Assembly (NCBI GenBank): GCA_002733765.1
Contig: NVWU01000011.1
Span: 1-64,000, forward strand
DNA: 64,000 nucleotides
Reading direction: 5' to 3'
Source: Colwellia sp.
GTDB lineage: Bacteria > Pseudomonadota > Gammaproteobacteria > Enterobacterales > Alteromonadaceae
Part shown: positions 1 through 64,000 of the stretch, piece by piece
How the letters are laid out: the number at the start of each line of letters is the position of its first letter
Numbering within the stretch: the first letter of the stretch is position 1
Translations under genes and position numbers: made by a program
Notes under the pieces: generated by a model
Databases searched by the model: none
What the model was told of the DNA's origin: nothing
Seen by the model: only the letters and a program-made list of their open reading frames with translations

Positions 1-99
1 TTCTTCAGATAACTTAATCTCGTAGCCAGCATTTGCCGCGCCTGTGGCGACAAGTATAGATGAAGCAAGTAATAATTTTTTAAATTTATTGTTAAACAT
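1..99 (-). CDS. Outer-membrane or secreted protein, N-terminal fragment (possible porin)
   Basis: Only the first 33 codons are inside the window; the gene runs off the left edge. The ATG at 99 opens a typical Sec signal peptide: basic start (MFNNKFKK), hydrophobic core (LLLASSILVATGA), AxA cleavage site (AANA) and mature start GYEIKLSEE. A short mature start of this kind is common in gammaproteobacterial porins, but that is inference from very little sequence. A perfect TTAGAC/GTCTAA dyad lies about 155 bp upstream. Confidence 0.6.
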   Translation of the reverse strand, partial: MFNNKFKKLLLASSILVATGAANAGYEIKLSEE

Positions 100-253
100 T
101 GTTTGTTCCCATTTTTGTTGTGTTTTATTTGTAAAGCTGAGCTCTTTGTCTCTTTAGCTTATGTTTTATTACATCAATTTTTCAATTTAACGTCAAAGAG
201 ATGTTTATTATTATTTCTGGTAATAAGGTAGGGTTAATTGTCTTGAAAAGAAA

Positions 254-269
254 TTAGACCTAAGTCTAA
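254..269. promoter_or_regulatory. Inverted repeat TTAGAC-N4-GTCTAA upstream of the partial outer-membrane gene
   Basis: The dyad TTAGACCTAAGTCTAA has two perfect 6-base arms. It shares the TAGAC...AGT core with motifs at 1972, 6448 and 6551 near the chemotaxis receptor and symporter genes. It may be an operator. The binding protein is unknown; CrbR is one possibility. Confidence 0.35.
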
Positions 270-329
270 GATATTATTGTTTATTATAAATTTTAGTAGA
301 AAAGTAAAGGTTTTCTCGCTATCAATAGT

Positions 330-1901
330 TTAGTTGGCCTTGAAACCAATTCTAAAACCACCCCAATGTTTTCCTTGCACAAAAATGGGGGCTGAAACAT
401 CATGCATAATTTCGCCTGTATCACGTTTATATGTTTGTAATAAAAATTTATTAGTGTGTTGAGCAGAACGAATGCCTGTTGCATCATTAAACATGCGCTT
501 AGTGCGGCTATTCATCATATCTATTTCAACGTTTCCGGTTAGTGGCTTGGAGAAGCATTTATTATGGGTAGGAAAGTAACCATTAATATCGACGGCTCCG
601 GCATAAATCATTTCAGGAAAATTTTGTAGTAGAGGCTCTTGGATGCCAGGTAAATTTCTATCGGTAAACTGATCAAAATTGGTAGTAAATTTTGGCGGTT
701 TGGTATTACCTAAAGGTTTGTAATTAAAATCGAATAGTTGCTGCAGTGAAATTTTATCATTGGCTATACTTTGTTCAAATAATTCACCGACTTGAATTGC
801 AGCTAATTCCGCCTGACGGCACATATTATCAAGTACAGTATTTCCTTCAAATTCAGCCAGATGAACAAAAATAGATTCAGTACCATTAGAAAGTGTTTGT
901 GCCTGCTTAGATACAGTGAGGGTTTCTTTACTTTTATCAATAAGAAAATCATGTAGATTGACCACTGAAGAGGATATTTCAGCCGCCGCTAAATCTTGCT
1001 CTTGTAAAGCAAGACTAATGTGATCACTGGCAGCAGATGAATCGGTCATTAACTGGTCAATGTTAGCGAATGATTGTGATAGATCGGTCATGGTATTAAC
1101 GACACTATCAGTTTGTTGCACAATGGTGGTCATTACCGCCGTTGTTTCGTTGGTTTCATTACTAATTTGATTTAACATCTTGCCAATTTGTTTAGTTGCA
1201 TCGGCTGTTTTTGCAGCTAAAGCCCTAACTTCATCAGCGACCACAGCAAAACCTCGACCTTGTTCACCAGCTCTAGCTGCTTCAATGGCAGCATTTAATG
1301 CCAATAAATTGGTTTGAGATGATATGCCATCAATGACGTCCGTTATGCTTTGAATTTCAGATGCTTTTTGCTTCAGTAACTTTATTTTTTCAGAAGCGTG
1401 ATTCACGGATTCATTAAGTTGATTAACGACCGTTATATTCTCAGTTAATTGCTCCGAACTTGCTGTGCTAGCACTCATTGCTTGGTTGGCTTGCTGCGAG
1501 GCTACACTCGCATTATCATTTATTTGTTTGCTATTAATAGACATTTGCTCTGCAGCGGTTGCAAGGCGATCTACATCCTCACTGGAACTTTCAATTGCGC
1601 TACTTAATTGCGCTAAAAAAAAGCTTATTTCTGCTGAGTTTATTGCCAACTCACTGGCTTTGACACCTATTTCCTCACCAATTTTTGTAAACGGTGTAGT
1701 AGGTTGTTCTTCTGGTTCATTACCTGAATTAAGTTGGTTTTGTTTCACGGTAAAAAAAATTAATAAAAAACTTAACGTTGCTATTCCGAAAGCGGTTTGC
1801 AAAGGTGAATTAAAAAGACTCGCGCCATAATAATGAAAAATAGCTATGAGTATTGCACTAATAAGCGCATAAAATATGACGGTAGTTGTTTGATTATTCA
1901 T
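330..1901 (-). CDS. Methyl-accepting chemotaxis protein with C-terminal Cache-like domain
   Basis: A 523-residue chemoreceptor. Two hydrophobic segments near residues 7-27 and 36-53 are separated by a very short loop, so there is almost no periplasmic sensor. A long methylation/signalling coiled coil follows, with the highly conserved hairpin tip ([20 protein letters not shown], then [12 protein letters not shown]). The last ~150 residues resemble the cytoplasmic Cache/PAS-like ligand domain that ends a family of marine gammaproteobacterial MCPs ([17 protein letters not shown]...HWGGFRIGF). It should signal to CheA/CheW from the inner membrane while sensing a cytosolic cue; the ligand is unknown. 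It is transcribed alone. A TAGACTTTAGTTGAA motif lies about 70 bp upstream of the start. Confidence 0.9.
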
Positions 1902-1971
1902 TATATTACCTTTACTGCTTAGGGTTCTAACTTGGCAACCTTAGCATACGAGGGAGGCGAAATGAAACAAT

Positions 1972-1986
1972 TAGACTTTAGTTGAA
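1972..1986 (+). promoter_or_regulatory. Motif TAGACTTTAGTTGAA upstream of the chemoreceptor gene
   Basis: Differs at two bases from the motif at 6448-6462 upstream of the symporter operon (TAGACTAAAGTTGAA). It lies 70 bp from the MCP start. It may mark co-regulation, possibly by the CrbS/CrbR system encoded at 14-18 kb. This is inference from sequence similarity only. Confidence 0.3.
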
Positions 1987-2045
1987 CTTTTATCGTTAAT
2001 AAGGCGCACAAGGTCGCCTTATTATTCTTTTGTAAGTGGTTAATA

Positions 2046-2311
2046 ATACCAAATGAAATAATGAATGAGTCAATTCAGAGCTATGTCAGGGAAGTTAGAA
2101 TAAGCAAAATTTGTGCGACTATAGTCGTTCTATATCAAACAAATTTGTGACGTTATCACTTTCCTGACAAGCTCCCAAGGGCGAGTTTAAAAGGTGTATA
2201 TGCTGCGTTATTGATTTTGACAAGGGAATAACCATTCTCTTCAATCAATGCCTTGCCTCTATACCTTTTAACTCTCGCTGAATGATCTATTCATTACTTC
2301 AATTGGTATAA
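2046..2311. repeat. MITE-like element with ~32-bp terminal inverted repeats
   Basis: The ends are near-perfect inverted repeats: ATACCAAATGAAATAATGAA on the left and the reverse complement of TTCATTACTTCAATTGGTAT on the right. Inside lies a second inverted pair (TGTCAGGGAAGT with ACTTTCCTGACA) and a third (GCGAGTTTAAAAGG with CCTTTTAACTCTCGC), so the whole unit folds into nested hairpins. There is no transposase gene. The 2186-2281 part is ~85-90% identical, in inverted orientation, to 4133-4233. It fills the gap between the chemoreceptor and the DUF2892 gene. Confidence 0.75.
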
Positions 2312-2316
2312 ATCAC

Positions 2317-2505
2317 TTAAGGTTTTGAGGATAGTGTATTGATACCAAGCACTTTATACAAAGGACAAAAATTAATCAAACCAGTCAAGAGTGGTACTAA
2401 ACCTAACCAGCCCCAAGTAGTTTGTGGGCCAAAAAATACTAAGCCCACACCAATAACGCCAATTAAAAGGCGTAATACTCTGTCTAGATTACCAATGTTT
2501 TTCAT
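2317..2505 (-). CDS. DUF2892 (YgaP-type transmembrane) small membrane protein
   Basis: A 62-residue protein with two hydrophobic helices (about residues 10-25 and 30-48) matching the DUF2892 pattern: N-terminal MKNIGNLDRVLRLLIG, a central GWLGL and the terminal LTGLINFCPLYKVLGI. In E. coli YgaP this domain follows a rhodanese; here it stands alone. It lies 161 bp downstream of, and on the same strand as, the Crp/Fnr-type regulator gene, a pairing common for DUF2892. That suggests redox- or sulfur-linked regulation, but its function is not established. Confidence 0.85.
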   Translation of the reverse strand: MKNIGNLDRVLRLLIGVIGVGLVFFGPQTTWGWLGLVPLLTGLINFCPLYKVLGINTLSSKP

Positions 2506-2666
2506 GGTGATTCTCCAAGTAAATTAATTAAGAGTTAAGTTATACCCATAGGTATTATTTCAACGCCAATTTACGCTAAATAAAAAGCAATAACAGTGAC
2601 AAAGTCACAATAATAGAATAAGTGTAGAGCCATGAATAATGAATGGTTAAGTCTAACGTTTTGTCG

Positions 2667-3323
2667 TTAAATTAGTGGTGTACCTGCTAGAGTTTCAATA
2701 GCACATTGGTTATCAAGCTGAATTTCCCCTCGACTTAGCCGGAGTAAGCCTCTCTTTTCAAAAGATTTTAATTGGCGACTAACCACCTCGCGAGCAGTGC
2801 CTAATTCAAAAGCAAGTGCTTGGTGGGTTATCGTTAAACGATTTTGTTGGTTAGCATGATTAAGCAGTTGTTTCGCCAAACGAATGTCAATACGATTAAA
2901 ACTGATATCGCCAACCAAGCTAATAACGTCGCGTAACCGCTGGCCGTAGGTGTTAAAAACAAATTCTCGAAAGCTGGGAGATTGTGCTAAGCCTAAGTTA
3001 AATTCAGTTAAGGAGATCATTAGGGCTTCAATATCTGTTTCTGTTACGCCCTCTGCGGGGTAGTCATTGTTAGCAAGTAGACAGGTAGTAGTGAGCATGC
3101 AAGACTGTCCTTTATTGACACGATAAAGCAGAATCTCGCGGCCATTTATTGCGCGAGTGAATACCTTTATAACGCCCTTTGTTAGCAACAGGTAATTTTC
3201 ACAACTTGCACCTTGATAAAAAACAATGCTACTAGCGGGTAAGCTAACTTTTTTAGCATTGCTGATGATTTTCTGGCCTATTGAATCGTTTATTGTGGCA
3301 AAAAGCACGCTAGAATTATTCAT
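2667..3323 (-). CDS. Crp/Fnr family transcriptional regulator
   Basis: 218 residues. An N-terminal cyclic-nucleotide-binding-type beta-barrel (about 20-120, with VFYQGASCENYLLLTKGVIKV) is followed by a dimer helix and a C-terminal winged helix-turn-helix (about 150-205: LAFELGTAREVVSRQLKSFE, then KRGLLRLSRGEIQL). No N-terminal four-cysteine cluster of the FNR type is present, so it is unlikely to bind a [4Fe-4S] cluster as FNR does. The downstream DUF2892 gene is a probable target or partner. The effector is unknown. Confidence 0.88.
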   Translation of the reverse strand: MNNSSVLFATINDSIGQKIISNAKKVSLPASSIVFYQGASCENYLLLTKGVIKVFTRAINGREILLYRVNKGQSCMLTTTCLLANNDYPAEGVTETDIEALMISLTEFNLGLAQSPSFREFVFNTYGQRLRDVISLVGDISFNRIDIRLAKQLLNHANQQNRLTITHQALAFELGTAREVVSRQLKSFEKRGLLRLSRGEIQLDNQCAIETLAGTPLI

Positions 3324-3410
3324 AATATTTTTTTAGCGATAAATAAATCAGAAAAAATGTAACCTGATTATGTTTTTGCTGTTTATTAAGATACATTTTT
3401 TGTTCACCAC

Positions 3411-4112
3411 TTATAAAATAATATCTTTGAGTAATATGTTGTCAGTATTCGCTCTGTTTGCCATTTGAGCGAGTAATAGTTCTGCTGTGGCAATGGCATC
3501 ATTTAACGCATCATGGCCATGGTGATCGGGTAGTTTTAATTGGTGCCGTAAATTTGATAAACGCAATTCAGAGGGATCGTAAGCGACATCACGTTTATCA
3601 AGTTTTCGTTTAGCAACAACCAAGGTATCAATCATAGGAAAATCAGGCATAAAACCATAAAGCTCAAGACAAGCTTGTTGTAAAAACTGTCGTTCAATTC
3701 GGGCGAAATGCACTAACATTACTTTGCCAGCTAACGCTTTTAATAGTTGTTCTACTACGGTGGCTAGCGGTTGTCCTTGTTCTTTTTGAGCATCAGTAAT
3801 TTGATGTATTATAACGTTACTTTCTTCAAGTTGTGTTTTGGCTTTAATTATCTGATGGTAACTAGAATTAAGTTTTATTTGTTCTTGATCTAATAAAACA
3901 AAGCCAACACTGAGTAATTTATCGGCTTTGGCATCAAGGCCTGTGGTTTCAAAATCTACTGCTAATATCGGTAGCTCATCTATGGGCGTATCAAGTGCAG
4001 GAAAAGGTACAGACAAAAAATCGTGTAAAGGACCCTTTGGCACTTTCTTTAATAGTCTTTTACGTTTGGTTTCATAGCCGACTAAGTAGTTAATTAATGA
4101 ATGCATACTCAT
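3411..4112 (-). CDS. 3'-5' exonuclease, DnaQ/DEDDh family
   Basis: About 233 residues carrying the DEDD motifs: ExoI as AVDFETTGL, ExoII within the HQITDAQ...VEQLL...LVHFARIERQFL block and ExoIII as HGHDALNDAIATAEL, the H-x4-D form of DEDDh enzymes. It resembles the DNA polymerase III epsilon-like exonucleases that sit beside the DUF294/CBS gene in many Vibrio and Shewanella symporter loci. An earlier in-frame ATG at 4136 would add MKRVFRGN, but those codons lie in the adjacent repeat element; starts at 4112 (MSMHSL) or 4106 (MHSL) are more likely. Its role beside a symporter locus is unclear. Confidence 0.85.
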   Translation of the reverse strand: MSMHSLINYLVGYETKRKRLLKKVPKGPLHDFLSVPFPALDTPIDELPILAVDFETTGLDAKADKLLSVGFVLLDQEQIKLNSSYHQIIKAKTQLEESNVIIHQITDAQKEQGQPLATVVEQLLKALAGKVMLVHFARIERQFLQQACLELYGFMPDFPMIDTLVVAKRKLDKRDVAYDPSELRLSNLRHQLKLPDHHGHDALNDAIATAELLLAQMANRANTDNILLKDIIL

Positions 4113-4413
4113 GTTACCTCGAAATACTCGTTTCAACGAGAATTAAAAGGTTTAGAGGCAAGGCATTGATTAAAGAGAATGGTTGTTTCCTTGTCGAAAT
4201 CAATAACGTTGCATATAAGCCTTTTAAACTCGCCCTACGGGGACGTATGAGCAAATCACGCTCATTGTTGCTCCTTTTTTTAAGGACACTACATGGATGT
4301 AGTTTACTAGAGAATGCAGGAGCATATTCTCCTGAACAACCATTAATAAAAACAAGCGCCTTGATCATGAGTCGCTCAAGCGTCCTGAAACAGACATTTT
4401 GAAGTATCATGAG
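4104..4413. repeat. MITE-like composite repeat between the exonuclease and DUF294 genes
   Basis: The ends form an imperfect inverted repeat: CATACTCATGTTACCTCGAA on the left and the reverse complement of TTTGAAGTATCATGAGTATA on the right. The 4133-4233 part is the inverted homologue of 2186-2281. The 4284-4336 part contains the 50-bp module (AGAGAATGCAGGAGCATATT and flanks) found four times in the 29-38 kb repeats. The left end overlaps the exonuclease start codons. Open frames on both strands here are repeat-derived and are not called as genes. Confidence 0.7.
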
Positions 4414-4423
4414 TATATGCCCA

Positions 4424-6292
4424 TTAGAAACTCGCCTGTCTAGAATCTTGTAAAGTTTTGATCACTTTAAAGGCGTCTTTCAAATGTTCACGTTCTAATT
4501 TTGATAACTCTTTGGGAGATAAGTAGTTGTCTGGCTCAAGCCCTTTTACCAACCTGTTTGCTTGGTGATTAACTCGTAAAAATCCTAAGAACTCGTAAGC
4601 ATCTATGAGGTTTTCTGCTGACGATGTGGAAATAGCAGCAGAGCCTGCCGCTTGCTTAATACGTTCAATCGTATTAACCGCGCTAATTCCCTGAGAAAGT
4701 GCATAAATACGAGCGAGATCAACAATAGGAGCAATACCATTATGTTTAAGATCTAAGGTGTCTTTATGTTTACCATTTTGTTTTAAAACAAAATCACGGA
4801 AAAAGCCAAGCGGGGGGCGTAAGCCTAAAGCATTTTTGGATAAGTGGGCGATAAACAAACTACTTTTTGTCGTTTTTCTGAGTAGGTTAGTTCGAACCGT
4901 ATCAAGTAAACTAGCATCGCCACAAATGGTCTCTAAATCAAAAAATACACTAGAGTTCAATAACGCTTGGGGAGTTGGTGTATCAACCCAGCCATCAAAG
5001 TATTTTTGCCAGACTTTTGTCGGCTGACGCCATTTGGGATTGGTTGCCATTATATCGCCAGGGCAATAAATAAACCCACAGCTCGCTAAACCATCACAAA
5101 CAAAATGCGCTAAACTTTCAAACCAAGCATCATCGTAGGGCTTCATAGAATCACAAATGATAATGCCATTGTCTTGATCAGAATGCGCTAACTGTTCTTG
5201 TCTCGCTTGTGAACCTGCTGCAAGCCAGGCGTAGGGAACAGGTGCGGGGCCATATTTCTCTTCGGCCATTTCAATTAAGCGTTTAGTAAATGCCATGGTA
5301 ATAGCACTGATGCTTTTACCTACATGATCAGCACTCGCACCTAGTTTAGCTAAGCGAATTTGTAATTTTGGTAGCAATATGCTGATTTCTATTAGTGCAT
5401 CTAAACTCTTCGCTTTATGAATAATACTAGAAAAATTGACGGCATTATGACCTTCATTATTCATTAAATCAGTGACGGTCACCATGCCAACGACTTCGCC
5501 CTGTTTTGTTACAGGTAAGTGATGTATGCGCTTTGAAGTCATGAGCATCAGTGCATCATAAGCATTATTTTTTAAATCAATCGTACTCATATTCTGAGTC
5601 ATTATTTCACTAATATAGGCAGTAATAGGTAAGCCTGCAGCGACGCAGCGACGGCGGATATCTTTGTCAGTAACAATACCAATTGATTTGGTGTTATCAA
5701 GCACTACTAAACAAGAGTATCCATGTTCGGTCATTTTTATTGCTGCGTCCTGAATACTCTGGGTAGCATCTATACCTGCTACAGGTGAGTGATAAAAATC
5801 ACTTACTGAGGTATTCATTAAAGAAGACGATATAACGGCCTCTTCATTAACCTTAGACATTTTTTGTTTGAGACGTTGAGATGAGTTGTAGCTGAAATAG
5901 TCATCAATACTTGGAAATTTCTCAGTAAGCTCGCTTATCACTTTGCAATCAAGGCTATAAACTAAGCAGTCTTCGTCAGATTGTATTTGTCGTGGTGCTC
6001 TTTGTTCAATATCGTTTGGTATATGTAAGATTTGTTTGCAAAATTCAGTGCATAAATCGCCTTCTCCTAAACGAGAAATCAGCTCACCGTCGTGAGTCAT
6101 ACAGCTGAGAGCGCCTTTACGAACAATATATAAACGTGGTTCATTGATACCTTTGGGAGGTAACATTTCGCCTTTACGTACGTAGTTAATACTTAACTCT
6201 CGTATTAATTTTGCAAGTGAAGGTTTTGGTAAAGTGTCAAAAGGAGGAATACCTTGTATAAAGCTTGAGATTTCAGAAAGTTCAATATCCAT
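4424..6292 (-). CDS. Cyclic-nucleotide-binding / CBS-pair / DUF294 nucleotidyltransferase-like protein
   Basis: 622 residues with four parts: a cNMP-binding barrel (about 12-135), two CBS motifs (about 165-285; MTEHGYSCLVVLDN and MTSKRIHHLPVT), a DUF294 nucleotidyltransferase-like domain (about 310-440) with the GSQARQEQLAHSDQDNG signature, and the DUF294 C-terminal helical domain (to ~615). The signature matches the GS...SD-x-D core of GlnD-type nucleotidyltransferases, so it may modify or signal in response to a nucleotide; the substrate is unproven. The gene is divergent from the DUF4212/symporter operon, the usual arrangement of this locus, which points to a role in controlling the transporter or acetate-type carbon use. 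Confidence 0.88.
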   Translation of the reverse strand: MDIELSEISSFIQGIPPFDTLPKPSLAKLIRELSINYVRKGEMLPPKGINEPRLYIVRKGALSCMTHDGELISRLGEGDLCTEFCKQILHIPNDIEQRAPRQIQSDEDCLVYSLDCKVISELTEKFPSIDDYFSYNSSQRLKQKMSKVNEEAVISSSLMNTSVSDFYHSPVAGIDATQSIQDAAIKMTEHGYSCLVVLDNTKSIGIVTDKDIRRRCVAAGLPITAYISEIMTQNMSTIDLKNNAYDALMLMTSKRIHHLPVTKQGEVVGMVTVTDLMNNEGHNAVNFSSIIHKAKSLDALIEISILLPKLQIRLAKLGASADHVGKSISAITMAFTKRLIEMAEEKYGPAPVPYAWLAAGSQARQEQLAHSDQDNGIIICDSMKPYDDAWFESLAHFVCDGLASCGFIYCPGDIMATNPKWRQPTKVWQKYFDGWVDTPTPQALLNSSVFFDLETICGDASLLDTVRTNLLRKTTKSSLFIAHLSKNALGLRPPLGFFRDFVLKQNGKHKDTLDLKHNGIAPIVDLARIYALSQGISAVNTIERIKQAAGSAAISTSSAENLIDAYEFLGFLRVNHQANRLVKGLEPDNYLSPKELSKLEREHLKDAFKVIKTLQDSRQASF

Positions 6293-6447
6293 TATTAGTG
6301 TCTACCTGCATCTAGAAGATCCTGTAGGTAGCATTTGAGCCATCAGGCTGAGTAATACCTACGTTTAATACCCTTTATATTAGTTATTGGCATTGGTTAT
6401 CAATTTAGAGTGCTAGCTCTTTACAGTCAACCATTGACATCGCAATA

Positions 6448-6565
6448 TAGACTAAAGTTGAAGTTGAAATATGGTAAGCGCTAGAAAGCCCATCAATTCA
6501 AGGTTATTTAGTAGATAATGCGTATGAAAAACCCAATATAGTCAGTGATCTAGACTAAAGTGTAA
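6448..6565 (+). promoter_or_regulatory. Paired TAGACTAAAGT direct repeats in the symporter promoter region
   Basis: TAGACTAAAGTTGAA at 6448-6462 and TAGACTAAAGTGTAA at 6551-6565 are direct repeats whose starts are 103 bp apart. They lie in the 495-bp divergent region between the DUF294 gene and the symporter operon. Similar motifs occur at 1972 and 254. A LuxR-type activator such as the CrbR-like protein encoded at 17.6 kb is a reasonable candidate binder. I see no other gene in this 6293-6787 gap. Confidence 0.4.
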
Positions 6566-6787
6566 TACCCGAAAAAAACAAATCTTGGTAAATTAGCGAC
6601 AGTAAAAGTTGATTATGGATTTCTGTCTCTGTCTTGTGATTTATAAGGTAATTGACAGCAATCTATATCCACACTTTTTCTAGATAATTATTACATTAAG
6701 TGCTTTTTCATTAATATTGGCGTAACAATAATATTAAAACGCTGATTTCGTAATATAATTTAAAATAACGTCGCTAGGAGACTTATT

Positions 6788-7039
6788 GTGGAAAATAAAG
6801 AAACATATTGGTCGGAGAATACTCGTATCATATTGATCTGCCTCGCAATCTGGTTTGTAGTTTCATTTGGTTTTGGCTTACTACTTGTAGAGCCGCTAAA
6901 TGCAATTTCACTAGGTGGGTATAAACTTGGGTTTTGGTTTGCACAGCAAGGTGCTATTTATTCATTTCTTGGCTTGATTTTTTGGTATGGTCACAAAATG
7001 AATCAGCTTGATATAAAATATGATGGGGAGAGTAAATAA
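6788..7039 (+). CDS. DUF4212 solute:sodium symporter small subunit
   Basis: An 83-residue protein with two transmembrane helices (about 15-35 and 52-70), opening with WSENTRIILICLAIWFVVSF, a typical DUF4212 start. The family is the small partner of VC_2705-type sodium:solute symporters. A ribosome site (CTAGGAG) lies 8 bases before the ATG. Its stop overlaps the next start as TAATG, implying translational coupling with the large subunit. Confidence 0.93.
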   Translation: MENKETYWSENTRIILICLAIWFVVSFGFGLLLVEPLNAISLGGYKLGFWFAQQGAIYSFLGLIFWYGHKMNQLDIKYDGESK

Positions 7040-8829
7040 TGGAAGAGTTAAAACTCTATACTTACATCGCAGTATTTGGCACATTTGCTTTATACTTCGC
7101 AATTGCTTGGTGGGCTCGTGCGGGTTCAACCAGTGATTTTTACGTAGCGGGCGGTGGTATCACCCCATTACAAAATGGTATGGCAATTGGTGCCGATTGG
7201 ATGAGTGCAGCGTCATTTATCTCAATGGCTGGTTTAATTGCTTTCTTAGGTTACGGTGGCTCAGTTTTCTTAATGGGTTGGACAGGTGGTTATGTATTAT
7301 TAGCCATGCTACTTGCACCTTACATGCGTAAGCATGGTAAGTTCACAGTACCTGAATTCATTTTTGATAGATATTACTCAAAAACTGCACGTATTGTTGC
7401 GGTTGCTTGTTTAATCATTGCATCATTAACTTACATCATCGGTCAAATGAAAGGTGTGGGTGTTGCTTTCTCCCGCTTCCTAGAAGTTGATTACGGCCTA
7501 GGCTTAGGCATAGGTATGTTTGTTGTTTGGGTATACGCTGTACTAGGTGGCATGAAAGGTATTACTTATACGCAAATCGCGCAATACGTAGTAATGATTT
7601 TTGCTTATACCATTCCAGCAATCTTTATTTCATTCCAACTAACGGGTAACCCTGTTCCACAATTAGGCTTAGGTAGTACTTTAGCCGATGGTAGTGGTAT
7701 GTACTTACTTGATAAATTAGATCTGGTTGTTACTGAGTTAGGTTTTAAAGAATATACAACATCTAACTTAGGCGGAACATTGAATATGTTCGCTTACACG
7801 CTATCTCTTATGATTGGTACTGCGGGTCTTCCTCATGTAATTATGCGCTTCTTTACTGTTCCATCAGTAAAAGCGGCACGTCAATCAGCAGGTTATGCAC
7901 TTGTTTTCATCGGTTTACTTTATACAGTTGCTCCAGCAGTTGGCGCTATGGCTCGTCTTAATTTGATGAGTACCATTGAACCTTCAGCAGGTGAGTACCT
8001 TGTGTATGATGAACGCCCACAATGGTTCAAAGACTGGGAAAAAACTGGTTTATTGAAATTTGAAGATAAAAACGGCGATGGCAAAATTCAGTATACATCT
8101 AATAAAACAGATCAACCTGTAACCATCACAGGCGCAATATCTGGCAAAGAAATAGTATTACTTCCAAATGAAATGGTTAAAGTTGACCGTGACATTATGG
8201 TACTAGCTAACCCTGCCATTGCGAACTTACCTAACTGGGTTATCGCACTTGTTGCTGCTGGTGGCCTAGCGGCTGCGTTATCTACTGCGGCGGGCTTATT
8301 GTTAGCCATAGCCTCATCTATCTCACATGATTTAATGAAAGGCGTATTAGTCCCTGACTTAAGTGAGAAAAATGAGTTACTTGCTGGTCGTGTTGTTATG
8401 ACTTTAGCAATATTGGTCTCTGGTTATCTTGGGCTACACCCTCCAGGGTTTGCTGCAGGTACGGTTGCACTAGCCTTTGGTTTAGCTGCATCAAGTATCT
8501 TCCCAGCATTAATGATGGGTATATTCTCTAAGCGCATGAGTGGCACTGCCGCAATTTCAGGCATGTGTGCTGGTATCGGTATAACTATGCTGTATGTATT
8601 CCAACATAAAGGTATTATGTTTATTCCAGGTACTTCATTCTTAGGTGATATGGGTCCTAACTGGTTCCTAGGTATTTCTCCTAACGCCTTTGGTGTAGTG
8701 GGTGCGATAGTTAACTTTGGTGTAGCGTTCGCTGTACTTCAAGTAACTGGCCCATGTCCACAGCACATTGTTGACATGGTAGAAAATATGCGTGCACCAG
8801 GTGATGCTCCAGCAGCACATGATCACTAA
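7039..8829 (+). CDS. Sodium:solute symporter, ActP-like VC_2705 family
   Basis: A 596-residue SSS-family permease with about 13 transmembrane helices. Family marks include FYVAGGGITPLQNGMAIGAD, then WMSAASFISMAGLI, and GTAGLPHVIMRFFTVPSVKA; the last is the acetate-permease-like signature. A hydrophilic insert at about residues 330-390 contains DKNGDGKIQY, an EF-hand-like loop typical of the VC_2705 subgroup. The likely substrate is acetate or another short monocarboxylate, cotransported with Na+ at the inner membrane; this is inferred from the family and from the CrbS/CrbR-like system nearby. Coupled to the DUF4212 gene upstream and followed by a strong terminator. Confidence 0.92.
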   Translation: MEELKLYTYIAVFGTFALYFAIAWWARAGSTSDFYVAGGGITPLQNGMAIGADWMSAASFISMAGLIAFLGYGGSVFLMGWTGGYVLLAMLLAPYMRKHGKFTVPEFIFDRYYSKTARIVAVACLIIASLTYIIGQMKGVGVAFSRFLEVDYGLGLGIGMFVVWVYAVLGGMKGITYTQIAQYVVMIFAYTIPAIFISFQLTGNPVPQLGLGSTLADGSGMYLLDKLDLVVTELGFKEYTTSNLGGTLNMFAYTLSLMIGTAGLPHVIMRFFTVPSVKAARQSAGYALVFIGLLYTVAPAVGAMARLNLMSTIEPSAGEYLVYDERPQWFKDWEKTGLLKFEDKNGDGKIQYTSNKTDQPVTITGAISGKEIVLLPNEMVKVDRDIMVLANPAIANLPNWVIALVAAGGLAAALSTAAGLLLAIASSISHDLMKGVLVPDLSEKNELLAGRVVMTLAILVSGYLGLHPPGFAAGTVALAFGLAASSIFPALMMGIFSKRMSGTAAISGMCAGIGITMLYVFQHKGIMFIPGTSFLGDMGPNWFLGISPNAFGVVGAIVNFGVAFAVLQVTGPCPQHIVDMVENMRAPGDAPAAHDH

Positions 8830-8880
8830 GATTATTAGCTCAACATTTAATTATTAAATATTGAGTAAAATCTGAGAAAT

Positions 8881-8921
8881 AAAGGCTAGACGACAATTTT
8901 TTAAAGAGTCGTCTAGCCTTT
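8881..8921 (+). terminator. Rho-independent terminator after the symporter gene
   Basis: A perfect 14-bp stem (AAAGGCTAGACGAC with GTCGTCTAGCCTTT) and 13-base loop, followed by TTCTG. It lies 51 bp after the symporter stop. The symmetric A/T flanks may let it work in both directions. Confidence 0.9.
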
Positions 8922-8973
8922 TCTGTTAAATTACCCTCCTGTTACAATAAATAGAAAATAAATAGAAAATATT

Positions 8974-9414
8974 ATGAATAGACATCTTAAAGTCGCTTTT
9001 ATGGTTGCCCCTTTCCTTGCTGTATTAGGTTACGTTGGTGCTGATTACTACAATGAAAACTTAGCTGCTGAAACAAAAATCATTCAACTAGCAGCGGAAG
9101 GGCATTGCGATATAATTAATCAAAGCTGTGTACTTAAATCAGGTGATTTTAAAGTGAATGTTTCTGATGAAGGTGGTGTTACAGAGATTAATTCTACTTT
9201 TCCATTGGATACCGCGACACTGTTTTTAGTGGATAAACATGATAAAGCGACACCATACCCATTAGGTATGCTAAAAAGCCCTTATTATTGGCGTAATGAA
9301 ACACCATTACGTAGCTTAGTGAGTAATAAAGGTGATAGCTATAAATTACGTTTGATTATTAAGATCAAAGGTGGCCAATATATTAGTGAGTTTACTACTC
9401 AAACGGCTAAGTAG
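8974..9414 (+). CDS. Hypothetical membrane-anchored or secreted protein
   Basis: 146 residues with an N-terminal hydrophobic segment (about 7-24, VAFMVAPFLAVLGYVGADYY), either an uncleaved anchor or a signal peptide. The rest is soluble and probably periplasmic. Two cysteines about 7 residues apart (HCDIINQSCVL) could form a disulfide. I do not recognise the family. Its 3' end overlaps the convergent thiamine-kinase-like gene by 69 bases. Confidence 0.7.
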   Translation: MNRHLKVAFMVAPFLAVLGYVGADYYNENLAAETKIIQLAAEGHCDIINQSCVLKSGDFKVNVSDEGGVTEINSTFPLDTATLFLVDKHDKATPYPLGMLKSPYYWRNETPLRSLVSNKGDSYKLRLIIKIKGGQYISEFTTQTAK

Positions 9415-10242
9415 AGGCGAATCATCAACTTTTAATGCGGATTGAAGTGCGAGCCACTGTTTTTTAGTCTGTTTTAATAGCACTTGTTTTTTTTCAATAG
9501 GCATTGTTTCTTTATATGCATTGAAATACCACAAGGCATTCATAAAGTAACAAAACAATAGATAGTGATTGAGCAATTGTGGATCAACATTTAGCGATGA
9601 TTGAAGCTCATATTGCTTAATAATTATTGTAACTTCATTACTAGTTAGATTGTTTACTGCAATAAACATGGCTAAATCATATTCAATTGGTGCAGTACAA
9701 GCACATCCATAATCTATTAACCAAGTGCTTTGCGCTTGATTAATTAACACATTGCTAAAGTTCAAATCCCCATGGCAACAAACACCATTTCTACTGTCGT
9801 TTAGTGGCATTATGATCAAGTTAGCAAGCTCTAACAGTGCTGTTTTTTGTAATGTTGAGTAATGAGAGTGACTAACGAGTGAGTTAACAATGTCTTCGAT
9901 TGCTAATTCAGCTGGTTTGATATTTAGCTGATGACATTGCACCATTAACTTAATTGTATGATGTATTTTTTCATCGATACTTAGTGCGTTTAGAGCTAAG
10001 TTGTTAGCGTCAATAAAGTTACTGATAAGCCAGTGCTGATCATGGTAAATAACATTGGGGCTAAGGCCAGACTTACTGGCACATATTGTTACTGATACTT
10101 CTGTATTGTCGCTGATGGTTTTAGCAAAATAGATCTGGTTATCCGCACTGATTTTAAAACAGCTTTGACTTAACCCCGATGATATTGTTGAAATGTTTTC
10201 TACTTGGATAAAACAAGGCAAAGCGCTGAGTGAGTTTTTCAC
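9346..10242 (-). CDS. tnk: APH-family phosphotransferase, probable thiamine kinase
   Basis: 298 residues with an aminoglycoside/choline-kinase fold. The catalytic loop is HGDLNFSNVLI (Brenner-type motif, Asp in HGD), followed by the metal-binding segment WLIDYGCACTAPIEYDLA. It is the last gene of the thiamine uptake operon, 5 bases after pnuT. Comparative genomics has linked such kinases (TnK) with PnuT and an outer-membrane receptor in marine gammaproteobacteria, where they would phosphorylate imported thiamine and trap it in the cell. Thiamine specificity is inferred from context. The 3' end overlaps the convergent hypothetical gene by 69 bases. Confidence 0.8.
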   Translation of the reverse strand: MKNSLSALPCFIQVENISTISSGLSQSCFKISADNQIYFAKTISDNTEVSVTICASKSGLSPNVIYHDQHWLISNFIDANNLALNALSIDEKIHHTIKLMVQCHQLNIKPAELAIEDIVNSLVSHSHYSTLQKTALLELANLIIMPLNDSRNGVCCHGDLNFSNVLINQAQSTWLIDYGCACTAPIEYDLAMFIAVNNLTSNEVTIIIKQYELQSSLNVDPQLLNHYLLFCYFMNALWYFNAYKETMPIEKKQVLLKQTKKQWLALQSALKVDDSPLLSRLSSKLTNILATFDLNNQT

Positions 10243-10247
10243 CGTGG

Positions 10248-10916
10248 TTACCCAGCAACAATGTCAGAAAAATCAACTTTATTCACTTTAGCTTGTCTAT
10301 AGATAGCTTGCCACTTGAAGTAACCGTATGCAGCAATTATGACATAAATAATAAATAATACGGTGGTAGGTATTAAGCCTTTTTCTATATAAAGGTAAAT
10401 AGAAACGGCATCAATGACGATCCAATACAACCAGTTTTCCAGTACTTTTTGAGTGACTAAATAAGTAGCGAACACCGCAAAAATGGTGGTAAAAGTATCA
10501 AGGTAAGGAAAGGCTGCAGGCGTATAATTAGCCATGACATAACCTAAAACCATGGAAATTACCGCTAATATAAGACAAGCCTTTACATGCCAGTGAGCTG
10601 ACCAAGAAATTATCGCTAAAGGAACTGTTTTCTGTGGCTGATTTTGCCCAAAATCTGTTGATGTGTTTTTCTGCCAAGCCCAATAACCATAAACAGCCAT
10701 CACTAAATAATAAGCATTAAGTGCACTGTCCATTAGTAGCAGAACATCATAAAAAATCACTGTGTATAAAGCGGTGCTAATAAAAGCGGCAGGCCAACAC
10801 CACAGAGAACCTTGTGCAGCTAGAATTACATAGGCAAGGGCAAGTAGCATAGCGACAAGCTCAAGCCAAGGGAGAGTTGTTAGGTAGTCAACAATGCTAG
10901 CAAATAAGTCAGCCAT
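10248..10916 (-). CDS. pnuT: PnuC-family transporter, probable thiamine transporter PnuT
   Basis: 222 residues with seven to eight hydrophobic helices in the PnuC arrangement. Family marks include GSLWCWPAAFISTALY and a terminal block NWLYWIVIDAVSIYLYIEKG (W..WI..D..S), which forms the vitamin-binding core in PnuC proteins. PnuC proteins carry out facilitated diffusion of vitamin precursors across the inner membrane, with trapping by phosphorylation. The neighbouring TPP riboswitch, thiamine-binding protein and kinase point to thiamine rather than nicotinamide riboside. Its start overlaps the stop of the upstream gene (TAATG). Confidence 0.88.
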   Translation of the reverse strand: MADLFASIVDYLTTLPWLELVAMLLALAYVILAAQGSLWCWPAAFISTALYTVIFYDVLLLMDSALNAYYLVMAVYGYWAWQKNTSTDFGQNQPQKTVPLAIISWSAHWHVKACLILAVISMVLGYVMANYTPAAFPYLDTFTTIFAVFATYLVTQKVLENWLYWIVIDAVSIYLYIEKGLIPTTVLFIIYVIIAAYGYFKWQAIYRQAKVNKVDFSDIVAG

Positions 10917-11182
10917 TAGCTTTCTGGTTCTACTACTGAGCGATCACCATTAATAAACTTACAAACAAATACAGCGGCATTGGTAGTGCTATGAACTTGT
11001 TTAATCTCGCGCATTACATTACTTACGGCTAAGTCGTAATCACCAAATACTTGCGTGCTCATACCATTAGTGACAACCTTTAAACCATCAACTTGACGAA
11101 GGCGCTTGATGAAGGCCCATATTTCATCTTTGAAGTTATCCATGGCTAGTGGATATAAACTTAGTTCAATTGAGATTTTCAT
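10916..11182 (-). CDS. Thiamine-binding protein, YkoF/UPF0045-like
   Basis: An 88-residue protein starting ISIELSLYPL, with VDGLKVVTNGMSTQVFGD in the middle. This is the alternating beta-strand pattern of the YkoF/Thiamine_BP ferredoxin-like fold, which binds thiamine or its pyrimidine part. There is no signal peptide, so it is cytoplasmic. It is translationally coupled to pnuT and may buffer or hand over imported thiamine; that role is inference. Confidence 0.8.
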   Translation of the reverse strand: MKISIELSLYPLAMDNFKDEIWAFIKRLRQVDGLKVVTNGMSTQVFGDYDLAVSNVMREIKQVHSTTNAAVFVCKFINGDRSVVEPES

Positions 11183-11282
11183 AAAACTTCCTTAATTGTT
11201 CTGATTTACTTAATGACTTTAGCTTACGCTCAAGCTAAACAAAAGCTACTTGCTTGTCCTGAGCGTATAGATAAATTTAAGC

Positions 11283-13460
11283 TTAAAATTGATAGTCGAC
11301 CGTGACACCAAAAACTAATGGCTCAGACAATAACGTATATTGCTTCGGCACATAACCGTCACGCGGGTCGTTAGGGAAATAAAATCCACGGTTTGCATAG
11401 TCTTTGTCGGTTAAGTTACGACCCCAAAGTTTCACTTGCCAATCATCAGCTAAATAAGTAATTGAGGCGTTTAGTAATACCATTGCTTTTGATTTTACAT
11501 CTTGTTCAGGGATAGCCTCGTCAAGTTCGACCGAACCATTATCATCATAATCAAAATATCGTGTATCAGAGAAATAGAATTCATCTTTACCGTCGAGTGA
11601 TATATTGAATAGCCACGCATCGCTTGGTTGATAATTCACCCCGATGTTAAATTGATAATGTGGTGCATGAGACTGCTCTTCACCACTTAATGACAGGCCA
11701 TCGGCGGTAATAAAGTGGTTAAATTCAGTATCGAGTAAACCTAAAGAACCGTAAAGGTTGATGGTGTCATTTACTTGCCATGCCGCCTCTACTTCAAGGC
11801 CGTAATTGTTACCTGAAGCAGCGTTACCTAAGTATTCAACAAAACTGGTACTGTGATCATTATTGGCAATAGTTTTAGAACTTTTTACCTGCATGTCGGT
11901 TCTGTCCATATAAAATATGGCAGTACGAACATAAGCATCGTTATTAAGTAGTGACACTTTATAACCTAACTCATAGTTGGTTAAATATTCTGGGTCAAAG
12001 CTACGTAATTCATTAGGTAAACTACCATCTGTATTTACTCCGCCGGCTTTATAACCGCGATTGATTGAACCATACCAGAAGCTACTATCACTTTGTTGAT
12101 AACTAAGGACTAACTTACCACCAACCATCGTATCGTCAAGGTTGTCGGTAAAACCATCTGATTTAACATAATCTGCATTACGTTGTTCAATACGTAGTCC
12201 GCCACTCAATGACCACTGTGCGTTCAGTTGACTATCAAGCTGCCCATAAACAGCAATAGAGCGTGTATCAAAGCTTGAAGCGAAACTCTTTTCTGGCTTG
12301 GTATACTGACGTTGTAAATCTTCATCATCCTTTTTAATGTAAAGACCAACAACCCAATCGGTTGAACCGTTGAATAACTTGCTACTGTCGTTTGATAGCG
12401 CTCTTAACTCAAATGTTTGTGTTGATTTATCACGAAAATAATAATCTTGAGATGAATATTCCCAATAAGCATAATCTTGGTTTTCAATATTGGCAGGATC
12501 AGAAATTCCCACATAACTCCAATCTTCATCATAGCCATAAACGAGATCAGAATCTGCACTACTTACTAATGCTTTTAGAGTGAAGGCATCAAAACCTTGA
12601 TAAGTAAAATTAGCAGAAAAGGCTGACGTTTTTTGACTATCAACGCCTGGTTGATCGGAAAGAGTTTCACGAGTGTTATCAAGTGAAAAAGCATCGTAAC
12701 CATTGTCAAAATTAAAGTAAAAAGCTGCTAAGTCTATAATAAGTTCATCAGTGGCCTCTATTGATAGCTTACCTCTGACGGTGGTTTCGTCGCGGTTGTT
12801 AGTATTTTCTTTACCTAAATAGGTATTATCAATAAAACCATCGCTTTTATATTGATTAGCCGCTAGGCGATAATTAACCGTGTCTGAAGCAGGGCCTGAA
12901 AGTGCTAAACCTAGGCCGTAGCTATCATAGTTACCCGCATCTACTTTAATCGCGCCTTCAAATTCTTCTGTTGGCGCATTAGTGGTGATATTGATCATAC
13001 CCGCTAAAGCATTAGCGCCAAAGCGAGTACCTTGAGGGCCACGGAATATTTCTGCTTGCTGCACATCAAAAAGGTTGGCAATACTGCCAATGCCAGTGAA
13101 ATCAATGCCATCGATAATCATACCGACAGAAGGGTTGATTGGTTCTTTAAATTGGCTACGCTCACCAATACCACGAATTTGATAATAACGTGCCCGTTGA
13201 GAGCCGCTAGCAAAGTTTACATTAGGGCTAATGGCAATAAGCTCTTCAAGATGTTGGGCATTACGTTGTTTTATTTCGATGTCAGTTAATACCGATAAAG
13301 AAGCGGCTGTTTTCAATAAATTTTGTTGACGAAAGTCACTGCTAACGGTAATCACTTCAATCGTAGTGTTTGTTGTTGGTTTTTCATTAGCGCTAGCGCT
13401 TAAGTTAAAAATTAATGCAGAAGAAACAGCGAGTGTTAGTGTAGATTTAGTAAAATTCAT
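11283..13460 (-). CDS. TonB-dependent outer-membrane receptor, probable thiamine receptor
   Basis: About 725 residues from the ATG at 13460, chosen because it opens a good signal peptide (MNFTKSTLTLAVSSALIFNL, AxA site); an upstream ATG at 13568 would add 36 residues with no signal. A TonB box-like start (IEVITVSSDFRQQ) precedes the plug domain (about 50-160; FDVQQAEIFRGPQGTRFGAN) and the barrel, which ends in a terminal aromatic (VTVDYQF). It is first in the thiamine operon, behind a TPP riboswitch, matching the OMR1 receptors predicted for thiamine. It resembles the FecA/CirA-like receptors of marine Alteromonadales. Confidence 0.87.
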   Translation of the reverse strand: MNFTKSTLTLAVSSALIFNLSASANEKPTTNTTIEVITVSSDFRQQNLLKTAASLSVLTDIEIKQRNAQHLEELIAISPNVNFASGSQRARYYQIRGIGERSQFKEPINPSVGMIIDGIDFTGIGSIANLFDVQQAEIFRGPQGTRFGANALAGMINITTNAPTEEFEGAIKVDAGNYDSYGLGLALSGPASDTVNYRLAANQYKSDGFIDNTYLGKENTNNRDETTVRGKLSIEATDELIIDLAAFYFNFDNGYDAFSLDNTRETLSDQPGVDSQKTSAFSANFTYQGFDAFTLKALVSSADSDLVYGYDEDWSYVGISDPANIENQDYAYWEYSSQDYYFRDKSTQTFELRALSNDSSKLFNGSTDWVVGLYIKKDDEDLQRQYTKPEKSFASSFDTRSIAVYGQLDSQLNAQWSLSGGLRIEQRNADYVKSDGFTDNLDDTMVGGKLVLSYQQSDSSFWYGSINRGYKAGGVNTDGSLPNELRSFDPEYLTNYELGYKVSLLNNDAYVRTAIFYMDRTDMQVKSSKTIANNDHSTSFVEYLGNAASGNNYGLEVEAAWQVNDTINLYGSLGLLDTEFNHFITADGLSLSGEEQSHAPHYQFNIGVNYQPSDAWLFNISLDGKDEFYFSDTRYFDYDDNGSVELDEAIPEQDVKSKAMVLLNASITYLADDWQVKLWGRNLTDKDYANRGFYFPNDPRDGYVPKQYTLLSEPLVFGVTVDYQF

Positions 13461-13611
13461 AAAGATCTCATTAGTAAAATATACTATGGGATCCGGCACT
13501 GGGAGGTTATTTATTGTTGATGTACTAACCATTCCTACGCCGAATAATTTATCAAATACCAGTTTCATTAATTAGGTGAGCTACTTTATATGCAGGAAAA
13601 ATGGCCAAATA

Positions 13612-13655
13612 CGGGGTGTTTATTTAATAACTAGTTGTTCTAATTATTAAATAAA
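13612..13655 (-). other. AT-rich hairpin in the thiamine operon leader
   Basis: A ~15-bp AT-rich inverted repeat (TTATTTAATAATTAG with CTAGTTATTAAATAA) lies between the TPP riboswitch and the receptor gene. No U-tract follows on the minus strand, so it is a weak terminator candidate. A second small hairpin (GGTTAAAAGAACC) lies just upstream of it in the transcript. Either could be part of the expression platform. Confidence 0.4.
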
Positions 13656-13721
13656 TAACGAAGTAGTTGGTTCTTTTAACCAGTATAAATGATCACGTAT
13701 TTAGTGAGGTTGGTATAAGTA

Positions 13722-13836
13722 ATAAATTCCCGTCCAGGTTCAAAGGGTTCGCTTAATTTAAATAAATTAGTTTAATCGCATCTCAGCAGTTAATTTTAGC
13801 CTTATAATACCGGCTAATATATACTGCTCCCCTTGG
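13722..13836 (-). ncRNA. TPP riboswitch (THI element), apparently lacking the P5 arm
   Basis: Read on the minus strand the conserved order is present: AAGGGGAGCAGT, a P3 extension (TTAGCC...GGCTAA), ACTGCTGAGA with the invariant CTGAGA, an AT-rich facultative stem, then GCGAACCCTTTGAACCTG. GGGG/ACCC form P2 and AGCAGT/ACTGCT form P3. In normal elements CCTG is followed by about 20 bases making the P5 hairpin and then GNAGGGAA. Here CCTG is followed directly by GACGGGAA, so the P5/pyrophosphate-sensing arm seems deleted, and P1 pairing is not obvious. It lies upstream of the thiamine receptor operon. Regulation by TPP may be weakened or altered. Confidence 0.8.
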
Positions 13837-14046
13837 TTGGCGCGAAGTGTAACAAATAGCATTCTATTTTGTCGATTTAAAATCGTTGAAATTAGATAGA
13901 GTTAAGCCGCAGATAATCAGAAGCTAGCTAAAAGTCGTATATATATAAAAGCATTCTCTTGCTTATATTGGTATGGCTAGCTAATTTTTTCAGAACAATT
14001 TACCCTAAGTTTTTAGTACAATTTATTACCCTAATAGAGAGTGGTT

Positions 14047-17000
14047 ATGTTTCCCAATTGGCAATTAGTCAGTATCAGTTTACTTTACATTGGCTTGTTG
14101 TTTTTCATCGCCTTTTTAGGGGATCAATATAAGCATCAATTAGCACAAAAAGGTCAAGGTGTTATTTATGCTTTAACGTTGGGAGTTTACTGTACCTCAT
14201 GGAGTTTTTTAGGAACTACAGGGCAAGCTGCCACTAACTTTTTATCACACATACCTATTTATCTTGGGCCAATACTGTTATTTGTTTTTGCTTGGCCATT
14301 TATTCAACGTATTATTCGCGTTAGTTTAAAATTAAATTTGACCTCTATTGCTGATTTACTGGCAGCGCGTTTTGGTAAATCACATAATCTTGCCATTATC
14401 GTTACTATTGTTGCGTTTGTTGGCACTATGCCTTACATCGCTTTGCAATTAAAAGCGATGGTCTATACTTTTCAGCAGTTACAAATTGATCAAAGTCTTA
14501 CTAGTTGGCACATTGGTTTAGTTGTCAGTTTAGTCTTGGTGGTGTTTACCATTTTATTTGGTATTCGAAACATTGATGTTACCGAGCGACATCCTGGGGT
14601 AATGTTGGCAATTGCCTTTGAATCCTTAGTTAAACTCATTGCTTTTCTTGCGGTGGGCTTATTTGTTTGTTTTTCTTTGTTCGACTCGCCTATAGAGCTA
14701 TGGCAGAAATCAGGTGCTAGTTTAAAATTTGAACAGCAAATGAATGTTGATAATATTAGTGCTATGTCAGCGATGCTAGTGATTGTTATGGCTGCATTTT
14801 TATCATTACCAAGGCAGTTTCAGGTGATGGTCGTCGAACTGAAAGATCAAAAAGATACTTGGTTAGGTCGACGGGTATTTCCGCTTTATCTTCTCGTTTT
14901 TGCTTTTTTTGCCGCTCCGTTAGGTTTGGCGGGACAATTATTATTAGGTGATACGGTCCCTTCTGATGCATACGTATTGTTCTTGCCAGGTGTTGGAGGA
15001 CAAACGTGGTTAACCTTGTTTGCTTTTCTTGGTGCGGTGTCTGCAGCGAGTTCTATGGTAATCATATCGGCTCTTGCGTTAAGTACCATGCTGAGTAATG
15101 AAATTGTTTTTCCGCTGCTTTATCGTCGACAAAAGGTAGCTCAAACCAATTATGATAATTTTAGGCAACGTTTATTAAACATACGTAAGTTTTTAATATT
15201 TTTTATTATCATGTCGGGCTACGGTGTTTTTGTTATGGCATCGCCAGATACGTTATCTTCATTAGGCGAAGTTGCTTTTGGTGCTTTTGCACAGCTTACG
15301 CCTGCATTAGTGGTCGCTTTTTATTGGCGACGAGCCAGTTTGATGGGCGTTTATGCGGGAATATTAATTGGTTTTATTTTATGGTTGAGTTTGAATTTTT
15401 TACCACAATTCGGTTTGTATGCTTCTCCTTTTGCTGAAGGTGTTTTACCCGCTAAAACAACGGCAACCTTATTTAGTTTAGCCGCTAATATTATCGTGAT
15501 GTGGGCGTTGTCACAAATAAGTCGACAAAGCGTACAAGAGCGGGTGCAAGCTTCATTATTTTTAGAGTGGCAATCACCTACCTTATTGAGAGTAGAGAAG
15601 AAACGTCAACTTGATGTGATTGAATTAGAGTTATTGGCTTCTCGTTTTGTTGGTGAGCCTAAGGCGAAATCGAGTTTTAGTTTATTTCTTTCATCCAATA
15701 ATAAAAAACAACTGGGTAATGTCACTTATAATCAATTGTTACTGCAACATACTGAAAATACCTTAGCGATGGTAATGGGAGCGTCATCCGCACGCTTGGT
15801 ATTATCTTCAGCGCTTGATGGTAGGGATATTGCCCTAGATGAATTAGCGGTATTAGTTGAAGATGCTTCTAGTCAAAAGCAGCAATTTTCACAAAACTTA
15901 TTACAGAGTGCGATAGAAAATGCCAGTGAAGGTATTTCTATTGTTGATAAAAATTTAAAACTCGTCGCATGGAATAAAAAATATTTAGATTTATTCAGTT
16001 TTCCTTCTGATCTTGTTTATGTTGGGTGTCCTGTTGAAACGTTAATTCGTCATAACGTTGAACGGGGCTTTTGTGGTACAGGTGATATTGATAATCAAGT
16101 ATTTAGACGTCTTGAATATTTGCGTAAAGGCAGTCCCCATAGCTCTGAGCGACAACAAGCCAATGGTCAAACTGTTCGTATTGAAGGTAACCCATTACCT
16201 GATGGTGGTTTTGTTATGTTGTTTTCAGACATCACTGCTTATCGTCAAGCCGAGCAAGTATTAAAAGAAGCGAATTTAGATTTAGAAACGCGAGTGTATG
16301 AGCGTACGCTCACCTTAGCCAAAACCAATGAAGCATTAGCAAAAGCGCATGAGAAAGCTGAACAAGCCCATATTAAAAAAAGCCAATATTTAAAAGCCTG
16401 TAGTCATGATTTAATGCAACCTTTGGAAGCTGCCCGTTTATTTACCTCAGCATTAACAGAGCAAAATAATTTAACGCCAGTGCAACAACGACAAGTTGAT
16501 AATATTGATAGATCTCTTAAAGCCGCGAATGATTTACTGGCTGATTTGGCCGAAATTGCTCGCTTAGAAAGCGGTAATATTAAACCTAATGTTGAAGTGT
16601 TCGCCTTAAATGATTTGTTTGAAAATCTAGCACAAGAGTTTTCTGTTCTGGCTGTTGAGCAACACGTTGAATTTAGGTTAGTGGCAACCAAAGTATGGGT
16701 TAAATCGGATCAACATTTATTAAGACGAATTATTCAAAACTTAGTCGGTAATGCGTTTCGTTATGCTAGCCCGGGCAAAGTACTTTTGGGTGCCCGCGTG
16801 TGTAATGATCAGGTTTTTATTCAAATATTAGATAATGGCCCTGGAATACCTTTAGAAAAACAGGGGGTGGTTTTTGAACAATTTACTCAATTAGACACAC
16901 CTAATAGTCAGGCAGGTAGAGGCTTAGGTTTAGGTCTAAACATTACTCAATCATTAGTACATTTATTAGGACATTCATTAAGTTTACAGTCGAGAGAAAT

Positions 17001-17508
17001 GCAGGGTTGTAAATTCTCTATTGCGGTAGAGAAAGCGGCTCAATTAATGGTGAAGCCAAAAGTAGCAATACCAATGATGAGCATGGGTTTAAAAGGTATT
17101 ACGGTGCTGTGTATTGATAATGATCCCGATGTGTTAAGTGGTATGGTGGAATTATTGTCGGCATGGCAATGTAATATTTTTGCTGCTGATTCGCGTGAAA
17201 CAGCAATACAAGAGTTTACTAATCATCAAAATGAGATTGATATCTTATTAGTTGATTATCAATTGGGTTATCAATCAGGGTTATTGGCAGGCCAGCAAGC
17301 AGATGGTTTAACCTTAATTGCCGATCTACGACGAGAGAGTCATAGTTATATACCTGCGATATTAATTACGGCGACTACAGAGCATGGAATTGAGAATAAG
17401 GCAAAAAATGCTGATGTTGGTTTTATACGTAAATTGGTTAAGCCGGCCTCACTTAGAGCGATGATGAGTGCTAAGTTAGCGCAAAAATTACAAAAAGATT
17501 ATGGGTAG
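14047..17508 (+). CDS. crbS: Hybrid sensor kinase with SSS transporter domain (CrbS-like)
   Basis: About 1153 residues. An N-terminal sodium/solute symporter-like membrane domain with about 13 helices (1-500) is followed by a linker, a PAS domain (about 625-745; ENASEGISIVDKNLKLVAWN), a coiled coil, a HisKA domain with its phospho-His near 787 (SHDLMQPLEAAR), an HATPase domain (NLVGNAFRYA; DNGPGIP; GRGLGLGL) and a C-terminal receiver with Asp near 1070 (LLVDYQLG). This is the architecture of CrbS/MxtR kinases that control acetyl-CoA synthetase and acetate uptake. A GTG at 14041 is an alternative start. It converges with the crbR-like gene. The acs target gene is not in this window. Confidence 0.88.
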   Translation: MFPNWQLVSISLLYIGLLFFIAFLGDQYKHQLAQKGQGVIYALTLGVYCTSWSFLGTTGQAATNFLSHIPIYLGPILLFVFAWPFIQRIIRVSLKLNLTSIADLLAARFGKSHNLAIIVTIVAFVGTMPYIALQLKAMVYTFQQLQIDQSLTSWHIGLVVSLVLVVFTILFGIRNIDVTERHPGVMLAIAFESLVKLIAFLAVGLFVCFSLFDSPIELWQKSGASLKFEQQMNVDNISAMSAMLVIVMAAFLSLPRQFQVMVVELKDQKDTWLGRRVFPLYLLVFAFFAAPLGLAGQLLLGDTVPSDAYVLFLPGVGGQTWLTLFAFLGAVSAASSMVIISALALSTMLSNEIVFPLLYRRQKVAQTNYDNFRQRLLNIRKFLIFFIIMSGYGVFVMASPDTLSSLGEVAFGAFAQLTPALVVAFYWRRASLMGVYAGILIGFILWLSLNFLPQFGLYASPFAEGVLPAKTTATLFSLAANIIVMWALSQISRQSVQERVQASLFLEWQSPTLLRVEKKRQLDVIELELLASRFVGEPKAKSSFSLFLSSNNKKQLGNVTYNQLLLQHTENTLAMVMGASSARLVLSSALDGRDIALDELAVLVEDASSQKQQFSQNLLQSAIENASEGISIVDKNLKLVAWNKKYLDLFSFPSDLVYVGCPVETLIRHNVERGFCGTGDIDNQVFRRLEYLRKGSPHSSERQQANGQTVRIEGNPLPDGGFVMLFSDITAYRQAEQVLKEANLDLETRVYERTLTLAKTNEALAKAHEKAEQAHIKKSQYLKACSHDLMQPLEAARLFTSALTEQNNLTPVQQRQVDNIDRSLKAANDLLADLAEIARLESGNIKPNVEVFALNDLFENLAQEFSVLAVEQHVEFRLVATKVWVKSDQHLLRRIIQNLVGNAFRYASPGKVLLGARVCNDQVFIQILDNGPGIPLEKQGVVFEQFTQLDTPNSQAGRGLGLGLNITQSLVHLLGHSLSLQSREMQGCKFSIAVEKAAQLMVKPKVAIPMMSMGLKGITVLCIDNDPDVLSGMVELLSAWQCNIFAADSRETAIQEFTNHQNEIDILLVDYQLGYQSGLLAGQQADGLTLIADLRRESHSYIPAILITATTEHGIENKAKNADVGFIRKLVKPASLRAMMSAKLAQKLQKDYG

Positions 17509-17533
17509 TAGGTTAGGTTTTAGACTGAAAAAT

Positions 17534-17551
17534 GGCGTAATAAATTACGCC
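17534..17551. terminator. Bidirectional terminator between crbS and crbR
   Basis: A perfect 8-bp stem GGCGTAAT/ATTACGCC with a 2-base nominal loop lies in the 49-bp convergent gap. On the minus strand it is followed by ATTTTTC, a good U-tract for crbR. Confidence 0.75.
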
Positions 17552-17557
17552 TAGCGT

Positions 17558-18211
17558 TTATTTAAATCCAGCTTCTGATAGGTCTAATTGCGCAATAGCG
17601 ATAACTGCTTGAGTTCTGTTTCGTACATTTAATTTTCGAAAAATTGCGGTAGCATGTGCTTTTATCGTTGCTTCTGAAACATGTAGATCATAGGCAATTT
17701 GTTTATTGAGTAAGCCTTGGGCAAACATCATTAATATACGGTATTGTTGTTGAGTTAAACTGGCAACACGTGAGGCAATATCACAATTCTCATGATCTTC
17801 TTTACTGTTTTGAAATAATGGCGGTAGCCAAATATCACCAGACAAAACGGTCATGATCGCAGCAAAAATATCATCAACAGGCGTCGATTTTGGTACAAAT
17901 CCCGCTGCCCCATACTTCATCGCTTTGCTAATAGTAACATGGTCTTCATGTGCAGAAATAACAACCACGGGAATTTGAGGAAAATGGTTTCGGACATGAA
18001 TAAGTGTACTAAAACCATGAGCACCTGGAATATTTAAATCGAGTAATAAAAGGTCACTTTCACTATGTTCTTGTAATTGTTGCTCAAGTTCAGTGATTGT
18101 TTGTGCTTCAAACCAATTAGTGTTACTTAGTTTGGGTTTTAATGTGCCTAATAGTGCTTGTCTAAATAATGGGTGATCATCAGCTATTATTATTTTTTGT
18201 GGCTGAATCAT
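17558..18211 (-). CDS. crbR: LuxR-family response regulator (CrbR-like)
   Basis: 217 residues. The receiver domain (about 5-125) has acidic pocket DD at 11-12, phospho-acceptor Asp58 (LLLLDLNIPG) and Lys near 109 (VPKSTPVDD). A C-terminal LuxR/FixJ helix-turn-helix covers about 150-210 (NKQIAYDLHVSEATIKAHAT). Its pairing with the SSS-domain kinase identifies it as the probable CrbR partner, which in Vibrio and Pseudomonas activates acetate-utilisation genes. The gene is convergent with crbS. Its target sites may include the TAGACTAAAGT motifs at 6448 and 6551. Confidence 0.88.
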   Translation of the reverse strand: MIQPQKIIIADDHPLFRQALLGTLKPKLSNTNWFEAQTITELEQQLQEHSESDLLLLDLNIPGAHGFSTLIHVRNHFPQIPVVVISAHEDHVTISKAMKYGAAGFVPKSTPVDDIFAAIMTVLSGDIWLPPLFQNSKEDHENCDIASRVASLTQQQYRILMMFAQGLLNKQIAYDLHVSEATIKAHATAIFRKLNVRNRTQAVIAIAQLDLSEAGFK

Positions 18212-18319
18212 AAAATATTTCCTTAGATGTTATTTAGTCAATCTAACGGAATAATAGCAGATAACAATTCCTACAGGCAGTTATTTATATGCTTGGGAAA
18301 CAATTTTATCCATTGTTCT

Positions 18320-18340
18320 AAATGAAAATCATTATCATTT
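18320..18340. promoter_or_regulatory. Fur box upstream of the membrane protein/di-heme oxidoreductase genes
   Basis: AATGAAAATCATTATCATT closely matches the Fur consensus GATAATGATAATCATTATC. It lies 64 bp before the 18404 start, where a Fur repressor would block the promoter. It predicts iron-repressed expression of the following two genes. Confidence 0.75.
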
Positions 18341-18403
18341 CTATTTACTAGTGTGGATAATGTTGATAAAATACGGTAAATTTTTTTATTATCATATCCT
18401 CTC

Positions 18404-18955
18404 ATGCCTGAACTTGAAATATATTATCTTGCTAGCCTTTTTCGAACCTACACTGTAGGGCTTTGCCTAGGGGTTTCTAGCATTGCGATGACATTTTATT
18501 TTTATGTCGTAGCCAAAGGGCGCACGGATAAATCTCAAAATATTATGATGCATATTGTTTATAGCGTATTGCGTGTGGGTATGGTGTTGGTGATGGTTTC
18601 TGAGTTAACAACAGTTTTATATAACTATCATATTAATAATTTTATTTATTGGACTGACAATCCAGAGCTATTTATTCGATTAACCATTTTTGCCGTTATT
18701 GTCTGTAATGCTTTTGCTATGCAATATCGTAAAATAAGTATGTGGCTTGGTCCCGTATTAGCTGGTGGTTCTTGGTATGCTTATTTTTTCTTCAGTGTTT
18801 GGATTGAAACAGAATCTACCTACCTAAGTTTATTATTTGGTTATGCTTTATGGTTAATTGTTTTTGGCACATGTTTAGCACTGTTTAGAATTTATTTAAC
18901 GCGTAAACAAAAGAGTTATTTAGGCGATGGTGCGTATGCAGGAGCAAGTGAATAA
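18404..18955 (+). CDS. Hypothetical polytopic membrane protein, probably iron-regulated
   Basis: 183 residues with about five transmembrane helices (near 12-35, 50-70, 88-105, 112-130 and 140-165). I do not recognise the family. The gene sits between a Fur box and a di-heme oxidoreductase gene that starts 4 bases after its stop, so the two probably form one iron-repressed unit. A role as a membrane anchor or electron carrier for the oxidoreductase is possible but unproven. Confidence 0.72.
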   Translation: MPELEIYYLASLFRTYTVGLCLGVSSIAMTFYFYVVAKGRTDKSQNIMMHIVYSVLRVGMVLVMVSELTTVLYNYHINNFIYWTDNPELFIRLTIFAVIVCNAFAMQYRKISMWLGPVLAGGSWYAYFFFSVWIETESTYLSLLFGYALWLIVFGTCLALFRIYLTRKQKSYLGDGAYAGASE

Positions 18956-18959
18956 AGCC

Positions 18960-20498
18960 ATGTCTAATTCAAATAGTCATACTGAGAAAAAAAACAATTT
19001 AGCCACGAGTAAAAAAAGAAAACTTACGTTGCTGAATTTTAGTTTTTTTATTTTAGCAATAAGTTTAATCGTCTTATGTAATCAAATTTATACGAGTATT
19101 TTTTTACCCTATTCTGGTTATGGTGATGCCGATATGGGGTATTTAGCGAAGGAACTACCCGAAAGTTTAAGTGCAGGAGATCTCACCCATTTCCATTCTA
19201 AAGAGAAAGCATTTGAACAAGAGGCACCTAATCTTTCATGGGGGTTATCTGCAGCTTTTGATCGTGGTGACGGCATTTTTGAGCGCCCATACGCCCCCGC
19301 AGAACGTCCAGGCTTCAGTTATAATGCTGATGGTTTAGGTCCTATTTTTAATAACGTATCGTGTGAAAGTTGCCATGTTGGTGACGGTAGGGCAAAGCCA
19401 CCAGCAGGGCCTAATGAAATGATTAATGGTGGATTCATTCGCGTATCTGTTCCAGGCGTTGGGCCTTATGGAGAACCATTAAGCCCTAAAGGTTACGGTC
19501 ATCAAATAGGTGATCGTGCTATTGAAGGAGTCAAGCCTGAGGCTAAGGTACGTATTAACTGGCTTGAAGAGATAGGCTCATTTCCTGATGGTACAATATA
19601 TTCATTACGCCGACCTGAATTTTTACTCACTGAGCTTGCCTATGGTGATATGCCAAAAGATGCAGTATTTGAATTACGTATGGCACCACCAGTACACGGT
19701 TTAGGCTTATTAGAAGCTATTCCTGAGGAAACAATACTCGCTTGGGCTGATCCAGAAGATAAAAATAATGATGGTATATCGGGGCGGCCGAATTATGTTT
19801 GGGATCTTGAGCGAGGAGGAAAAATTATGGGACGTTTTTCATGGAAAGCCAACGCATTTGATATTCGTCAACAATCAGCCGCTGCTGCATACAATGACAT
19901 GGGGGTAAATAACCCATTATTTTTATATCGCCATGACGACCAAAGTACCAGACATAAGGCAAGGCAAAATTGTGAGCCCGAACAAACAGCATGCCTTGAC
20001 GCAACTGACAGCTTAGATTATGAATTAAGCCCAGGTCAGCTTATTGATGTGACTACCTACCTACAATTATTAGGTGTAGTCTATCGACGAAATATGGATG
20101 ATGTTAATGTGCAAAAAGGTGAGGGAATATTTCATCAAATTGGCTGTGAAAACTGCCATAAATCCTTGGTAATGACAGGGGAGCATGAAATTTCTCGTTT
20201 GGAGAATCAATTAATTCGCCCTTATTCCGACTTGTTGTTACATGATATGGGTAAAGGCTTATCAGGTCGCCGTGATTTTGAAGCCATGAAGCAAGAATGG
20301 CGTACTGCGCCTTTATGGGGAATAGGTGTTACTGAAGCAGTAAACGGCCATACCAATTTTTTGCATGATGGCCGAGCGCGTAATGTTGAAGAAGCTATTT
20401 TATGGCATGGTGGAGAAGCTGAAGCGACCAAGAAAAATTACATGCAATTAACAAAAGCCGATCGTAAATTATTAATTGATTTTATAAATAATTTATAG
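18960..20498 (+). CDS. Di-heme oxidoreductase (DUF1111, putative thiol oxidoreductase family)
   Basis: About 512 residues from the ATG at 18960. An N-terminal membrane segment (about 25-45) should anchor the protein facing the periplasm. Two c-type heme sites CxxCH are visible, CESCH near residue 135 and CENCH near 396, and the DUF1111 pattern covers the rest (GLGPIFNNVSCESCH; APPVHGLGLLEAIPEE; APLWGIG). Such proteins are distantly related to MauG/di-heme peroxidases and often lie with iron-uptake genes. An in-frame ATG at 18927 overlaps the upstream gene and is less likely. The substrate is unknown. Confidence 0.88.
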   Translation: MSNSNSHTEKKNNLATSKKRKLTLLNFSFFILAISLIVLCNQIYTSIFLPYSGYGDADMGYLAKELPESLSAGDLTHFHSKEKAFEQEAPNLSWGLSAAFDRGDGIFERPYAPAERPGFSYNADGLGPIFNNVSCESCHVGDGRAKPPAGPNEMINGGFIRVSVPGVGPYGEPLSPKGYGHQIGDRAIEGVKPEAKVRINWLEEIGSFPDGTIYSLRRPEFLLTELAYGDMPKDAVFELRMAPPVHGLGLLEAIPEETILAWADPEDKNNDGISGRPNYVWDLERGGKIMGRFSWKANAFDIRQQSAAAAYNDMGVNNPLFLYRHDDQSTRHKARQNCEPEQTACLDATDSLDYELSPGQLIDVTTYLQLLGVVYRRNMDDVNVQKGEGIFHQIGCENCHKSLVMTGEHEISRLENQLIRPYSDLLLHDMGKGLSGRRDFEAMKQEWRTAPLWGIGVTEAVNGHTNFLHDGRARNVEEAILWHGGEAEATKKNYMQLTKADRKLLIDFINNL

Positions 20499-20728
20499 CT
20501 TGGTTTAATCGTGCACAATATTATATCCATTGAAGTAGCTTGGATATATGCGTTTTTTAAACTGACTATTGTCGAGATGCGCAATAAAAAATAGCCAAAA
20601 CCATCAAGTTTACAAACGATGATGGGGGAATGTTTATTGCGATATCAATCCCTGAAACTACTATTATAACGATATTGATTAAGAACCTTATGGTCGTTAT
20701 GTCGGGTAGCTAAAAAAGTATACCTAAA

Positions 20729-21754
20729 TCACCAAGAATAGCGCTTAATAATTTGTTTGGCCTGTGGATGATATTGAGTTAATTGTAGTACTGAATTTGT
20801 ATCGGCAGTTAGTTTGCCCCATGATTTTAATAATTGGCTAGTCTGCATATCAGGATTAATTGGATATTCATAATTACTATTAGCATAAATTTCTTGTGCT
20901 TTATTCGTCGTTAAAAACTCAATAAACTTGATCGCGTTAACTTTATTTTTTGCAGATTTCGTTAGGGCTGCGCCGCTAATATTGATATGGGTGCCTATAG
21001 TTGCCGTTTTTGGAAAAATAATTCCAACTTTTTGATAAACATCTCGATCACTTTCTTTGTTACTCGCAGACAGAGCGCCATAATAATAACTATTCGCTAT
21101 CGCAACTTGGCACTCACCTTTGGCTACTTTTCTTAATTGATCTCTATCACCACCATTGGGGCGCATGGCTAAATTATTAACAAAATTACTCACCCAGTTC
21201 TGGGTCCAACTTGTGCCATAACGGTAAATGAAACTTGCTATGAGAGACACATTATAAAAATGACTCCCTTGTCTGCTGCATATTTTACCTTGCCATTTTT
21301 TTGCTGTTAAATCTTGATAAGATGTTATTTCATTTGGGTTAACTTGATTTTTTGCATAAAAAATTGCTCGTGCTCTGAGCGATAAACCAAACCAAAAGTT
21401 ATCAGGGTCTCTAAGTGCGGCAGGAATATTAGTCTGTAATAAAGGTGAGGATATCGGCTGAATTAAGTTCAATCTCTTGGCTTTTTCAAGCCTAGCCACA
21501 TCTACTGTCAGTAATACATCAGCAAAGCTATTATCACCATCATTGATTAAACGCTGCATCAGTTTGTCAGCTTTACCACTAGATAAATTTACTTTAATAC
21601 CTGTTTTATTGGTAAATTCATTAATTAATGGAGTTATTAATTCTGCTTGGCGAAATGAGTAAACATTAACCACATTATCATTGGCAATACTGTACATAGG
21701 ATGAGCTAATGTCATGATAGTTATAACAGTTAAAGTACTTGCTGATTTTTTCAA
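20729..21754 (-). CDS. Iron(III) ABC transporter substrate-binding protein (FbpA/FutA-like), orphan
   Basis: 341 residues with a signal peptide (MKKSASTLTVITIMTLAHPM...). The FbpA fold is recognisable from VNVYSFRQAELITPLINEF, the C-terminal LTKSAKNKVNAIKFIEFL and the iron-ligand tyrosine pair in NSYYYGAL. It is a paralogue of the protein at 56983-58014 but has no permease or ATPase gene beside it; it could share the FbpBC machinery at 54-57 kb. A Fur box lies just upstream. It is divergent from the GGDEF-EAL gene. Confidence 0.9.
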   Translation of the reverse strand: MKKSASTLTVITIMTLAHPMYSIANDNVVNVYSFRQAELITPLINEFTNKTGIKVNLSSGKADKLMQRLINDGDNSFADVLLTVDVARLEKAKRLNLIQPISSPLLQTNIPAALRDPDNFWFGLSLRARAIFYAKNQVNPNEITSYQDLTAKKWQGKICSRQGSHFYNVSLIASFIYRYGTSWTQNWVSNFVNNLAMRPNGGDRDQLRKVAKGECQVAIANSYYYGALSASNKESDRDVYQKVGIIFPKTATIGTHINISGAALTKSAKNKVNAIKFIEFLTTNKAQEIYANSNYEYPINPDMQTSQLLKSWGKLTADTNSVLQLTQYHPQAKQIIKRYSW

Positions 21755-21776
21755 AAGCTTCCTAACTCACCAATCT

Positions 21777-21796
21777 AAATGATAACTATTTGCATT
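21777..21796. promoter_or_regulatory. Fur box upstream of the orphan fbpA-like gene
   Basis: AATGATAACTATTTGCATT matches about 15 of 19 positions of the Fur consensus. It lies 23 bp upstream of the fbpA-like start, in the 102-bp divergent gap with the GGDEF-EAL gene, so it might affect both. Confidence 0.6.
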
Positions 21797-21856
21797 AAAG
21801 CACTTTTAAGCTATTATGTACAGTAGAGTTTATTACAATTATTTAGGGTAAATCCG

Positions 21857-24271
21857 TTGAACTTTAGCGCGATTCAAGGCAAAAACATTAACCATTTTAT
21901 TATTCGCTATGGCGCTATCATTTTACTGTGGCTACTCGGAGTCATTGTTTCCTTTTTAGCCTTTACTACTGTTAATTATTACGAGCAGCAGCATAGTCGA
22001 CAACAATTTGAATCTAGTTTTAAAGACAAGGTAACAAGTCTAACTCAGGCTGTTTCAGCCATCGACAAAGTGTTTTTAGCTACTCACAGTATGCTTGATA
22101 TTAAAACGCCAATAACCCAGGAAGATTTTTCACGACTAATTACCAATGATTTTCTTGCCAATACGGGCATGCAAGGTCTTGAGTGGGCTCCCGCTATTGA
22201 CAGAGCTGACTTGTTAAAATTTGAACAGAAAGTTAGACTAAATGGCCTTTTTGATTATCAAATTAGAATAATGAAAGCGGAAAACTCTTTATGTTCTACT
22301 AAACCTAGTGAACTGATTTATCCCGTACTTTTCGCCGAACCAGCAGATATTATTGGCCATGAGTCTGGCTTGGAATTAAGCAGTGATTGCAAGCTAGGCG
22401 GCAAAATGTCCAATGCGCTTAATAGCCATAAAATATCCAGTGTTAGCTTTCATAATGATCAAAATGAATTAGGGTTAAGGTTATTATTACCGGTATTTTT
22501 TACTGACAACGCTAAGCAATTCGGTTTGCGTGGTTATATTGTCGGTATAGTGATGATGAATCAATTAATAGATTCAATGTGGGGAAATATCACCAGCTCA
22601 AATCATGAGCAATTGACCATTTATAACTCGGGTGATAAAAATCATAAAATTTATGACTCAAAGTGGCGTAAAGAATGCCATAAAAATTGTGAGCAATTAA
22701 CCGCCTTGATTAGTTTGCAAACAAACATTCCCTTTGCCAACCAACTTTGGTTAATTGAATTTAATAAAAATACACAGGATGCGAGAAGTCATTATTATGC
22801 TTATGCCGCCGCCTTAGTTATCTTGATGATTATATCAGGCCTGAGTCTTTATTTATGGGCAAGTATTAATAGAGTGCGCTGGGCCAACTCTTTGGTAGAT
22901 GAACGCACTAAATCTTTACAACATCAGGCACATCATGACGATTTAACTCAATTATTGAATAAACAGGCGTTGACTCGAGAATTAAATAAATTACAACCGT
23001 TACAAGAGCGGCGTAATGATGATGGCTTTAGTTTGCTTTTTATCGATTTAGATCATTTTAAAAAAGTGAATGATACTATGGGGCATTTGGTTGGCGATAA
23101 GCTGTTGCAGCAAGTGGCGCATAGGCTTAAAAAAAGTGTTCGAGACGATGATTTATTATTCCGATTTGGTGGTGATGAATTTGCGGTGATCCTTGCTCAA
23201 GGATATTGTGCTAATACTATTGCTACTACGGCCACTCGAATTTTACAACGACTTGAGCAAGTTTATGTTATTGACGAAGACAAATTTCGCATTGGCGCTA
23301 GTATAGGAGTCGCTCTGATTACAGACAACAATTTCAGTGTAAGTGAGATTATCAGAAATGCTGATATTGCTATGTATGAAGCTAAACGCCTTGGCCGTGG
23401 GCAAATTATTTTCTATCAGGCCAATATGTATCAGCGTTTAGTTGATCGGCAATGTATCGAAAATGAGCTGGCAGACACCATACATAATAGAGCATTAAGT
23501 CTTTATTTACAGCCGATACATAGCTCAAAGGGGTTATTAGGCTTTGAGGCGCTAAGTAGATGGCAACATCCAGAAAAAGGCATGATATATCCAGATGACT
23601 TTATTAGTGTTGCGGAAGAAACGGGCTTAATTCATCAGTTAGGTTATTGGCTTATCGATACATCTTGTCAATGTTTGTCAAAGTGGCTTAGGCTCTATGG
23701 CAAAGATGCCTGTCCTTATATAAGTATCAATGTTTCTCCTTTACAGTTGGAAAACTCACAAATTGTGATACAAATTGAAGAGGCTTTACGACGTTATAAA
23801 ATACCAGCACGTTTATTGGCGATTGAGCTAACAGAGTCAGCCTTGATAGATAATAAGCAAATAGTTAAAGATAATTTAATTAAGTTACGCTCACTTAACA
23901 TCAGAATTTTTCTTGATGATTTTGGCACCGGCTATTCTTCGTTATCATTATTGCAAGACTTCCCTATTGATGTGCTCAAAATAGATCGCAGTTTTATCAA
24001 GGGTGTTGATGGAGGCAACCAAGATTCACAAAAGTTAGTTAAAGCAATAATCACCATGGCACATGCCTTAAATATGAAAGTAGTGGCTGAAGGTGTTGAA
24101 ACTATTCATGCTTTAAATTGGTTAATCAGCGCCCAATGTAATTCAATGCAAGGTTATTATTTTTCAAAGCCAATAGCCGACCAGCAATTACGTGATTATT
24201 TAGCTAAAGAAATGTATCAGCAAAAACAAAACTACTCACTTAGCGTATTAAATAACGGACTTTTAGCTTGA
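21857..24271 (+). CDS. CHASE-GGDEF-EAL cyclic-di-GMP turnover protein
   Basis: 804 residues. Two membrane helices (about 17-38 and 305-328) enclose a CHASE-type periplasmic sensor. A GGDEF domain (about 360-525) keeps its catalytic motif (RFGGDEFAVIL) and an EAL domain (about 540-790) keeps FEALSRW and DDFGTGYSSLSLL, so both synthesis and hydrolysis of c-di-GMP are possible. The start is an unusual TTG, supported by TTTAGGGTAA about 8 bases before it; no ATG or GTG near the membrane helix fits. Its 3' end overlaps the convergent CopD-like gene by 9 bases. c-di-GMP could feed the PilZ protein and the pilus-like cluster downstream. Confidence 0.92.
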   Translation: MNFSAIQGKNINHFIIRYGAIILLWLLGVIVSFLAFTTVNYYEQQHSRQQFESSFKDKVTSLTQAVSAIDKVFLATHSMLDIKTPITQEDFSRLITNDFLANTGMQGLEWAPAIDRADLLKFEQKVRLNGLFDYQIRIMKAENSLCSTKPSELIYPVLFAEPADIIGHESGLELSSDCKLGGKMSNALNSHKISSVSFHNDQNELGLRLLLPVFFTDNAKQFGLRGYIVGIVMMNQLIDSMWGNITSSNHEQLTIYNSGDKNHKIYDSKWRKECHKNCEQLTALISLQTNIPFANQLWLIEFNKNTQDARSHYYAYAAALVILMIISGLSLYLWASINRVRWANSLVDERTKSLQHQAHHDDLTQLLNKQALTRELNKLQPLQERRNDDGFSLLFIDLDHFKKVNDTMGHLVGDKLLQQVAHRLKKSVRDDDLLFRFGGDEFAVILAQGYCANTIATTATRILQRLEQVYVIDEDKFRIGASIGVALITDNNFSVSEIIRNADIAMYEAKRLGRGQIIFYQANMYQRLVDRQCIENELADTIHNRALSLYLQPIHSSKGLLGFEALSRWQHPEKGMIYPDDFISVAEETGLIHQLGYWLIDTSCQCLSKWLRLYGKDACPYISINVSPLQLENSQIVIQIEEALRRYKIPARLLAIELTESALIDNKQIVKDNLIKLRSLNIRIFLDDFGTGYSSLSLLQDFPIDVLKIDRSFIKGVDGGNQDSQKLVKAIITMAHALNMKVVAEGVETIHALNWLISAQCNSMQGYYFSKPIADQQLRDYLAKEMYQQKQNYSLSVLNNGLLA

Positions 24272-24751
24272 TAACACTAACCCATGCGCGCCAGCTACCG
24301 CAGCTAAAACCGCTATTAAGCTCAAGGTTAGTAAGAATTTATGCATCTTAACAATAAGAGAGAAGGCCTTGTCGCTGTCTTTTCTCGCTTGTTCAAGAAA
24401 CCAGCGATGTAAAAACAAAGGTTCGAACACAAATAATACTAAGGTAAATACAAACCAAACAAAGGTCATTAAGTGTAGCCACCAAAAACTAGGCTCAAGA
24501 TAGCGATGCCATGCATCGAGAAATTCTAGCATATAATAACCAGAAATCCCGGCTGCTAAGGTAGACAACCTTGCAATAAAAGCAAACTTGTTTTCAAGCT
24601 GCTCAAACATATCAATACGCTGCTGGCTGTCACTTAGCTTAATTAATGCAGGCAGTAACACTAAGGTAATAAAAGCAACACCACCAATCCACAGTACGAC
24701 GGCTAATACATGAATGCTGCGGGCGATTACAAAATAGTTAAAATCATTCAA
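24263..24751 (-). CDS. CopD/DUF4149-like four-helix membrane protein
   Basis: 162 residues with four helices (about 10-32, 55-75, 85-108 and 135-158). A conserved first-helix motif ARSIHVLAVVLWIGGVAF has the His and Trp-Ile-Gly-Gly seen in CopD-superfamily proteins. Its downstream neighbour on the chromosome is a copper-type cupredoxin gene. A role in copper or electron transfer at the membrane is plausible but unproven. Confidence 0.75.
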   Translation of the reverse strand: MNDFNYFVIARSIHVLAVVLWIGGVAFITLVLLPALIKLSDSQQRIDMFEQLENKFAFIARLSTLAAGISGYYMLEFLDAWHRYLEPSFWWLHLMTFVWFVFTLVLFVFEPLFLHRWFLEQARKDSDKAFSLIVKMHKFLLTLSLIAVLAAVAGAHGLVLSS

Positions 24752-24862
24752 AATTAAAATTCCTGTTAATTTATAACGTGATAGTAAGCGACTTATTGAT
24801 ATAAAATATTGTTTGGTATCATTAATGTATTTTTTAATTTATTTATTTAGCTTGCCAACGTG

Positions 24863-25348
24863 TTACTTAATAATAATAGTGCCTTTCATACCCATTTCTG
24901 TATGACCCTTAATACTACAGCGTAAATCATTGAAAGTGCCTGCTTTTACTGGCACAAACCACCACTGCGCTTGAAACCCAGGATATACTTCAATTTCACG
25001 AATAGTGCCTTTAATTTCAGCTATTGGCGTACCGCTAGCATCATTAACCTGTACTTTACGGGTTAACACCGATTGCGATAAACCGTCAGAGCTAAAATAG
25101 TGTTTTACCGGCCCTTGGTTTTCTAATACCAATTTGTATAGCTTGCCGGTTTCAAACTCAATGGTTGAAGGTGAAAACATCATGGCATTGTTTTTATCGC
25201 CTAGTATCACCTTAATTTCGATTGGTGTTTGCTTGGTTAAATCGCCTTTAGCACTGGCGGTGAATGCCGTTAATGTGGTAGTTAAGGTGAGCAGTAAAAT
25301 ACTGCTCACCAGTGCTATTTTTTTTGCTAAGTTAATTGTAAAGGACAT
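24863..25348 (-). CDS. Periplasmic cupredoxin-domain protein
   Basis: 161 residues with a signal peptide (about 1-33). The C-terminal half has a cupredoxin fold ending in the type-1 copper signature: a conserved upstream His (KHYF) then C-x4-H-x4-M (CSIKGHTEMGM). This is a plastocyanin/azurin-like electron carrier or copper binder. The CopD-like gene lies 111 bp further on the same strand, suggesting a copper-related pair. Confidence 0.85.
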   Translation of the reverse strand: MSFTINLAKKIALVSSILLLTLTTTLTAFTASAKGDLTKQTPIEIKVILGDKNNAMMFSPSTIEFETGKLYKLVLENQGPVKHYFSSDGLSQSVLTRKVQVNDASGTPIAEIKGTIREIEVYPGFQAQWWFVPVKAGTFNDLRCSIKGHTEMGMKGTIIIK

Positions 25349-25418
25349 AGAATTTCCTAGTCTTGTTAAAAATTATTTACGGCTTATGCGGCCGTGATAC
25401 CCTAGTTATATTTATCAT

Positions 25419-25594
25419 TGTCACCTCCGCTGTGTGTTTTTTTGCTCGTCACCTCTGTGGTTTGTTTATCTCCCCGTCACCTCCGTGGTCACTTAATCGG
25501 AGGTCTAGCGTTTACGGGCTGAGATTCCCGCTCAAAACACTACGGGAATGACGAGCTTTTACCGTCACCTCCGAAGTTTCTAAATCGGAGGTCT
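25419..25594. repeat. Two-arm palindromic repeat cluster, left flank of the GIY-YIG gene
   Basis: Contains stray CGTCACCTC arms at 25420 and 25447, a full CCT-type hairpin (CGTCACCTCCG...CGGAGGTCT, 25475-25506), a TTC-type hairpin (GAGATTCCCG...CGGGAATGACG, 25521-25553) and another CCT-type hairpin (25563-25594). The 25419-25553 part is closely similar, in direct orientation, to 26034-26165 on the other side of the nuclease gene. Confidence 0.85.
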
Positions 25595-25676
25595 CGTACT
25601 TACTGAGATATATCTGATTAAGTACACGATTAAATAATCCTGTGCTATCTTTTATATCTTTAGCCATAAGAAAATT

Positions 25677-25967
25677 ATGACCAAAGCTCCTTGTGTATAT
25701 ATTGTTACCAACAAGCCTTATGGTGTTCTATATATAGGTGTTACTAGTAACTTAATAAAACGTGTTTGGCAGCATAAAAATCATGTGGCCGATGGTTTTA
25801 GTAAAAAATACAATACCAATAAGTTGGTTTATATTGAACAATGCAGTGAAATAATTTCTGCTATTGCAAGGGAAAAACAACTTAAAAAATGGAACCGTTC
25901 ATGGAAAATAGAGCTTATTGAGAGATATAACCCTCAATGGCAAGATTTGTATTCCTCTCTTATTTGA
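25677..25967 (+). CDS. Small GIY-YIG nuclease
   Basis: 96 residues, essentially one GIY-YIG domain: VYIVTNKP then LYIGVTSNL (the GIY and YIG strands), the catalytic Arg in IKRVWQHK, the metal-binding Glu in AIAREKQLKKW, and a C-terminal IERYNPQW. All expected active-site residues appear intact. It belongs to the small standalone group often misnamed UvrC-like. It is the only plus-strand gene between 24.3 and 61 kb, and both sides carry ~130-bp direct copies of the palindromic repeat spread through this region. That suggests a link between nuclease and repeat, such as cleavage of the hairpins, but no activity has been shown. Confidence 0.9.
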   Translation: MTKAPCVYIVTNKPYGVLYIGVTSNLIKRVWQHKNHVADGFSKKYNTNKLVYIEQCSEIISAIAREKQLKKWNRSWKIELIERYNPQWQDLYSSLI

Positions 25968-26033
25968 ACTTGTTACTTTAATTATTCTCCGTCGCTTTCG
26001 AAGTAATATTCTCTGTTACCTCTTAGGATTTAC

Positions 26034-26192
26034 CGTCACCTCCGCTGCGTGTTTTTTTGCTCGTCACCTCCGAGGTTTCAGCTTGCCGTCACCTCCGTGG
26101 TCACTTAATCGGAGGCCTAGCGTTTACTGGCTGAGATTCCCGATTAAGCCACCTCGGGAATGACGGGAATGCTGTCGCTACGGGAATGCAGC
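26034..26192. repeat. Two-arm palindromic repeat cluster, right flank of the GIY-YIG gene
   Basis: Same order as the left flank: stray arms at 26034 and 26062, a CCT-type hairpin (26087-26118) and a TTC-type hairpin (26133-26165). A degenerate extra arm (CTACGGGAATGCAG) encodes the last codons and stop of the prepilin gene ending at 26178. Confidence 0.85.
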
Positions 26193-26948
26193 CCAACTAC
26201 GGTCAGTTTCGGTGTTGCACAGATCCTTATCACTATATGTTGAATCAATGGTGTGATCTGAGACTGAGGTATTGATACAGTAACCAGAAGTAGTTGTTAA
26301 ACCTTTTAAATGGTCAATTCGGTCTAAATCTACTTTATGAATTAAATTGCCTGTTGAAGGGTAATCAGTTTCATAGTCACCACTTCCTGCGCCTAAACCA
26401 CTGCTTTGAATTTGAATAGTATCATTAGTTGAATCTGAATCAGTATCTATAAGAGTATAAGTCCAACCATATTTACCATCTGTGCTCGCACTTTTATTAC
26501 CCCAAGCATCGCGAAAAACTAAATTACTGCCACTAGATTGGATATTAGTTAAATAAGGACCATGCCAACTTATCTCCCATATATTACCTGATGTAGCCTC
26601 ACAAGCGGTTTGATCTACTGCAGTTACACCAATATAAGAAGAAGCATCATGACATTGATAAACCAATTCAGATAATGTTTCAGGTAATCTATTCATATCA
26701 TTGTAATAGCCACTCAACACTGCCTGCGAACCAACACGCATCATAGGATCGCCAATAATGGCAAACTTAATTTCAGCTAAGCGTTGTTTGGTTGCTTCAA
26801 AGCGTTTTTGGTTGGAGTTATCGGTATAAACATCCATAGCCATGCTAGAGATTAAGCCCATTACGGCAACGACTACTACAAGTTCTAATAAGGTAAAACC
26901 CGCATTTTTTCTGTTACACTTTTGTAAGTTATTTTTCATGTTATTCAC
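26178..26948 (-). CDS. Prepilin/pseudopilin, GspG-like
   Basis: 256 residues. A 17-residue leader ends in KNAG, then F-TLLELVVVVAVMGLISSM: the prepilin peptidase site (G|F) with Glu at mature position 5 and the hydrophobic assembly helix. The soluble part has FRDAWGNKS, reminiscent of GspG (DPWGNPY), and several cysteines that could form disulfides. The last codons (AAFP-stop) lie in a repeat arm, so the C-terminus may have been altered by repeat insertion. It lies 6 bases after the preceding prepilin gene, in the operon with the ATPase at 27831. Confidence 0.88.
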   Translation of the reverse strand: MNNMKNNLQKCNRKNAGFTLLELVVVVAVMGLISSMAMDVYTDNSNQKRFEATKQRLAEIKFAIIGDPMMRVGSQAVLSGYYNDMNRLPETLSELVYQCHDASSYIGVTAVDQTACEATSGNIWEISWHGPYLTNIQSSGSNLVFRDAWGNKSASTDGKYGWTYTLIDTDSDSTNDTIQIQSSGLGAGSGDYETDYPSTGNLIHKVDLDRIDHLKGLTTTSGYCINTSVSDHTIDSTYSDKDLCNTETDRSWAAFP

Positions 26949-26954
26949 CTTGGC

Positions 26955-27794
26955 TTAGTTTACTTGTAGTACAAAAACAATATCATCTGATACATCAGCG
27001 CCATTATCATCAACACCATCTGAACCAAAACTGCGTAAGGCTACGCACCCATCTGCACCAGAACAAGGAGTATTATTTGCATCAGAATAATCAGCTTCAT
27101 ACAAATAAGGTGAAGCTGAATATTCAGCTACTTTAAACTTTGAGGGATCCTTTTTTTCACGGGTAAGTACGCAATATGTAGTACCCGGAGTTTTTTCTCT
27201 TAGTTGTTGAAAGCGATCGATTAAGCCATTCATTCGATTTCCAGCAACTGCTTGTACTGCAGCAGTATGTATATTATTACCATTGCCAGAACAGCCTAGA
27301 TCTGGGTTGAAAACATCAACCGCAATTGAGCGTATGGCAGGTAAATCAACATAAGGGCCATGCCAGCCAATGGCATATTCAGGTGTCCAATCAGGTATTG
27401 ATGCATCTGGTTTTTTAAATAAAAATGAGAAATTAGCTTTATCACTATCAGTATAATTTGGAGTAATGGAAGTTAATAAAGCCGATTCTTTCTTCGGCCA
27501 ATAACCCGTATCTACTTTAAACCTGCGAATCGCATTAGCAATGCGTTGCATTTCTACTCGGGTAATTGTTTCTTCAGACTCTTGTTGATAACCGTCCATG
27601 GCGACTGAGGTTAATCCTGCTAAAGTTGCCAAAATGCTAACTACCACCAGTAGCTCTATTAAAGTAAAGCCTTGTTGTTTGTGTGACTTTTTAGGAGCAG
27701 TATTATTTGGCGAATTATCGTTTGTTAGCAAAAAGGCTAAAGCCCGTCGGCTTCTTGCCATCACTTTTGTTTTTAATTTAATTTTAGTACTCAT
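26955..27794 (-). CDS. Prepilin/pseudopilin, GspG-like with possible Ca-binding loop
   Basis: 279 residues. The leader is unusually long, 42 residues to the G|F cleavage site (KQQG|FTLIELLVVVSILAT); an internal Met at residue 12 would give 31. Near the C-terminus, FGSDGVDDNGADVSDD resembles the calcium-binding loop of GspG major pseudopilins. Cys pairs are present. The order is ATPase, this gene, then the 26178 prepilin on the minus strand, closely spaced. Likely a structural or minor subunit of the pilus-like fibre. Confidence 0.88.
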   Translation of the reverse strand: MSTKIKLKTKVMARSRRALAFLLTNDNSPNNTAPKKSHKQQGFTLIELLVVVSILATLAGLTSVAMDGYQQESEETITRVEMQRIANAIRRFKVDTGYWPKKESALLTSITPNYTDSDKANFSFLFKKPDASIPDWTPEYAIGWHGPYVDLPAIRSIAVDVFNPDLGCSGNGNNIHTAAVQAVAGNRMNGLIDRFQQLREKTPGTTYCVLTREKKDPSKFKVAEYSASPYLYEADYSDANNTPCSGADGCVALRSFGSDGVDDNGADVSDDIVFVLQVN

Positions 27795-27830
27795 TATTTT
27801 TCCTTAACGGGTGCTTTATTCCAATTGATG

Positions 27831-29153
27831 TTAGTCACGAGCAGGGCCAAGCACACGAATTACTTCAGCTAAGTCGGTAATGCCTTTGTCAGCTTTATCG
27901 AGTGCCATATCGCGCAGAGTTTTATAACCTTGAGCTTGACAGTATTGGTCTATTTCAATATCAGTGGCACCGTCTATAATCATTTGTGCTAATTGTTTGG
28001 TCATGGGGACTACTTGAAAAATACCTTCTCGACCACGATAACCTGACGGGTTTTTACGGCTAGCACGAGCGCGATAGCGTTCTTCATTTACCTCAATATC
28101 TTGTGGCTCACTGTTATTGCTTTTAGCTTTTTTTAATCTATTTTGGTCTAATAGAACGCCTGCATCTTTAAGCTCTTTTTTGTTGGGTAAATAGCTTTCT
28201 TTGCTGTCGTGATCTAATTTACGCAAAAGTCGCTGCGCGATGATTAAATTTACTGTTGAGGCAATGTCGTAACCATCTACTCCTAAGTTACGCAATCTAG
28301 GAATAACCTTAGCGGCATCATTAGCGTGCAGGGTAGATAATACCAAATGGCCGGTATGGGCCGCTTTTACGGCGGTGTCTACGGTTTCTTTGTCGCGCAT
28401 TTCACCTAATACAATTACGTCTGGATCTTGGCGTAGCATGGTTTTGGCAATACTGGCAAAGGTTACCCCTTGTTTTTCATTGACGTTCACTTGGTTAATG
28501 CCATTCATGTGTATTTCTACCGGATCTTCCACGGTATAAATACTACGCTCTGGTATGTTGAGCATTTTCATTAGGGTATATAAGGTGACCGTTTTACCAC
28601 TACCGGTTGGCCCTGAAACTAAGGTTAGGCCGTTCATGGTTTCCATAGTTTGATGAATAGTTTCAACTTGTTCATAACTTAAACCCAAATTTTCTAGCTC
28701 AAGTAATTCTTCTGGTAAATACAGTAAGCGCAATACAATGGTTTCGCCATGTAAGGTGGGTGTTATGCTAGCGCGAAAGTCGACTGAAAAATCAGGGGTT
28801 AATGCCATTCTAAAACGGCCTACTTGGGTAGCTTTGTGCTCAGAAATATCTAATGCTGAAATAACTTTTAAACGAATACTAAGTAGTTGCCCAAAGTTTT
28901 TTGGTGGCGCACTGGCGTCTCGTAATATGCCGTCTACTCGATAGCGTATTCTAAATTCGCGTTCATATGGCTCTAAGTGAATATCAGAAGCGCCTGCTTT
29001 TACCGCATCAAGTAGGGTTTTATTTAAAAAACTACGGGCGTCCATGTCTTGAAAGTTAATGTCGGTTTGCTCTACTGCGGCGGAAATAGGGTCGCTTATT
29101 GAAAACTCTATATCATCGCGATTTATACTTAAATGGCTTAAATCGAATTGCAT
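27831..29153 (-). CDS. GspE/PilB-like secretion ATPase lacking the zinc-finger cysteines
   Basis: 440 residues, shorter than standard GspE (~500). It has Walker A (SGPTGSGKTVTLYTL), the Asp box and Walker B (RQDPDVIVLGEMRDKET) and the His box (AAHTGHLVLSTLHANDA). The N1E-type domain of GspE/PilB is absent. The C-terminal region between LLRKL and GYRGREGIF has no cysteines, so the tetracysteine zinc site is missing and replaced by a charged insert. It should power assembly of a fibre in the inner-membrane platform. It is the first of three genes with the two GspG-like prepilins. Confidence 0.9.
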   Translation of the reverse strand: MQFDLSHLSINRDDIEFSISDPISAAVEQTDINFQDMDARSFLNKTLLDAVKAGASDIHLEPYEREFRIRYRVDGILRDASAPPKNFGQLLSIRLKVISALDISEHKATQVGRFRMALTPDFSVDFRASITPTLHGETIVLRLLYLPEELLELENLGLSYEQVETIHQTMETMNGLTLVSGPTGSGKTVTLYTLMKMLNIPERSIYTVEDPVEIHMNGINQVNVNEKQGVTFASIAKTMLRQDPDVIVLGEMRDKETVDTAVKAAHTGHLVLSTLHANDAAKVIPRLRNLGVDGYDIASTVNLIIAQRLLRKLDHDSKESYLPNKKELKDAGVLLDQNRLKKAKSNNSEPQDIEVNEERYRARASRKNPSGYRGREGIFQVVPMTKQLAQMIIDGATDIEIDQYCQAQGYKTLRDMALDKADKGITDLAEVIRVLGPARD

Positions 29154-29262
29154 ACTCTTGTGTCCTTATGGGGATGTCAGCCCGTTTTTGTTTGTAATAA
29201 CAAATGACTACGCCCCACACGTCTGGTCACTGTTTAAATTTTATAATAGTGTTTGCTTCATT

Positions 29263-29388
29263 GAGATTCAGGAGAATATGCTCCTGCATTCTCTAATAAG
29301 TAGCATCCATGCCACGTCCGATTAACCCACCTCGGGAATGACGGTGTTATTCTTTTCGTCACCTCCGTGGTTTTTTAATCGGAGGTCT
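29263..29388. repeat. Two-arm palindromic repeat carrying the nested 50-bp module
   Basis: A TTC-type hairpin (GAGATTC...CCGATTAA...CGGGAATGACG) is split by the 50-bp module at 29269-29318 (AGGAGAATATGCTCCT and flanks). A CCT-type hairpin follows at 29357-29388, ending 8 bases from the stop of the GspF-like gene. Confidence 0.85.
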
Positions 29389-29395
29389 ATATTTA

Positions 29396-30628
29396 TTAGC
29401 CGCCAGCAGAAACCTGCATCATCGCTTTAAAGAAGGCGTAATAAACAAAGCCAACTAGGCCGCCAATAATCACGGTCATCGCTGGTTCTATCATGGCAAT
29501 CATCATTTTTAATCTGGCTTCGGTTTGCGATTGAAAGTAATTACCTAATTCGTCCATTACTTGGTCAAGCTCACCCGATCTTTCACCTATACCTGCCATG
29601 TGTTGTACCATGTGCGGAATAAGTGGCTGGTTTAAACCAGCGGCTAAGCTTTGCCCGGAAAGAATTTTCTCTCCTGCTTTGGTGAAGCAGTACGACATAG
29701 CCGTATTAGGCATAATGTAAGCGAGTACTTTTAAGGTTTCTAATACCGTTAAGCCAGAGCGTAATAACAGCGCCATTGTTAGCCCGGTCTGTGCCATGGC
29801 TGATGATTGAATAGAGCTACCGATTAATGGCATGCGAATAAGCATCTTATCAATAATGTTTTTGCCTTTTGCCGTGGTGTAGGAGGCTAAAATTAAAAAT
29901 AGGGTTATGCCTAATGTGGAAAAAATCATCGCGCCGTTATCTACCATATAAGCAGAGCCATCCATCATAGCTTGTGTTGATGCAGGTAGTTGGGATGATT
30001 TACCTTCAAGCATGGTGGCAAATTTTGGCACTACGCTCAGGGCTAAAAAGGTAATAACGCCAATAGCGGCGATAGTAACGAAAGTAGGGTAGAACATGGC
30101 GGTGACAAACTGGCGTTTAATGTCGGCACTGCGGTTAAGGTTTATGGCCAGCCGTTCTAGTATGACTTGTAACTCACCACTGGCTTCACCACTGGCAATT
30201 AATCGAGAGACAATTGGTGGAAACATGGTTGATTCTTTTTCAATGGCTTGCGCAAAACTAGACCCACCTTGAATAGACACCAACATGCGTATCAAGGCAT
30301 TTTTAAACCTTACCTTTAGCGTCATTTGTGAAATAGCTTCAATGGCTTGCATTAAGGTGTTACCCGCTCGCAGCATTAAGGCGACTTGTCTGAAAAACAA
30401 AACAAGATCGGCAGTATTCGCTTTTTTATAGCGATTAATCGAAAGGTAACTTAATACGATTTTAAACAGTGCCATTAATGACTGTTTTTCACCGCCAGTT
30501 TTTAATTTTAATACATAGAGTGCTTTGGATCTGAGAGTGCTTCTTGCCTCACTTTCACTACCTGCTTCTATGGTGCCTGTGGTTTCATTGCCCAACTGAT
30601 CTAGGGCTTTGTAGGTAAACTTAGCCAT
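29396..30628 (-). CDS. GspF/PilC-like inner-membrane platform protein
   Basis: 410 residues, the usual size. Two GspF domains (about 70-195 and 275-400) are seen, each with the hydrophobic segment and conserved LRAGNTLMQAIE / LLRSGLTVLETLK motifs; three membrane helices lie near 175-195, 225-245 and 375-400. It starts with the family's FTYKALDQLGNETTGTIEA. It should form the rotor/platform on which the GspE/PilB-type ATPases act. Repeats lie on both sides. Confidence 0.92.
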   Translation of the reverse strand: MAKFTYKALDQLGNETTGTIEAGSESEARSTLRSKALYVLKLKTGGEKQSLMALFKIVLSYLSINRYKKANTADLVLFFRQVALMLRAGNTLMQAIEAISQMTLKVRFKNALIRMLVSIQGGSSFAQAIEKESTMFPPIVSRLIASGEASGELQVILERLAINLNRSADIKRQFVTAMFYPTFVTIAAIGVITFLALSVVPKFATMLEGKSSQLPASTQAMMDGSAYMVDNGAMIFSTLGITLFLILASYTTAKGKNIIDKMLIRMPLIGSSIQSSAMAQTGLTMALLLRSGLTVLETLKVLAYIMPNTAMSYCFTKAGEKILSGQSLAAGLNQPLIPHMVQHMAGIGERSGELDQVMDELGNYFQSQTEARLKMMIAMIEPAMTVIIGGLVGFVYYAFFKAMMQVSAGG

Positions 30629-30788
30629 TATAGCTCCATTTGTTAATACTAACTTTGTTTGAGTTATTTACGTAATTAAACAAAATTAACGTCAATACCT
30701 TTTGGTATTATTTACCTCGCTATAGTCGAGGCGCTTTACGTTGTCACCCCCTCGGTGACCACACGCCATGTTTTTCTATTATTTTTCT

Positions 30789-30914
30789 CGTCACCTCCGT
30801 GGTCACTTAATCGGAGGTCTCAGCTTTATTGCACGAGATTCAGGAGAATATGCTCCTGCATTCTCTAATAAGTAGCATCCATGCCACGTCCGATTTAGAT
30901 ACTACGGGAATGAC
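30789..30914. repeat. Two-arm palindromic repeat with nested 50-bp module
   Basis: A CCT-type hairpin at 30789-30820 (CGTCACCTCCG...CGGAGGTCT), then GAGATT followed by the 50-bp module (30841-30890) and the rest of a TTC-type hairpin ending CGGGAATGAC at 30914. It occupies much of the 480-bp gap between the GspF-like and GspE-like genes. Confidence 0.85.
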
Positions 30915-30954
30915 TAATCCTTTGACTTCGGAAATGACGGGTTAACTTTTCTAT

Positions 30955-31105
30955 CGTCACCTCCGTGGTGTTCCCGTCCGTCACCTCCGTGGTTACTAAA
31001 TCGGAGGTCTAGTAATTACAGGCTGAGATTCAGGAGAATATGCTCCTGCATTCTCTAATAAGTAGCATCCATGCCACGTCCGATTAAAACACCTCGGGAA
31101 TGACG
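30955..31105. repeat. Two-arm palindromic repeat with nested 50-bp module, next to the gspE stop
   Basis: A lone CGTCACCTCCGTGGTG arm at 30955, a CCT-type hairpin at 30979-31010 and a TTC-type hairpin with the nested module (31031-31080), ending at 31105, 5 bases from the last base of the GspE-like CDS at 31111. Confidence 0.85.
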
Positions 31106-31110
31106 TATTA

Positions 31111-32712
31111 CTAGCCTTGGTATAAATGCATTACTTCGTCTATTGACGTTAAGCCCTCATAAACTTTGTTTTTTGCGTCTTGCCATAAACGATAATAGCT
31201 ACCGCTTTTTTTACTGGAGGCAACTAATTCAGCCTCACTGGCGCCTTCAGCTATTAATCTTTCTAAATCGTCATTTAACCATAAGGTTTCATATAAACCG
31301 ACACGACCACGGTAACCACTGCCTAAGCATTGCGCACAGCCGTTCGGTTTCTGTAATGTTAATTGTGTTTCTTCATTGTTTAAGGTTTTTTGTTCTTGCT
31401 CGCTTGCTTGGTAAGCTGTTTTGCAATGTGGGCATAAACGTCTGACTAAGCGCTGTGCTACCACACCGATTAAGGTTGATGAAACCAAATAGCGAGGGCA
31501 ACCAATATCAACTAAGCGGTTAATTGCGCCTGCGGCATCATTGGTATGTAAAGTAGATAACACCAAATGACCGGTCATTGCCGCTTTTAGTGCCGTGTCT
31601 GCGGTTTCTTTATCACGTATTTCGCCTACTAGCATGACGTCAGGATCATGACGTAGAAATGAGCGTAGCGCTTTGGCAAAAGACACCTTTTCGCTTACTT
31701 GTACTTGGCTAATATTGTCAATTACTTGCTCAATAGGGTCTTCAACGGTAAGTATGTTTAAATTGTCTGAGTCTAGCTCACGTAAAGCGGCATATAAGGT
31801 GGTTGATTTACCTGATCCCGTCGGGCCGGTGACTAAAATAATACCGTAAGGCTTACTTATCGCCGCTTGAAAACTACTGAGTATGGTTTTAGGCATGCCC
31901 AATTGTGCTAATGATAAATCAGCCGTGTCTTGGCCTAAAATACGAATAGTAATACGCTCACCCCAACGGGTAGGTATGGTTGCTACACGCATATCTACGT
32001 CGTCTAAGTCCCAGTCACTGACTCGATAAGAAAAACCACCATCTTGTGCCATATTGGCTTCAGCAATATCAAGTGAGGCTAATACTTTAATACGTGATAC
32101 TAAGGGATCACGTAGGCCAAGTGACACTGGGCGTTCGTATTCACTCATTTTGCCATCAACCCGCAATCGTATTTTCATCCCCATTTCTTCGGGTTCAAAG
32201 TGCATGTCGGTTACATGGCGCAAATAACATTCTTTCATCAGCTTATTGAAAAAACCGATGGCATCAACATTGGCATTATTGGTGTGGCTAAAAGCACGCT
32301 CAATAATACCGTCAACTAACCCCGTATCACTGACCACCAAATCACTGACTTGGTTTAATATGCGTTTACTTAATTCTTGTGGTGATCTGTCATCAGGGTT
32401 GGTTAATACCATCACCAAGTTACCTTGATAATAAGCGGGTATAAAGTGCTTACGCTCTAAGGTGTTTTGTGGGAATTTTTTAACTAAACTAAGGTCAATA
32501 TCTAAATCTTTACGTTCAACAAAGGGCAGTTTTTTAATAATAGCGAGCGCACGATACAGCGCCATGGTAGGAAAACGTCCTGCCTGAGTAATATAATCAA
32601 GTGCAGGTTTACGGGCTCGTTTAGCCTGTATTTGAAGATCAGCCAACTGGCGTTGATCAATCAACCCTGACTGTATACCTGCTTGAATTAATACTGCCTC
32701 GGCTGCCGCCAT
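31111..32712 (-). CDS. GspE/PilB-family secretion ATPase with zinc motif
   Basis: 533 residues, the full domain set. An N-terminal GspE_N-type domain (about 1-130), then the N2/RecA core with Walker A (VTGPTGSGKSTTLYAALREL), Walker B (RHDPDVMLVGEIRDKETADT), His box (AMTGHLVLSTLHTNDA) and a complete tetracysteine zinc site (CPHC...CAQC). This should be the principal assembly ATPase of the pilus/secretion-like system. A second, smaller GspE-like ATPase lies at 27831-29153. Repeats lie on both sides. Confidence 0.92.
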   Translation of the reverse strand: MAAAEAVLIQAGIQSGLIDQRQLADLQIQAKRARKPALDYITQAGRFPTMALYRALAIIKKLPFVERKDLDIDLSLVKKFPQNTLERKHFIPAYYQGNLVMVLTNPDDRSPQELSKRILNQVSDLVVSDTGLVDGIIERAFSHTNNANVDAIGFFNKLMKECYLRHVTDMHFEPEEMGMKIRLRVDGKMSEYERPVSLGLRDPLVSRIKVLASLDIAEANMAQDGGFSYRVSDWDLDDVDMRVATIPTRWGERITIRILGQDTADLSLAQLGMPKTILSSFQAAISKPYGIILVTGPTGSGKSTTLYAALRELDSDNLNILTVEDPIEQVIDNISQVQVSEKVSFAKALRSFLRHDPDVMLVGEIRDKETADTALKAAMTGHLVLSTLHTNDAAGAINRLVDIGCPRYLVSSTLIGVVAQRLVRRLCPHCKTAYQASEQEQKTLNNEETQLTLQKPNGCAQCLGSGYRGRVGLYETLWLNDDLERLIAEGASEAELVASSKKSGSYYRLWQDAKNKVYEGLTSIDEVMHLYQG

Positions 32713-32740
32713 TATTGCCTCTGTTTTATGTTTATACTGC

Positions 32741-32804
32741 TGTCACCGCGGAAATGACGGTGTTCTTCTTATCGTCACCTCCGTGATGGTTTAATCGGAG
32801 GTCT
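32741..32804. repeat. Palindromic repeat, CCT-type hairpin plus stray arm
   Basis: A degenerate GTCACCGCGGAAATGACGG at 32742-32760 followed by a CCT-type hairpin (CGTCACCTCCG...CGGAGGTCT) at 32773-32804, 12 bases from the stop of the small 56-residue gene. Confidence 0.8.
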
Positions 32805-32816
32805 GTTGTTGTTAAT

Positions 32817-32987
32817 TTAATTATTTTTATCCGTACTCAGTGTATTTAACTCTTTTAATGATGCAGACAACTCATTTAGTGTTGTTGGTGACTTATCTTT
32901 TTGCTTGTTGTATTTATCGGTATTGCTAATAACATTATTCAATAAGTCTCTAAGTTCTAGTAATTCTTTGGTTTTATTTTTATTCAT
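32817..32987 (-). CDS. Small hydrophilic protein in the pilus cluster
   Basis: A 56-residue reading frame from the ATG at 32987, starting MNKNKTKELLELRDLLNNVI and ending STDKNN. It is rich in Lys, Asn, Glu and Leu with a heptad-like leucine spacing, so probably helical. It begins 13 bases after the PilT-like gene and is co-directional, which supports translation in the same transcript. I do not recognise the family. Confidence 0.55.
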   Translation of the reverse strand: MNKNKTKELLELRDLLNNVISNTDKYNKQKDKSPTTLNELSASLKELNTLSTDKNN

Positions 32988-33000
32988 AGTTAAGCGCCCG

Positions 33001-34095
33001 CTATAAATTTAATAAGCGAGTAAAAGTCTCGTTGTCTTTGCATATTGCTTTGGCATCGTGCTCATTTACTTTTTTATTTTTGACTAACTTAACCAAGGCT
33101 TGATCGAGTGTTTGCATACCTTGGCGTGAGCCACTTTCCATTACCGAATAAATCTGTTTAGTTTTAGACGATTCAATTAAATTAGCAACAGCGGCATTAA
33201 CAATTAATGTTTCTATGGCGACTGCTCGGCCTTTACCATTGACTGTTGGTAATAATTGCTGCGCTATCACCCCTTTTAATGCGTATGCAATACGCTGGCG
33301 GGCAACTATTTGCTCATCACCGGGAAAACTCCCTACTAAGCGTTCTATTACGCCAACGGCATTATTGGTATGTACAGTACTAAACACTAAATGGCCGGTT
33401 TCTGCTGCGGTTAATACCGCGCGAATGGTGTCTAAATCACGCATTTCGCCTACCATTATTACATCGGGGTCTTCACGTAATGACGCTTTTACGGCATTAG
33501 CAAAACTGGGTACGTCGGTGTATAGTTCTCGTTGATGAAAAATAGATTTAGCGTTTTTATGCACTACTTCTATAGGGTCTTCTATGGTGAGTACGTGTTT
33601 TTCTTGTGTTTGGTTAATGCTATTTAAAATGGCCGTTAAGGTGGTTGATTTTCCGCTACCTGTTGCGCCAGAAATTAACACTAAGCCAGATTTTAAATTG
33701 GCAAAATAATCTATTTGTGGTGGTAGACCTAATTCACGCATGGTGCGAAATGAACCGTCTAAATAACGTATGGCCAGTGCATAATGACCTTTTTCAAGGT
33801 AAATATTAATGCGATAGCGATAACCACCGTCAGTGCTAAAACCTAAATCTAAATTAGAGTCTTGTGCAAACATCGCTAATTGCTGTTGGTTCATTAATGA
33901 TTGCGCTAAGCTTTCCATCAACTCAGGGCAGAAAATAAATTCTTCTTCCTCATTAATATTCATCGCTGCGTTATAGCGTTTTAATTTGCCGTTGATACGA
34001 AAAATAGCAGGTAAATCGACACTTAAATGTAAATCTGATGCATTTAGCTCAACGCATAAGTCCATTAGTTCAATAAGTTGTAATGCTGCAGCCAT
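33001..34095 (-). CDS. PilT-family pilus retraction ATPase
   Basis: 364 residues with the PilT core: Walker A (ISGATGSGKSTTLTAIL), Asp box and Walker B (REDPDVIMVGEMRDLDT), His box (AAETGHLVFSTVHTNNA), and the PilT/PilU-type ERLVGSFPGDEQ with a helical C-terminus. The N-terminal domain ASDLHLSVDLPAIFRINGKL matches PilT. Retraction ATPases are a hallmark of type IVa pili rather than type II secretion, so its presence argues that this cluster builds a dynamic pilus. No AIRNLIRE-like motif was located, so retraction function is not certain. Confidence 0.9.
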   Translation of the reverse strand: MAAALQLIELMDLCVELNASDLHLSVDLPAIFRINGKLKRYNAAMNINEEEEFIFCPELMESLAQSLMNQQQLAMFAQDSNLDLGFSTDGGYRYRINIYLEKGHYALAIRYLDGSFRTMRELGLPPQIDYFANLKSGLVLISGATGSGKSTTLTAILNSINQTQEKHVLTIEDPIEVVHKNAKSIFHQRELYTDVPSFANAVKASLREDPDVIMVGEMRDLDTIRAVLTAAETGHLVFSTVHTNNAVGVIERLVGSFPGDEQIVARQRIAYALKGVIAQQLLPTVNGKGRAVAIETLIVNAAVANLIESSKTKQIYSVMESGSRQGMQTLDQALVKLVKNKKVNEHDAKAICKDNETFTRLLNL

Positions 34096-34124
34096 TGTTT
34101 TTAAATATACCTTGTTATTATTTT

Positions 34125-34156
34125 CGTTACCTCCGTGGTGTCTTAATCGGAGGTCT
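34125..34156. repeat. Single CCT-type palindromic repeat hairpin
   Basis: CGTTACCTCCG...CGGAGGTCT, one arm of the family, between the PilO-like gene (stop 18 bases away) and the PilT-like gene. Confidence 0.8.
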
Positions 34157-34173
34157 ATGTCAGTTACCGTTAT

Positions 34174-34797
34174 CTACACCAAAATTTTCATGGTAATAAT
34201 CAACTTATTTTGCTCACCACGGACTATCGTTATCTTTTGTACGATGGCTATATTATCTAGTTGACTTAACTCCTGAATAAAAGCTAATAAGGGATAAAAT
34301 CGGCTTTCTGCTTCAATAGAAAAGTAGGGGCGCTTATAGTATTGGTTACGGTTGTCGTTATATTCAGCTAACTCTTCTTCATGGGCTTTTAGTTTTGCCC
34401 CGAGTACTTCAAAATTCTTAATTTTTACATTAACATCGTCAGCTAATTCAGAAATATCTAACTTAAGTGTTTGTAAACGGTCGGCATTATTAAAAGGAAT
34501 AAATTTGCTGGTCAATTTGCTAATAGCCTCGGTTGAGCTAGCAAGTTCAGTTTGTAATTTGACCAAATTCTTATCTGAAATGGCACTGTTAAATGTAGGC
34601 TCTTCTATTTTACCTATGCGGGTTTCAATACGGTTAGCTTTACGGTTGGCCATTTTTTCTGCCTTAAACATGTCATGCCATAACAAGGCAGCAAAAAAGC
34701 CATAAGCTGAAATAATAATACAAGCAATCAGAATAATGAGCTGTTTTCTATCTTTGGCGGGTAAACGTTTAAACTTTTGTTGTAATGATGAAAACAT
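34174..34797 (-). CDS. PilO/GspM-like pilus alignment protein
   Basis: 207 residues: a short cytoplasmic start, one membrane helix (about 20-40), a periplasmic coiled coil (about 45-140) and a small C-terminal domain. Low primary similarity, but this topology and its place after the PilM-PilN-like gene match PilO. Its start overlaps that gene's stop (TAATG). It should pair with the PilN-like part to align the platform with the secretin. Confidence 0.75.
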   Translation of the reverse strand: MFSSLQQKFKRLPAKDRKQLIILIACIIISAYGFFAALLWHDMFKAEKMANRKANRIETRIGKIEEPTFNSAISDKNLVKLQTELASSTEAISKLTSKFIPFNNADRLQTLKLDISELADDVNVKIKNFEVLGAKLKAHEEELAEYNDNRNQYYKRPYFSIEAESRFYPLLAFIQELSQLDNIAIVQKITIVRGEQNKLIITMKILV

Positions 34798-36671
34798 TAT
34801 TGACCTTGCTCCTTGTTATTGGAATTTTTAGCCGAGCTGTTACTCACTTGGTTTTTTTCTTCGACAAAATAGCGACGACCCACTTCTATGTGCATTTTAT
34901 AATCAATAAATACGCCGTCTGCGGTTTCTTCCTTGGCTGCACTTGAATGAGTGTCGCCCACTTGAAAATTCCACGGCTTTAAATTTTCATTAAGCTGACG
35001 AGCAAATTGACTGGCATTACGCGTTTTTAATGCTCTGCCATCAATGATTATGCCATCTAATTGCATTGTTACCTGTTCAATTAATACACCTTGATTAATT
35101 GCGTTGGCGATAGCCGACAGGGCGCCGGGTACGTTAGTTGCGCCAGGTAATAATTGGCTTGATATATAATTATTGAGTTTTTTATTAAGGGCTATCTCTG
35201 TTTTAATGTGTTCAATATTAGTAGCGAGTTTTTTGTATTCGGCTGCTACCTTACCGTATTGTTGTTTTACTTTGCTTTCAGTTTCCCAGCGAGTTTTTAG
35301 CTCAACTAAACGTTGCTCTTGAGTGGCTAGATTCATTTGCATCCAAATAATGAAACCCACCGCTACTACTAGCACTATACTGGCAGCCATTGCCATTAAC
35401 GCTTTAGGTTGCAACATTTTTTGCCATAAAGGGGGTTCTTTATCTTTGGCTGCAACTGAGCATGCACGGCCTTGTTCGCTAAATTTTAAATAGTGGTTAG
35501 CAATACCAATAAAAGGTAACAAACGGTTGCTAGAGAAACCTTCAGGCAAACTAAAGTTTGGCTGGGCTTGTACTAGCGCACGAACTTCAATATTAAGGTG
35601 TTCTGCCAAGGCAAAGCTAAGTTCGTCTAAAGTATCGTCGGGGCTATATAAATATAAGTTGTCACTGATGTTGGCAATATTGTCGGGGCATATCGCTAAT
35701 ACTTCGTCTAGAGTTAAATTGCCATCGTGACGGGCTTTGGTTTTTACTATTTTTAAGTTTCTGGGGCTGCCAGAAAGAAAAACCAAATGGGAAGGGTGAA
35801 CTTCAATTAAACATTGGTTTTCTTCATCGGTACGTAGGCCAAGGGCGGCGTAACTAGCACCATTATCAGGATAAAAGCGTGCTAATTTTAAACCATTTAA
35901 CTCAAAGGCACCGTACCAACGATTACGAATAGCCCTACCAAGTCCAGCAATTAACCATTGATGTTCACTTTGGTTATCATTATTTGTGCTGAGTACATCG
36001 TCACTTAAACCAGAAAATTGACTATCAAGAGGATTTTCAGTGAGTTCGGCTTGATAACCAAAAGTGGTATCTTGATCTAGTTCTATTAATTTATTTTGTA
36101 GCGTAAAACATTCTTGTAATTGAGCGGTTGTTAAGTATTCTAATTCTACTGCTAAATCACCAAAACGGGTCATGGCTGCTTCACCGTCTTGGTTTTGGCG
36201 TAGCTCTAGCTCTGTTACTATTTCTTCCCGCTGGCTTGAGGTTAAATAACCCCGTTCAACCAACATAGAGCCAATTAACCATTGTTTATTATCGTCTGCG
36301 GTTGCGCCTTCTATTTCCCAGCGAATAAGCTCTTGCATATCACTGTTAGCCTTGGGCTTTAATGGGCTAACCGGTAAAGAAAGTGTACTGATTAGTAATG
36401 ACGGGCTAATGAGTATGCAACGTCTGGGTATACTGCTGTGCTGTTTTATTAATGTTTGGTGAATTTCAGCAATGGCGCGGGTAAAGTCAACCTGTCTTGA
36501 TTCAGCTATGGCCTTGATACTGGCATAGTCTTTATCGGCTTTAAATAACGCTGCTCTTAAGCCAAAACTGCCTGACTGAAACACTAATAAACCGCTAGAG
36601 CTAAGCTCAGGCAATTTAAAATGTGATAATTTTTCTTTTAAAGAGGCTAGGCTAGTAGCACTATTGCTCAT
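34797..36671 (-). CDS. PilM-PilN-like fusion with an inserted MshEN-like segment
   Basis: 624 residues. The N-terminal ~420 look like a degenerate PilM/GspL actin-like domain (SSSGLLVFQSGSFGLRAALF; RWEIEGATADDNKQW). Within it, about residues 130-195, are two tandem ~24-residue motifs (IGSMLVERGYLTSSQREEIV and FGDLAVELEYLTTAQLQECF) resembling the c-di-GMP-binding MshEN repeats of MshE ATPases. A membrane helix (about 425-445) and coiled coil then lead to a PilN-like periplasmic domain. It most resembles an MshI-type fusion. The upstream gene overlaps it by 11 bases. The c-di-GMP idea is inference from motif shape. Confidence 0.75.
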   Translation of the reverse strand: MSNSATSLASLKEKLSHFKLPELSSSGLLVFQSGSFGLRAALFKADKDYASIKAIAESRQVDFTRAIAEIHQTLIKQHSSIPRRCILISPSLLISTLSLPVSPLKPKANSDMQELIRWEIEGATADDNKQWLIGSMLVERGYLTSSQREEIVTELELRQNQDGEAAMTRFGDLAVELEYLTTAQLQECFTLQNKLIELDQDTTFGYQAELTENPLDSQFSGLSDDVLSTNNDNQSEHQWLIAGLGRAIRNRWYGAFELNGLKLARFYPDNGASYAALGLRTDEENQCLIEVHPSHLVFLSGSPRNLKIVKTKARHDGNLTLDEVLAICPDNIANISDNLYLYSPDDTLDELSFALAEHLNIEVRALVQAQPNFSLPEGFSSNRLLPFIGIANHYLKFSEQGRACSVAAKDKEPPLWQKMLQPKALMAMAASIVLVVAVGFIIWMQMNLATQEQRLVELKTRWETESKVKQQYGKVAAEYKKLATNIEHIKTEIALNKKLNNYISSQLLPGATNVPGALSAIANAINQGVLIEQVTMQLDGIIIDGRALKTRNASQFARQLNENLKPWNFQVGDTHSSAAKEETADGVFIDYKMHIEVGRRYFVEEKNQVSNSSAKNSNNKEQGQ

Positions 36672-37272
36672 GACTATTCACTTGCCTTGGTGGCGTTTTT
36701 TTCATGTGAGGTTTTTTTGAAGCGGTAAGTGCAACAGCGATTGTTTCGTTGGCGGGCTTAACGCCGACTAGTAGTAATCTTGGCCCTTTGGCGTAGTTAT
36801 ATAAGCGATAGGCTTGAAATTCTAATACCGTTTCTGGCTGATAATAGCTAGAGATATGGCTGGCGATAACGTTCTCTACATAAACGGCAATTACTTGGCT
36901 TTGTGGTGTGCGAATATAGGTGCTAAAAGCCACTTCAGGCAAAGGTGATATACCCCAAACGGATAAAGCATCGGTTACTAAGCTTGCTTTACTAGGAGTA
37001 ATCGGGGCTTGTAAAATGCCATGAAAATGAATTAATTCAGGCTCAAGCATTATCCGTTGTTTTTTGTCGGAAATATTTTGTGAGACTTGATTACTGGCAA
37101 TGTATCGGTCTAAATCAACGCTTTTACTGCCTTGTTGCCAGCTTAAGTCTACCTTGCTCACCAATATGTCATTTTGTTGGTCACTACTAGTACTAAAAGT
37201 TTGCCAAACAAAAGCGGAGGCAGAAAAAATAAGTAATAAGGCAAGCAGGGCGGTAAGGATTTTTTTATACAT
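36661..37272 (-). CDS. Hypothetical membrane-anchored protein of the pilus cluster
   Basis: 203 residues with an N-terminal membrane anchor (about 5-25, ILTALLALLLIFSASAFVW) and a periplasmic remainder. It overlaps the PilM-PilN-like gene by 11 bases and opens that operon, so it should be a component of the same machine. I do not recognise the family; its size and position resemble PilP- or GspC-like accessory subunits, but there is no firm motif. Confidence 0.7.
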   Translation of the reverse strand: MYKKILTALLALLLIFSASAFVWQTFSTSSDQQNDILVSKVDLSWQQGSKSVDLDRYIASNQVSQNISDKKQRIMLEPELIHFHGILQAPITPSKASLVTDALSVWGISPLPEVAFSTYIRTPQSQVIAVYVENVIASHISSYYQPETVLEFQAYRLYNYAKGPRLLLVGVKPANETIAVALTASKKPHMKKTPPRQVNSHEQ

Positions 37273-37392
37273 GATACTTCTAATTGTTGGTGTTGTTGTG
37301 TCGTTAATAATGGTTAAATATTCGTTTTACGTGTTTATAATTTGCCATTCTCAGGTGTTTAGCCCCCTGTCTTTTAGATATATCTAGCCCCT

Positions 37393-37549
37393 GTCATTCC
37401 CGAAGTGTTTAGCCTCTGTCATTCCCGAGGTATTTTAATCGGGAATCTCAGTTTGTATCTACTAGACCTCCGATTTAGACACTACGGAGGTGACGGTACT
37501 TTATATCACCACAGAGGTGACGGTACTTTATACCACCACAGAGGTGACG
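37393..37549. repeat. Palindromic repeat cluster, reverse orientation, with solitary arms
   Basis: A lone GTCATTCCCG arm (37393), a full two-arm unit in reverse orientation (TTC-type 37418-37449, CCT-type 37464-37495) and two lone CACCACAGAGGTGACG arms (37507 and 37532). It lies in the 660-bp gap between the operon starting at 37272 and the prepilin gene at 37934. Confidence 0.8.
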
Positions 37550-37572
37550 ATATTATTGTCCTGTCCCAACCC

Positions 37573-37655
37573 CGTCATTCCCGAGGTGTATTAATCGGAC
37601 GTGGCATGGATGCTACTTATTAGAGAATGCAGGAGCATATTCTCCTGAATCTCGG
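37573..37655. repeat. TTC-type palindromic repeat with nested 50-bp module, reverse orientation
   Basis: CGTCATTCCCGAGG...TTAATCG, then the 50-bp module in reverse orientation (37598-37647), closing with AATCTCGG. It interrupts the hairpin at the same point as the three copies at 29, 30.8 and 31 kb. Confidence 0.85.
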
Positions 37656-37739
37656 TTTACCCTTTCTTATAACACCTCTTTATAACGCTAAAGCAACACT
37701 GCGGTACTGCTTTGCGAAATAAAAAAGTATTATAAGAAA

Positions 37740-37757
37740 GGTCGGCGAATGCCGACC
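37740..37757 (-). terminator. Rho-independent terminator of the 37934 prepilin gene
   Basis: A perfect 7-bp GC-rich stem GGTCGGC/GCCGACC with a 4-base loop, followed on the minus strand by TTTCTTATAA. It lies 177 bp downstream of the prepilin stop. Confidence 0.75.
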
Positions 37758-37933
37758 GTTCTTACTTGCTTGATGTACTCCGTTACATCGTCCTTGAAAA
37801 CCCATTATTCCCTGTAGGGCAGCAACATCATAATTATCGGAGACGATAAACTTACAATGTATCATCCGTTAAATTTACTTCGCTATTTTAAGCTAGGCTA
37901 AGTTAAGTTAAACAAAGCCTAAGTTAGGAAAGC

Positions 37934-39007
37934 TTAGATAGTGTTACGAGTACCATCCCATTCGCCTAACTCTTCTTCTTTAGTATCACCAGCGCCATCT
38001 ACAATAGCGGTTAATGTTACTTGGTCTGAAGCTTCCCAAGTAGTAGCTGTTAGTACAGTACCAATGTTAAATAAAGCAACAAAACGGTTATATTGAGTTT
38101 CAGATACATGACGATATACAGGTACAGTAGTCATACCACCTAAATCATTAGCGTTAAATAATGAAGATGATGGGCCTAAACCAACAGCCATTAATAGTGG
38201 TGCAGTTGGAACTGCTGCTGTTAGAGCTGTGCCATCTGATGTTATGTCTGTACCATCAAATTGTGCACCGTCTTGGCCTAGTACACGCTCGTAACCACCA
38301 GTCCAGATTGCAACTTTTGGTAATGTAGTGAATTGGAAACCAGTAGCAACAGCATCTTGGTCTTCAATAGCGAAACCATAACCACAACCATTTGCAGCAG
38401 GGTTTAAGAATACGTTACCAGCAACCACGGCATTACCACGGCTTGCAACAATAGCTTGTGGGCCTGCACCAGCATCAGCAGCAGCAACACCCGCTATACC
38501 AGCACAAGTATTTGAAGTATCAGTACCATCAGCATCTAAGTGAGTACCAACATAACGTAGTGAGTCAATACCACCACCATTTAAGCCTTCCGCAGCACTT
38601 TCTATTAAATCGACTAAAACGATATCTTCAATCGCCGCAGTTGTAAGAATAGCTGCAGTCGTTGTTCCATCACCAGCAGAAGTCTGGATTAGTGAATCAA
38701 AGTTAGTAGGTAACGCATTTTTGTTCAATACACGGAAAGTACGAATACCTTTGTTTAATTCATCCATCATGGCTACGTGAGCGGCAGCAGAAGCACGGGC
38801 ATCAGTATCTTGTAGGGCGATTGACGCAGTACCAGCGATTGCGGCTAAAATTGCAACAACAACTAATAGCTCTAGTAAAGTGAAACCCGCTTGTTTTGCT
38901 GCTTTAAGTTTTAAAAACTTAGACTTAAGCTCAGTATCTGCAATGTCGCTAGCTTGAACTTGGCTGAATTTTTGAGTTAGGCTTTTAGCCCATTTGTTGT
39001 TAAACAT
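37934..39007 (-). CDS. Large prepilin with long leader, probable major pilin-like subunit
   Basis: 357 residues. The leader is 41 residues to the G|F site (KQAG|FTLLELLVVVAILAA), far longer than the usual 5-8; the ATG at 39007 is well supported by an AAGGAT ribosome site and no later ATG precedes the cleavage site. The mature protein is rich in Ala, Thr, Gly and Asp and large for a pilin, with two cysteines in the central part. It is transcribed alone, with its own structured leader and terminator, as expected for an abundant subunit. Confidence 0.87.
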   Translation of the reverse strand: MFNNKWAKSLTQKFSQVQASDIADTELKSKFLKLKAAKQAGFTLLELLVVVAILAAIAGTASIALQDTDARASAAAHVAMMDELNKGIRTFRVLNKNALPTNFDSLIQTSAGDGTTTAAILTTAAIEDIVLVDLIESAAEGLNGGGIDSLRYVGTHLDADGTDTSNTCAGIAGVAAADAGAGPQAIVASRGNAVVAGNVFLNPAANGCGYGFAIEDQDAVATGFQFTTLPKVAIWTGGYERVLGQDGAQFDGTDITSDGTALTAAVPTAPLLMAVGLGPSSSLFNANDLGGMTTVPVYRHVSETQYNRFVALFNIGTVLTATTWEASDQVTLTAIVDGAGDTKEEELGEWDGTRNTI

Positions 39008-39089
39008 GTTGTTTATCCTTTTTTTTGCTATTTAACAGGCGGTCATTAGCGTGGTTAGTTTTTGCTAATGGTAAGTGGGCCTAGTTAAA

Positions 39090-39265
39090 TAAAACAATGA
39101 TTGTTAAGAAGACTGTAGTTATACCCTTTCTATATGTGAATAGGGTATGGCTCAAGCGGCGACCTCTCCCAAAGAGGCAGGCGACCCGAACAGTCATTGT
39201 TTTTGTTAGCGCGTCCTTTGATCAGGCATGTCGCCTGCATCATTTCAGTGCTATTCCTTTTGCAC
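39090..39265 (-). ncRNA. Structured 5' leader of the large prepilin gene, class unknown
   Basis: On the minus strand this region has several stems: GTGC/GCAC, a 9-bp GCAGGCGAC/GTCGCCTGC, CCTC/GAGG, a 7-bp ATACCCT/AGGGTAT, and a long-range perfect 10-bp pair AAAACAATGA/TCATTGTTTT enclosing the last two. GC content is higher than the surroundings. I compared it by eye with the c-di-GMP-I, c-di-GMP-II and cobalamin riboswitch consensus and did not find a match. It may be a new cis-regulatory RNA or a small RNA. Confidence 0.4.
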
Positions 39266-39330
39266 CTATGTACTGTTTTGAAATATTCCCTTTAAAAAAC
39301 CTTTGGAACGATTTCAAAAAATTCTTTTTT

Positions 39331-39404
39331 TGTTACCTCCGTGATTACTTGATCGGAGGTCTGTATTCTTTAGATTCCCGATTAAAACACCACGGGAATG
39401 ACGG
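39331..39404. repeat. Two-arm palindromic repeat
   Basis: CCT-type arm (GTTACCTCCG...CGGAGGTCT) followed by TTC-type arm (AGATTCCCG...CGGGAATGACGG). It lies 75 bases past the stop of the 91-residue gene at 39479. Confidence 0.85.
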
Positions 39405-39478
39405 AGTGAATGACGTACTCTTTAGCCACTTCGAGTATGACGTTGTATTTATCGTGACTTCTATTTTTTAACTTTCCG

Positions 39479-39754
39479 TTAAGACAAAATATCTCGTTTC
39501 AATAATGCTTTTAATGGATGTTCTGCTTTTAAGGCTTCATCGCAGTCAACCACATAACGGTGTTGTTTACCGCAGTGAATAATGATTTCTTTTTGTCCGC
39601 GGCGTAATATTTTCATTTCAACGCGAAAATCACCATAACCGTCATGATTAAATAACTCGGTATATAAATTAGCGATATGCTCAAATATATCAGCATGTGT
39701 TTCGGTTAACTTATTGGCTTTTTTCTCTAAAGATTGTAATGCTGTTTGCGTCAT
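39479..39754 (-). CDS. Hypothetical 91-residue cytoplasmic protein, possibly iron-regulated
   Basis: No signal peptide or membrane segment. A predicted N-terminal helix (ALQSLEKKANKLTETHADIF) precedes a strand-rich part (GDFRVEMKILRRGQKEIIIH, CGKQHRYVVDCD). I do not recognise the family. Two Fur-like sites lie 70-140 bp upstream, so it may be iron-repressed. Repeats lie on both sides of it, and it sits between the large prepilin and the transglutaminase operon. Confidence 0.7.
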   Translation of the reverse strand: MTQTALQSLEKKANKLTETHADIFEHIANLYTELFNHDGYGDFRVEMKILRRGQKEIIIHCGKQHRYVVDCDEALKAEHPLKALLKRDILS

Positions 39755-39822
39755 AATAATTTCAATTTTCTTCTGATTGTTACCAGATTTATTATTTGAA
39801 ATAATTATTGGAGTAATTACGT

Positions 39823-39893
39823 CAAATGAGAATGATTCGTATTATGAATTAAATTTAAATTATGTCAAGTGCAAATAAGAATCTTTTTCATTT
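39823..39893. promoter_or_regulatory. Two Fur-like boxes upstream of the 91-residue gene
   Basis: CAAATGAGAATGATTCG (39823-39839) and CAAATAAGAATCTTTTTCAT (39872-39891, extending to 39893) both resemble Fur sites with a few mismatches. Tandem Fur boxes are common. They lie between the 91-residue gene and the repeat at 39956. Confidence 0.5.
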
Positions 39894-39955
39894 AGATTTG
39901 AGTTGATTGATTTAGATTGGTTTTTTTTAGTGGTTTTAGTTTTTATTCTACATCT

Positions 39956-40020
39956 GTCATTCCCGTGGTTGCTTTTCCTGCAATCACTGGGCCTCCGATT
40001 AAGACACCACGGAGGTGACG
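39956..40020. repeat. Two-arm palindromic repeat, reverse orientation, degenerate TTC arm
   Basis: GTCATTCCCGTGG opens a TTC-type arm whose second half has decayed; a CCT-type arm in reverse (GGGCCTCCGATTAA...CGGAGGTGACG) ends at 40020, 35 bases from the transglutaminase gene stop. Confidence 0.75.
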
Positions 40021-40055
40021 GTATGGGTGTTCTTAGGCGGTGATGATATTTTTGA

Positions 40056-42254
40056 TCAGTATTTTCTTGCCGCTAAAAGCCTGAACTTTTTCAGTTTTAT
40101 TTGGTATTGCGGGGGCGTTAACGGGGCAAAGCACAGTGGTAAATAACATTGTTCAAGTTTAGTGAAATAAGCTTTTTGCTCCGTTTGTTGTTGGCCACAA
40201 CGGGTAAAATAGCTTTGCGCGCCCTCATAAGAAAAGCGAGTTAGGCCTCTTTTTGCTAATTTTTTGCACAATTTATGATAAACCTGCACATGTAGCGATA
40301 GCTTTTTACCGCGATTAAGATAACGCAGTGATGCGTAAATACTTAGTGAAAGTAATAATAATAAGGTCAAGGCAATAGCAACAAGGTGCCACCAAAGTAA
40401 ATGTTTGATCCCTAGTTGACCTGCCAATGTACTCTGTTTTTCGGCATCAAACTCTAAAGTCCATTGATTTAAATTATCTAACCAGCTTGTTGATTGTTGT
40501 TTGGTTTTTTTGTTACTCGGCGGCATTCTTTGTTTTTTGGATTGATTGTTGGTGGCGTACTCGGTTGTTGTTAAGCTTTTTTGCTCGGATACTTGCTCTG
40601 GGTTTTGTTCGACATCTTTTTCTGCATTGCTGCTAAATAAATCAGTTAACCAAAGGGCGGGGTCGATACGCTGCCAATAGCCAGTGACTTGTTGATTTAA
40701 TGTGTTATTTGTTGAGTGCCCAGTGACTGTTTGCTCAAACGGCACATAAGCTTCTACCCATGCATGGGCGTGATGTTCGTTAACCGTGACCATATTAGTT
40801 AAACCTACTTTTTCAGCGCCGCGATAACCGGCAACTAATCTTGCCGGAATATTTGCAGCACGCAGTAATAAGGTGAGCGCGCTGGCGTAATGTTGGCTGT
40901 AACCCACTTTACGGTTAAACATAAATTGATCAAGCTGGTTTTCACCTGTGTAGGGCTGATTATTATTGGCGTAAAGGTACTGCCCTTGTTTAAAAAATAG
41001 TTCAGCCTGTTTGATAATATCGGTTGCTGCTTGTTTACTGTTAACAAATTGCTGTGCCCATTGTTGGCCTAATGCTTTTATTTTTGGGTTGTTCGTGGGG
41101 TATTGCAATCCTAACGTTAGCTGGGCTTGGGGTTCTTTTTCTGATATTTGATAGTTGAGGCTACTTTTTATTTTATAACGCCACATCGTATTAACGGTGC
41201 GAATACTCAGTAGTTGGTAATCTTGCGAAAGATAAGATTCGCCCGTTAAGGTTTGTGGTAAATCAAGGGCGTATAACCAGTATTCACCATGGGGCATTAA
41301 TATCACGTTGTATTCTATGGTGTTGTCACGCCTGCTGGTCATATTTGCTAGGGCTTTATTTGAGCCAAAGCCATTGTATTGTCGTTTACTACGAATAGAA
41401 AAGTCTTCACGTAATTGCCATTTTTCTTCACTGTTTTTGTCGACACCTTCAACGGTATAGCGCCAGTAAACAGGGCCTCGCCAGTAGAGTGGTTGCTCAC
41501 TACTTTGTACAAAGTCACTAGGTAAGCTGGCGAGTAATACGCGTGAGTCAGACTGACCTTGCTCGCCAATGTCGTTAAAATTAAGCTCTTTGCCTAAACC
41601 TTTGGCTGCTAGATTTTTTTCGGGTTCTATCGCGATAGGCAAACCCATTGCTAGTCCTAATTCTTGCATGGGTAAGTTAATTCTGGGCAAGGTAACAAAT
41701 AAAATAAGTGCAAAAGGTAGGCTTGATGCCAGTAGAACAGAGAGGTGAGTAAAGAATAATTTATTGCTGAGAGTGAAAAAACGTTTAGTGATACTTTGGT
41801 TAAATGCTGCGGCTGTTATTAATAGTAATAAGAAGCCAATAAGCGCAATAATACTTTGATATTGAATTAAAATAAGCATGTGTAACGCAAGTAATACGCT
41901 AGACAATAACCAGATAAATCTAGCGTCTCGGCTGGATTTTAGTTCACACATTTTTGCCCAAGAAAGCGCTGTTAGTATTGCTGATACAGCGATAAGTGAC
42001 GGAATTTCTAAGCGTAGCCAAATAAGCAGTAATGTGACTATAACCAATAAATAGGCACTAAAACGTATTATGTAGGTGTTTGTTTTTTTGTTAGGTTTTG
42101 CTTTTGCTAGTGCGGTAAAAGTCGTTATTCCGATGAGGCTAAATAGCATCATTAACGGAATAAAGCTTAAGGGTAAACTCATTAAGCTTAATACGGTATT
42201 GAAACCCATGAATATTAATAGGCTTGCGGGTAGATTTAGGGTGATTTTATTCAT
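40056..42254 (-). CDS. TgpA-like membrane transglutaminase-domain protein with Cys-to-Ser change
   Basis: 732 residues. A DUF3488 membrane region (about 1-190, six or more helices) is followed by a periplasmic transglutaminase-like domain (about 380-540), one more helix (about 622-645) and a DUF4129-like tail. The usual catalytic motif GFCEHYASAF reads GYSQHYASAL here (codon AGC), so the nucleophilic Cys is Ser. The catalytic His (HHAHAWVEAYV) and Asp (WQRIDPALW) are kept. It forms an operon with the DUF58 gene (8-base overlap) and the MoxR ATPase gene, a standard trio. With Ser it may be inactive or have changed chemistry. Confidence 0.88.
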   Translation of the reverse strand: MNKITLNLPASLLIFMGFNTVLSLMSLPLSFIPLMMLFSLIGITTFTALAKAKPNKKTNTYIIRFSAYLLVIVTLLLIWLRLEIPSLIAVSAILTALSWAKMCELKSSRDARFIWLLSSVLLALHMLILIQYQSIIALIGFLLLLITAAAFNQSITKRFFTLSNKLFFTHLSVLLASSLPFALILFVTLPRINLPMQELGLAMGLPIAIEPEKNLAAKGLGKELNFNDIGEQGQSDSRVLLASLPSDFVQSSEQPLYWRGPVYWRYTVEGVDKNSEEKWQLREDFSIRSKRQYNGFGSNKALANMTSRRDNTIEYNVILMPHGEYWLYALDLPQTLTGESYLSQDYQLLSIRTVNTMWRYKIKSSLNYQISEKEPQAQLTLGLQYPTNNPKIKALGQQWAQQFVNSKQAATDIIKQAELFFKQGQYLYANNNQPYTGENQLDQFMFNRKVGYSQHYASALTLLLRAANIPARLVAGYRGAEKVGLTNMVTVNEHHAHAWVEAYVPFEQTVTGHSTNNTLNQQVTGYWQRIDPALWLTDLFSSNAEKDVEQNPEQVSEQKSLTTTEYATNNQSKKQRMPPSNKKTKQQSTSWLDNLNQWTLEFDAEKQSTLAGQLGIKHLLWWHLVAIALTLLLLLSLSIYASLRYLNRGKKLSLHVQVYHKLCKKLAKRGLTRFSYEGAQSYFTRCGQQQTEQKAYFTKLEQCYLPLCFAPLTPPQYQIKLKKFRLLAARKY

Positions 42255-43239
42255 TGATTTGTTGTGGCAATTCAGTAGGCGGTAATGTTAAACCGAACTG
42301 CGCAAGCGCTTGCAAACACAAGTTTTTGTGTGCTTCGCCTTGTCCAGCGGCAATGGTTTTATTAGGTAGTTCTAAGGCGTATTTTAATTGTTTTTTATGG
42401 CTGTCTAGTATCCATCGGCATAATTGGCTTAAACGAGATTCAATATCACCGTGTTTGATGTTTTGGTAGCTTAATACGGTTTGTCTTAAGCCTTCGCCGC
42501 CGTCAAACTCTTTGGTCATTACCTCGCCAGTACGTGCCATTTGTTTCCAGGCGATATGATTTAAACTATCACCACGTTGATAAGTTCTCACATGAGAGAA
42601 ATCTCCTTGTTCTCGTTTTAAGTAAGTGCCTTGCTTGGCTTTGGGCTTGGGTAGGGCTAGCTTTCCTTGCGGAGCGGGATAAACCCATAGTCTTGCTTTA
42701 CTGGTTGATCTTTTGTGCCATTGCCATAAACCAAGCGGATAGTTGCAGCTTAGTTGTATTTTATTTAACGCAAAGCAGCCGCGAGCTAATGGGTTAATGG
42801 CAACTGAGGTGTTATTAAGCGCATATTGGCTTAATGGTAGTGGTGTTTCTGGTGTGTTGTTAAATGCATAGCCTTTTATGCTAACGGATACGCCGGGCGT
42901 GAATTTGGCTAATGTATTGACTACTTGTATGTTAATAGCGCCTTTTTGCTGAGCGTAAATGGGTTTTACATCAACTGTTTGGATGTTTAGTTTGCGAATG
43001 TTCAGCCACGTAATCCAAGGGACATTAATTAAGACGGCCAGTAAAAGTAGCGCAATAAATAGCAATAAATTATTACTGTAATTGGCCGCGAGAATAAAAA
43101 ATATAATGCTAGTTAGTAACCAGCTTAGACCAAAGCGGGTTATTTTTAATTGCCAACGGAGTGGTTTAGTGATGGTTGTTGAGGGGGTATTACTTTGCTC
43201 TGTCAACATGGCTTGAGGCTTTATCGCTTGGTTAGGCAT
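42247..43239 (-). CDS. DUF58 domain membrane protein
   Basis: 330 residues with two N-terminal membrane helices (about 35-55 and 58-78) and the DUF58 motif VRTYQRGDSLNHIAWKQMAR, then GEVMTKEFDGGEG. DUF58 proteins are almost always encoded between a MoxR ATPase and a TgpA-like protein, as here, and are thought to be part of a membrane assembly or maturation system. Overlaps the transglutaminase gene by 8 bases and starts 4 bases after the MoxR gene. Confidence 0.9.
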   Translation of the reverse strand: MPNQAIKPQAMLTEQSNTPSTTITKPLRWQLKITRFGLSWLLTSIIFFILAANYSNNLLLFIALLLLAVLINVPWITWLNIRKLNIQTVDVKPIYAQQKGAINIQVVNTLAKFTPGVSVSIKGYAFNNTPETPLPLSQYALNNTSVAINPLARGCFALNKIQLSCNYPLGLWQWHKRSTSKARLWVYPAPQGKLALPKPKAKQGTYLKREQGDFSHVRTYQRGDSLNHIAWKQMARTGEVMTKEFDGGEGLRQTVLSYQNIKHGDIESRLSQLCRWILDSHKKQLKYALELPNKTIAAGQGEAHKNLCLQALAQFGLTLPPTELPQQINE

Positions 43240-43243
43240 TTGA

Positions 43244-44188
43244 TTAAGTCACTACTATCGCTTCTATAATGCTTTGACCAATATCATCGCTATTCATTAA
43301 TTCGCCGGTTGACTGTAAGCGGTGAGCAACCAGATAAGGAAATATGGCTTGTACGTCTTCAATAATGACAAATTCACGCCCTTGTATCATGGCATAACTT
43401 TTAACCGCGTCTATTAAGCCTAAGCAAGCGCGAGTTGACAGCCCAGCAATAAATAAATTGCTATTGCGAGTGTAGGCAACCAAGTCTTGTAAATAATCAA
43501 TAATGCTATCGGCTAAATGAATGGCTTTGGCTGTTTGTTGTAATGCCATGAGTTGTTCGGCTTTTATCACGGGGGTAAGCGTGTCTAATTTACCTCGGCC
43601 GCTTTCGCCTTTAAATAAGCGACGTTCAGCCGCTTTTTCAGGGTAGCCTAGTGATATGCGTAATAAAAAGCGATCAAGCTGAGACTCGGGTAATTCAAAG
43701 GTGCCAATTTGTTGTGAAGGGTTTTGTGTGGCAATAACAAAAAATGGTTTAGGTAATATTAAGGTTTTTCCCTCACTGCTGACTTGGCGTTCTTCCATGG
43801 CTTCTAGCAATGAACTTTGCGTTTTTGGTGTGGCTCGGTTTACTTCGTCGGCGAGTACTAGTTGTGAAAAAATAGGCCCTTGATGAAAGCAGAATTTGTT
43901 GAGTTCTTTTTCAAAAATGGATACGCCTAAAATATCTGAGGGCAGTAAGTCGCTGGTAAATTGAATACGTTTAAAATCTAACCCTAAAGTAATGGCCAAT
44001 GCGTGTGCTTGGGTAGTTTTACCACAGCCGGGTAAATCTTCAATTAATAAATGGCCGTTGGCGAGTAAGCAGGTAAGTGCCACTTTGTTTTGCTGACTTT
44101 TACCTAAAATAACACTGTTAAGTTGAGCAAGTATATTATCTGTTAATGATTGTGCGTCGTTAAGTGCTAAGTTGTTAGTGTTTGGCAC
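43244..44188 (-). CDS. MoxR-family AAA+ ATPase
   Basis: 314 residues with Walker A (EDLPGCGKTTQAHAL), Walker B (QLVLADEVNRATPKTQ), sensor 1 (FFVIATQNPSQQIGTFEL) and the arginine region of MoxR proteins (LPESQLDRFLLRI). A likely chaperone for the DUF58/TgpA-like partners encoded downstream. It starts the trio operon and is followed upstream by the tandem repeat array. Confidence 0.93.
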   Translation of the reverse strand: MPNTNNLALNDAQSLTDNILAQLNSVILGKSQQNKVALTCLLANGHLLIEDLPGCGKTTQAHALAITLGLDFKRIQFTSDLLPSDILGVSIFEKELNKFCFHQGPIFSQLVLADEVNRATPKTQSSLLEAMEERQVSSEGKTLILPKPFFVIATQNPSQQIGTFELPESQLDRFLLRISLGYPEKAAERRLFKGESGRGKLDTLTPVIKAEQLMALQQTAKAIHLADSIIDYLQDLVAYTRNSNLFIAGLSTRACLGLIDAVKSYAMIQGREFVIIEDVQAIFPYLVAHRLQSTGELMNSDDIGQSIIEAIVVT

Positions 44189-44232
44189 GATTGTTCCTTG
44201 TTACTTGATTGTATTTAAAATGTTTATTTCTT

Positions 44233-44683
44233 CGTCACCTCCGTGGTGTATTAATCGGAGGTCTCAGCTTTATTGCACGAGATTCCCGATTAAGTGATTA
44301 CGGGAATGACGGTTTGATTTTCTATCACCACCTCCGTGGTGTATTAATCGGAGGTCTCAGCTTTATTGCGCGAGATTCCCGATTAAGTAACTACGGGAAT
44401 GACGGTTTGATTTTCCATCGTCACCTCCGTGGTGTATTAATCGGAGGTCTCAGCTTTATTGCGCGAGATTCCCGATTAAGTAACTACGGGAATGACGGTT
44501 TGATTTTCCATCACCACCTCCGTGGTGTATTAATCGGAGGTCTCAGCTTTATTGCGCGAGATTCCCGATTAAGTAACTACGAGAATGACGGTTTGATTTT
44601 CCATCGTCACCTCCGTGGTGTATTAATCGGAGGTCTCAGCTTTATTGTACGAGAGTCCCGATTAAGTGACTACGGGAATGACG
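44233..44683. repeat. Tandem array of five 93-bp two-arm palindromic repeats
   Basis: Five head-to-tail units begin at 44233, 44326, 44419, 44512 and 44605 (period exactly 93 bp). Each has a CCT-type hairpin, a ~15-bp spacer, a TTC-type hairpin and, except the last, a TGACGGTTTGATTTTC linker. Units 1, 3 and 5 begin CGTCACC, units 2 and 4 CACCACC, suggesting growth by dimer duplication. Since 93 is a multiple of 3 an open frame runs through it; this is not a gene. The array lies 14 bp from the lipoprotein gene stop. Confidence 0.95.
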
Positions 44684-44696
44684 TTGCTGAGTTATA

Positions 44697-44990
44697 TTAT
44701 TCCTCTGTACTTTTTTTATTGCTAACTGTTTTTTTCTTTACTTTAAAATCAATAAAATAACCATCTCGCTCTGCTTGCTTTTCATGTATTGGTTCAAAAG
44801 AAGTAAAAACATACATACGCAAGTGGTCTTCTTGTACTGTCGGGTATTCATTATTTACTGCGCCAGTATTTTGTTGTTGCGCTAACTTTGCTTTGTTGGG
44901 CTCACTTTCACTTAGTTCACGTATACTTGTGGTTTGGCAAGCACTGAGTAGTAAACTGCTTAATACTAAGGCACTTTTAAATACAGACAT
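44697..44990 (-). CDS. Small lipoprotein of the secretin operon
   Basis: 97 residues with a lipoprotein signal (LVLSSLLLSAC, lipobox LSAC with Cys at 18). The rest is hydrophilic, with a conserved-looking MYVFTSFEPIHEKQAERDGYF and a Lys/Glu tail. It lies 21 bases after the secretin gene on the same strand, where a pilotin or secretin-associated lipoprotein would be expected; that role is inference. The Gln after Cys suggests outer-membrane sorting. Confidence 0.75.
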   Translation of the reverse strand: MSVFKSALVLSSLLLSACQTTSIRELSESEPNKAKLAQQQNTGAVNNEYPTVQEDHLRMYVFTSFEPIHEKQAERDGYFIDFKVKKKTVSNKKSTEE

Positions 44991-45010
44991 TGTGTTGGTA
45001 CTCCTGCGTA

Positions 45011-47311
45011 CTAAGGCTTTATTTGTTCAATGATTTGTTGAAAGGGTTTGTCGGACACTAAATAAAGCCAAGTTGTGTCGCCTTCTTCAGCAAAAGGCCT
45101 TAATTCTTCTTGCATAATGGTGGCAGATAACCAATTACCATGCAGGGTGCTGTTGGTTACTGTTTGTGCGACAGGTGTATGGTTACGCAACTTAAAAGCA
45201 CTAACAAACAAATTGTCTTGCTGCCAAACCGCTTTCGCTCTGGCGCTAATACCATGAATGGGAAAAATCGCTGATGCTGAGCCCTTAATATCATTAACCG
45301 AGATTATATTTTTATTGGTTATTGTTTGCTTAGTTTGTTTATTATTCATGGCATTAATGGCAAATTTAGTCAGATCAATGTAGCGATCAAAACCATAATC
45401 AGGGTAGGGTTCTTCGTCACTATGATCGGCATTTTTATGGTAATTAAAGCCTGATATTTTTCGTGATTTATCCGCGGCTTCTTCTGGTGTCATGATGATA
45501 TGTGGTGTAATCAACATAATGTATTGGAATGATTTATTCACTTCTTGTACTTGGGTAAATAGTTCTCCTAGAAAAGGGATGTCACCTAATAGAGGTACTT
45601 TGGATGTTTCTAAGGAAGTACTGCTGCTGACCATACCACCAAGCGCTATGGTTAAACCATCTTTGGCAATAACTACGGTTTTTATATTTGCTTGATTAAC
45701 TGAGTCAATTGCTTGATGTCTAATTTCTTGTGCATCTTGGTCAAAATAAGGTAATTGTGTGCCATTGCGAACCACTTTTGACTTATCTTGCAAAATATCA
45801 ATAGTGATGGTGCGATCGGCATTAATACTGGGCATTAAATAAAGGGTGGTGCCTATTTTTCTACGCTCGGTTTCTACTTGTGTAGAGCCACCGGTAATAA
45901 TTGCATTTCCATTGTTATCTAATATTGTATCTGAAGTATTGGTTCCAATACCGGTAGCAATAATTTGTTCATCACCGATAAATATTTTTGCTTGCCTGTT
46001 ATTTGATGCAAGTATTACCGGCTTTGATAAAGTGCGCGCCTGACCGTTTTTCTTTAATAGTGCCACTTTGGCATTGACTTGATCATTAATGAACCTATAA
46101 ATACCACCGGCGGCATTAGAAGCAAAAGCATGCACGTTTTCACCACGTAATATTGCTGCTAGTGGTAGGGCGTAATTGGCGCTTACTGACTCTGACAGGT
46201 TAACACCAAAATTATCGGTGGTGATATCAAAAGGAGAGGTAGTTGCGGCGTCATCAGCAGTGCTTTGAATATTAAAATTGTCAATTTGTCCTGCGCTGTT
46301 AAAGCTAATATCAAACTCTTGATCAAAACTATCACCTACTGTGACTTCAATTATTTCCATTTCAAATAGCACTTGTGGCGTTGCTTTGTCACTGACTTTA
46401 ATTATTTCAGCTATTTCTTTTAAAGCGCCTTCGTCAGTAGAACGAACAAAAAGTAAATTATGAATACGGTTTGTAGTGATGTATATCGGTGTTTGGGCAT
46501 CCGTTACTTTAGCGACTTGCTGATCTTGAATGCTTTGCTGACCCTGTAAGCTATTTAGCTGCCCTGAGGTTAGTAAATTTTGCGGTCTGCTTTTTTGAAC
46601 AAAACTTCCTAAGGTTGCCAGTTGTTCACCTGCAACCGTGCCATTTTCACCTCTGCTGGTGTTCTGTTGATTACTATTTTGACCATATTGTTGATTATTA
46701 TTTTGGTTACTATTTATATTATTATTTCGACCATTACTACTTTGATTGTTACTGCTATTGTTACTGCTACTATTATTAGACGAGCTACTGCTTACATTGG
46801 AAACAATGGCATCTTCAACCTCTTCAAAGGGTAAACCAATAAAGTCATCATTTTTGTATTCTAAGGTTAATATTACGCGTTCGCCGTAAAGGTTTCGGAT
46901 AGTCTTAGCCGCCGCTTCAACATTTTGATGACGCAGCTCAAATGTTCGTACTAAATCATCACGAAAAACGACAATATCGCTTTGGTACTGTTCAGCGGTC
47001 ATCAATAAATAACTGTCTGTTGTTCGCATATAGCGATACCAAAGCCCTGAGACTCGGGCCATGGTATCAATAATTCCTTTTGGGCTGGTTTTTTTCATGC
47101 GAAAAGTTACTGTGCGCTGACTAGCTTCAAGGGTGGCGGCCACATTGATGTCGGCAATATCAGCCAACAAACCTACCGCATCTTGAATTTTGGCTTGTTT
47201 AAATTCTATAAAGGGAATTTTTTGTTCCTTTTCTTTGGCTGATACTGAGCTTATTACTAGGCATGCTAAGGCCGCAATAAGTAGTTTGAAGTAACTCTGA
47301 TTTGTTAACAT
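45011..47311 (-). CDS. Secretin (GspD/PilQ/MshL-like outer-membrane channel)
   Basis: 766 residues. A signal peptide (about 1-25), an STN/N0-type domain (KIQDAVGLLADIADINVAAT), an N1-like domain (VEAAAKTIRNLYGERVIL), then an Asn/Ser/Gln-rich low-complexity linker (about 175-225), and the secretin core with VLFEMEIIEVTVGDSFD and the C-terminal signature VPLLGDIPFLGELF. A C-terminal extension of about 130 residues follows the core. It should form the outer-membrane pore for the pilus or secreted product. Coupled to the PilP-like gene (1-base overlap at 47311). Confidence 0.93.
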   Translation of the reverse strand: MLTNQSYFKLLIAALACLVISSVSAKEKEQKIPFIEFKQAKIQDAVGLLADIADINVAATLEASQRTVTFRMKKTSPKGIIDTMARVSGLWYRYMRTTDSYLLMTAEQYQSDIVVFRDDLVRTFELRHQNVEAAAKTIRNLYGERVILTLEYKNDDFIGLPFEEVEDAIVSNVSSSSSNNSSSNNSSNNQSSNGRNNNINSNQNNNQQYGQNSNQQNTSRGENGTVAGEQLATLGSFVQKSRPQNLLTSGQLNSLQGQQSIQDQQVAKVTDAQTPIYITTNRIHNLLFVRSTDEGALKEIAEIIKVSDKATPQVLFEMEIIEVTVGDSFDQEFDISFNSAGQIDNFNIQSTADDAATTSPFDITTDNFGVNLSESVSANYALPLAAILRGENVHAFASNAAGGIYRFINDQVNAKVALLKKNGQARTLSKPVILASNNRQAKIFIGDEQIIATGIGTNTSDTILDNNGNAIITGGSTQVETERRKIGTTLYLMPSINADRTITIDILQDKSKVVRNGTQLPYFDQDAQEIRHQAIDSVNQANIKTVVIAKDGLTIALGGMVSSSTSLETSKVPLLGDIPFLGELFTQVQEVNKSFQYIMLITPHIIMTPEEAADKSRKISGFNYHKNADHSDEEPYPDYGFDRYIDLTKFAINAMNNKQTKQTITNKNIISVNDIKGSASAIFPIHGISARAKAVWQQDNLFVSAFKLRNHTPVAQTVTNSTLHGNWLSATIMQEELRPFAEEGDTTWLYLVSDKPFQQIIEQIKP

Positions 47312-47919
47312 TATTGAACCACTAATTTTTTGCCAAGCTTACCTGTTGTGATGATAATATTGTTTCGGCTTACACCTTCAACAATAAGTACTAATTCTTT
47401 TACAATGTCGTGTAAGCCAATTTGATCACCAATTCTCACGGTGTAAACGCCCATACCGAGAATTTCTAAAATACCAATTACTTCACCTGATGCTGATTCT
47501 GCATAACCTCGATATTTCATAATAGGTAAGCCATCGGCTGTAAATGCCGTAGTGGTAGCTAATAGTAAAGCGTTTGAGGCTAAACTATTGCCTGAATTTG
47601 CTGTATTTTGCTTTTGCTGATTACGATACATTTGATCGGTATAAGAGAAGGGATCTCGTTTGGGGTTTGGTTGTATATATTTATCAGCCCTTTCCTGTGG
47701 GCGATTATTCATTTTATTATCAATCTCTTGGTAGTATTGACTGACTTTATTAAGTTTTTCTTCTAGCTTACCTAAGGGAGAACTCTCTTCTTGTGCTTGT
47801 AGTGGAGTAGGGTAAATCAGTGTCATTAGCACAAGTATTGTTGAGACTAACAAGGCACTGGTAAATTTATAATTCATGATGAAAACAGCTTTGGCTTTGT
47901 TATTTGACGTTATTGCCAA
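47311..47919 (-). CDS. PilP/MshK-like secretin-associated periplasmic protein
   Basis: Up to 202 residues; a start at an internal Met (residue 15, MNYKFTSALLVSTILVLMTL) would give a cleaner signal peptide. A predicted coiled segment is followed by RDPFSYTDQMY (PilP proteins carry a similar RDPF) and a small beta domain (YTVRIGDQIGLHDIVKELVL) typical of HR/PilP domains that bind the secretin. First gene of the secretin operon; a Fur-like site sits about 40 bp upstream. Confidence 0.78.
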   Translation of the reverse strand: MAITSNNKAKAVFIMNYKFTSALLVSTILVLMTLIYPTPLQAQEESSPLGKLEEKLNKVSQYYQEIDNKMNNRPQERADKYIQPNPKRDPFSYTDQMYRNQQKQNTANSGNSLASNALLLATTTAFTADGLPIMKYRGYAESASGEVIGILEILGMGVYTVRIGDQIGLHDIVKELVLIVEGVSRNNIIITTGKLGKKLVVQ

Positions 47920-47958
47920 AATAAGGTGTGGAAATTATACAGCACGACAAACCAAATG

Positions 47959-47981
47959 CAAATGATAATGGTTATCGTTTG
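47959..47981. promoter_or_regulatory. Fur-like dyad upstream of the secretin operon
   Basis: AATGATAATGGTTATCGTT is a near-perfect dyad (arms TGATAA and TTATC) close to the Fur consensus, 40 bp before the PilP-like gene start. It suggests iron control of the pilus/secretin operon. Confidence 0.6.
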
Positions 47982-48057
47982 CTTTGGCCTGAGGTTTATT
48001 TGCAGTTTTTAGTAAACGTTTACTAAACTAAGTGGTACTTAGTTTTAATTGGGAGTG

Positions 48058-48195
48058 TTAGACTTTTATTGAAGCGTGAATAACATAAGCCGTAATAGCG
48101 AGTGCTATCACTATGCTGCTCGTCATAAATAGCCCAATAGATAAGGCACAATGAGCATAAAATTTGATTGCTTTTTTAATGAAAGCTACTGACAT
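48058..48195 (-). CDS. Small single-helix membrane protein
   Basis: A 45-residue reading frame from the ATG at 48195, beginning MSVAFIKKAIKFYAHCALSI, with one membrane helix (about 16-38) and basic residues at the N-terminus. AGGTGA lies 5 bases before the ATG, a strong ribosome site, which supports real translation. It lies alone between the DUF1566 gene and the secretin operon. I do not recognise the family. Confidence 0.55.
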   Translation of the reverse strand: MSVAFIKKAIKFYAHCALSIGLFMTSSIVIALAITAYVIHASIKV

Positions 48196-48293
48196 AGATA
48201 TCACCTAATTTTATTGTGTTAACAATAAGTGTAGGTGGTATTGAAAATTTTGCTGATAAATTAGTACGTTGCTTTGTTAATTACATAACCATG

Positions 48294-48878
48294 TTAATTG
48301 TTAATACTACGCACTAATCTTACATAACGGAATTTACTAACATCAGGCACAAACTCGGTACCATTGGTGAAGTCAATTATTTTCACGCCCAGTATTGGGG
48401 AAAAGTGTAAATTTCCTTGGTTATCTGGTGTTGATGAGTAATAAACTGCATTAAGAGTGCCAGTAAAAGTATTTAGGTTAATGGCAGGCTCATTACAACT
48501 ATGTTCAACGATTGATCCAAGTTCTTTAATATTGGGTAATCGATAACCTTGCCATTGAGCATTGTTAATTTTGAATGTTGTTACGCTACTAAGCGCTGTA
48601 GTGTAGTCAGAAAAATGTTCAGGCACGCCAACGCAATTACCACTTTGCCATGTTTGACCTAAGCTACATATTGCCCACTCTAAGCCTGTTCGTGCATCAA
48701 TAACCGTGCCTGTCTGTGAATTGATGACAAACTGTTGCGGATCATTACTACTTGCAATGCTGCTAGTTTTACATTCTTGTGCACTAACTAGTTGGTTGTT
48801 TAGCAAATAACATAGTGCAGTTAATAAAATGAGCGTTTTAGTTTTTTTTACTGCTTTTTTATTGTTATTAAAATGCAT
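48294..48878 (-). CDS. DUF1566 (Lcl-type) secreted protein
   Basis: 194 residues with a signal peptide (about 1-33). One DUF1566 domain is marked by VIDARTGLEWAICSLGQTW and YRLPNIKELGSIV, with four cysteines likely in disulfides. The family includes collagen-like adhesin Lcl C-terminal domains and marine surface proteins. It directly follows the Calx-beta/DUF1566 gene (stop and start share one base at 48878), so the two are co-translated and may form a surface complex. Confidence 0.85.
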   Translation of the reverse strand: MHFNNNKKAVKKTKTLILLTALCYLLNNQLVSAQECKTSSIASSNDPQQFVINSQTGTVIDARTGLEWAICSLGQTWQSGNCVGVPEHFSDYTTALSSVTTFKINNAQWQGYRLPNIKELGSIVEHSCNEPAINLNTFTGTLNAVYYSSTPDNQGNLHFSPILGVKIIDFTNGTEFVPDVSKFRYVRLVRSINN

Positions 48879-51331
48879 TAATTGTTTCCTCTTACGGCGC
48901 GAATTAAATTAGGAAATTGTTTGTGACATAGTTTTACTTCACCAGTATTACCGCTAACACACCATACCGTGGCATTATTATTAACACTTGGGCTAGCACT
49001 TAAATAATCACCAGAGGTATTGGTTAGCGGAAAAAATCGTGCATCCCATTCGGGTGAATTAATATCATAATTTACGATGGAGCGTAGCTCTTCAATTTTA
49101 GGTAAGCGCCAGTCACTAAAACCACATACGGCAAGGTTATTCATTACTTCAAGATAATTGGCACTGTTACAACCTTTTAGCCCGCTGACATAATTAATCA
49201 TGCCGTTATGTGGGAAAGCGCAAAGCCTAGAAATAGGTGCAGTAGAGCTTGTAAATTCACCTTTACTGCCGTCTCGTCCACCATTAACGTTATTATCGGT
49301 ATTAAACCAGTAATAGCTGTGGCTTTTACTTCGCCAGTTTGTGTGTTGAAATTGTAATGGTGCATTAAACGTGTATTTTAATGTATCGCCAACCTCTCTT
49401 GGGCTATCTTTTAGTAAATCTTTGAATTCTTCTTCACTTAATATTACGGTTTGTTTAAAGGCAGATTGTGTTTTTTCTTGCGCTGAAAAACCATCCCAAT
49501 CACGTCCGGTAATATTAGTGAAATCGCTTTTAGTCTCACCATTAACATCTTGCTTGAAGATGTTATAAATATCTTGATAAGTAACTTGGTTTAATGGCTT
49601 GCTTAACCGAGATATTTCATCATTTGATAATCTGGCGTTATAGGCTATTTGAGAGTCTTGTTTATTCTCATAGACAAGGCCTGTAACGTTATCTTCAACA
49701 CAAGAGAAACTATTATTGTTATCACTGAGCTTGTTGCCTTGATAATCAAGTTTGGTAAATGAAAATGCAGCTAAACCATCATTAAGGTCATTTTTTAATG
49801 CTTGGACACTGTCTCGCCCATATTTTGCGTCATCACCGGTGAGTGCACCGGTATCGTTTAAGGCTAAATCACCCATTAAAATAATATCGTGTGACGGTGT
49901 GTCATTTAGCTCGGCATCACCGGCGTGTAATAGGTTTAAGTGAATTGTGCTGCCACTGCGCGGTAAACCATTATCAATGACGTTAATATAAATACTGGTA
50001 CTTTCTTGTCCTGATTCAAAGATGAGTGTTTCGGTATTACCAATAATCGTGTAGTCAGCTCCTGCATTTGCAGTGCCTGATATTTCAAAGGGCACGGTAA
50101 ATGTATTACTTGTGGCGATGGATTTTGTCACTTTTATTGACACAATACCTGCTTGGTATGATGCTAGCGTATGTGACTTTTCAAAGCCATACGTGGTATT
50201 TTCAACGGCATCAGTGATGGTAATAGTGACAATATTGGTATCAACAGCAGCACCGTTTAATTCTACTATTTTGAAGTAAAACACCCGATCACTTTGTACT
50301 AATTTTTTGTAAAAAGTATACACAGGTATGCGAGTTTGATAAATAATGTCGCCGTCATCGTTATAGGTTGTGATGACATTTACTACCCCTGAAATATGTT
50401 GGTAATCTAAACCTGCCTTGGCGTGATTATCATCTTCTTCATTGGTATATGTTTCGTATTTTAGTGAGACGGTATGGTTAATGCTTCTAGGTAAAGTAAA
50501 AGTAATTACGGCAGGGCTACCTTCTTCAATTAAAAATCTATTTTGAAAGCTAATTTCTGGTTCATTGTCTGTAATGAGAATTAAACTTTGTGTTAATGCC
50601 GTACTAGCACCAGTTATTTCAGTAACAGTGAAATAAAAGTTTAAATTATCATGTGTGGTAAAATTAAGTAAGGTATTAAGTTTAACTGATAAGCTTGTTT
50701 CACCTGGTTCAAAAAAGATAACGCCTTCAGTTGCCTTATAGTCAAGATCAACTTTTGCTGTACCATCATTAGCTTGGTAATGAACACCAACACGGTGTGT
50801 GGCAGGAGCAGAAAGTGTTAAGTTAATTATAACATTACTGCCTTCTTGTACGGTATGTTTGTTATCAAAACTTAGTTCAGGCTCGTTGTCGTTAATTTTT
50901 ATAGTTAGCTCTTTATCACTGGTGTTGGCTCCTTTTATATTACTAATGTGCAATGAAAATCTGCTTAGTGATTGAGCAATACTATTGTCAATGGTTTGGA
51001 GGGTAACTGTCGCTATTTTTTCTCCTGCGGCAATAGTAATATTGCCGTTTGCTGTATGAAAATGTTCACCGTCTCGTGCAGTGTCAGTGGTTGTGACAAA
51101 ATCAAAACTAACATCGTGAAGTGTTGATTTATCTAAGCTAAAAGTAATAATGACACTTTCACCTTCATTTACGGTGTAACTTGTTTCAAAAGATAAATTA
51201 GGGTTAAATTTACTCCCCGCCGGCGCTTCACCACTTCCACCACCGCAAGCTGTTAACAGTAAAGTAAGCAGTAAGGCTTTACTGCTATTTATGCAAAAAC
51301 GATAGAATGATTTTACCGAGAAGTTGTTCAT
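48878..51331 (-). CDS. Calx-beta repeat lipoprotein with C-terminal DUF1566 domain
   Basis: 817 residues. A lipoprotein signal (LLLTLLLTACGGGSG) is followed by about four Calx-beta repeats (about 45-480; each begins with YTVNEGESVIITFSL- or HTVQEGSNVIINLTL-like strands and an Asp/Asn-rich loop). A linker and a DUF1566 domain (about 560-815, FSDWRLPKIEELRSIVNYD) with several cysteines follow. Calx-beta domains bind calcium and are common in adhesins. It could be a surface adhesin or a substrate/tip protein linked with the pilus cluster next door; that link is positional only. Confidence 0.87.
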   Translation of the reverse strand: MNNFSVKSFYRFCINSSKALLLTLLLTACGGGSGEAPAGSKFNPNLSFETSYTVNEGESVIITFSLDKSTLHDVSFDFVTTTDTARDGEHFHTANGNITIAAGEKIATVTLQTIDNSIAQSLSRFSLHISNIKGANTSDKELTIKINDNEPELSFDNKHTVQEGSNVIINLTLSAPATHRVGVHYQANDGTAKVDLDYKATEGVIFFEPGETSLSVKLNTLLNFTTHDNLNFYFTVTEITGASTALTQSLILITDNEPEISFQNRFLIEEGSPAVITFTLPRSINHTVSLKYETYTNEEDDNHAKAGLDYQHISGVVNVITTYNDDGDIIYQTRIPVYTFYKKLVQSDRVFYFKIVELNGAAVDTNIVTITITDAVENTTYGFEKSHTLASYQAGIVSIKVTKSIATSNTFTVPFEISGTANAGADYTIIGNTETLIFESGQESTSIYINVIDNGLPRSGSTIHLNLLHAGDAELNDTPSHDIILMGDLALNDTGALTGDDAKYGRDSVQALKNDLNDGLAAFSFTKLDYQGNKLSDNNNSFSCVEDNVTGLVYENKQDSQIAYNARLSNDEISRLSKPLNQVTYQDIYNIFKQDVNGETKSDFTNITGRDWDGFSAQEKTQSAFKQTVILSEEEFKDLLKDSPREVGDTLKYTFNAPLQFQHTNWRSKSHSYYWFNTDNNVNGGRDGSKGEFTSSTAPISRLCAFPHNGMINYVSGLKGCNSANYLEVMNNLAVCGFSDWRLPKIEELRSIVNYDINSPEWDARFFPLTNTSGDYLSASPSVNNNATVWCVSGNTGEVKLCHKQFPNLIRAVRGNN

Positions 51332-51357
51332 ATTTATTCCTTCATTTTATCTACAAT

Positions 51358-51861
51358 TTATGTAAGACAAACTTTTATATTGTGCTGTGTTAATAACGCA
51401 GTTAGCTTTTCTGTAGAGGTATAGCCTATCGTTTTAAAAACGAGGCTTCCTTGGCTGTTAAACAGTAGCATCATGGGAACAGGGCTTTTGGCTCCTATCG
51501 CTTGTACTATATTGTTATTGGCTACATAGGCTGGAAAAGTATTTTTTTCACGCATCAGTTCATGACGTAACTTTTGTTTACTGCCCTGTACACCTAACAT
51601 CACGGTTTGTATTGTGGGGCAGGTATGCTGAATTTTTTTTAATACTTTATGTTGTCGTTGACACCAACGGCAATTGGGCATAAAAAAAGCGGTTAAGAGA
51701 GGGCTGCCCTGATAGTTGGCTAGTGTTTGTATTTGTGGTGCAGAACTGTTTTGGGCATTTAATCTCACCATCGATTGTTGATAAATGCTGTCAGCGTTTG
51801 CTAAAGCAGTAAACGCGGATAAGCAAAATACTAGCACCTTTATTGCTAGGCTAAAATTCAT
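51358..51861 (-). CDS. Thioredoxin-like periplasmic protein (CRWC motif)
   Basis: About 167 residues from the ATG at 51861, chosen because it begins a signal peptide (MNFSLAIKVLVFCLSAF); an ATG at 51903 would add 14 residues. A thioredoxin-fold motif FFMPNCRWCQRQHKVL gives the active-site CxxC, and a later cis-Pro-like SPVPMMLLFN fits the fold. It overlaps the TonB-receptor gene end by 11 bases. The receptor carries CSMC in its plug, so this protein may control the redox state of that motif; this is inference. Confidence 0.82.
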   Translation of the reverse strand: MNFSLAIKVLVFCLSAFTALANADSIYQQSMVRLNAQNSSAPQIQTLANYQGSPLLTAFFMPNCRWCQRQHKVLKKIQHTCPTIQTVMLGVQGSKQKLRHELMREKNTFPAYVANNNIVQAIGAKSPVPMMLLFNSQGSLVFKTIGYTSTEKLTALLTQHNIKVCLT

Positions 51862-54001
51862 AGCGCAGCCCAGCATAAGCGTTTCGGCCTCGTAATGGCC
51901 CATAAATATAAATCACATCATAACTGCCATCTTCATGGAACATTAATGGGCTATCCATGTCATCAGCTTGGCTGTAATTAAACAAATTGGTGGCACCAAT
52001 ATAGACTTTTAATACTTTACTTAATTCTTTGATTATTTTTACATCAACCGTAACGTATGACTTTGCGCTAGTAGATTTTTTCGCTGTGCCGTCGTTGCGG
52101 TTATAGCCTTCATAGTTATAGTCGGTAAGATCTCTACTACCCACCCAAGTTGCCGAAGCGATAATATCCCAGCCGTTGTAATCCCAATCTGAACTTAAAG
52201 TAATACGCTCTTCAGCGGGCGCTATGGCAAATGATTCTTTGAACGTTTCATTGTAGCGATATTGTTCGATAATGGCAGACAAGGCTAATTCTTCGAATAA
52301 TTGGTAGTTGATAGCTAGATCAATAGCGGTAACTGAAGCGGTTTCATCTAGCTGGGTAAGTACCGGTGTGCCTGCTTCGTTATGCTCAAGTGAGGCTAGA
52401 TGATCAACTGCTGTGTGGGCAGCAGAGAAGGTTGAGCTGAGCTTTTCACCATCAAAGTTAAGTGAGTATGTAATACTATTGGAACGCTCAGGTCGGTCTA
52501 CTGCCACTATATAGCCTTTGCCAGCATCGAGAATACCGTGGTCGCTTTCAAAGAAAGATAGCGGTGCTCGATAGCCTTGACCAAAGGATAAGCGAGACGT
52601 TATTTGTTCGGTATGTATGTAGCGCATATCGACACGAGGTGAAAATAGTGTTTTGTCAATTTCTGTTCCTGGTTTAGAAACATCAACAAAATCGGCTTGG
52701 ATATTATCAATACGTAATGCTGCGGCTAATTCGAAATCTTCATGGGGTGTCCAAGTATCTTGAATATATAAGCCTTTGGTAACGTAATCAAAACTGTCTT
52801 CAACATAATTATCTAGCATCGATAAAGCACGTGAACTTGAACGCATTTCTTCATTACGTAAATCAGCACCAAACGTAATTAAATGACTATCATTGATATA
52901 GTAATTAGCGCGAATACTTGCGTAAAACATAGTGTCATCAGCGCGGTAGTCGACACCTTCGTAAAAGGAATCTTGTAAGTGATCTATGTAGGCTAAGCTG
53001 GAGGTAACATTAAAATCACTGTTAACTTCGTGTAACCAGTTGGCAGAAAATTCTTCTCGGGTAGTTTTTACCCATTCTGTGGTTTCCCAAGGTAAGCCTA
53101 TATAGCGGTTACGAACATCGTTATTAGTAAATAATTGTGCTGAATCTCCGTAGGCAACGCTCGATAAAGCATCGGCTATGCTATAAGCGGTATCACCTAA
53201 AACAGGGCCGCCAAATACTTCTGAATTACTTTGGTTGTATCGAATACGCAAGTTGTCGGTGTAACTAAAATCTTGAGAAAAATATATTGTTAAGGAGGAG
53301 TTGGTTAGTTGAGGGTTTTCACTCACGCCATTGCCATCACCATCAAATTGGTCTCGGTTATCATACTGTCCTACTAAAGTTAGGTGGCTATTATTGTCAT
53401 CGCTTATGCCAGTAGCCATAATTGAGGCTTTTCTATAGCCTAATTCACCCGCTGAAAAATCTATTTGTACTTGGTTTTCTGTGGCGTCTTTAGTGACCAT
53501 GTTTACTGTGCCACCAATTGCTTCTGGCGCTGTTAGTGAAGCACCAGCACCGCGAGCTATTTCAATTGAACCTATGCCTGTTGCGGCAACTGAATCCATG
53601 CCGTAGAAACCGGAGATCATGGTATGCATGGGAATGCCATCAATTAACACATTGGTATGCTCACCTTTCATACCGTTGATCATCACTCGTTTAGCACCGC
53701 ACATTGAGCATTCATTAGAAACCCGAATACCAATAGCATTTTTGATAACATCAGCTAAGCTAGCTGCTTGGATATTCTCTATAAATTCATCAGTCAACAA
53801 TTCAGTTTTTGCTATATTGTCTTTTAATGCACCTGAGCTGGTTAATCGATGGCGAACGCCATACACTTCTATTTTTTCTATTTTCTCTTCGTCTATATTT
53901 TTAGCGACAATATTGCTTTCTTGGGCATTTACAGAAAGCATTAAAAATGAGCAAAATAAGCTACTGTACAAAGTAGTTTTAAATTTAATGACACAGTTCA
54001 T
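51851..54001 (-). CDS. TonB-dependent receptor with CxxC in the plug, Fur-regulated
   Basis: 716 residues: signal peptide (about 1-27), TonB box region (KIEKIEVYGVRHR), plug domain (about 55-165; TNVLIDGIPM; IGSIEIARGAGASL) and a 22-strand-type barrel ending in YAGLRYEF. The plug carries NECSMCGAKRVMINGM, a CxxC not usual in siderophore receptors, seen in a subgroup of marine receptors. A near-perfect Fur box lies ~105 bp upstream, and FbpABC iron transport genes follow on the same strand beyond it. The ligand is probably an iron (or another metal) complex; specificity cannot be read from the sequence. Confidence 0.88.
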   Translation of the reverse strand: MNCVIKFKTTLYSSLFCSFLMLSVNAQESNIVAKNIDEEKIEKIEVYGVRHRLTSSGALKDNIAKTELLTDEFIENIQAASLADVIKNAIGIRVSNECSMCGAKRVMINGMKGEHTNVLIDGIPMHTMISGFYGMDSVAATGIGSIEIARGAGASLTAPEAIGGTVNMVTKDATENQVQIDFSAGELGYRKASIMATGISDDNNSHLTLVGQYDNRDQFDGDGNGVSENPQLTNSSLTIYFSQDFSYTDNLRIRYNQSNSEVFGGPVLGDTAYSIADALSSVAYGDSAQLFTNNDVRNRYIGLPWETTEWVKTTREEFSANWLHEVNSDFNVTSSLAYIDHLQDSFYEGVDYRADDTMFYASIRANYYINDSHLITFGADLRNEEMRSSSRALSMLDNYVEDSFDYVTKGLYIQDTWTPHEDFELAAALRIDNIQADFVDVSKPGTEIDKTLFSPRVDMRYIHTEQITSRLSFGQGYRAPLSFFESDHGILDAGKGYIVAVDRPERSNSITYSLNFDGEKLSSTFSAAHTAVDHLASLEHNEAGTPVLTQLDETASVTAIDLAINYQLFEELALSAIIEQYRYNETFKESFAIAPAEERITLSSDWDYNGWDIIASATWVGSRDLTDYNYEGYNRNDGTAKKSTSAKSYVTVDVKIIKELSKVLKVYIGATNLFNYSQADDMDSPLMFHEDGSYDVIYIYGPLRGRNAYAGLRYEF

Positions 54002-54105
54002 TACCGTAGTTAAACCTTATTTTTTGAAGAGGAATAAAAGCGTACAAATCCGTTCAAATTACATACTTAATGATGAATTATTGAGATTAGTGTGAATATA
54101 CAGGT

Positions 54106-54124
54106 GCGAATGATAATCATTGCT
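54106..54124. promoter_or_regulatory. Fur box upstream of the CxxC TonB receptor gene
   Basis: GCGAATGATAATCATTGCT contains a perfect AATGATAATCATT core, the best Fur site in the window. It lies ~105 bp before the receptor start. Confidence 0.85.
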
Positions 54125-54227
54125 ATTTGGTTGTGCAATGTTTATTTGAAACTTTCTTTTTTAAGGTCAAAAGGTTTTATACTAGAGGGTATTAAATTTG
54201 AGTTGTGAAAGGTTTATTAAGCCGAGC

Positions 54228-55295
54228 TTATTTATTAAAAACAATAAAATTATGTGTTTTAATTGTTAAAGCAACTTGTTGCCCTAATGAATATAGCTCG
54301 TTGCTATAGTAACTTAATTGCTTGAAGGCAAGTTCAGTATTAGGTGTTAAGCTAGAAAATAAGTAATGAAAACCCTGCTCGGTGATTGTTATGTGATCAA
54401 CTTGAACATTGGCGGTAGAGGTTGGACAAATTTCAATATAATGAGGCTTTAAGAGCAATTGTTGGATCTTGTCCTCTTTCGCGCTACTTACTTTTTTATT
54501 AAGGCATGATACTTCCCCTAAAGCTGTTTGATATGTTATTGATGACTGTACTTTAAGGGGGATCCAACTGCCTAACTGCAAAAAGTCTGCAACTTGCCAG
54601 TTTATTGGTTGCTGACATACACTAGCAGGGCTTCCTGTTTGTAAAATACTTCCTTGGTGCATTACTGAAATTCTATCAGCAAAGGTAAATACTTCATTTT
54701 TATTATGCGTAACAAAAATAGCGGTAATATTGAGAGACTTTAATAAATGTCGCATGGACAGCATTAATTCATTGCGTAGCCTTGCGTCAATATTTGAAAA
54801 GGGTTCATCAAGTAATAACAATTTAGGCTGTGGTGCTAGAGCTCTGGCAATAGCAACGCGTTGCTGTTGTCCGCCAGATAATTGGTGAGGAAAACGTTTT
54901 TCTAGGTTGGTTAATTCAAGTAATTTAACTAAGTTATTCAACCTTGATTGTTGTTCTTTTTTTGCTAATTTATCAATACCAAAACAAATATTTTGTTCAA
55001 CGGTTAGGTGCGGAAAAAGAGCATAGTCTTGAAATATCATTCCTATATTTCGGTGTTGTGGTGCGACATTATTTCCAGGGGTAATGGCGATGCTATTGCC
55101 AATTAAAATTTGCCCTTGCTCTTGCTCGATAAAACCGGCAATAGTATTTAACAGCGTTGTTTTACCGCAACCGCTTGGCCCAACTAAGCCAAGGATATCC
55201 CCTTTAGATAACGTTAACTGAACGTCAGATAAGATAGTTTTACCTTGTAAGCTAACACGAAGATCTTTGATATTGAGTATGTCGGTCACGTTCAT
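54228..55295 (-). CDS. fbpC: Iron(III) ABC transporter ATP-binding protein
   Basis: 355 residues with Walker A (GLVGPSGCGKTTLL), Q-loop, signature (HQLSGGQQQRVAIARAL), Walker B (LLLLDEPFSNID) and H-loop (IFVTHNKNE). A C-terminal TOBE-type extension (about 245-355) is typical of FbpC/PotA-class ATPases. It is the last gene of the fbpA-fbpB-fbpC operon, 12 bases after the permease gene, and energises ferric iron import. Confidence 0.93.
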   Translation of the reverse strand: MNVTDILNIKDLRVSLQGKTILSDVQLTLSKGDILGLVGPSGCGKTTLLNTIAGFIEQEQGQILIGNSIAITPGNNVAPQHRNIGMIFQDYALFPHLTVEQNICFGIDKLAKKEQQSRLNNLVKLLELTNLEKRFPHQLSGGQQQRVAIARALAPQPKLLLLDEPFSNIDARLRNELMLSMRHLLKSLNITAIFVTHNKNEVFTFADRISVMHQGSILQTGSPASVCQQPINWQVADFLQLGSWIPLKVQSSITYQTALGEVSCLNKKVSSAKEDKIQQLLLKPHYIEICPTSTANVQVDHITITEQGFHYLFSSLTPNTELAFKQLSYYSNELYSLGQQVALTIKTHNFIVFNK

Positions 55296-55307
55296 TCCTA
55301 ACTTATT

Positions 55308-56942
55308 TTACTGACTAGTATTATCCTTATTTCTGTTTAGCCAAATGATGGGCAACAAGCCGAGCAGCACAATAAAAATGGCTCCTAAAGCTCCTTGTTC
55401 TAACATTTCATCAGAAATAAGTTGGTATATTTTTGTGCTCAGGGTTTCAAAATTAAAAGGTCTTAATAATAATACCGCAGGCAATTCTTTCATTGCTTCA
55501 ACAAATACTAACAGCCACGCCACCCAAATAGAGGGTTTTAATAACGGTAAATGAACTTTTGTCAGCATTGTAGATAAGTTTACACCTAAACTTGCGGGGG
55601 CAAAATCGATAGAGCGAGGAATTTGTTTAATACCACTATCAATGGTGCCATTGGCAATGGCAGCAAAGCGCACTGTATAAGCAAATATAATGGCAAAAAT
55701 TGAACCTGAAAGAATTAACCCAGGGGGCGAATAATTAAAAAATTTTGCAATGTCATTTATCATGTAGTCAATAGGGGCAAAGGTTGACATCATGGCCATA
55801 GCTAATACTGTGCCGGGGATTGCATAGCCAAAACCTGATATTTGCATGGGTAAATAGCGCCATTTATCAGTACTTAAACGCTTAAATAAAGTAAAAAGCA
55901 ATGCAAATACCACCGATAAACTGGCCGCCCAAAAAGCCACGTTAATACTGTTCGTTGCTGATGGGATTAATGCAAAAAACTGTTCGATAGTGCTATATTC
56001 CCACGCCATTAATAATAATAATATAAAGGGTAAAATAAAACCTGTAATAGCTAAGAGCCAGCAAAAACCACTGGCAAATATTTGGGCGGTATTTGAAAGT
56101 ATAATAATTTGGTGTATTTTATTAATGCGATTTGATTGGTGAGCTTGTCCTGCTCGGGCACGCTGTTCTGCGACGATGGTAAATAAAATGAATAGCATTA
56201 ATATACTGGCGAGTGCATTGGCGGTAGCTAAGTCACTGTAGCCTAGCCAAGTATCATAAATGGCTGTTGTTAAGGTGTTTACGGCAAAATATTGTACGGT
56301 AGCGAAATCAGCAAGGGTTTCCATTAGTACGAGGCTTGCTGCAACAGCAATTGCAGGGCGCGCTAAAGGCAGGGCCACTTTGAAAAAACTCTGTTTGGCG
56401 GATAAACCTAATAATCGACTTGCTTTTAATAAGTTTTGATCTTGAAGCTCAAATGCCGTTCTTGCTAACATATAAACATAAGGAAAGAGCACTAAAGCAA
56501 TAATAATGCTTGCTCCACCTAAGGTTCTAATATCAAAAAACCAATAGTCATTAAAGTTTTGCCAGTTAAACCATAACCTTAACGTACGCTGCACCGGACC
56601 CGCATAATCAAACAAATCGGTATAAAGGTAAGCGACTAAATAGGCGGGCATTGCTAGTGGTAACATTAATAGCCAGCGTAAAATAGCTTTACCTGCAACA
56701 TTACTATGCACGATTAATGCGGCAGAAATAACACCAAAACACACTGATAATAGTACGACAAAAGTGCCTAATAATAAGGTGTTACTTATATAGTCGGGTA
56801 ATACTGTTTGCCATAGATGGGAAAATAAGTCTGTAGAAGCACTAATACCTTCACTTATTAATACCAATAAAGGCAGCATTAGTGTTAATGCAACTAGGTA
56901 ACTAGTGCTTCGCCAACGTCTATTCTGGGGTTTGGTGATCAC
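55308..56942 (-). CDS. fbpB: Iron(III) ABC transporter permease (fused, two-domain)
   Basis: 544 residues with about 12 membrane helices in two BPD_transp_1 halves, as in FbpB/SfuB. Each half has an EAA-type loop (e.g. KASRLLGLSAKQSFFKVALP and DFAPASLGVNLSTMLTKVHL) where the ATPase docks. It lies 40 bp after fbpA on the same strand and moves ferric iron across the inner membrane. Confidence 0.93.
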   Translation of the reverse strand: MITKPQNRRWRSTSYLVALTLMLPLLVLISEGISASTDLFSHLWQTVLPDYISNTLLLGTFVVLLSVCFGVISAALIVHSNVAGKAILRWLLMLPLAMPAYLVAYLYTDLFDYAGPVQRTLRLWFNWQNFNDYWFFDIRTLGGASIIIALVLFPYVYMLARTAFELQDQNLLKASRLLGLSAKQSFFKVALPLARPAIAVAASLVLMETLADFATVQYFAVNTLTTAIYDTWLGYSDLATANALASILMLFILFTIVAEQRARAGQAHQSNRINKIHQIIILSNTAQIFASGFCWLLAITGFILPFILLLLMAWEYSTIEQFFALIPSATNSINVAFWAASLSVVFALLFTLFKRLSTDKWRYLPMQISGFGYAIPGTVLAMAMMSTFAPIDYMINDIAKFFNYSPPGLILSGSIFAIIFAYTVRFAAIANGTIDSGIKQIPRSIDFAPASLGVNLSTMLTKVHLPLLKPSIWVAWLLVFVEAMKELPAVLLLRPFNFETLSTKIYQLISDEMLEQGALGAIFIVLLGLLPIIWLNRNKDNTSQ

Positions 56943-56982
56943 AAAATAATATCTAAAAAATTACATAAAGATTATAGGAAGG

Positions 56983-58014
56983 TTATAGATCAAAGCGTGC
57001 TCTATCAATTAATTTTAACGCTAATTGTCTATTTTTTGCAATAATTTCTAAAGAAAGCTTATCGGCTTTAAATTTTCCCCAAGATGCAACTAAGGCAGAT
57101 GGGGCAACGTCTGTGCGAACAGGATATTCCATATTGGTATGGGCATAAAGTTGTTGAGCAGGTTTAGACGCTAAAAAGTCCATTAACATTTTTGCATTTT
57201 TAATGTTAGGTGAATACTTTGCTAACCCCATGCCTGAAATATTGACATGTGCACCGCGATTTGATTGATTTGGAAAGTTAATATTTACCGCGTCAGCCCA
57301 AACCTTTTGTTTTTTATCCACTAGCATTTTACCGAAGTAGTAACTGTTACCTAACGATATATCACAAAGGTTTTGGTGAATTGCTTGTACTTGTCCTCTA
57401 TCATTTCCTTGAGGTTTACGTGCTAAATTGGCCTTGAATTTTTCTAACCATACCAATGTTTCTGCTTCACCATGTTCTGCTATCATCGATGAGACTAACG
57501 CAACATTGTAAGCATGCTTACCGCTACGAGTACAGATTCGGCCTTTATATTTTTCATCAGCAAGATCTTCATAATTAATATTCACTGCGCCTAAGCGCTT
57601 AGCGGAATAAATATTGCGCACACGCGTGGTTAATGCAAACCAAGTATTGTCGGTTGAACGGTATTGGCTTGGTATAACACTGGTTAAAATAGCTGAATTA
57701 TTCACTTGTAATAGATTGCGCTCTTGCAGTTCTATTAAGCGGCTTATGTCAGTTGTTAGTAAAATATCTGCGGGGCTATATTCACCTTCTCTTGCTAATC
57801 GTTCAGACATCCCCTTTTTAGCAAAAACAACATTTACTTTGATACCTGTGCTTTCAGTAAATTTATCAAAAAGAGGTTTTACTAAAAAAGGTTGACGATA
57901 AGAATAAACATTAACCTCTTCTGTAGCGTTAGCGAGTAGGCTAGTAAAAGCAGTAATAAATAAAGCTATGGTAGTGAAAAGAAGGGTAACTATTTTATTT
58001 GTGCTTGGTGACAT
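56983..58014 (-). CDS. fbpA: Iron(III) ABC transporter substrate-binding protein
   Basis: 343 residues with a signal peptide (about 1-30). The FbpA fold is marked by VNVYSYRQPFLVKPLFDKF, LAREGEYSPADILLTTD and the iron-ligand tyrosines in LGNSYYFGKM. First gene of a complete fbpABC operon with a Fur box ~80 bp upstream. The paralogue at 20729-21754 has the same length and order of motifs. Confidence 0.94.
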   Translation of the reverse strand: MSPSTNKIVTLLFTTIALFITAFTSLLANATEEVNVYSYRQPFLVKPLFDKFTESTGIKVNVVFAKKGMSERLAREGEYSPADILLTTDISRLIELQERNLLQVNNSAILTSVIPSQYRSTDNTWFALTTRVRNIYSAKRLGAVNINYEDLADEKYKGRICTRSGKHAYNVALVSSMIAEHGEAETLVWLEKFKANLARKPQGNDRGQVQAIHQNLCDISLGNSYYFGKMLVDKKQKVWADAVNINFPNQSNRGAHVNISGMGLAKYSPNIKNAKMLMDFLASKPAQQLYAHTNMEYPVRTDVAPSALVASWGKFKADKLSLEIIAKNRQLALKLIDRARFDL

Positions 58015-58093
58015 AAAACCTGCTTTTAGCCTTTAATAAGGCTCATGAAGAATACTGGCACAGAGCGTAATGAAAAGCACTACCACTGTCAAG

Positions 58094-58113
58094 CTTAATG
58101 AGAATCATTCTTG
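58094..58113. promoter_or_regulatory. Fur box upstream of fbpABC
   Basis: AATGAGAATCATTCTTG matches the Fur consensus well (AATGAnAATCATT core). It lies 80 bp before the fbpA start, between it and pepD. Confidence 0.7.
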
Positions 58114-58127
58114 TTGATAAAGGGTGT

Positions 58128-58154
58128 ATTACTGGTCTGTTAATAACCAGTAAT
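58128..58154. other. Hairpin between pepD and fbpA
   Basis: A perfect 9-bp stem ATTACTGGT/ACCAGTAAT with a 9-base loop, followed on the plus strand by CATTTTTTTAT. Its U-tract is on the plus strand, where no gene is read; on the minus strand it is 8 bases past the pepD stop but lacks a U-tract, so terminator function is uncertain. Confidence 0.45.
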
Positions 58155-58161
58155 CATTTTT

Positions 58162-59637
58162 TTATAGACTATTTTTTGGGGCTTTAGCTAATACAGCAAC
58201 GAGTAATTGCCAATATTGCGCAACCGTGGCTATTTCAATTTTCTCATCCGGTGAATGAGGAAACTTAATGGTTGGCCCAATCGAAACCATGTCCCAGTGT
58301 GGGTAAGCCGTTTTGAATAAACCACACTCTAAACCTGCGTGAATCACCATTACGGCAGGTATTTTACCAAATAATTCTTGATAGGTATCACGTACCGTTT
58401 TCATAATAGCTGAGTCAGTATTAGGCTGCCAACCGGGGTATGCGCCACTAAATTTTATCTCAGCGCCAGCTAATTCAAACACAGACTGTACGGTACGCTG
58501 TGTTTCTAAACGGCCATCATCATGCAAGCTACGAATAAGTATTAAGGCATTAAATTTTTTACCGCGGGTGTGAATTACGCCAAGGTTTAATGAGCTTTCT
58601 ACTATGCCTTCAATATCATCACTCATACGAATAACACCATTAGGGCATGCGTTGAGGGCACGTAAAATATTAATTTGTGTTATTTTATTCCAGCATTTTT
58701 CAAAATCTTCAGGTGAAATTAATAGCATATCAATATCAATTTCAATGGCGCTTAAATTAGCTTTGATAGTTAATATGTATAACGCTAAGGCTGTTTTTAA
58801 TGGCTCTACTTGGTCTTTAGCCACGACAAAGCTAGCATTTGCTTCACGGGGAATTGCGTTACGCAAGCTACCACCGTTAAGTTCGGTTAAACGAATATCA
58901 AATTGATTACTGGCATCAAGTAAAAAGCGTATTAATACCTTGTTGGCATTGGCGCGACCGGTGTGAATATCAACACCTGAGTGGCCACCTTTTAATCCAG
59001 AGAGTGATAAGTTAAAGGCTTGATAATTATTGGGCACGTCTTCAAATTCTAGTGCGAAAGTGGCTGAGCCATCAATGCCGCCAGCACAGCCCATATAAAC
59101 TTCACCTTCTTGTTCTGAGTCGGTATTAATTAAAATATTACCGTCAAGCCATCCCGCTTCTAAGCCAAATGCACCGCTCATGCCCGCTTCTTCGTCAATG
59201 GTGACTAACACCTCTAAAGGGCCGTGTGGAATATCATTACTCGCTAATACCGCTAATGCAGAGGCTAAACCAACACCGTTGTCTGCACCTAAGGTTGTGC
59301 CATCAGCAGTCACCCAGTCACCATCGTTTTCGCTGATAATATAAGGGCGAATAGGATCGGTTTGAAAATTATGTTCAGTATTATTATTTTTTTGCGGAAC
59401 CATATCCATATGGGCTTGTAAAATAATACCTTGGCGATCTTCCATGCCAGGAGTGGCTGGCTTTTTAATAAATAAATTACCAATAGCATCTTCTTTGATA
59501 GTTAAACCAAGCTCATTGGCCCACGACTGGATCCAAAGAGAAATTTTTTGCTCATGCTTAGATGGATGAGGGATACTGCAAATTTTTTCAAATAATTGCC
59601 ACAAGCTAGCCGGTTTAAGTTGTGATAATGTGCTCAT
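58162..59637 (-). CDS. pepD: Aminoacyl-histidine dipeptidase (M20 family)
   Basis: 491 residues, the usual PepD length. M20 metal-site motifs are visible: IILQAHMDMVPQ (His/Asp), TTLGADNGVGLA (Asp), VTIDEEAGMSGAFGLEAGW (catalytic Glu-Glu), TDSEQEGEVYMGCAGGID, and SIGPTIKFPHSPDEKIEI near the end. It hydrolyses Xaa-His and other dipeptides in the cytoplasm. Transcribed alone. Confidence 0.94.
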   Translation of the reverse strand: MSTLSQLKPASLWQLFEKICSIPHPSKHEQKISLWIQSWANELGLTIKEDAIGNLFIKKPATPGMEDRQGIILQAHMDMVPQKNNNTEHNFQTDPIRPYIISENDGDWVTADGTTLGADNGVGLASALAVLASNDIPHGPLEVLVTIDEEAGMSGAFGLEAGWLDGNILINTDSEQEGEVYMGCAGGIDGSATFALEFEDVPNNYQAFNLSLSGLKGGHSGVDIHTGRANANKVLIRFLLDASNQFDIRLTELNGGSLRNAIPREANASFVVAKDQVEPLKTALALYILTIKANLSAIEIDIDMLLISPEDFEKCWNKITQINILRALNACPNGVIRMSDDIEGIVESSLNLGVIHTRGKKFNALILIRSLHDDGRLETQRTVQSVFELAGAEIKFSGAYPGWQPNTDSAIMKTVRDTYQELFGKIPAVMVIHAGLECGLFKTAYPHWDMVSIGPTIKFPHSPDEKIEIATVAQYWQLLVAVLAKAPKNSL

Positions 59638-59765
59638 AAGAGACTCTCTTGATTATAAGTTAGACTTAAGTACAGCAAGATGACGTGTAAATTATCACGA
59701 TAAATGCGGCATAAACCCATTGATGAAGCATTTGATCAAAATGCATCTTAATTGGTAATGGCTTA

Positions 59766-60374
59766 TTATTTACTGGCCATTAAAAATTGCCATTGTTCGT
59801 TAAAGTCACTGCTTGGTTTTTTATCAAAACCAGAACGAACATATTGACAAATTTTTCCTTCAGCAAATGAAACTAAAATGTTAGCAAGTGCTTGTTCGCT
59901 GATACTAAAGGTTTTACCTTCACGTAATTTTCGTTCACGTAATATTTGTTTGAATTGAGACTCTAGTTTCTCAAAAAATTGATGGACTCTGACACGTAAG
60001 CGTTCATTTTCGCCCATTAACGCATCACCTGATAAAATACGACACATACCAGGATTACGCTCAGCAAAAATTAACAATACATGTAAAATATGATGGCAGC
60101 GCACTAGGGCTTCTTTGTGGTCGGTTAAAATTAAATTAAGGCGAGAGAAAATTGACTCTTCAATAAAATCAATTAAGCCTTCAAACATACGCGCTTTCGA
60201 TGGGAAGTGACGATACAATGCGGCTTCTGATACACCCACTTTCGCCGCTAGCTTTGCCGTAGTAATCCGTTGGCCTGGGCTTGATTCCAACATTAGTGCT
60301 AAGCACTCTAAAATTTGTTGTTTGCGATTGATTTTTTGCGCAGGTTTTTGTGTGATTTTCGGGCTAACGGCCAT
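59766..60374 (-). CDS. slmA: Nucleoid occlusion factor SlmA (TetR family)
   Basis: 202 residues. An N-terminal TetR helix-turn-helix (about 20-65; [20 protein letters not shown]) is followed by an all-helical domain that binds FtsZ. The sequence resembles SlmA closely ([32 protein letters not shown]-like block), and its position next to coaBC is the conserved slmA context in gammaproteobacteria. It binds chromosomal sites and blocks Z-ring assembly over the nucleoid. Confidence 0.94.
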
Positions 60375-60428
60375 AGTAAAATGTTCTCTATTTGATAATT
60401 TTTATTGTTTAGCTCAGTTCAATATGGT

Positions 60429-61634
60429 TTAGCTTTGCTTCGCTAAATAATGTTGGTTAATTAGTGAGACTAATTTTTGAGCGATAATCTGCTTATTGGC
60501 TAACGCGATTTCAGTTTTATCAATAGCACTAAATAATGTTAACGCGTTATTATCACTGTTAAAACCTTGTCCTGATTTTGCCACATCATTTGCGGCAATT
60601 AAATCAAGATTTTTACGCATTAATTTACCTCGCGCATAATGTTCCACATTTTCTGTTTCTGCAGCAAAACCAATAATAAAAGGTTTATCAGCTAAACTGG
60701 CAACATCGGCAACAATATCATGATTTTTGACTAACTCAAGTTGCATGACATCATTTGTTTTTTTGATTTTTTGCTCGGCAATATTTGCAACTCGGTAATC
60801 AGCTACTGCGGCACAAGCAACGAAAGTAGTACACTTTTTGGCATAGATAAGTGCTTGATGGTGCATTTCTTTAGCGCTAATAACTGATATTAATTTGCTA
60901 CCAATGGGCGCACTAATCGCTACTGGGCCTGAAATTAACGTAACGTCAGCACCCGCTCGCAAGGCAGCATGAGCAATAGCATAACCCATTTTACCTGAGC
61001 TATGATTTGAGATATAGCGCACCGGGTCAATTGCCTCACGGGTTGGGCCAGCGGTAATCACCCAGTGCTGGCCTTGTAAATATTTATCCGCAAAAAAATC
61101 ACTACTTAAATTGACTAACTCACTGACTTCTAACATGCGGCCTAAACCAATATCACCACACGCTTGTTCGCCACTGCCTGGTCCCCAAAGGTGGTAACCA
61201 CGTTCATTCAATGTAGCAACATTGGCTTGTGTCGCTATAGCATGCCACATTTGTTGGTTCATGGCGGGCGCAAGGGCAATAGGGGCATCTGTTGCTAAAC
61301 ACAATGTGGTTAGTAAATCGTTTGCCAACCCTGCGGTAATGCGGGCAATGATATCTGCGGTTGCCGGGGCAATAATAATTAAATCAGCCCACTTTGCTAG
61401 CTCAATATGCCCCATAGCAAGTTCAGCCTGAGTATCAAGTAAGCTATCCGCAACGCCGTTGCCTGACACTGCTTGTAAGGTTAATGGCGTGATGAACGCT
61501 TTAGCACCTTCGGTCATGACTACACGTACATCTGCGCCTTGATCTTTTAATCGGCGTACTAATTCTGGAATTTTGTAAGCGGCTATACCACCACTGATAC
61601 CAAGAACAATTTTTTTGTCCTGAAGAATTTGCAT
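60429..61634 (-). CDS. coaBC: Bifunctional phosphopantothenoylcysteine decarboxylase/phosphopantothenate-cysteine ligase
   Basis: 401 residues. The N-terminal flavoprotein CoaC domain (about 1-185) begins [20 protein letters not shown] and has the PAMNQQMW motif; the C-terminal CoaB ligase domain has [20 protein letters not shown] and the KxxKK-type KIKKTNDV. It makes 4'-phosphopantetheine from phosphopantothenate in coenzyme A synthesis. Divergent from radC with a ~110-bp gap, the standard arrangement. Confidence 0.95.
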
Positions 61635-61743
61635 AATCTGCTAATCTTAAACTTATAAATAATGTCAATAAGATAGCATTTATTTGTTCTATTTGAAAAA
61701 AGAGTTAAAAATAATTACCCACAAAAACAGCAAGGAAGCCACT

Positions 61744-62466
61744 ATGTGTAAACCTGACATATTGATAAGCAATGAATTTAAAAATCAAACCTTGAAAAGC
61801 TGGCCAAGTGCGGAACGCCCGCGCGAGAGGTTACTCAAATTAGGCGCTGTAAGCTTAAGTGATGCTGAATTACTGGCCATTTTTTTAAGAACAGGTGTCA
61901 AAGGTTGTAATGTCGTTGATTTATCAAGACGTTTACTATTGAGCTTTGGTAGCTTAGCCAATGTTTTTCGTGCTAATCAAGATGAGTTTTGTCAACAGCA
62001 TGGTTTAGGTAGTGCTAAATATGTTCAACTTCAAGCCTGTTTAGAAATGTCAAAACGCTATTTGGCTGAACAATTAGCTCAACAAGGTAGTGCCTTAACT
62101 TCATCACAAGCCACACGAGATTATTTGATTAGCGAACTACGCCATGAAACAAGAGAGGTATTTGCCGTACTCTTTTTAGATAATCAACATCATGTGCTTA
62201 AATTTGAACGATTATTTTTTGGTACGATCAATGCTGCAGCGGTTTATCCCCGAGTCGTCGTGGAACAGGCATTAAAACATCATGCCGCCGCTGTTATTTT
62301 GGCTCATAATCATCCGTCGGGGATAGCACAAGCAAGTATTGCCGATAAGCAAATAACACATAAACTAGAGCAAGCATTACAATTGATTGATATTCGTGTG
62401 TTAGATCACATAATAGTTGCAGGGTCTCAGTGTTATTCTTTTGCAGAACGTGGTGAGCTTTTATGA
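61744..62466 (+). CDS. radC: RadC-like JAMM-domain protein
   Basis: About 240 residues. An N-terminal helix-hairpin-helix region ([20 protein letters not shown]) precedes the JAMM metalloprotease-like domain with [20 protein letters not shown] (HxH...D). The start at 61744 is chosen because AAGGAAG lies just ahead of it; an ATG at 61684 would add 20 poorly fitting residues. Despite its name the family's role in DNA repair is unproven. The 3' end runs into a MITE-like repeat. Confidence 0.93.
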
Positions 62467-62467
62467 T

Positions 62468-62662
62468 AATACCCGTTCCAGCTGAATCATGCATTTTCAA
62501 GTGGAACGGATATATTCCAATGGGATTAGTGATTTAAGTTGATAAATAGTTCAATGACAGTTACTTTTAGAAGATATTAAATATTTACGTACATACCATT
62601 TCCATTTGATTATGAATCGCTCAGACTTTCTAAAGTGAGCACCTTCAAGTGGAGCGGGTATC
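62468..62662. repeat. MITE-like element between radC and the PilZ gene
   Basis: The ends are inverted repeats: TACCCGTTCCAGCTGAA (left) and the reverse complement of TTCAAGTGGAGCGGGTA (right). A further copy of the end sequence (TTTTCAAGTGGAACGG) lies inside at 62494. It has no coding potential and begins 2 bases after the radC stop codon. It is a different family from the elements at 2 and 4 kb. Confidence 0.7.
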
Positions 62663-62679
62663 AATAAAAGGATCCTCTT

Positions 62680-62991
62680 ATGACTGATAGTAGTTTTGAT
62701 GAGTCGGAACGCCGTAGTTCATTTCGTTTGGATATGGAAAAAGAGTTAGTGGATATTATGTGGAAAGATGAAAATGGCCAAGAGAACAGCAAGAAAATTA
62801 TCTGTTTAGATTTTGCTAGAGGTGGTTTGAAGCTTGACTGCGACATTGCTTTACCAGTAGAAACCGCTGTAACAGTGCTTTTCAAATCAGCGTCTGCGCA
62901 TAATCAAAAATTATATGGCAAAGTTTTACGTTGCATCAAACAAGATACCGGTTGGTTTGAGATAGCTTTAGTACTTGATAAAAACGCTTAA
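62680..62991 (+). CDS. PilZ-domain protein
   Basis: 103 residues, a single PilZ domain. The c-di-GMP motif RxxxR is present as RRSSFR (residues ~11-16); the second motif, usually D/NxSxxG, reads DFARGG, with Ala in place of Ser. It may bind c-di-GMP weakly. A ribosome site (AAGGATCC) precedes the ATG, just outside the MITE-like repeat. Possible effector of the CHASE-GGDEF-EAL protein and of the pilus-like system; that link is inference. Confidence 0.82.
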   Translation: MTDSSFDESERRSSFRLDMEKELVDIMWKDENGQENSKKIICLDFARGGLKLDCDIALPVETAVTVLFKSASAHNQKLYGKVLRCIKQDTGWFEIALVLDKNA

Positions 62992-63105
62992 TATTTCTCC
63001 AACAGGTTGCAAAAAGAGCTTTTGTTAAAATTGGACTACAATTAACACTTGACCTAGCTTTCTGTCTTTAAGTAAGCGCTGGGTAGTATTTAGGAAGAAA
63101 AATAT

Positions 63106-63774
63106 ATGATGATATTAGTGGGTGGCGAAAAAGGTGGTAGTGGCAAAAGCTGCTTGGCGCAAAATTTAGCGGTATATTTCGCACGAAATAAAAAAGCCAT
63201 AGTCTTAATGGTTGATTGTGATCCCCAACGCACCACATCAGATTGGATACAGGCTCGTAACAGTGATCCATCTCTTCCAGCGATTAATTGTATTCAACTT
63301 TACGGAAAAATTCGTAATGATTTGATTAGTTTAGCCCAGCATTACGATTATGTTATTGTCGATTGTGGTGGTCAAGATAATTTAGCTTTACGCGCGGCAA
63401 TGTCAGTTGCAGATCATGTTGTTATTCCATTAAGGCCTAAACGACGTGATTTAAAAACAGTGCCTCATATGGAAGATATGCTCAGTACTTGTAAAATGGT
63501 TAACCCGAAAATGTTGGCTTCTTTTGTGATGACTCAATGTCCATCATTGCCTAACCAAGCGCGTCGAATTATAGAAGCTAAAGAAGTCTGTACTTCATAT
63601 GGCATTAATGTCCTCAATGCTTTGACGTATAACCGTAATGTTTATGACGATAGTGAAGAGCTAGGTTCATCGGTTATTGAAATTGATCCCGATGGTAAAG
63701 CTGCTACCGAAATGATAGCCATCGCTGAAGAGCTAATGGCGATGAAACCGGATAATGCCCATGAGTTTAACTGA
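63106..63774 (+). CDS. ParA/MinD-family P-loop ATPase
   Basis: 222 residues. The deviant Walker A is GGEKGGSGKSCLAQNLA with the signature Lys, and Walker A' follows as LMVDCDPQRTTSDW. Walker B is VIVDCGG, with Gly where ParA has Asp-Xaa-Pro, as in several orphan ParA-like proteins that position cargo. AGGAAG lies ahead of the ATG. It overlaps the next gene by 14 bases, but no ParB is seen in the window, so it may localise a protein complex rather than segregate DNA. Confidence 0.88.
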   Translation: MMILVGGEKGGSGKSCLAQNLAVYFARNKKAIVLMVDCDPQRTTSDWIQARNSDPSLPAINCIQLYGKIRNDLISLAQHYDYVIVDCGGQDNLALRAAMSVADHVVIPLRPKRRDLKTVPHMEDMLSTCKMVNPKMLASFVMTQCPSLPNQARRIIEAKEVCTSYGINVLNALTYNRNVYDDSEELGSSVIEIDPDGKAATEMIAIAEELMAMKPDNAHEFN

Positions 63775-64000
63775 TCTAAAGAAAAGCAAGGACAGACCCC
63801 ATTCGAAGGAAAATGTTAAAGAGCATTTTACTATTGATGAATTTATTGCTGATGCGGATAACTATGCAAAAGGTGCACCGCAAATAGTAAGCAATGAAAA
63901 TCATGGTAAAATGAATCTTAAACAGGCGATACATGACGCTAAGCGCCTTATAGAACGAAAAAAATCGTCGGGTGTGAAAAGCAAGCCTTTCAGACGAGCA
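63761..64000 (+). CDS. Basic protein downstream of the ParA-like ATPase, truncated by the window edge
   Basis: 80 codons from the ATG at 63761, which overlaps the ParA-like gene by 14 bases; no stop before the edge. Starts MSLTDLKKSKDR, with a mixed acidic segment (FTIDEFIADADNYA) and a Lys/Arg-rich end (RLIERKKSSGVKSKPFRRA). The partner of an orphan ParA is often such a small basic protein. I do not recognise the family. Confidence 0.65.
   Translation, partial: MSLTDLKKSKDRPHSKENVKEHFTIDEFIADADNYAKGAPQIVSNENHGKMNLKQAIHDAKRLIERKKSSGVKSKPFRRA

Follow-up and report, generated by a model that had tools for sequence, protein, structure and literature searches.

A small gene for a GIY-YIG nuclease lies between two closely similar blocks of palindromic DNA in the window (the whole stretch of 64,000 nucleotides of Colwellia sp. 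analysed here), which raises the question of whether the gene and the repeats belong together. An earlier note, made from the letters alone, had proposed that they form an undescribed nuclease/repeat system. Our main reading, to which we give a probability of roughly 0.7, is that the nuclease would be a dedicated partner of the surrounding CGTC palindromes, which it would recognise, cut and spread as pairs by repair copying. The gene and the repeats beside it are arranged as follows.

25419 to 25457, forward strand: two stray CCT arms, starting at 25419 and 25447 (arm search).
25475 to 25553: head-to-head pair with outer CGTC tags, made of a CCT-type hairpin at 25475-25504 (forward strand) and a TTC-type hairpin at 25524-25553 (reverse strand); DNA fold z -2.5.
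25563 to 25592, forward strand: lone CCT-type tagged hairpin, 84 bp upstream of the start codon; DNA fold z -4.1.
25677 to 25967, forward strand: open reading frame of the 96-aa GIY-YIG nuclease (ORF listing of the window).
26034 to 26072, forward strand: two stray CCT arms, starting at 26034 and 26062, copying the upstream ones directly (arm search).
26087 to 26165: head-to-head pair 3' of the gene, with a CCT arm from 26087 (forward strand) and a TTC hairpin at 26136-26165 (reverse strand); DNA fold z -3.1.

The direct copies of about 130 bp that had been described around the gene were recovered, since 25419-25553 and 26034-26165 were identical in 116 of 135 alignment columns with 3 gap columns, and a BLAST search of the window with one block returned the other at E 5e-42. 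Each block of about 135 bp consists of two stray arms followed by a head-to-head hairpin pair, in the order CGTCA-CCTCCG arm, spacer and inverted CGTCA-TTCCCG hairpin. Because the TTC-type hairpin is inverted relative to the CCT arm, CGTC tags stand at both outer ends of the pair. The arms have stems of about 7-8 bp, loops of about 10-12 nt and TCT tails; the CCT arm begins with AC, and both arm types carry C at stem base 6. Four stretches folded as DNA were all more stable than their shuffles (z -2.5, -3.1 and -3.3 for pairs, -4.1 for the single hairpin). The CCT arm at 26087 has the exact core, yet it is absent from the strict hairpin list, and the best DNA fold of 26087-26165 pairs both arms with each other instead of forming two separate hairpins.

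The 96-aa protein matched PF01541 (Pfam, E 2.7e-15) as its single Pfam domain, no additional domain being found, and its AlphaFold model had a mean pLDDT of 94.6, corresponding to a confident fold. Residues Y8, Y19, R29, H33, E66 and N85, which we take to be the catalytic positions of a GIY-YIG nuclease, were all present, in line with the intact active site claimed earlier, and were unchanged across 29 relatives; the protein also carries K71 and N73. A PDB sequence search (E<=0.01) matched two UPF0213 proteins only (1zg2 and 1ywl). Foldseek placed UPF0213, Slx1 and UvrC N-terminal domains on top (probability 0.96-1.00), with 1zg2 as the best match and none under E 0.001, and NCBIfam assigned the protein to no family. 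YhbQ/UPF0213 proteins resemble it in size and domain; a YhbQ-like gene (L001) is present separately in the genome, in a 3.2-kb locus without repeats. A phage origin of the nuclease was discarded, with no match at E<=1e-10 among 50,697 phage records, as was a known defence gene, for which PADLOC gave weak matches only (E 0.002 and 0.009).

Loci of relatives were picked by protein similarity alone, and 178 non-redundant loci, the window included, were pooled from three locus sets. In 159 of these 178 loci at least one side of the nuclease had a [C/T]GTC-tagged hairpin within 250 bp, and in 126 both sides did. In contrast, YhbQ-type genes rarely had such a hairpin within 250 bp (2 of 30 on one side, 0 of 30 on both), which rules out that any GIY-YIG gene would do. 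In the first set of 57 loci, CGTC was the commonest hairpin tag of the 256 tetranucleotides (270 hairpins in 50 loci), and 21.8% of all CGTC occurrences started a hairpin, versus 1.8% for the median tetranucleotide; the 30 YhbQ-type GIY-YIG loci of the same family held 4 hairpins in 4 loci, i.e. 0.041 versus 1.49 per kb. Hairpins were concentrated next to the gene, with 4.5 per kb within 250 bp and 0.08-0.31 per kb beyond 1 kb in 32 longer loci of one family. A scan of reference genomes by protein alone returned at least 588 loci, of which the best 80 formed the second set; 76 of these had a tagged hairpin no more than 250 bp away, and CGTC was again the top tag. Two of the 80 repeat first-set loci, and the 78 new ones include 74 with a hairpin, 54 of them on both sides. 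The third set gave 31 of 40.

Around the gene, the flanking hairpins stood head to head in 78 of the 126 two-sided loci, in the reverse arrangement in 20 and in the same direction in 28, so that their orientation is not fixed. The window nuclease was 48-68% identical to repeat-flanked relatives in the alignment. Record titles in the second set included Proteobacteria, Planctomycetes, Anaerolineae, Nitrospirae, Campylobacteraceae and Parcubacteria, and many of the records were metagenome bins; the finding is more general than the earlier note supposed. Named nuclease loci include those of Neisseria gonorrhoeae, Novosphingobium aromaticivorans pNL2 and Azospirillum lipoferum; the N. gonorrhoeae relative, 50% identical to the window nuclease, was flanked on both sides by CGTCATTCCCGC-type CGTC hairpins. 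These three names or genera are also among the CGTC carriers of a 2013 survey (PMC3733652). Whether relatives are always flanked by the repeat had been put forward as a check of the link: most are, and a minority of 19 of the 178 loci, of the kind that would speak against it, had no tagged hairpin within 250 bp, 3 of them being truncated on one side by a contig end closer than 250 bp to the match.

The repeats might also be ordinary bidirectional terminators or mRNA-stabilising hairpins, among which a small orphan gene is tolerated. Their location between the larger ORFs of the stretch and the folding of the four stretches beyond their shuffles are in keeping with such a role, which would leave unexplained the specificity of the tag, the 2 in 30 obtained with YhbQ genes of similar size and the covariation described below; we consider it very improbable.

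If the nuclease reads the hairpins, stems should follow the protein. Upstream and downstream stems, compared in 47 loci, were alike at 6.40 of 8 positions within a locus versus 4.63 between loci, and identical in 20 of the 47. In 56 loci of the second set (best 80 of at least 588) the values were 6.73 and 5.63, and in each of the two sets 0 of 10000 permutations reached the likeness seen within loci. Nuclease similarity tracked stem similarity (Mantel r 0.395, n 128, 0 of 2000). When 96 protein columns were set against 7 stem positions over 126 loci, the pair of residue 73 and stem base 6 stood out (Z 17.4), followed by residue 71 and the same base (Z 9.6). N73 was paired with C at base 6 in 60 of 63 cases; with K, Q, H or R at position 73, base 6 was G in 36 of 53 and C in 5. 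The held-out test comprised 31 loci with hairpins, 26 of them covered by the residue-73 rule: N73 went with C in 6 of 6 and K, Q, H or R with a base other than C in 14 of 20 (Fisher p 0.004), the rule failing in 6 of the 26. Shared ancestry was addressed with a 157-tip tree built without columns 71 and 73 and including the discovery loci. It yielded 33 independent pairs differing in base 6 (C or not), of which 20 were concordant (N73 in the member with C and not in its partner), none was the reverse and 13 were ties; the sign test gave p 1.9e-6, and column 73 ranked first of 96. The comparative evidence gives good support to recognition of its palindromes by the nuclease, and the window nuclease is the presumed reader of its own repeat, via N73 and K71. 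The pair of positions offers a one-residue, one-base handle for the study of hairpin recognition.

Co-occurrence was analysed in a sample of 397 genomes, read as Pseudomonadota, in which the nuclease, called at E<=1e-12, was found in 109. At least 5 copies of the repeat were present in 52 of the 109 nuclease-positive genomes versus 19 of the 288 negative ones (OR 12.9, p 2e-19), and at least one copy in 71 of 109 versus 57 of 288. The searched pattern covers some stem types only, and 57 of the 109 nuclease-bearing genomes had fewer than 5 copies of these types; the pattern therefore misses other stem types there. A profile search for missed nucleases, which covered the 19 repeat-rich negatives, left 15 without a match at E<=1e-6 and 4 with distant or partial ones. 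Repeats can therefore outlive or lack the gene. The expectation that repeat number follows the nuclease was borne out by the association and departed from in those 15 of the 397 genomes, which are repeat-rich and have no nuclease by profile. One repeat-rich "negative" genome (L127, G221:C34:33893-34024) carries a short stop-containing nuclease fragment, possibly a lost gene. Within the host's family the distribution of the nuclease is patchy (28 of 147 genomes), and some genomes hold several copies of the gene. Linkage, similar flanking stems, covariation and co-occurrence together give strong support to a functional link between nuclease and repeat, the part of the earlier reading that stands.

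Within the window, the repeat was confined to the 19 kb by the gene, as the earlier note had reported: all 16 strict CGTC hairpins lie within 25475-44634, and all BLAST matches of the flanking block at E<=1e-4 lie inside 25419-44683. Beyond the blocks already listed, the repeats are the following.

29217 to 29398, unstranded: repeat block between larger ORFs (D3, D6, D7).
30760 to 31108, unstranded: two repeat blocks between larger ORFs (D3, D5, D7).
32735 to 32814, unstranded: repeat between larger ORFs (strict hairpin scan).
34096 to 34166, forward strand: CCT-type repeat between larger ORFs.
37392 to 37654, unstranded: repeat block in inverse orientation.
39311 to 39415, unstranded: head-to-head pair with hairpins at 39331-39403 (strict hairpin scan).
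39955 to 40046, reverse strand: CCT-type repeat.
44204 to 44784, unstranded: five tandem copies of one head-to-head pair, 93 bp apart, one pair being 44233-44311 (D1).

The tandem copies leave one frame open as a 183-aa ORF, which is probably spurious. With up to 2 mismatches, CGTCACCTCCG had 29 matches in the window versus 3.4 expected and CGGGAATGACG had 29 versus 5.6. Exact CGTCACCTCCG, the core of the CCT arm, occurred 15 times in the 4.05-Mb genome, always within 25475-44615, versus 0 for the reversed control; these counts rule out a chance origin of the repeats. Exact CGGGAATGACG, the TTC core, occurred 18 times, 10 in the window stretch and 8 outside, and the TTC-type arm is therefore not exclusive to the stretch. 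By our hairpin scan, 6 of the 8 outside places hold tagged hairpins, one of them (L237) as a head-to-head pair whose second arm differs. At this place (G000:C19:91245-91555) the TTC arm is joined by a CTC arm that resembles the nuclease-side repeat of a genome of the same genus (G135).

Given this confinement, the 19-kb stretch might be a gene island acquired from a donor rich in repeats, with the nuclease and the repeats as mere donor DNA. The repeats sit between the larger ORFs of the stretch and every exact CCT core is inside it; searches with a GspE-like ATPase encoded there (27831-29153) found nothing at E<=1e-140 in 146 other genomes of the host's family, nor at E<=1e-130 in 368 other genomes of the class, where a few candidates per genome were scored. 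Such hitchhiking would account for the local confinement but neither for the covariation nor for the hairpins beside 159 of the 178 nuclease loci, and tagged hairpins, one of them a head-to-head pair, are present elsewhere in the genome; it is a tentative explanation that we hold to be rather doubtful. An orthologous island was sought in relatives and none was found. From our reading of the ORFs, 26178-47919 is a type II secretion-like gene cluster.

Clustering was measured in eight hand-picked genomes with long contigs. Hairpins with the cognate stem had a density of 0.333 per kb at 1-10 kb from the gene, 0.066 at 10-30 kb and 0.005 far off, with zero at 1-10 kb in 4 of the 8 genomes. The 19-kb cluster of the window fits this near-gene tendency; acquisition of a whole island is also possible.

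Empty sites, which had been suggested as something to look for, were found in Sphingobium plasmids, where the unit lies between fnrL and a response regulator in 7 records and the same neighbours occur without it in 4. Four of the 7 occupied records and all 4 empty ones were aligned. Two empty sites had a single doubly tagged palindrome at the place of the unit, and the other two were without such a palindrome; the former (Sphingobium TomTYG74 and TomTYG64; L137, L138), with CGTC at both ends, may be either the target or the scar of a deletion. In one occupied record the nuclease gene was frameshifted. These plasmids represent presence and absence of a unit bounded by palindromes, and either state may have come first. 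Over 100 kb of two Sphingobium plasmids (about 97% identical), no tagged pair was gained or lost at five alignment breaks; one insertion among these breaks carried a single weak hairpin with an unrelated stem.

An IS200-type or RAYT transposase encoded elsewhere might instead mobilise the repeats, the nuclease being unrelated to them. The absence of a RAYT noted earlier holds for the window, where no Y1_Tnp match was found; the genome has 8 Pfam Y1_Tnp matches (L247-L254, one at G000:C15:141687), several with stops. None of the six Y1 loci scanned (L247-L252) had a CGTC hairpin in about 1.5 kb, and a Y1 transposase as partner of the repeats is not supported. Nor did the 2013 survey find any tyrosine transposase gene flanked by CGTC repeats (PMC3733652). 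We find this alternative scarcely credible.

The repeats themselves belong with the CGTC-tagged REPs of Di Nocera, De Gregorio and Rocco. According to that survey, these are short palindromes next to a CGTC or TGTC tag, mostly intergenic and found in head-to-head dimers that often combine two arm types, with a stem of 8-9 bp starting with AT, a loop of 4-5 nt and a CCA tail; they seem to be without a dedicated transposase and are perhaps going extinct (PMC3733652). The window repeats share the CGTC tag (16 strict hairpins) and the head-to-head dimers, yet their loops are longer (10-12 versus 4-5 nt), their tails are TCT and not CCA, and their CCT arm begins with AC and not AT; we therefore regard them as a variant of CGTC-tagged REPs. 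Many repeats of the relatives are closer to the published form, such as CGTCATTCCCGCGAAAGCGGGAATCCAG. The survey reports no dedicated enzyme, whereas here a GIY-YIG nuclease accompanies the repeats. A literature search returned no paper that we recognised as joining GIY-YIG nucleases to CGTC repeats.

In REP/RAYT systems (REPtrons, GTAG REPs), too, a small nuclease gene is flanked by tagged palindromes, frequently as inverted pairs, with copies scattered in its neighbourhood, and the analogy drawn earlier, in which the nuclease takes the position of a RAYT, is apt. They differ in the tag (CGTC in the window, not GTAG) and in the enzyme, a GIY-YIG nuclease and not a Y1 (HUH) tyrosine transposase. 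GIY-YIG nucleases are not known to have strand-transfer activity. GIY-YIG homing endonucleases share the catalytic domain, weak PHROG homing-endonuclease matches were obtained, and their spread by break and copy is a possible parallel. The window gene differs in being stand-alone, of 96 aa and between larger ORFs, with a dispersed palindrome as target. Homing-endonuclease genes lie in an intron, an intein or a phage gene and encode a separate DNA-binding domain; for the window gene neither such a domain nor a phage match was found.

Ssn is reportedly a family of GIY-YIG single-strand nucleases, described by Chenal et al. in Nature Communications in 2025. These are said to be small proteins with many homologues, each with a matching sequence, of which Neisseria would hold hundreds of repeats, to cut single-stranded DNA only, at specific sites, and to modulate transformation in that genus. 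The window protein is alike in being a single-domain GIY-YIG nuclease that has a cognate repeat, and the gonococcal relative between CGTC hairpins is a further likeness. With CGTC-tagged REPs published and the Ssn family reportedly described, the "undescribed" status given to the system is doubtful.

The pair could then serve the host, the nuclease cutting single-stranded DNA at repeats (for example in DNA incoming by transformation) and the repeats being uptake or recombination marks and not selfish. Covariation and linkage suit any reader-and-target pair, and the position of the N. gonorrhoeae gene between two such hairpins and the role in Neisseria transformation reported for Ssn point the same way. 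The patchy distribution, the multiple gene copies and the clustering near the gene in some genomes, and the frameshifted plasmid copy look more like a mobile element, though a host role does not preclude a selfish origin; on balance we think a host-serving pair unlikely.

In the dedicated-partner reading, the basic unit would be a head-to-head pair of tagged hairpins, many of them bare and some with a nuclease gene placed between the arms or among them. The enzyme would recognise the tagged hairpin, residue 73 reading stem base 6 as the covariation suggests, and would nick or cut single-stranded or extruded hairpins close to their tag. When the break is repaired, the pair may be copied into sites close by; bare pairs would be passengers of this local, homing-like spread. 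Binding, cleavage, its strand form and copying by the nuclease are what we infer from comparing sequences, and spreading of the repeats by break and copy is our best guess.

More broadly, these nucleases may be the missing mobilisers of CGTC REPs across phyla, a proposal that we rate at a little under even odds. Elements with the gene inside a pair would be autonomous, spread would take place mainly near the gene and targeting would go through residue 73 and base 6; if target choice is largely one residue reading one base, elements could therefore switch targets by single substitutions. The pairing would assign a role to small GIY-YIG genes now annotated without one. CGTC-tagged REPs are widespread, and a covarying companion nuclease makes the question of their enzyme testable in vitro. 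If the proposal is true, REP-like populations can exist alongside two nuclease folds that are unrelated to each other.
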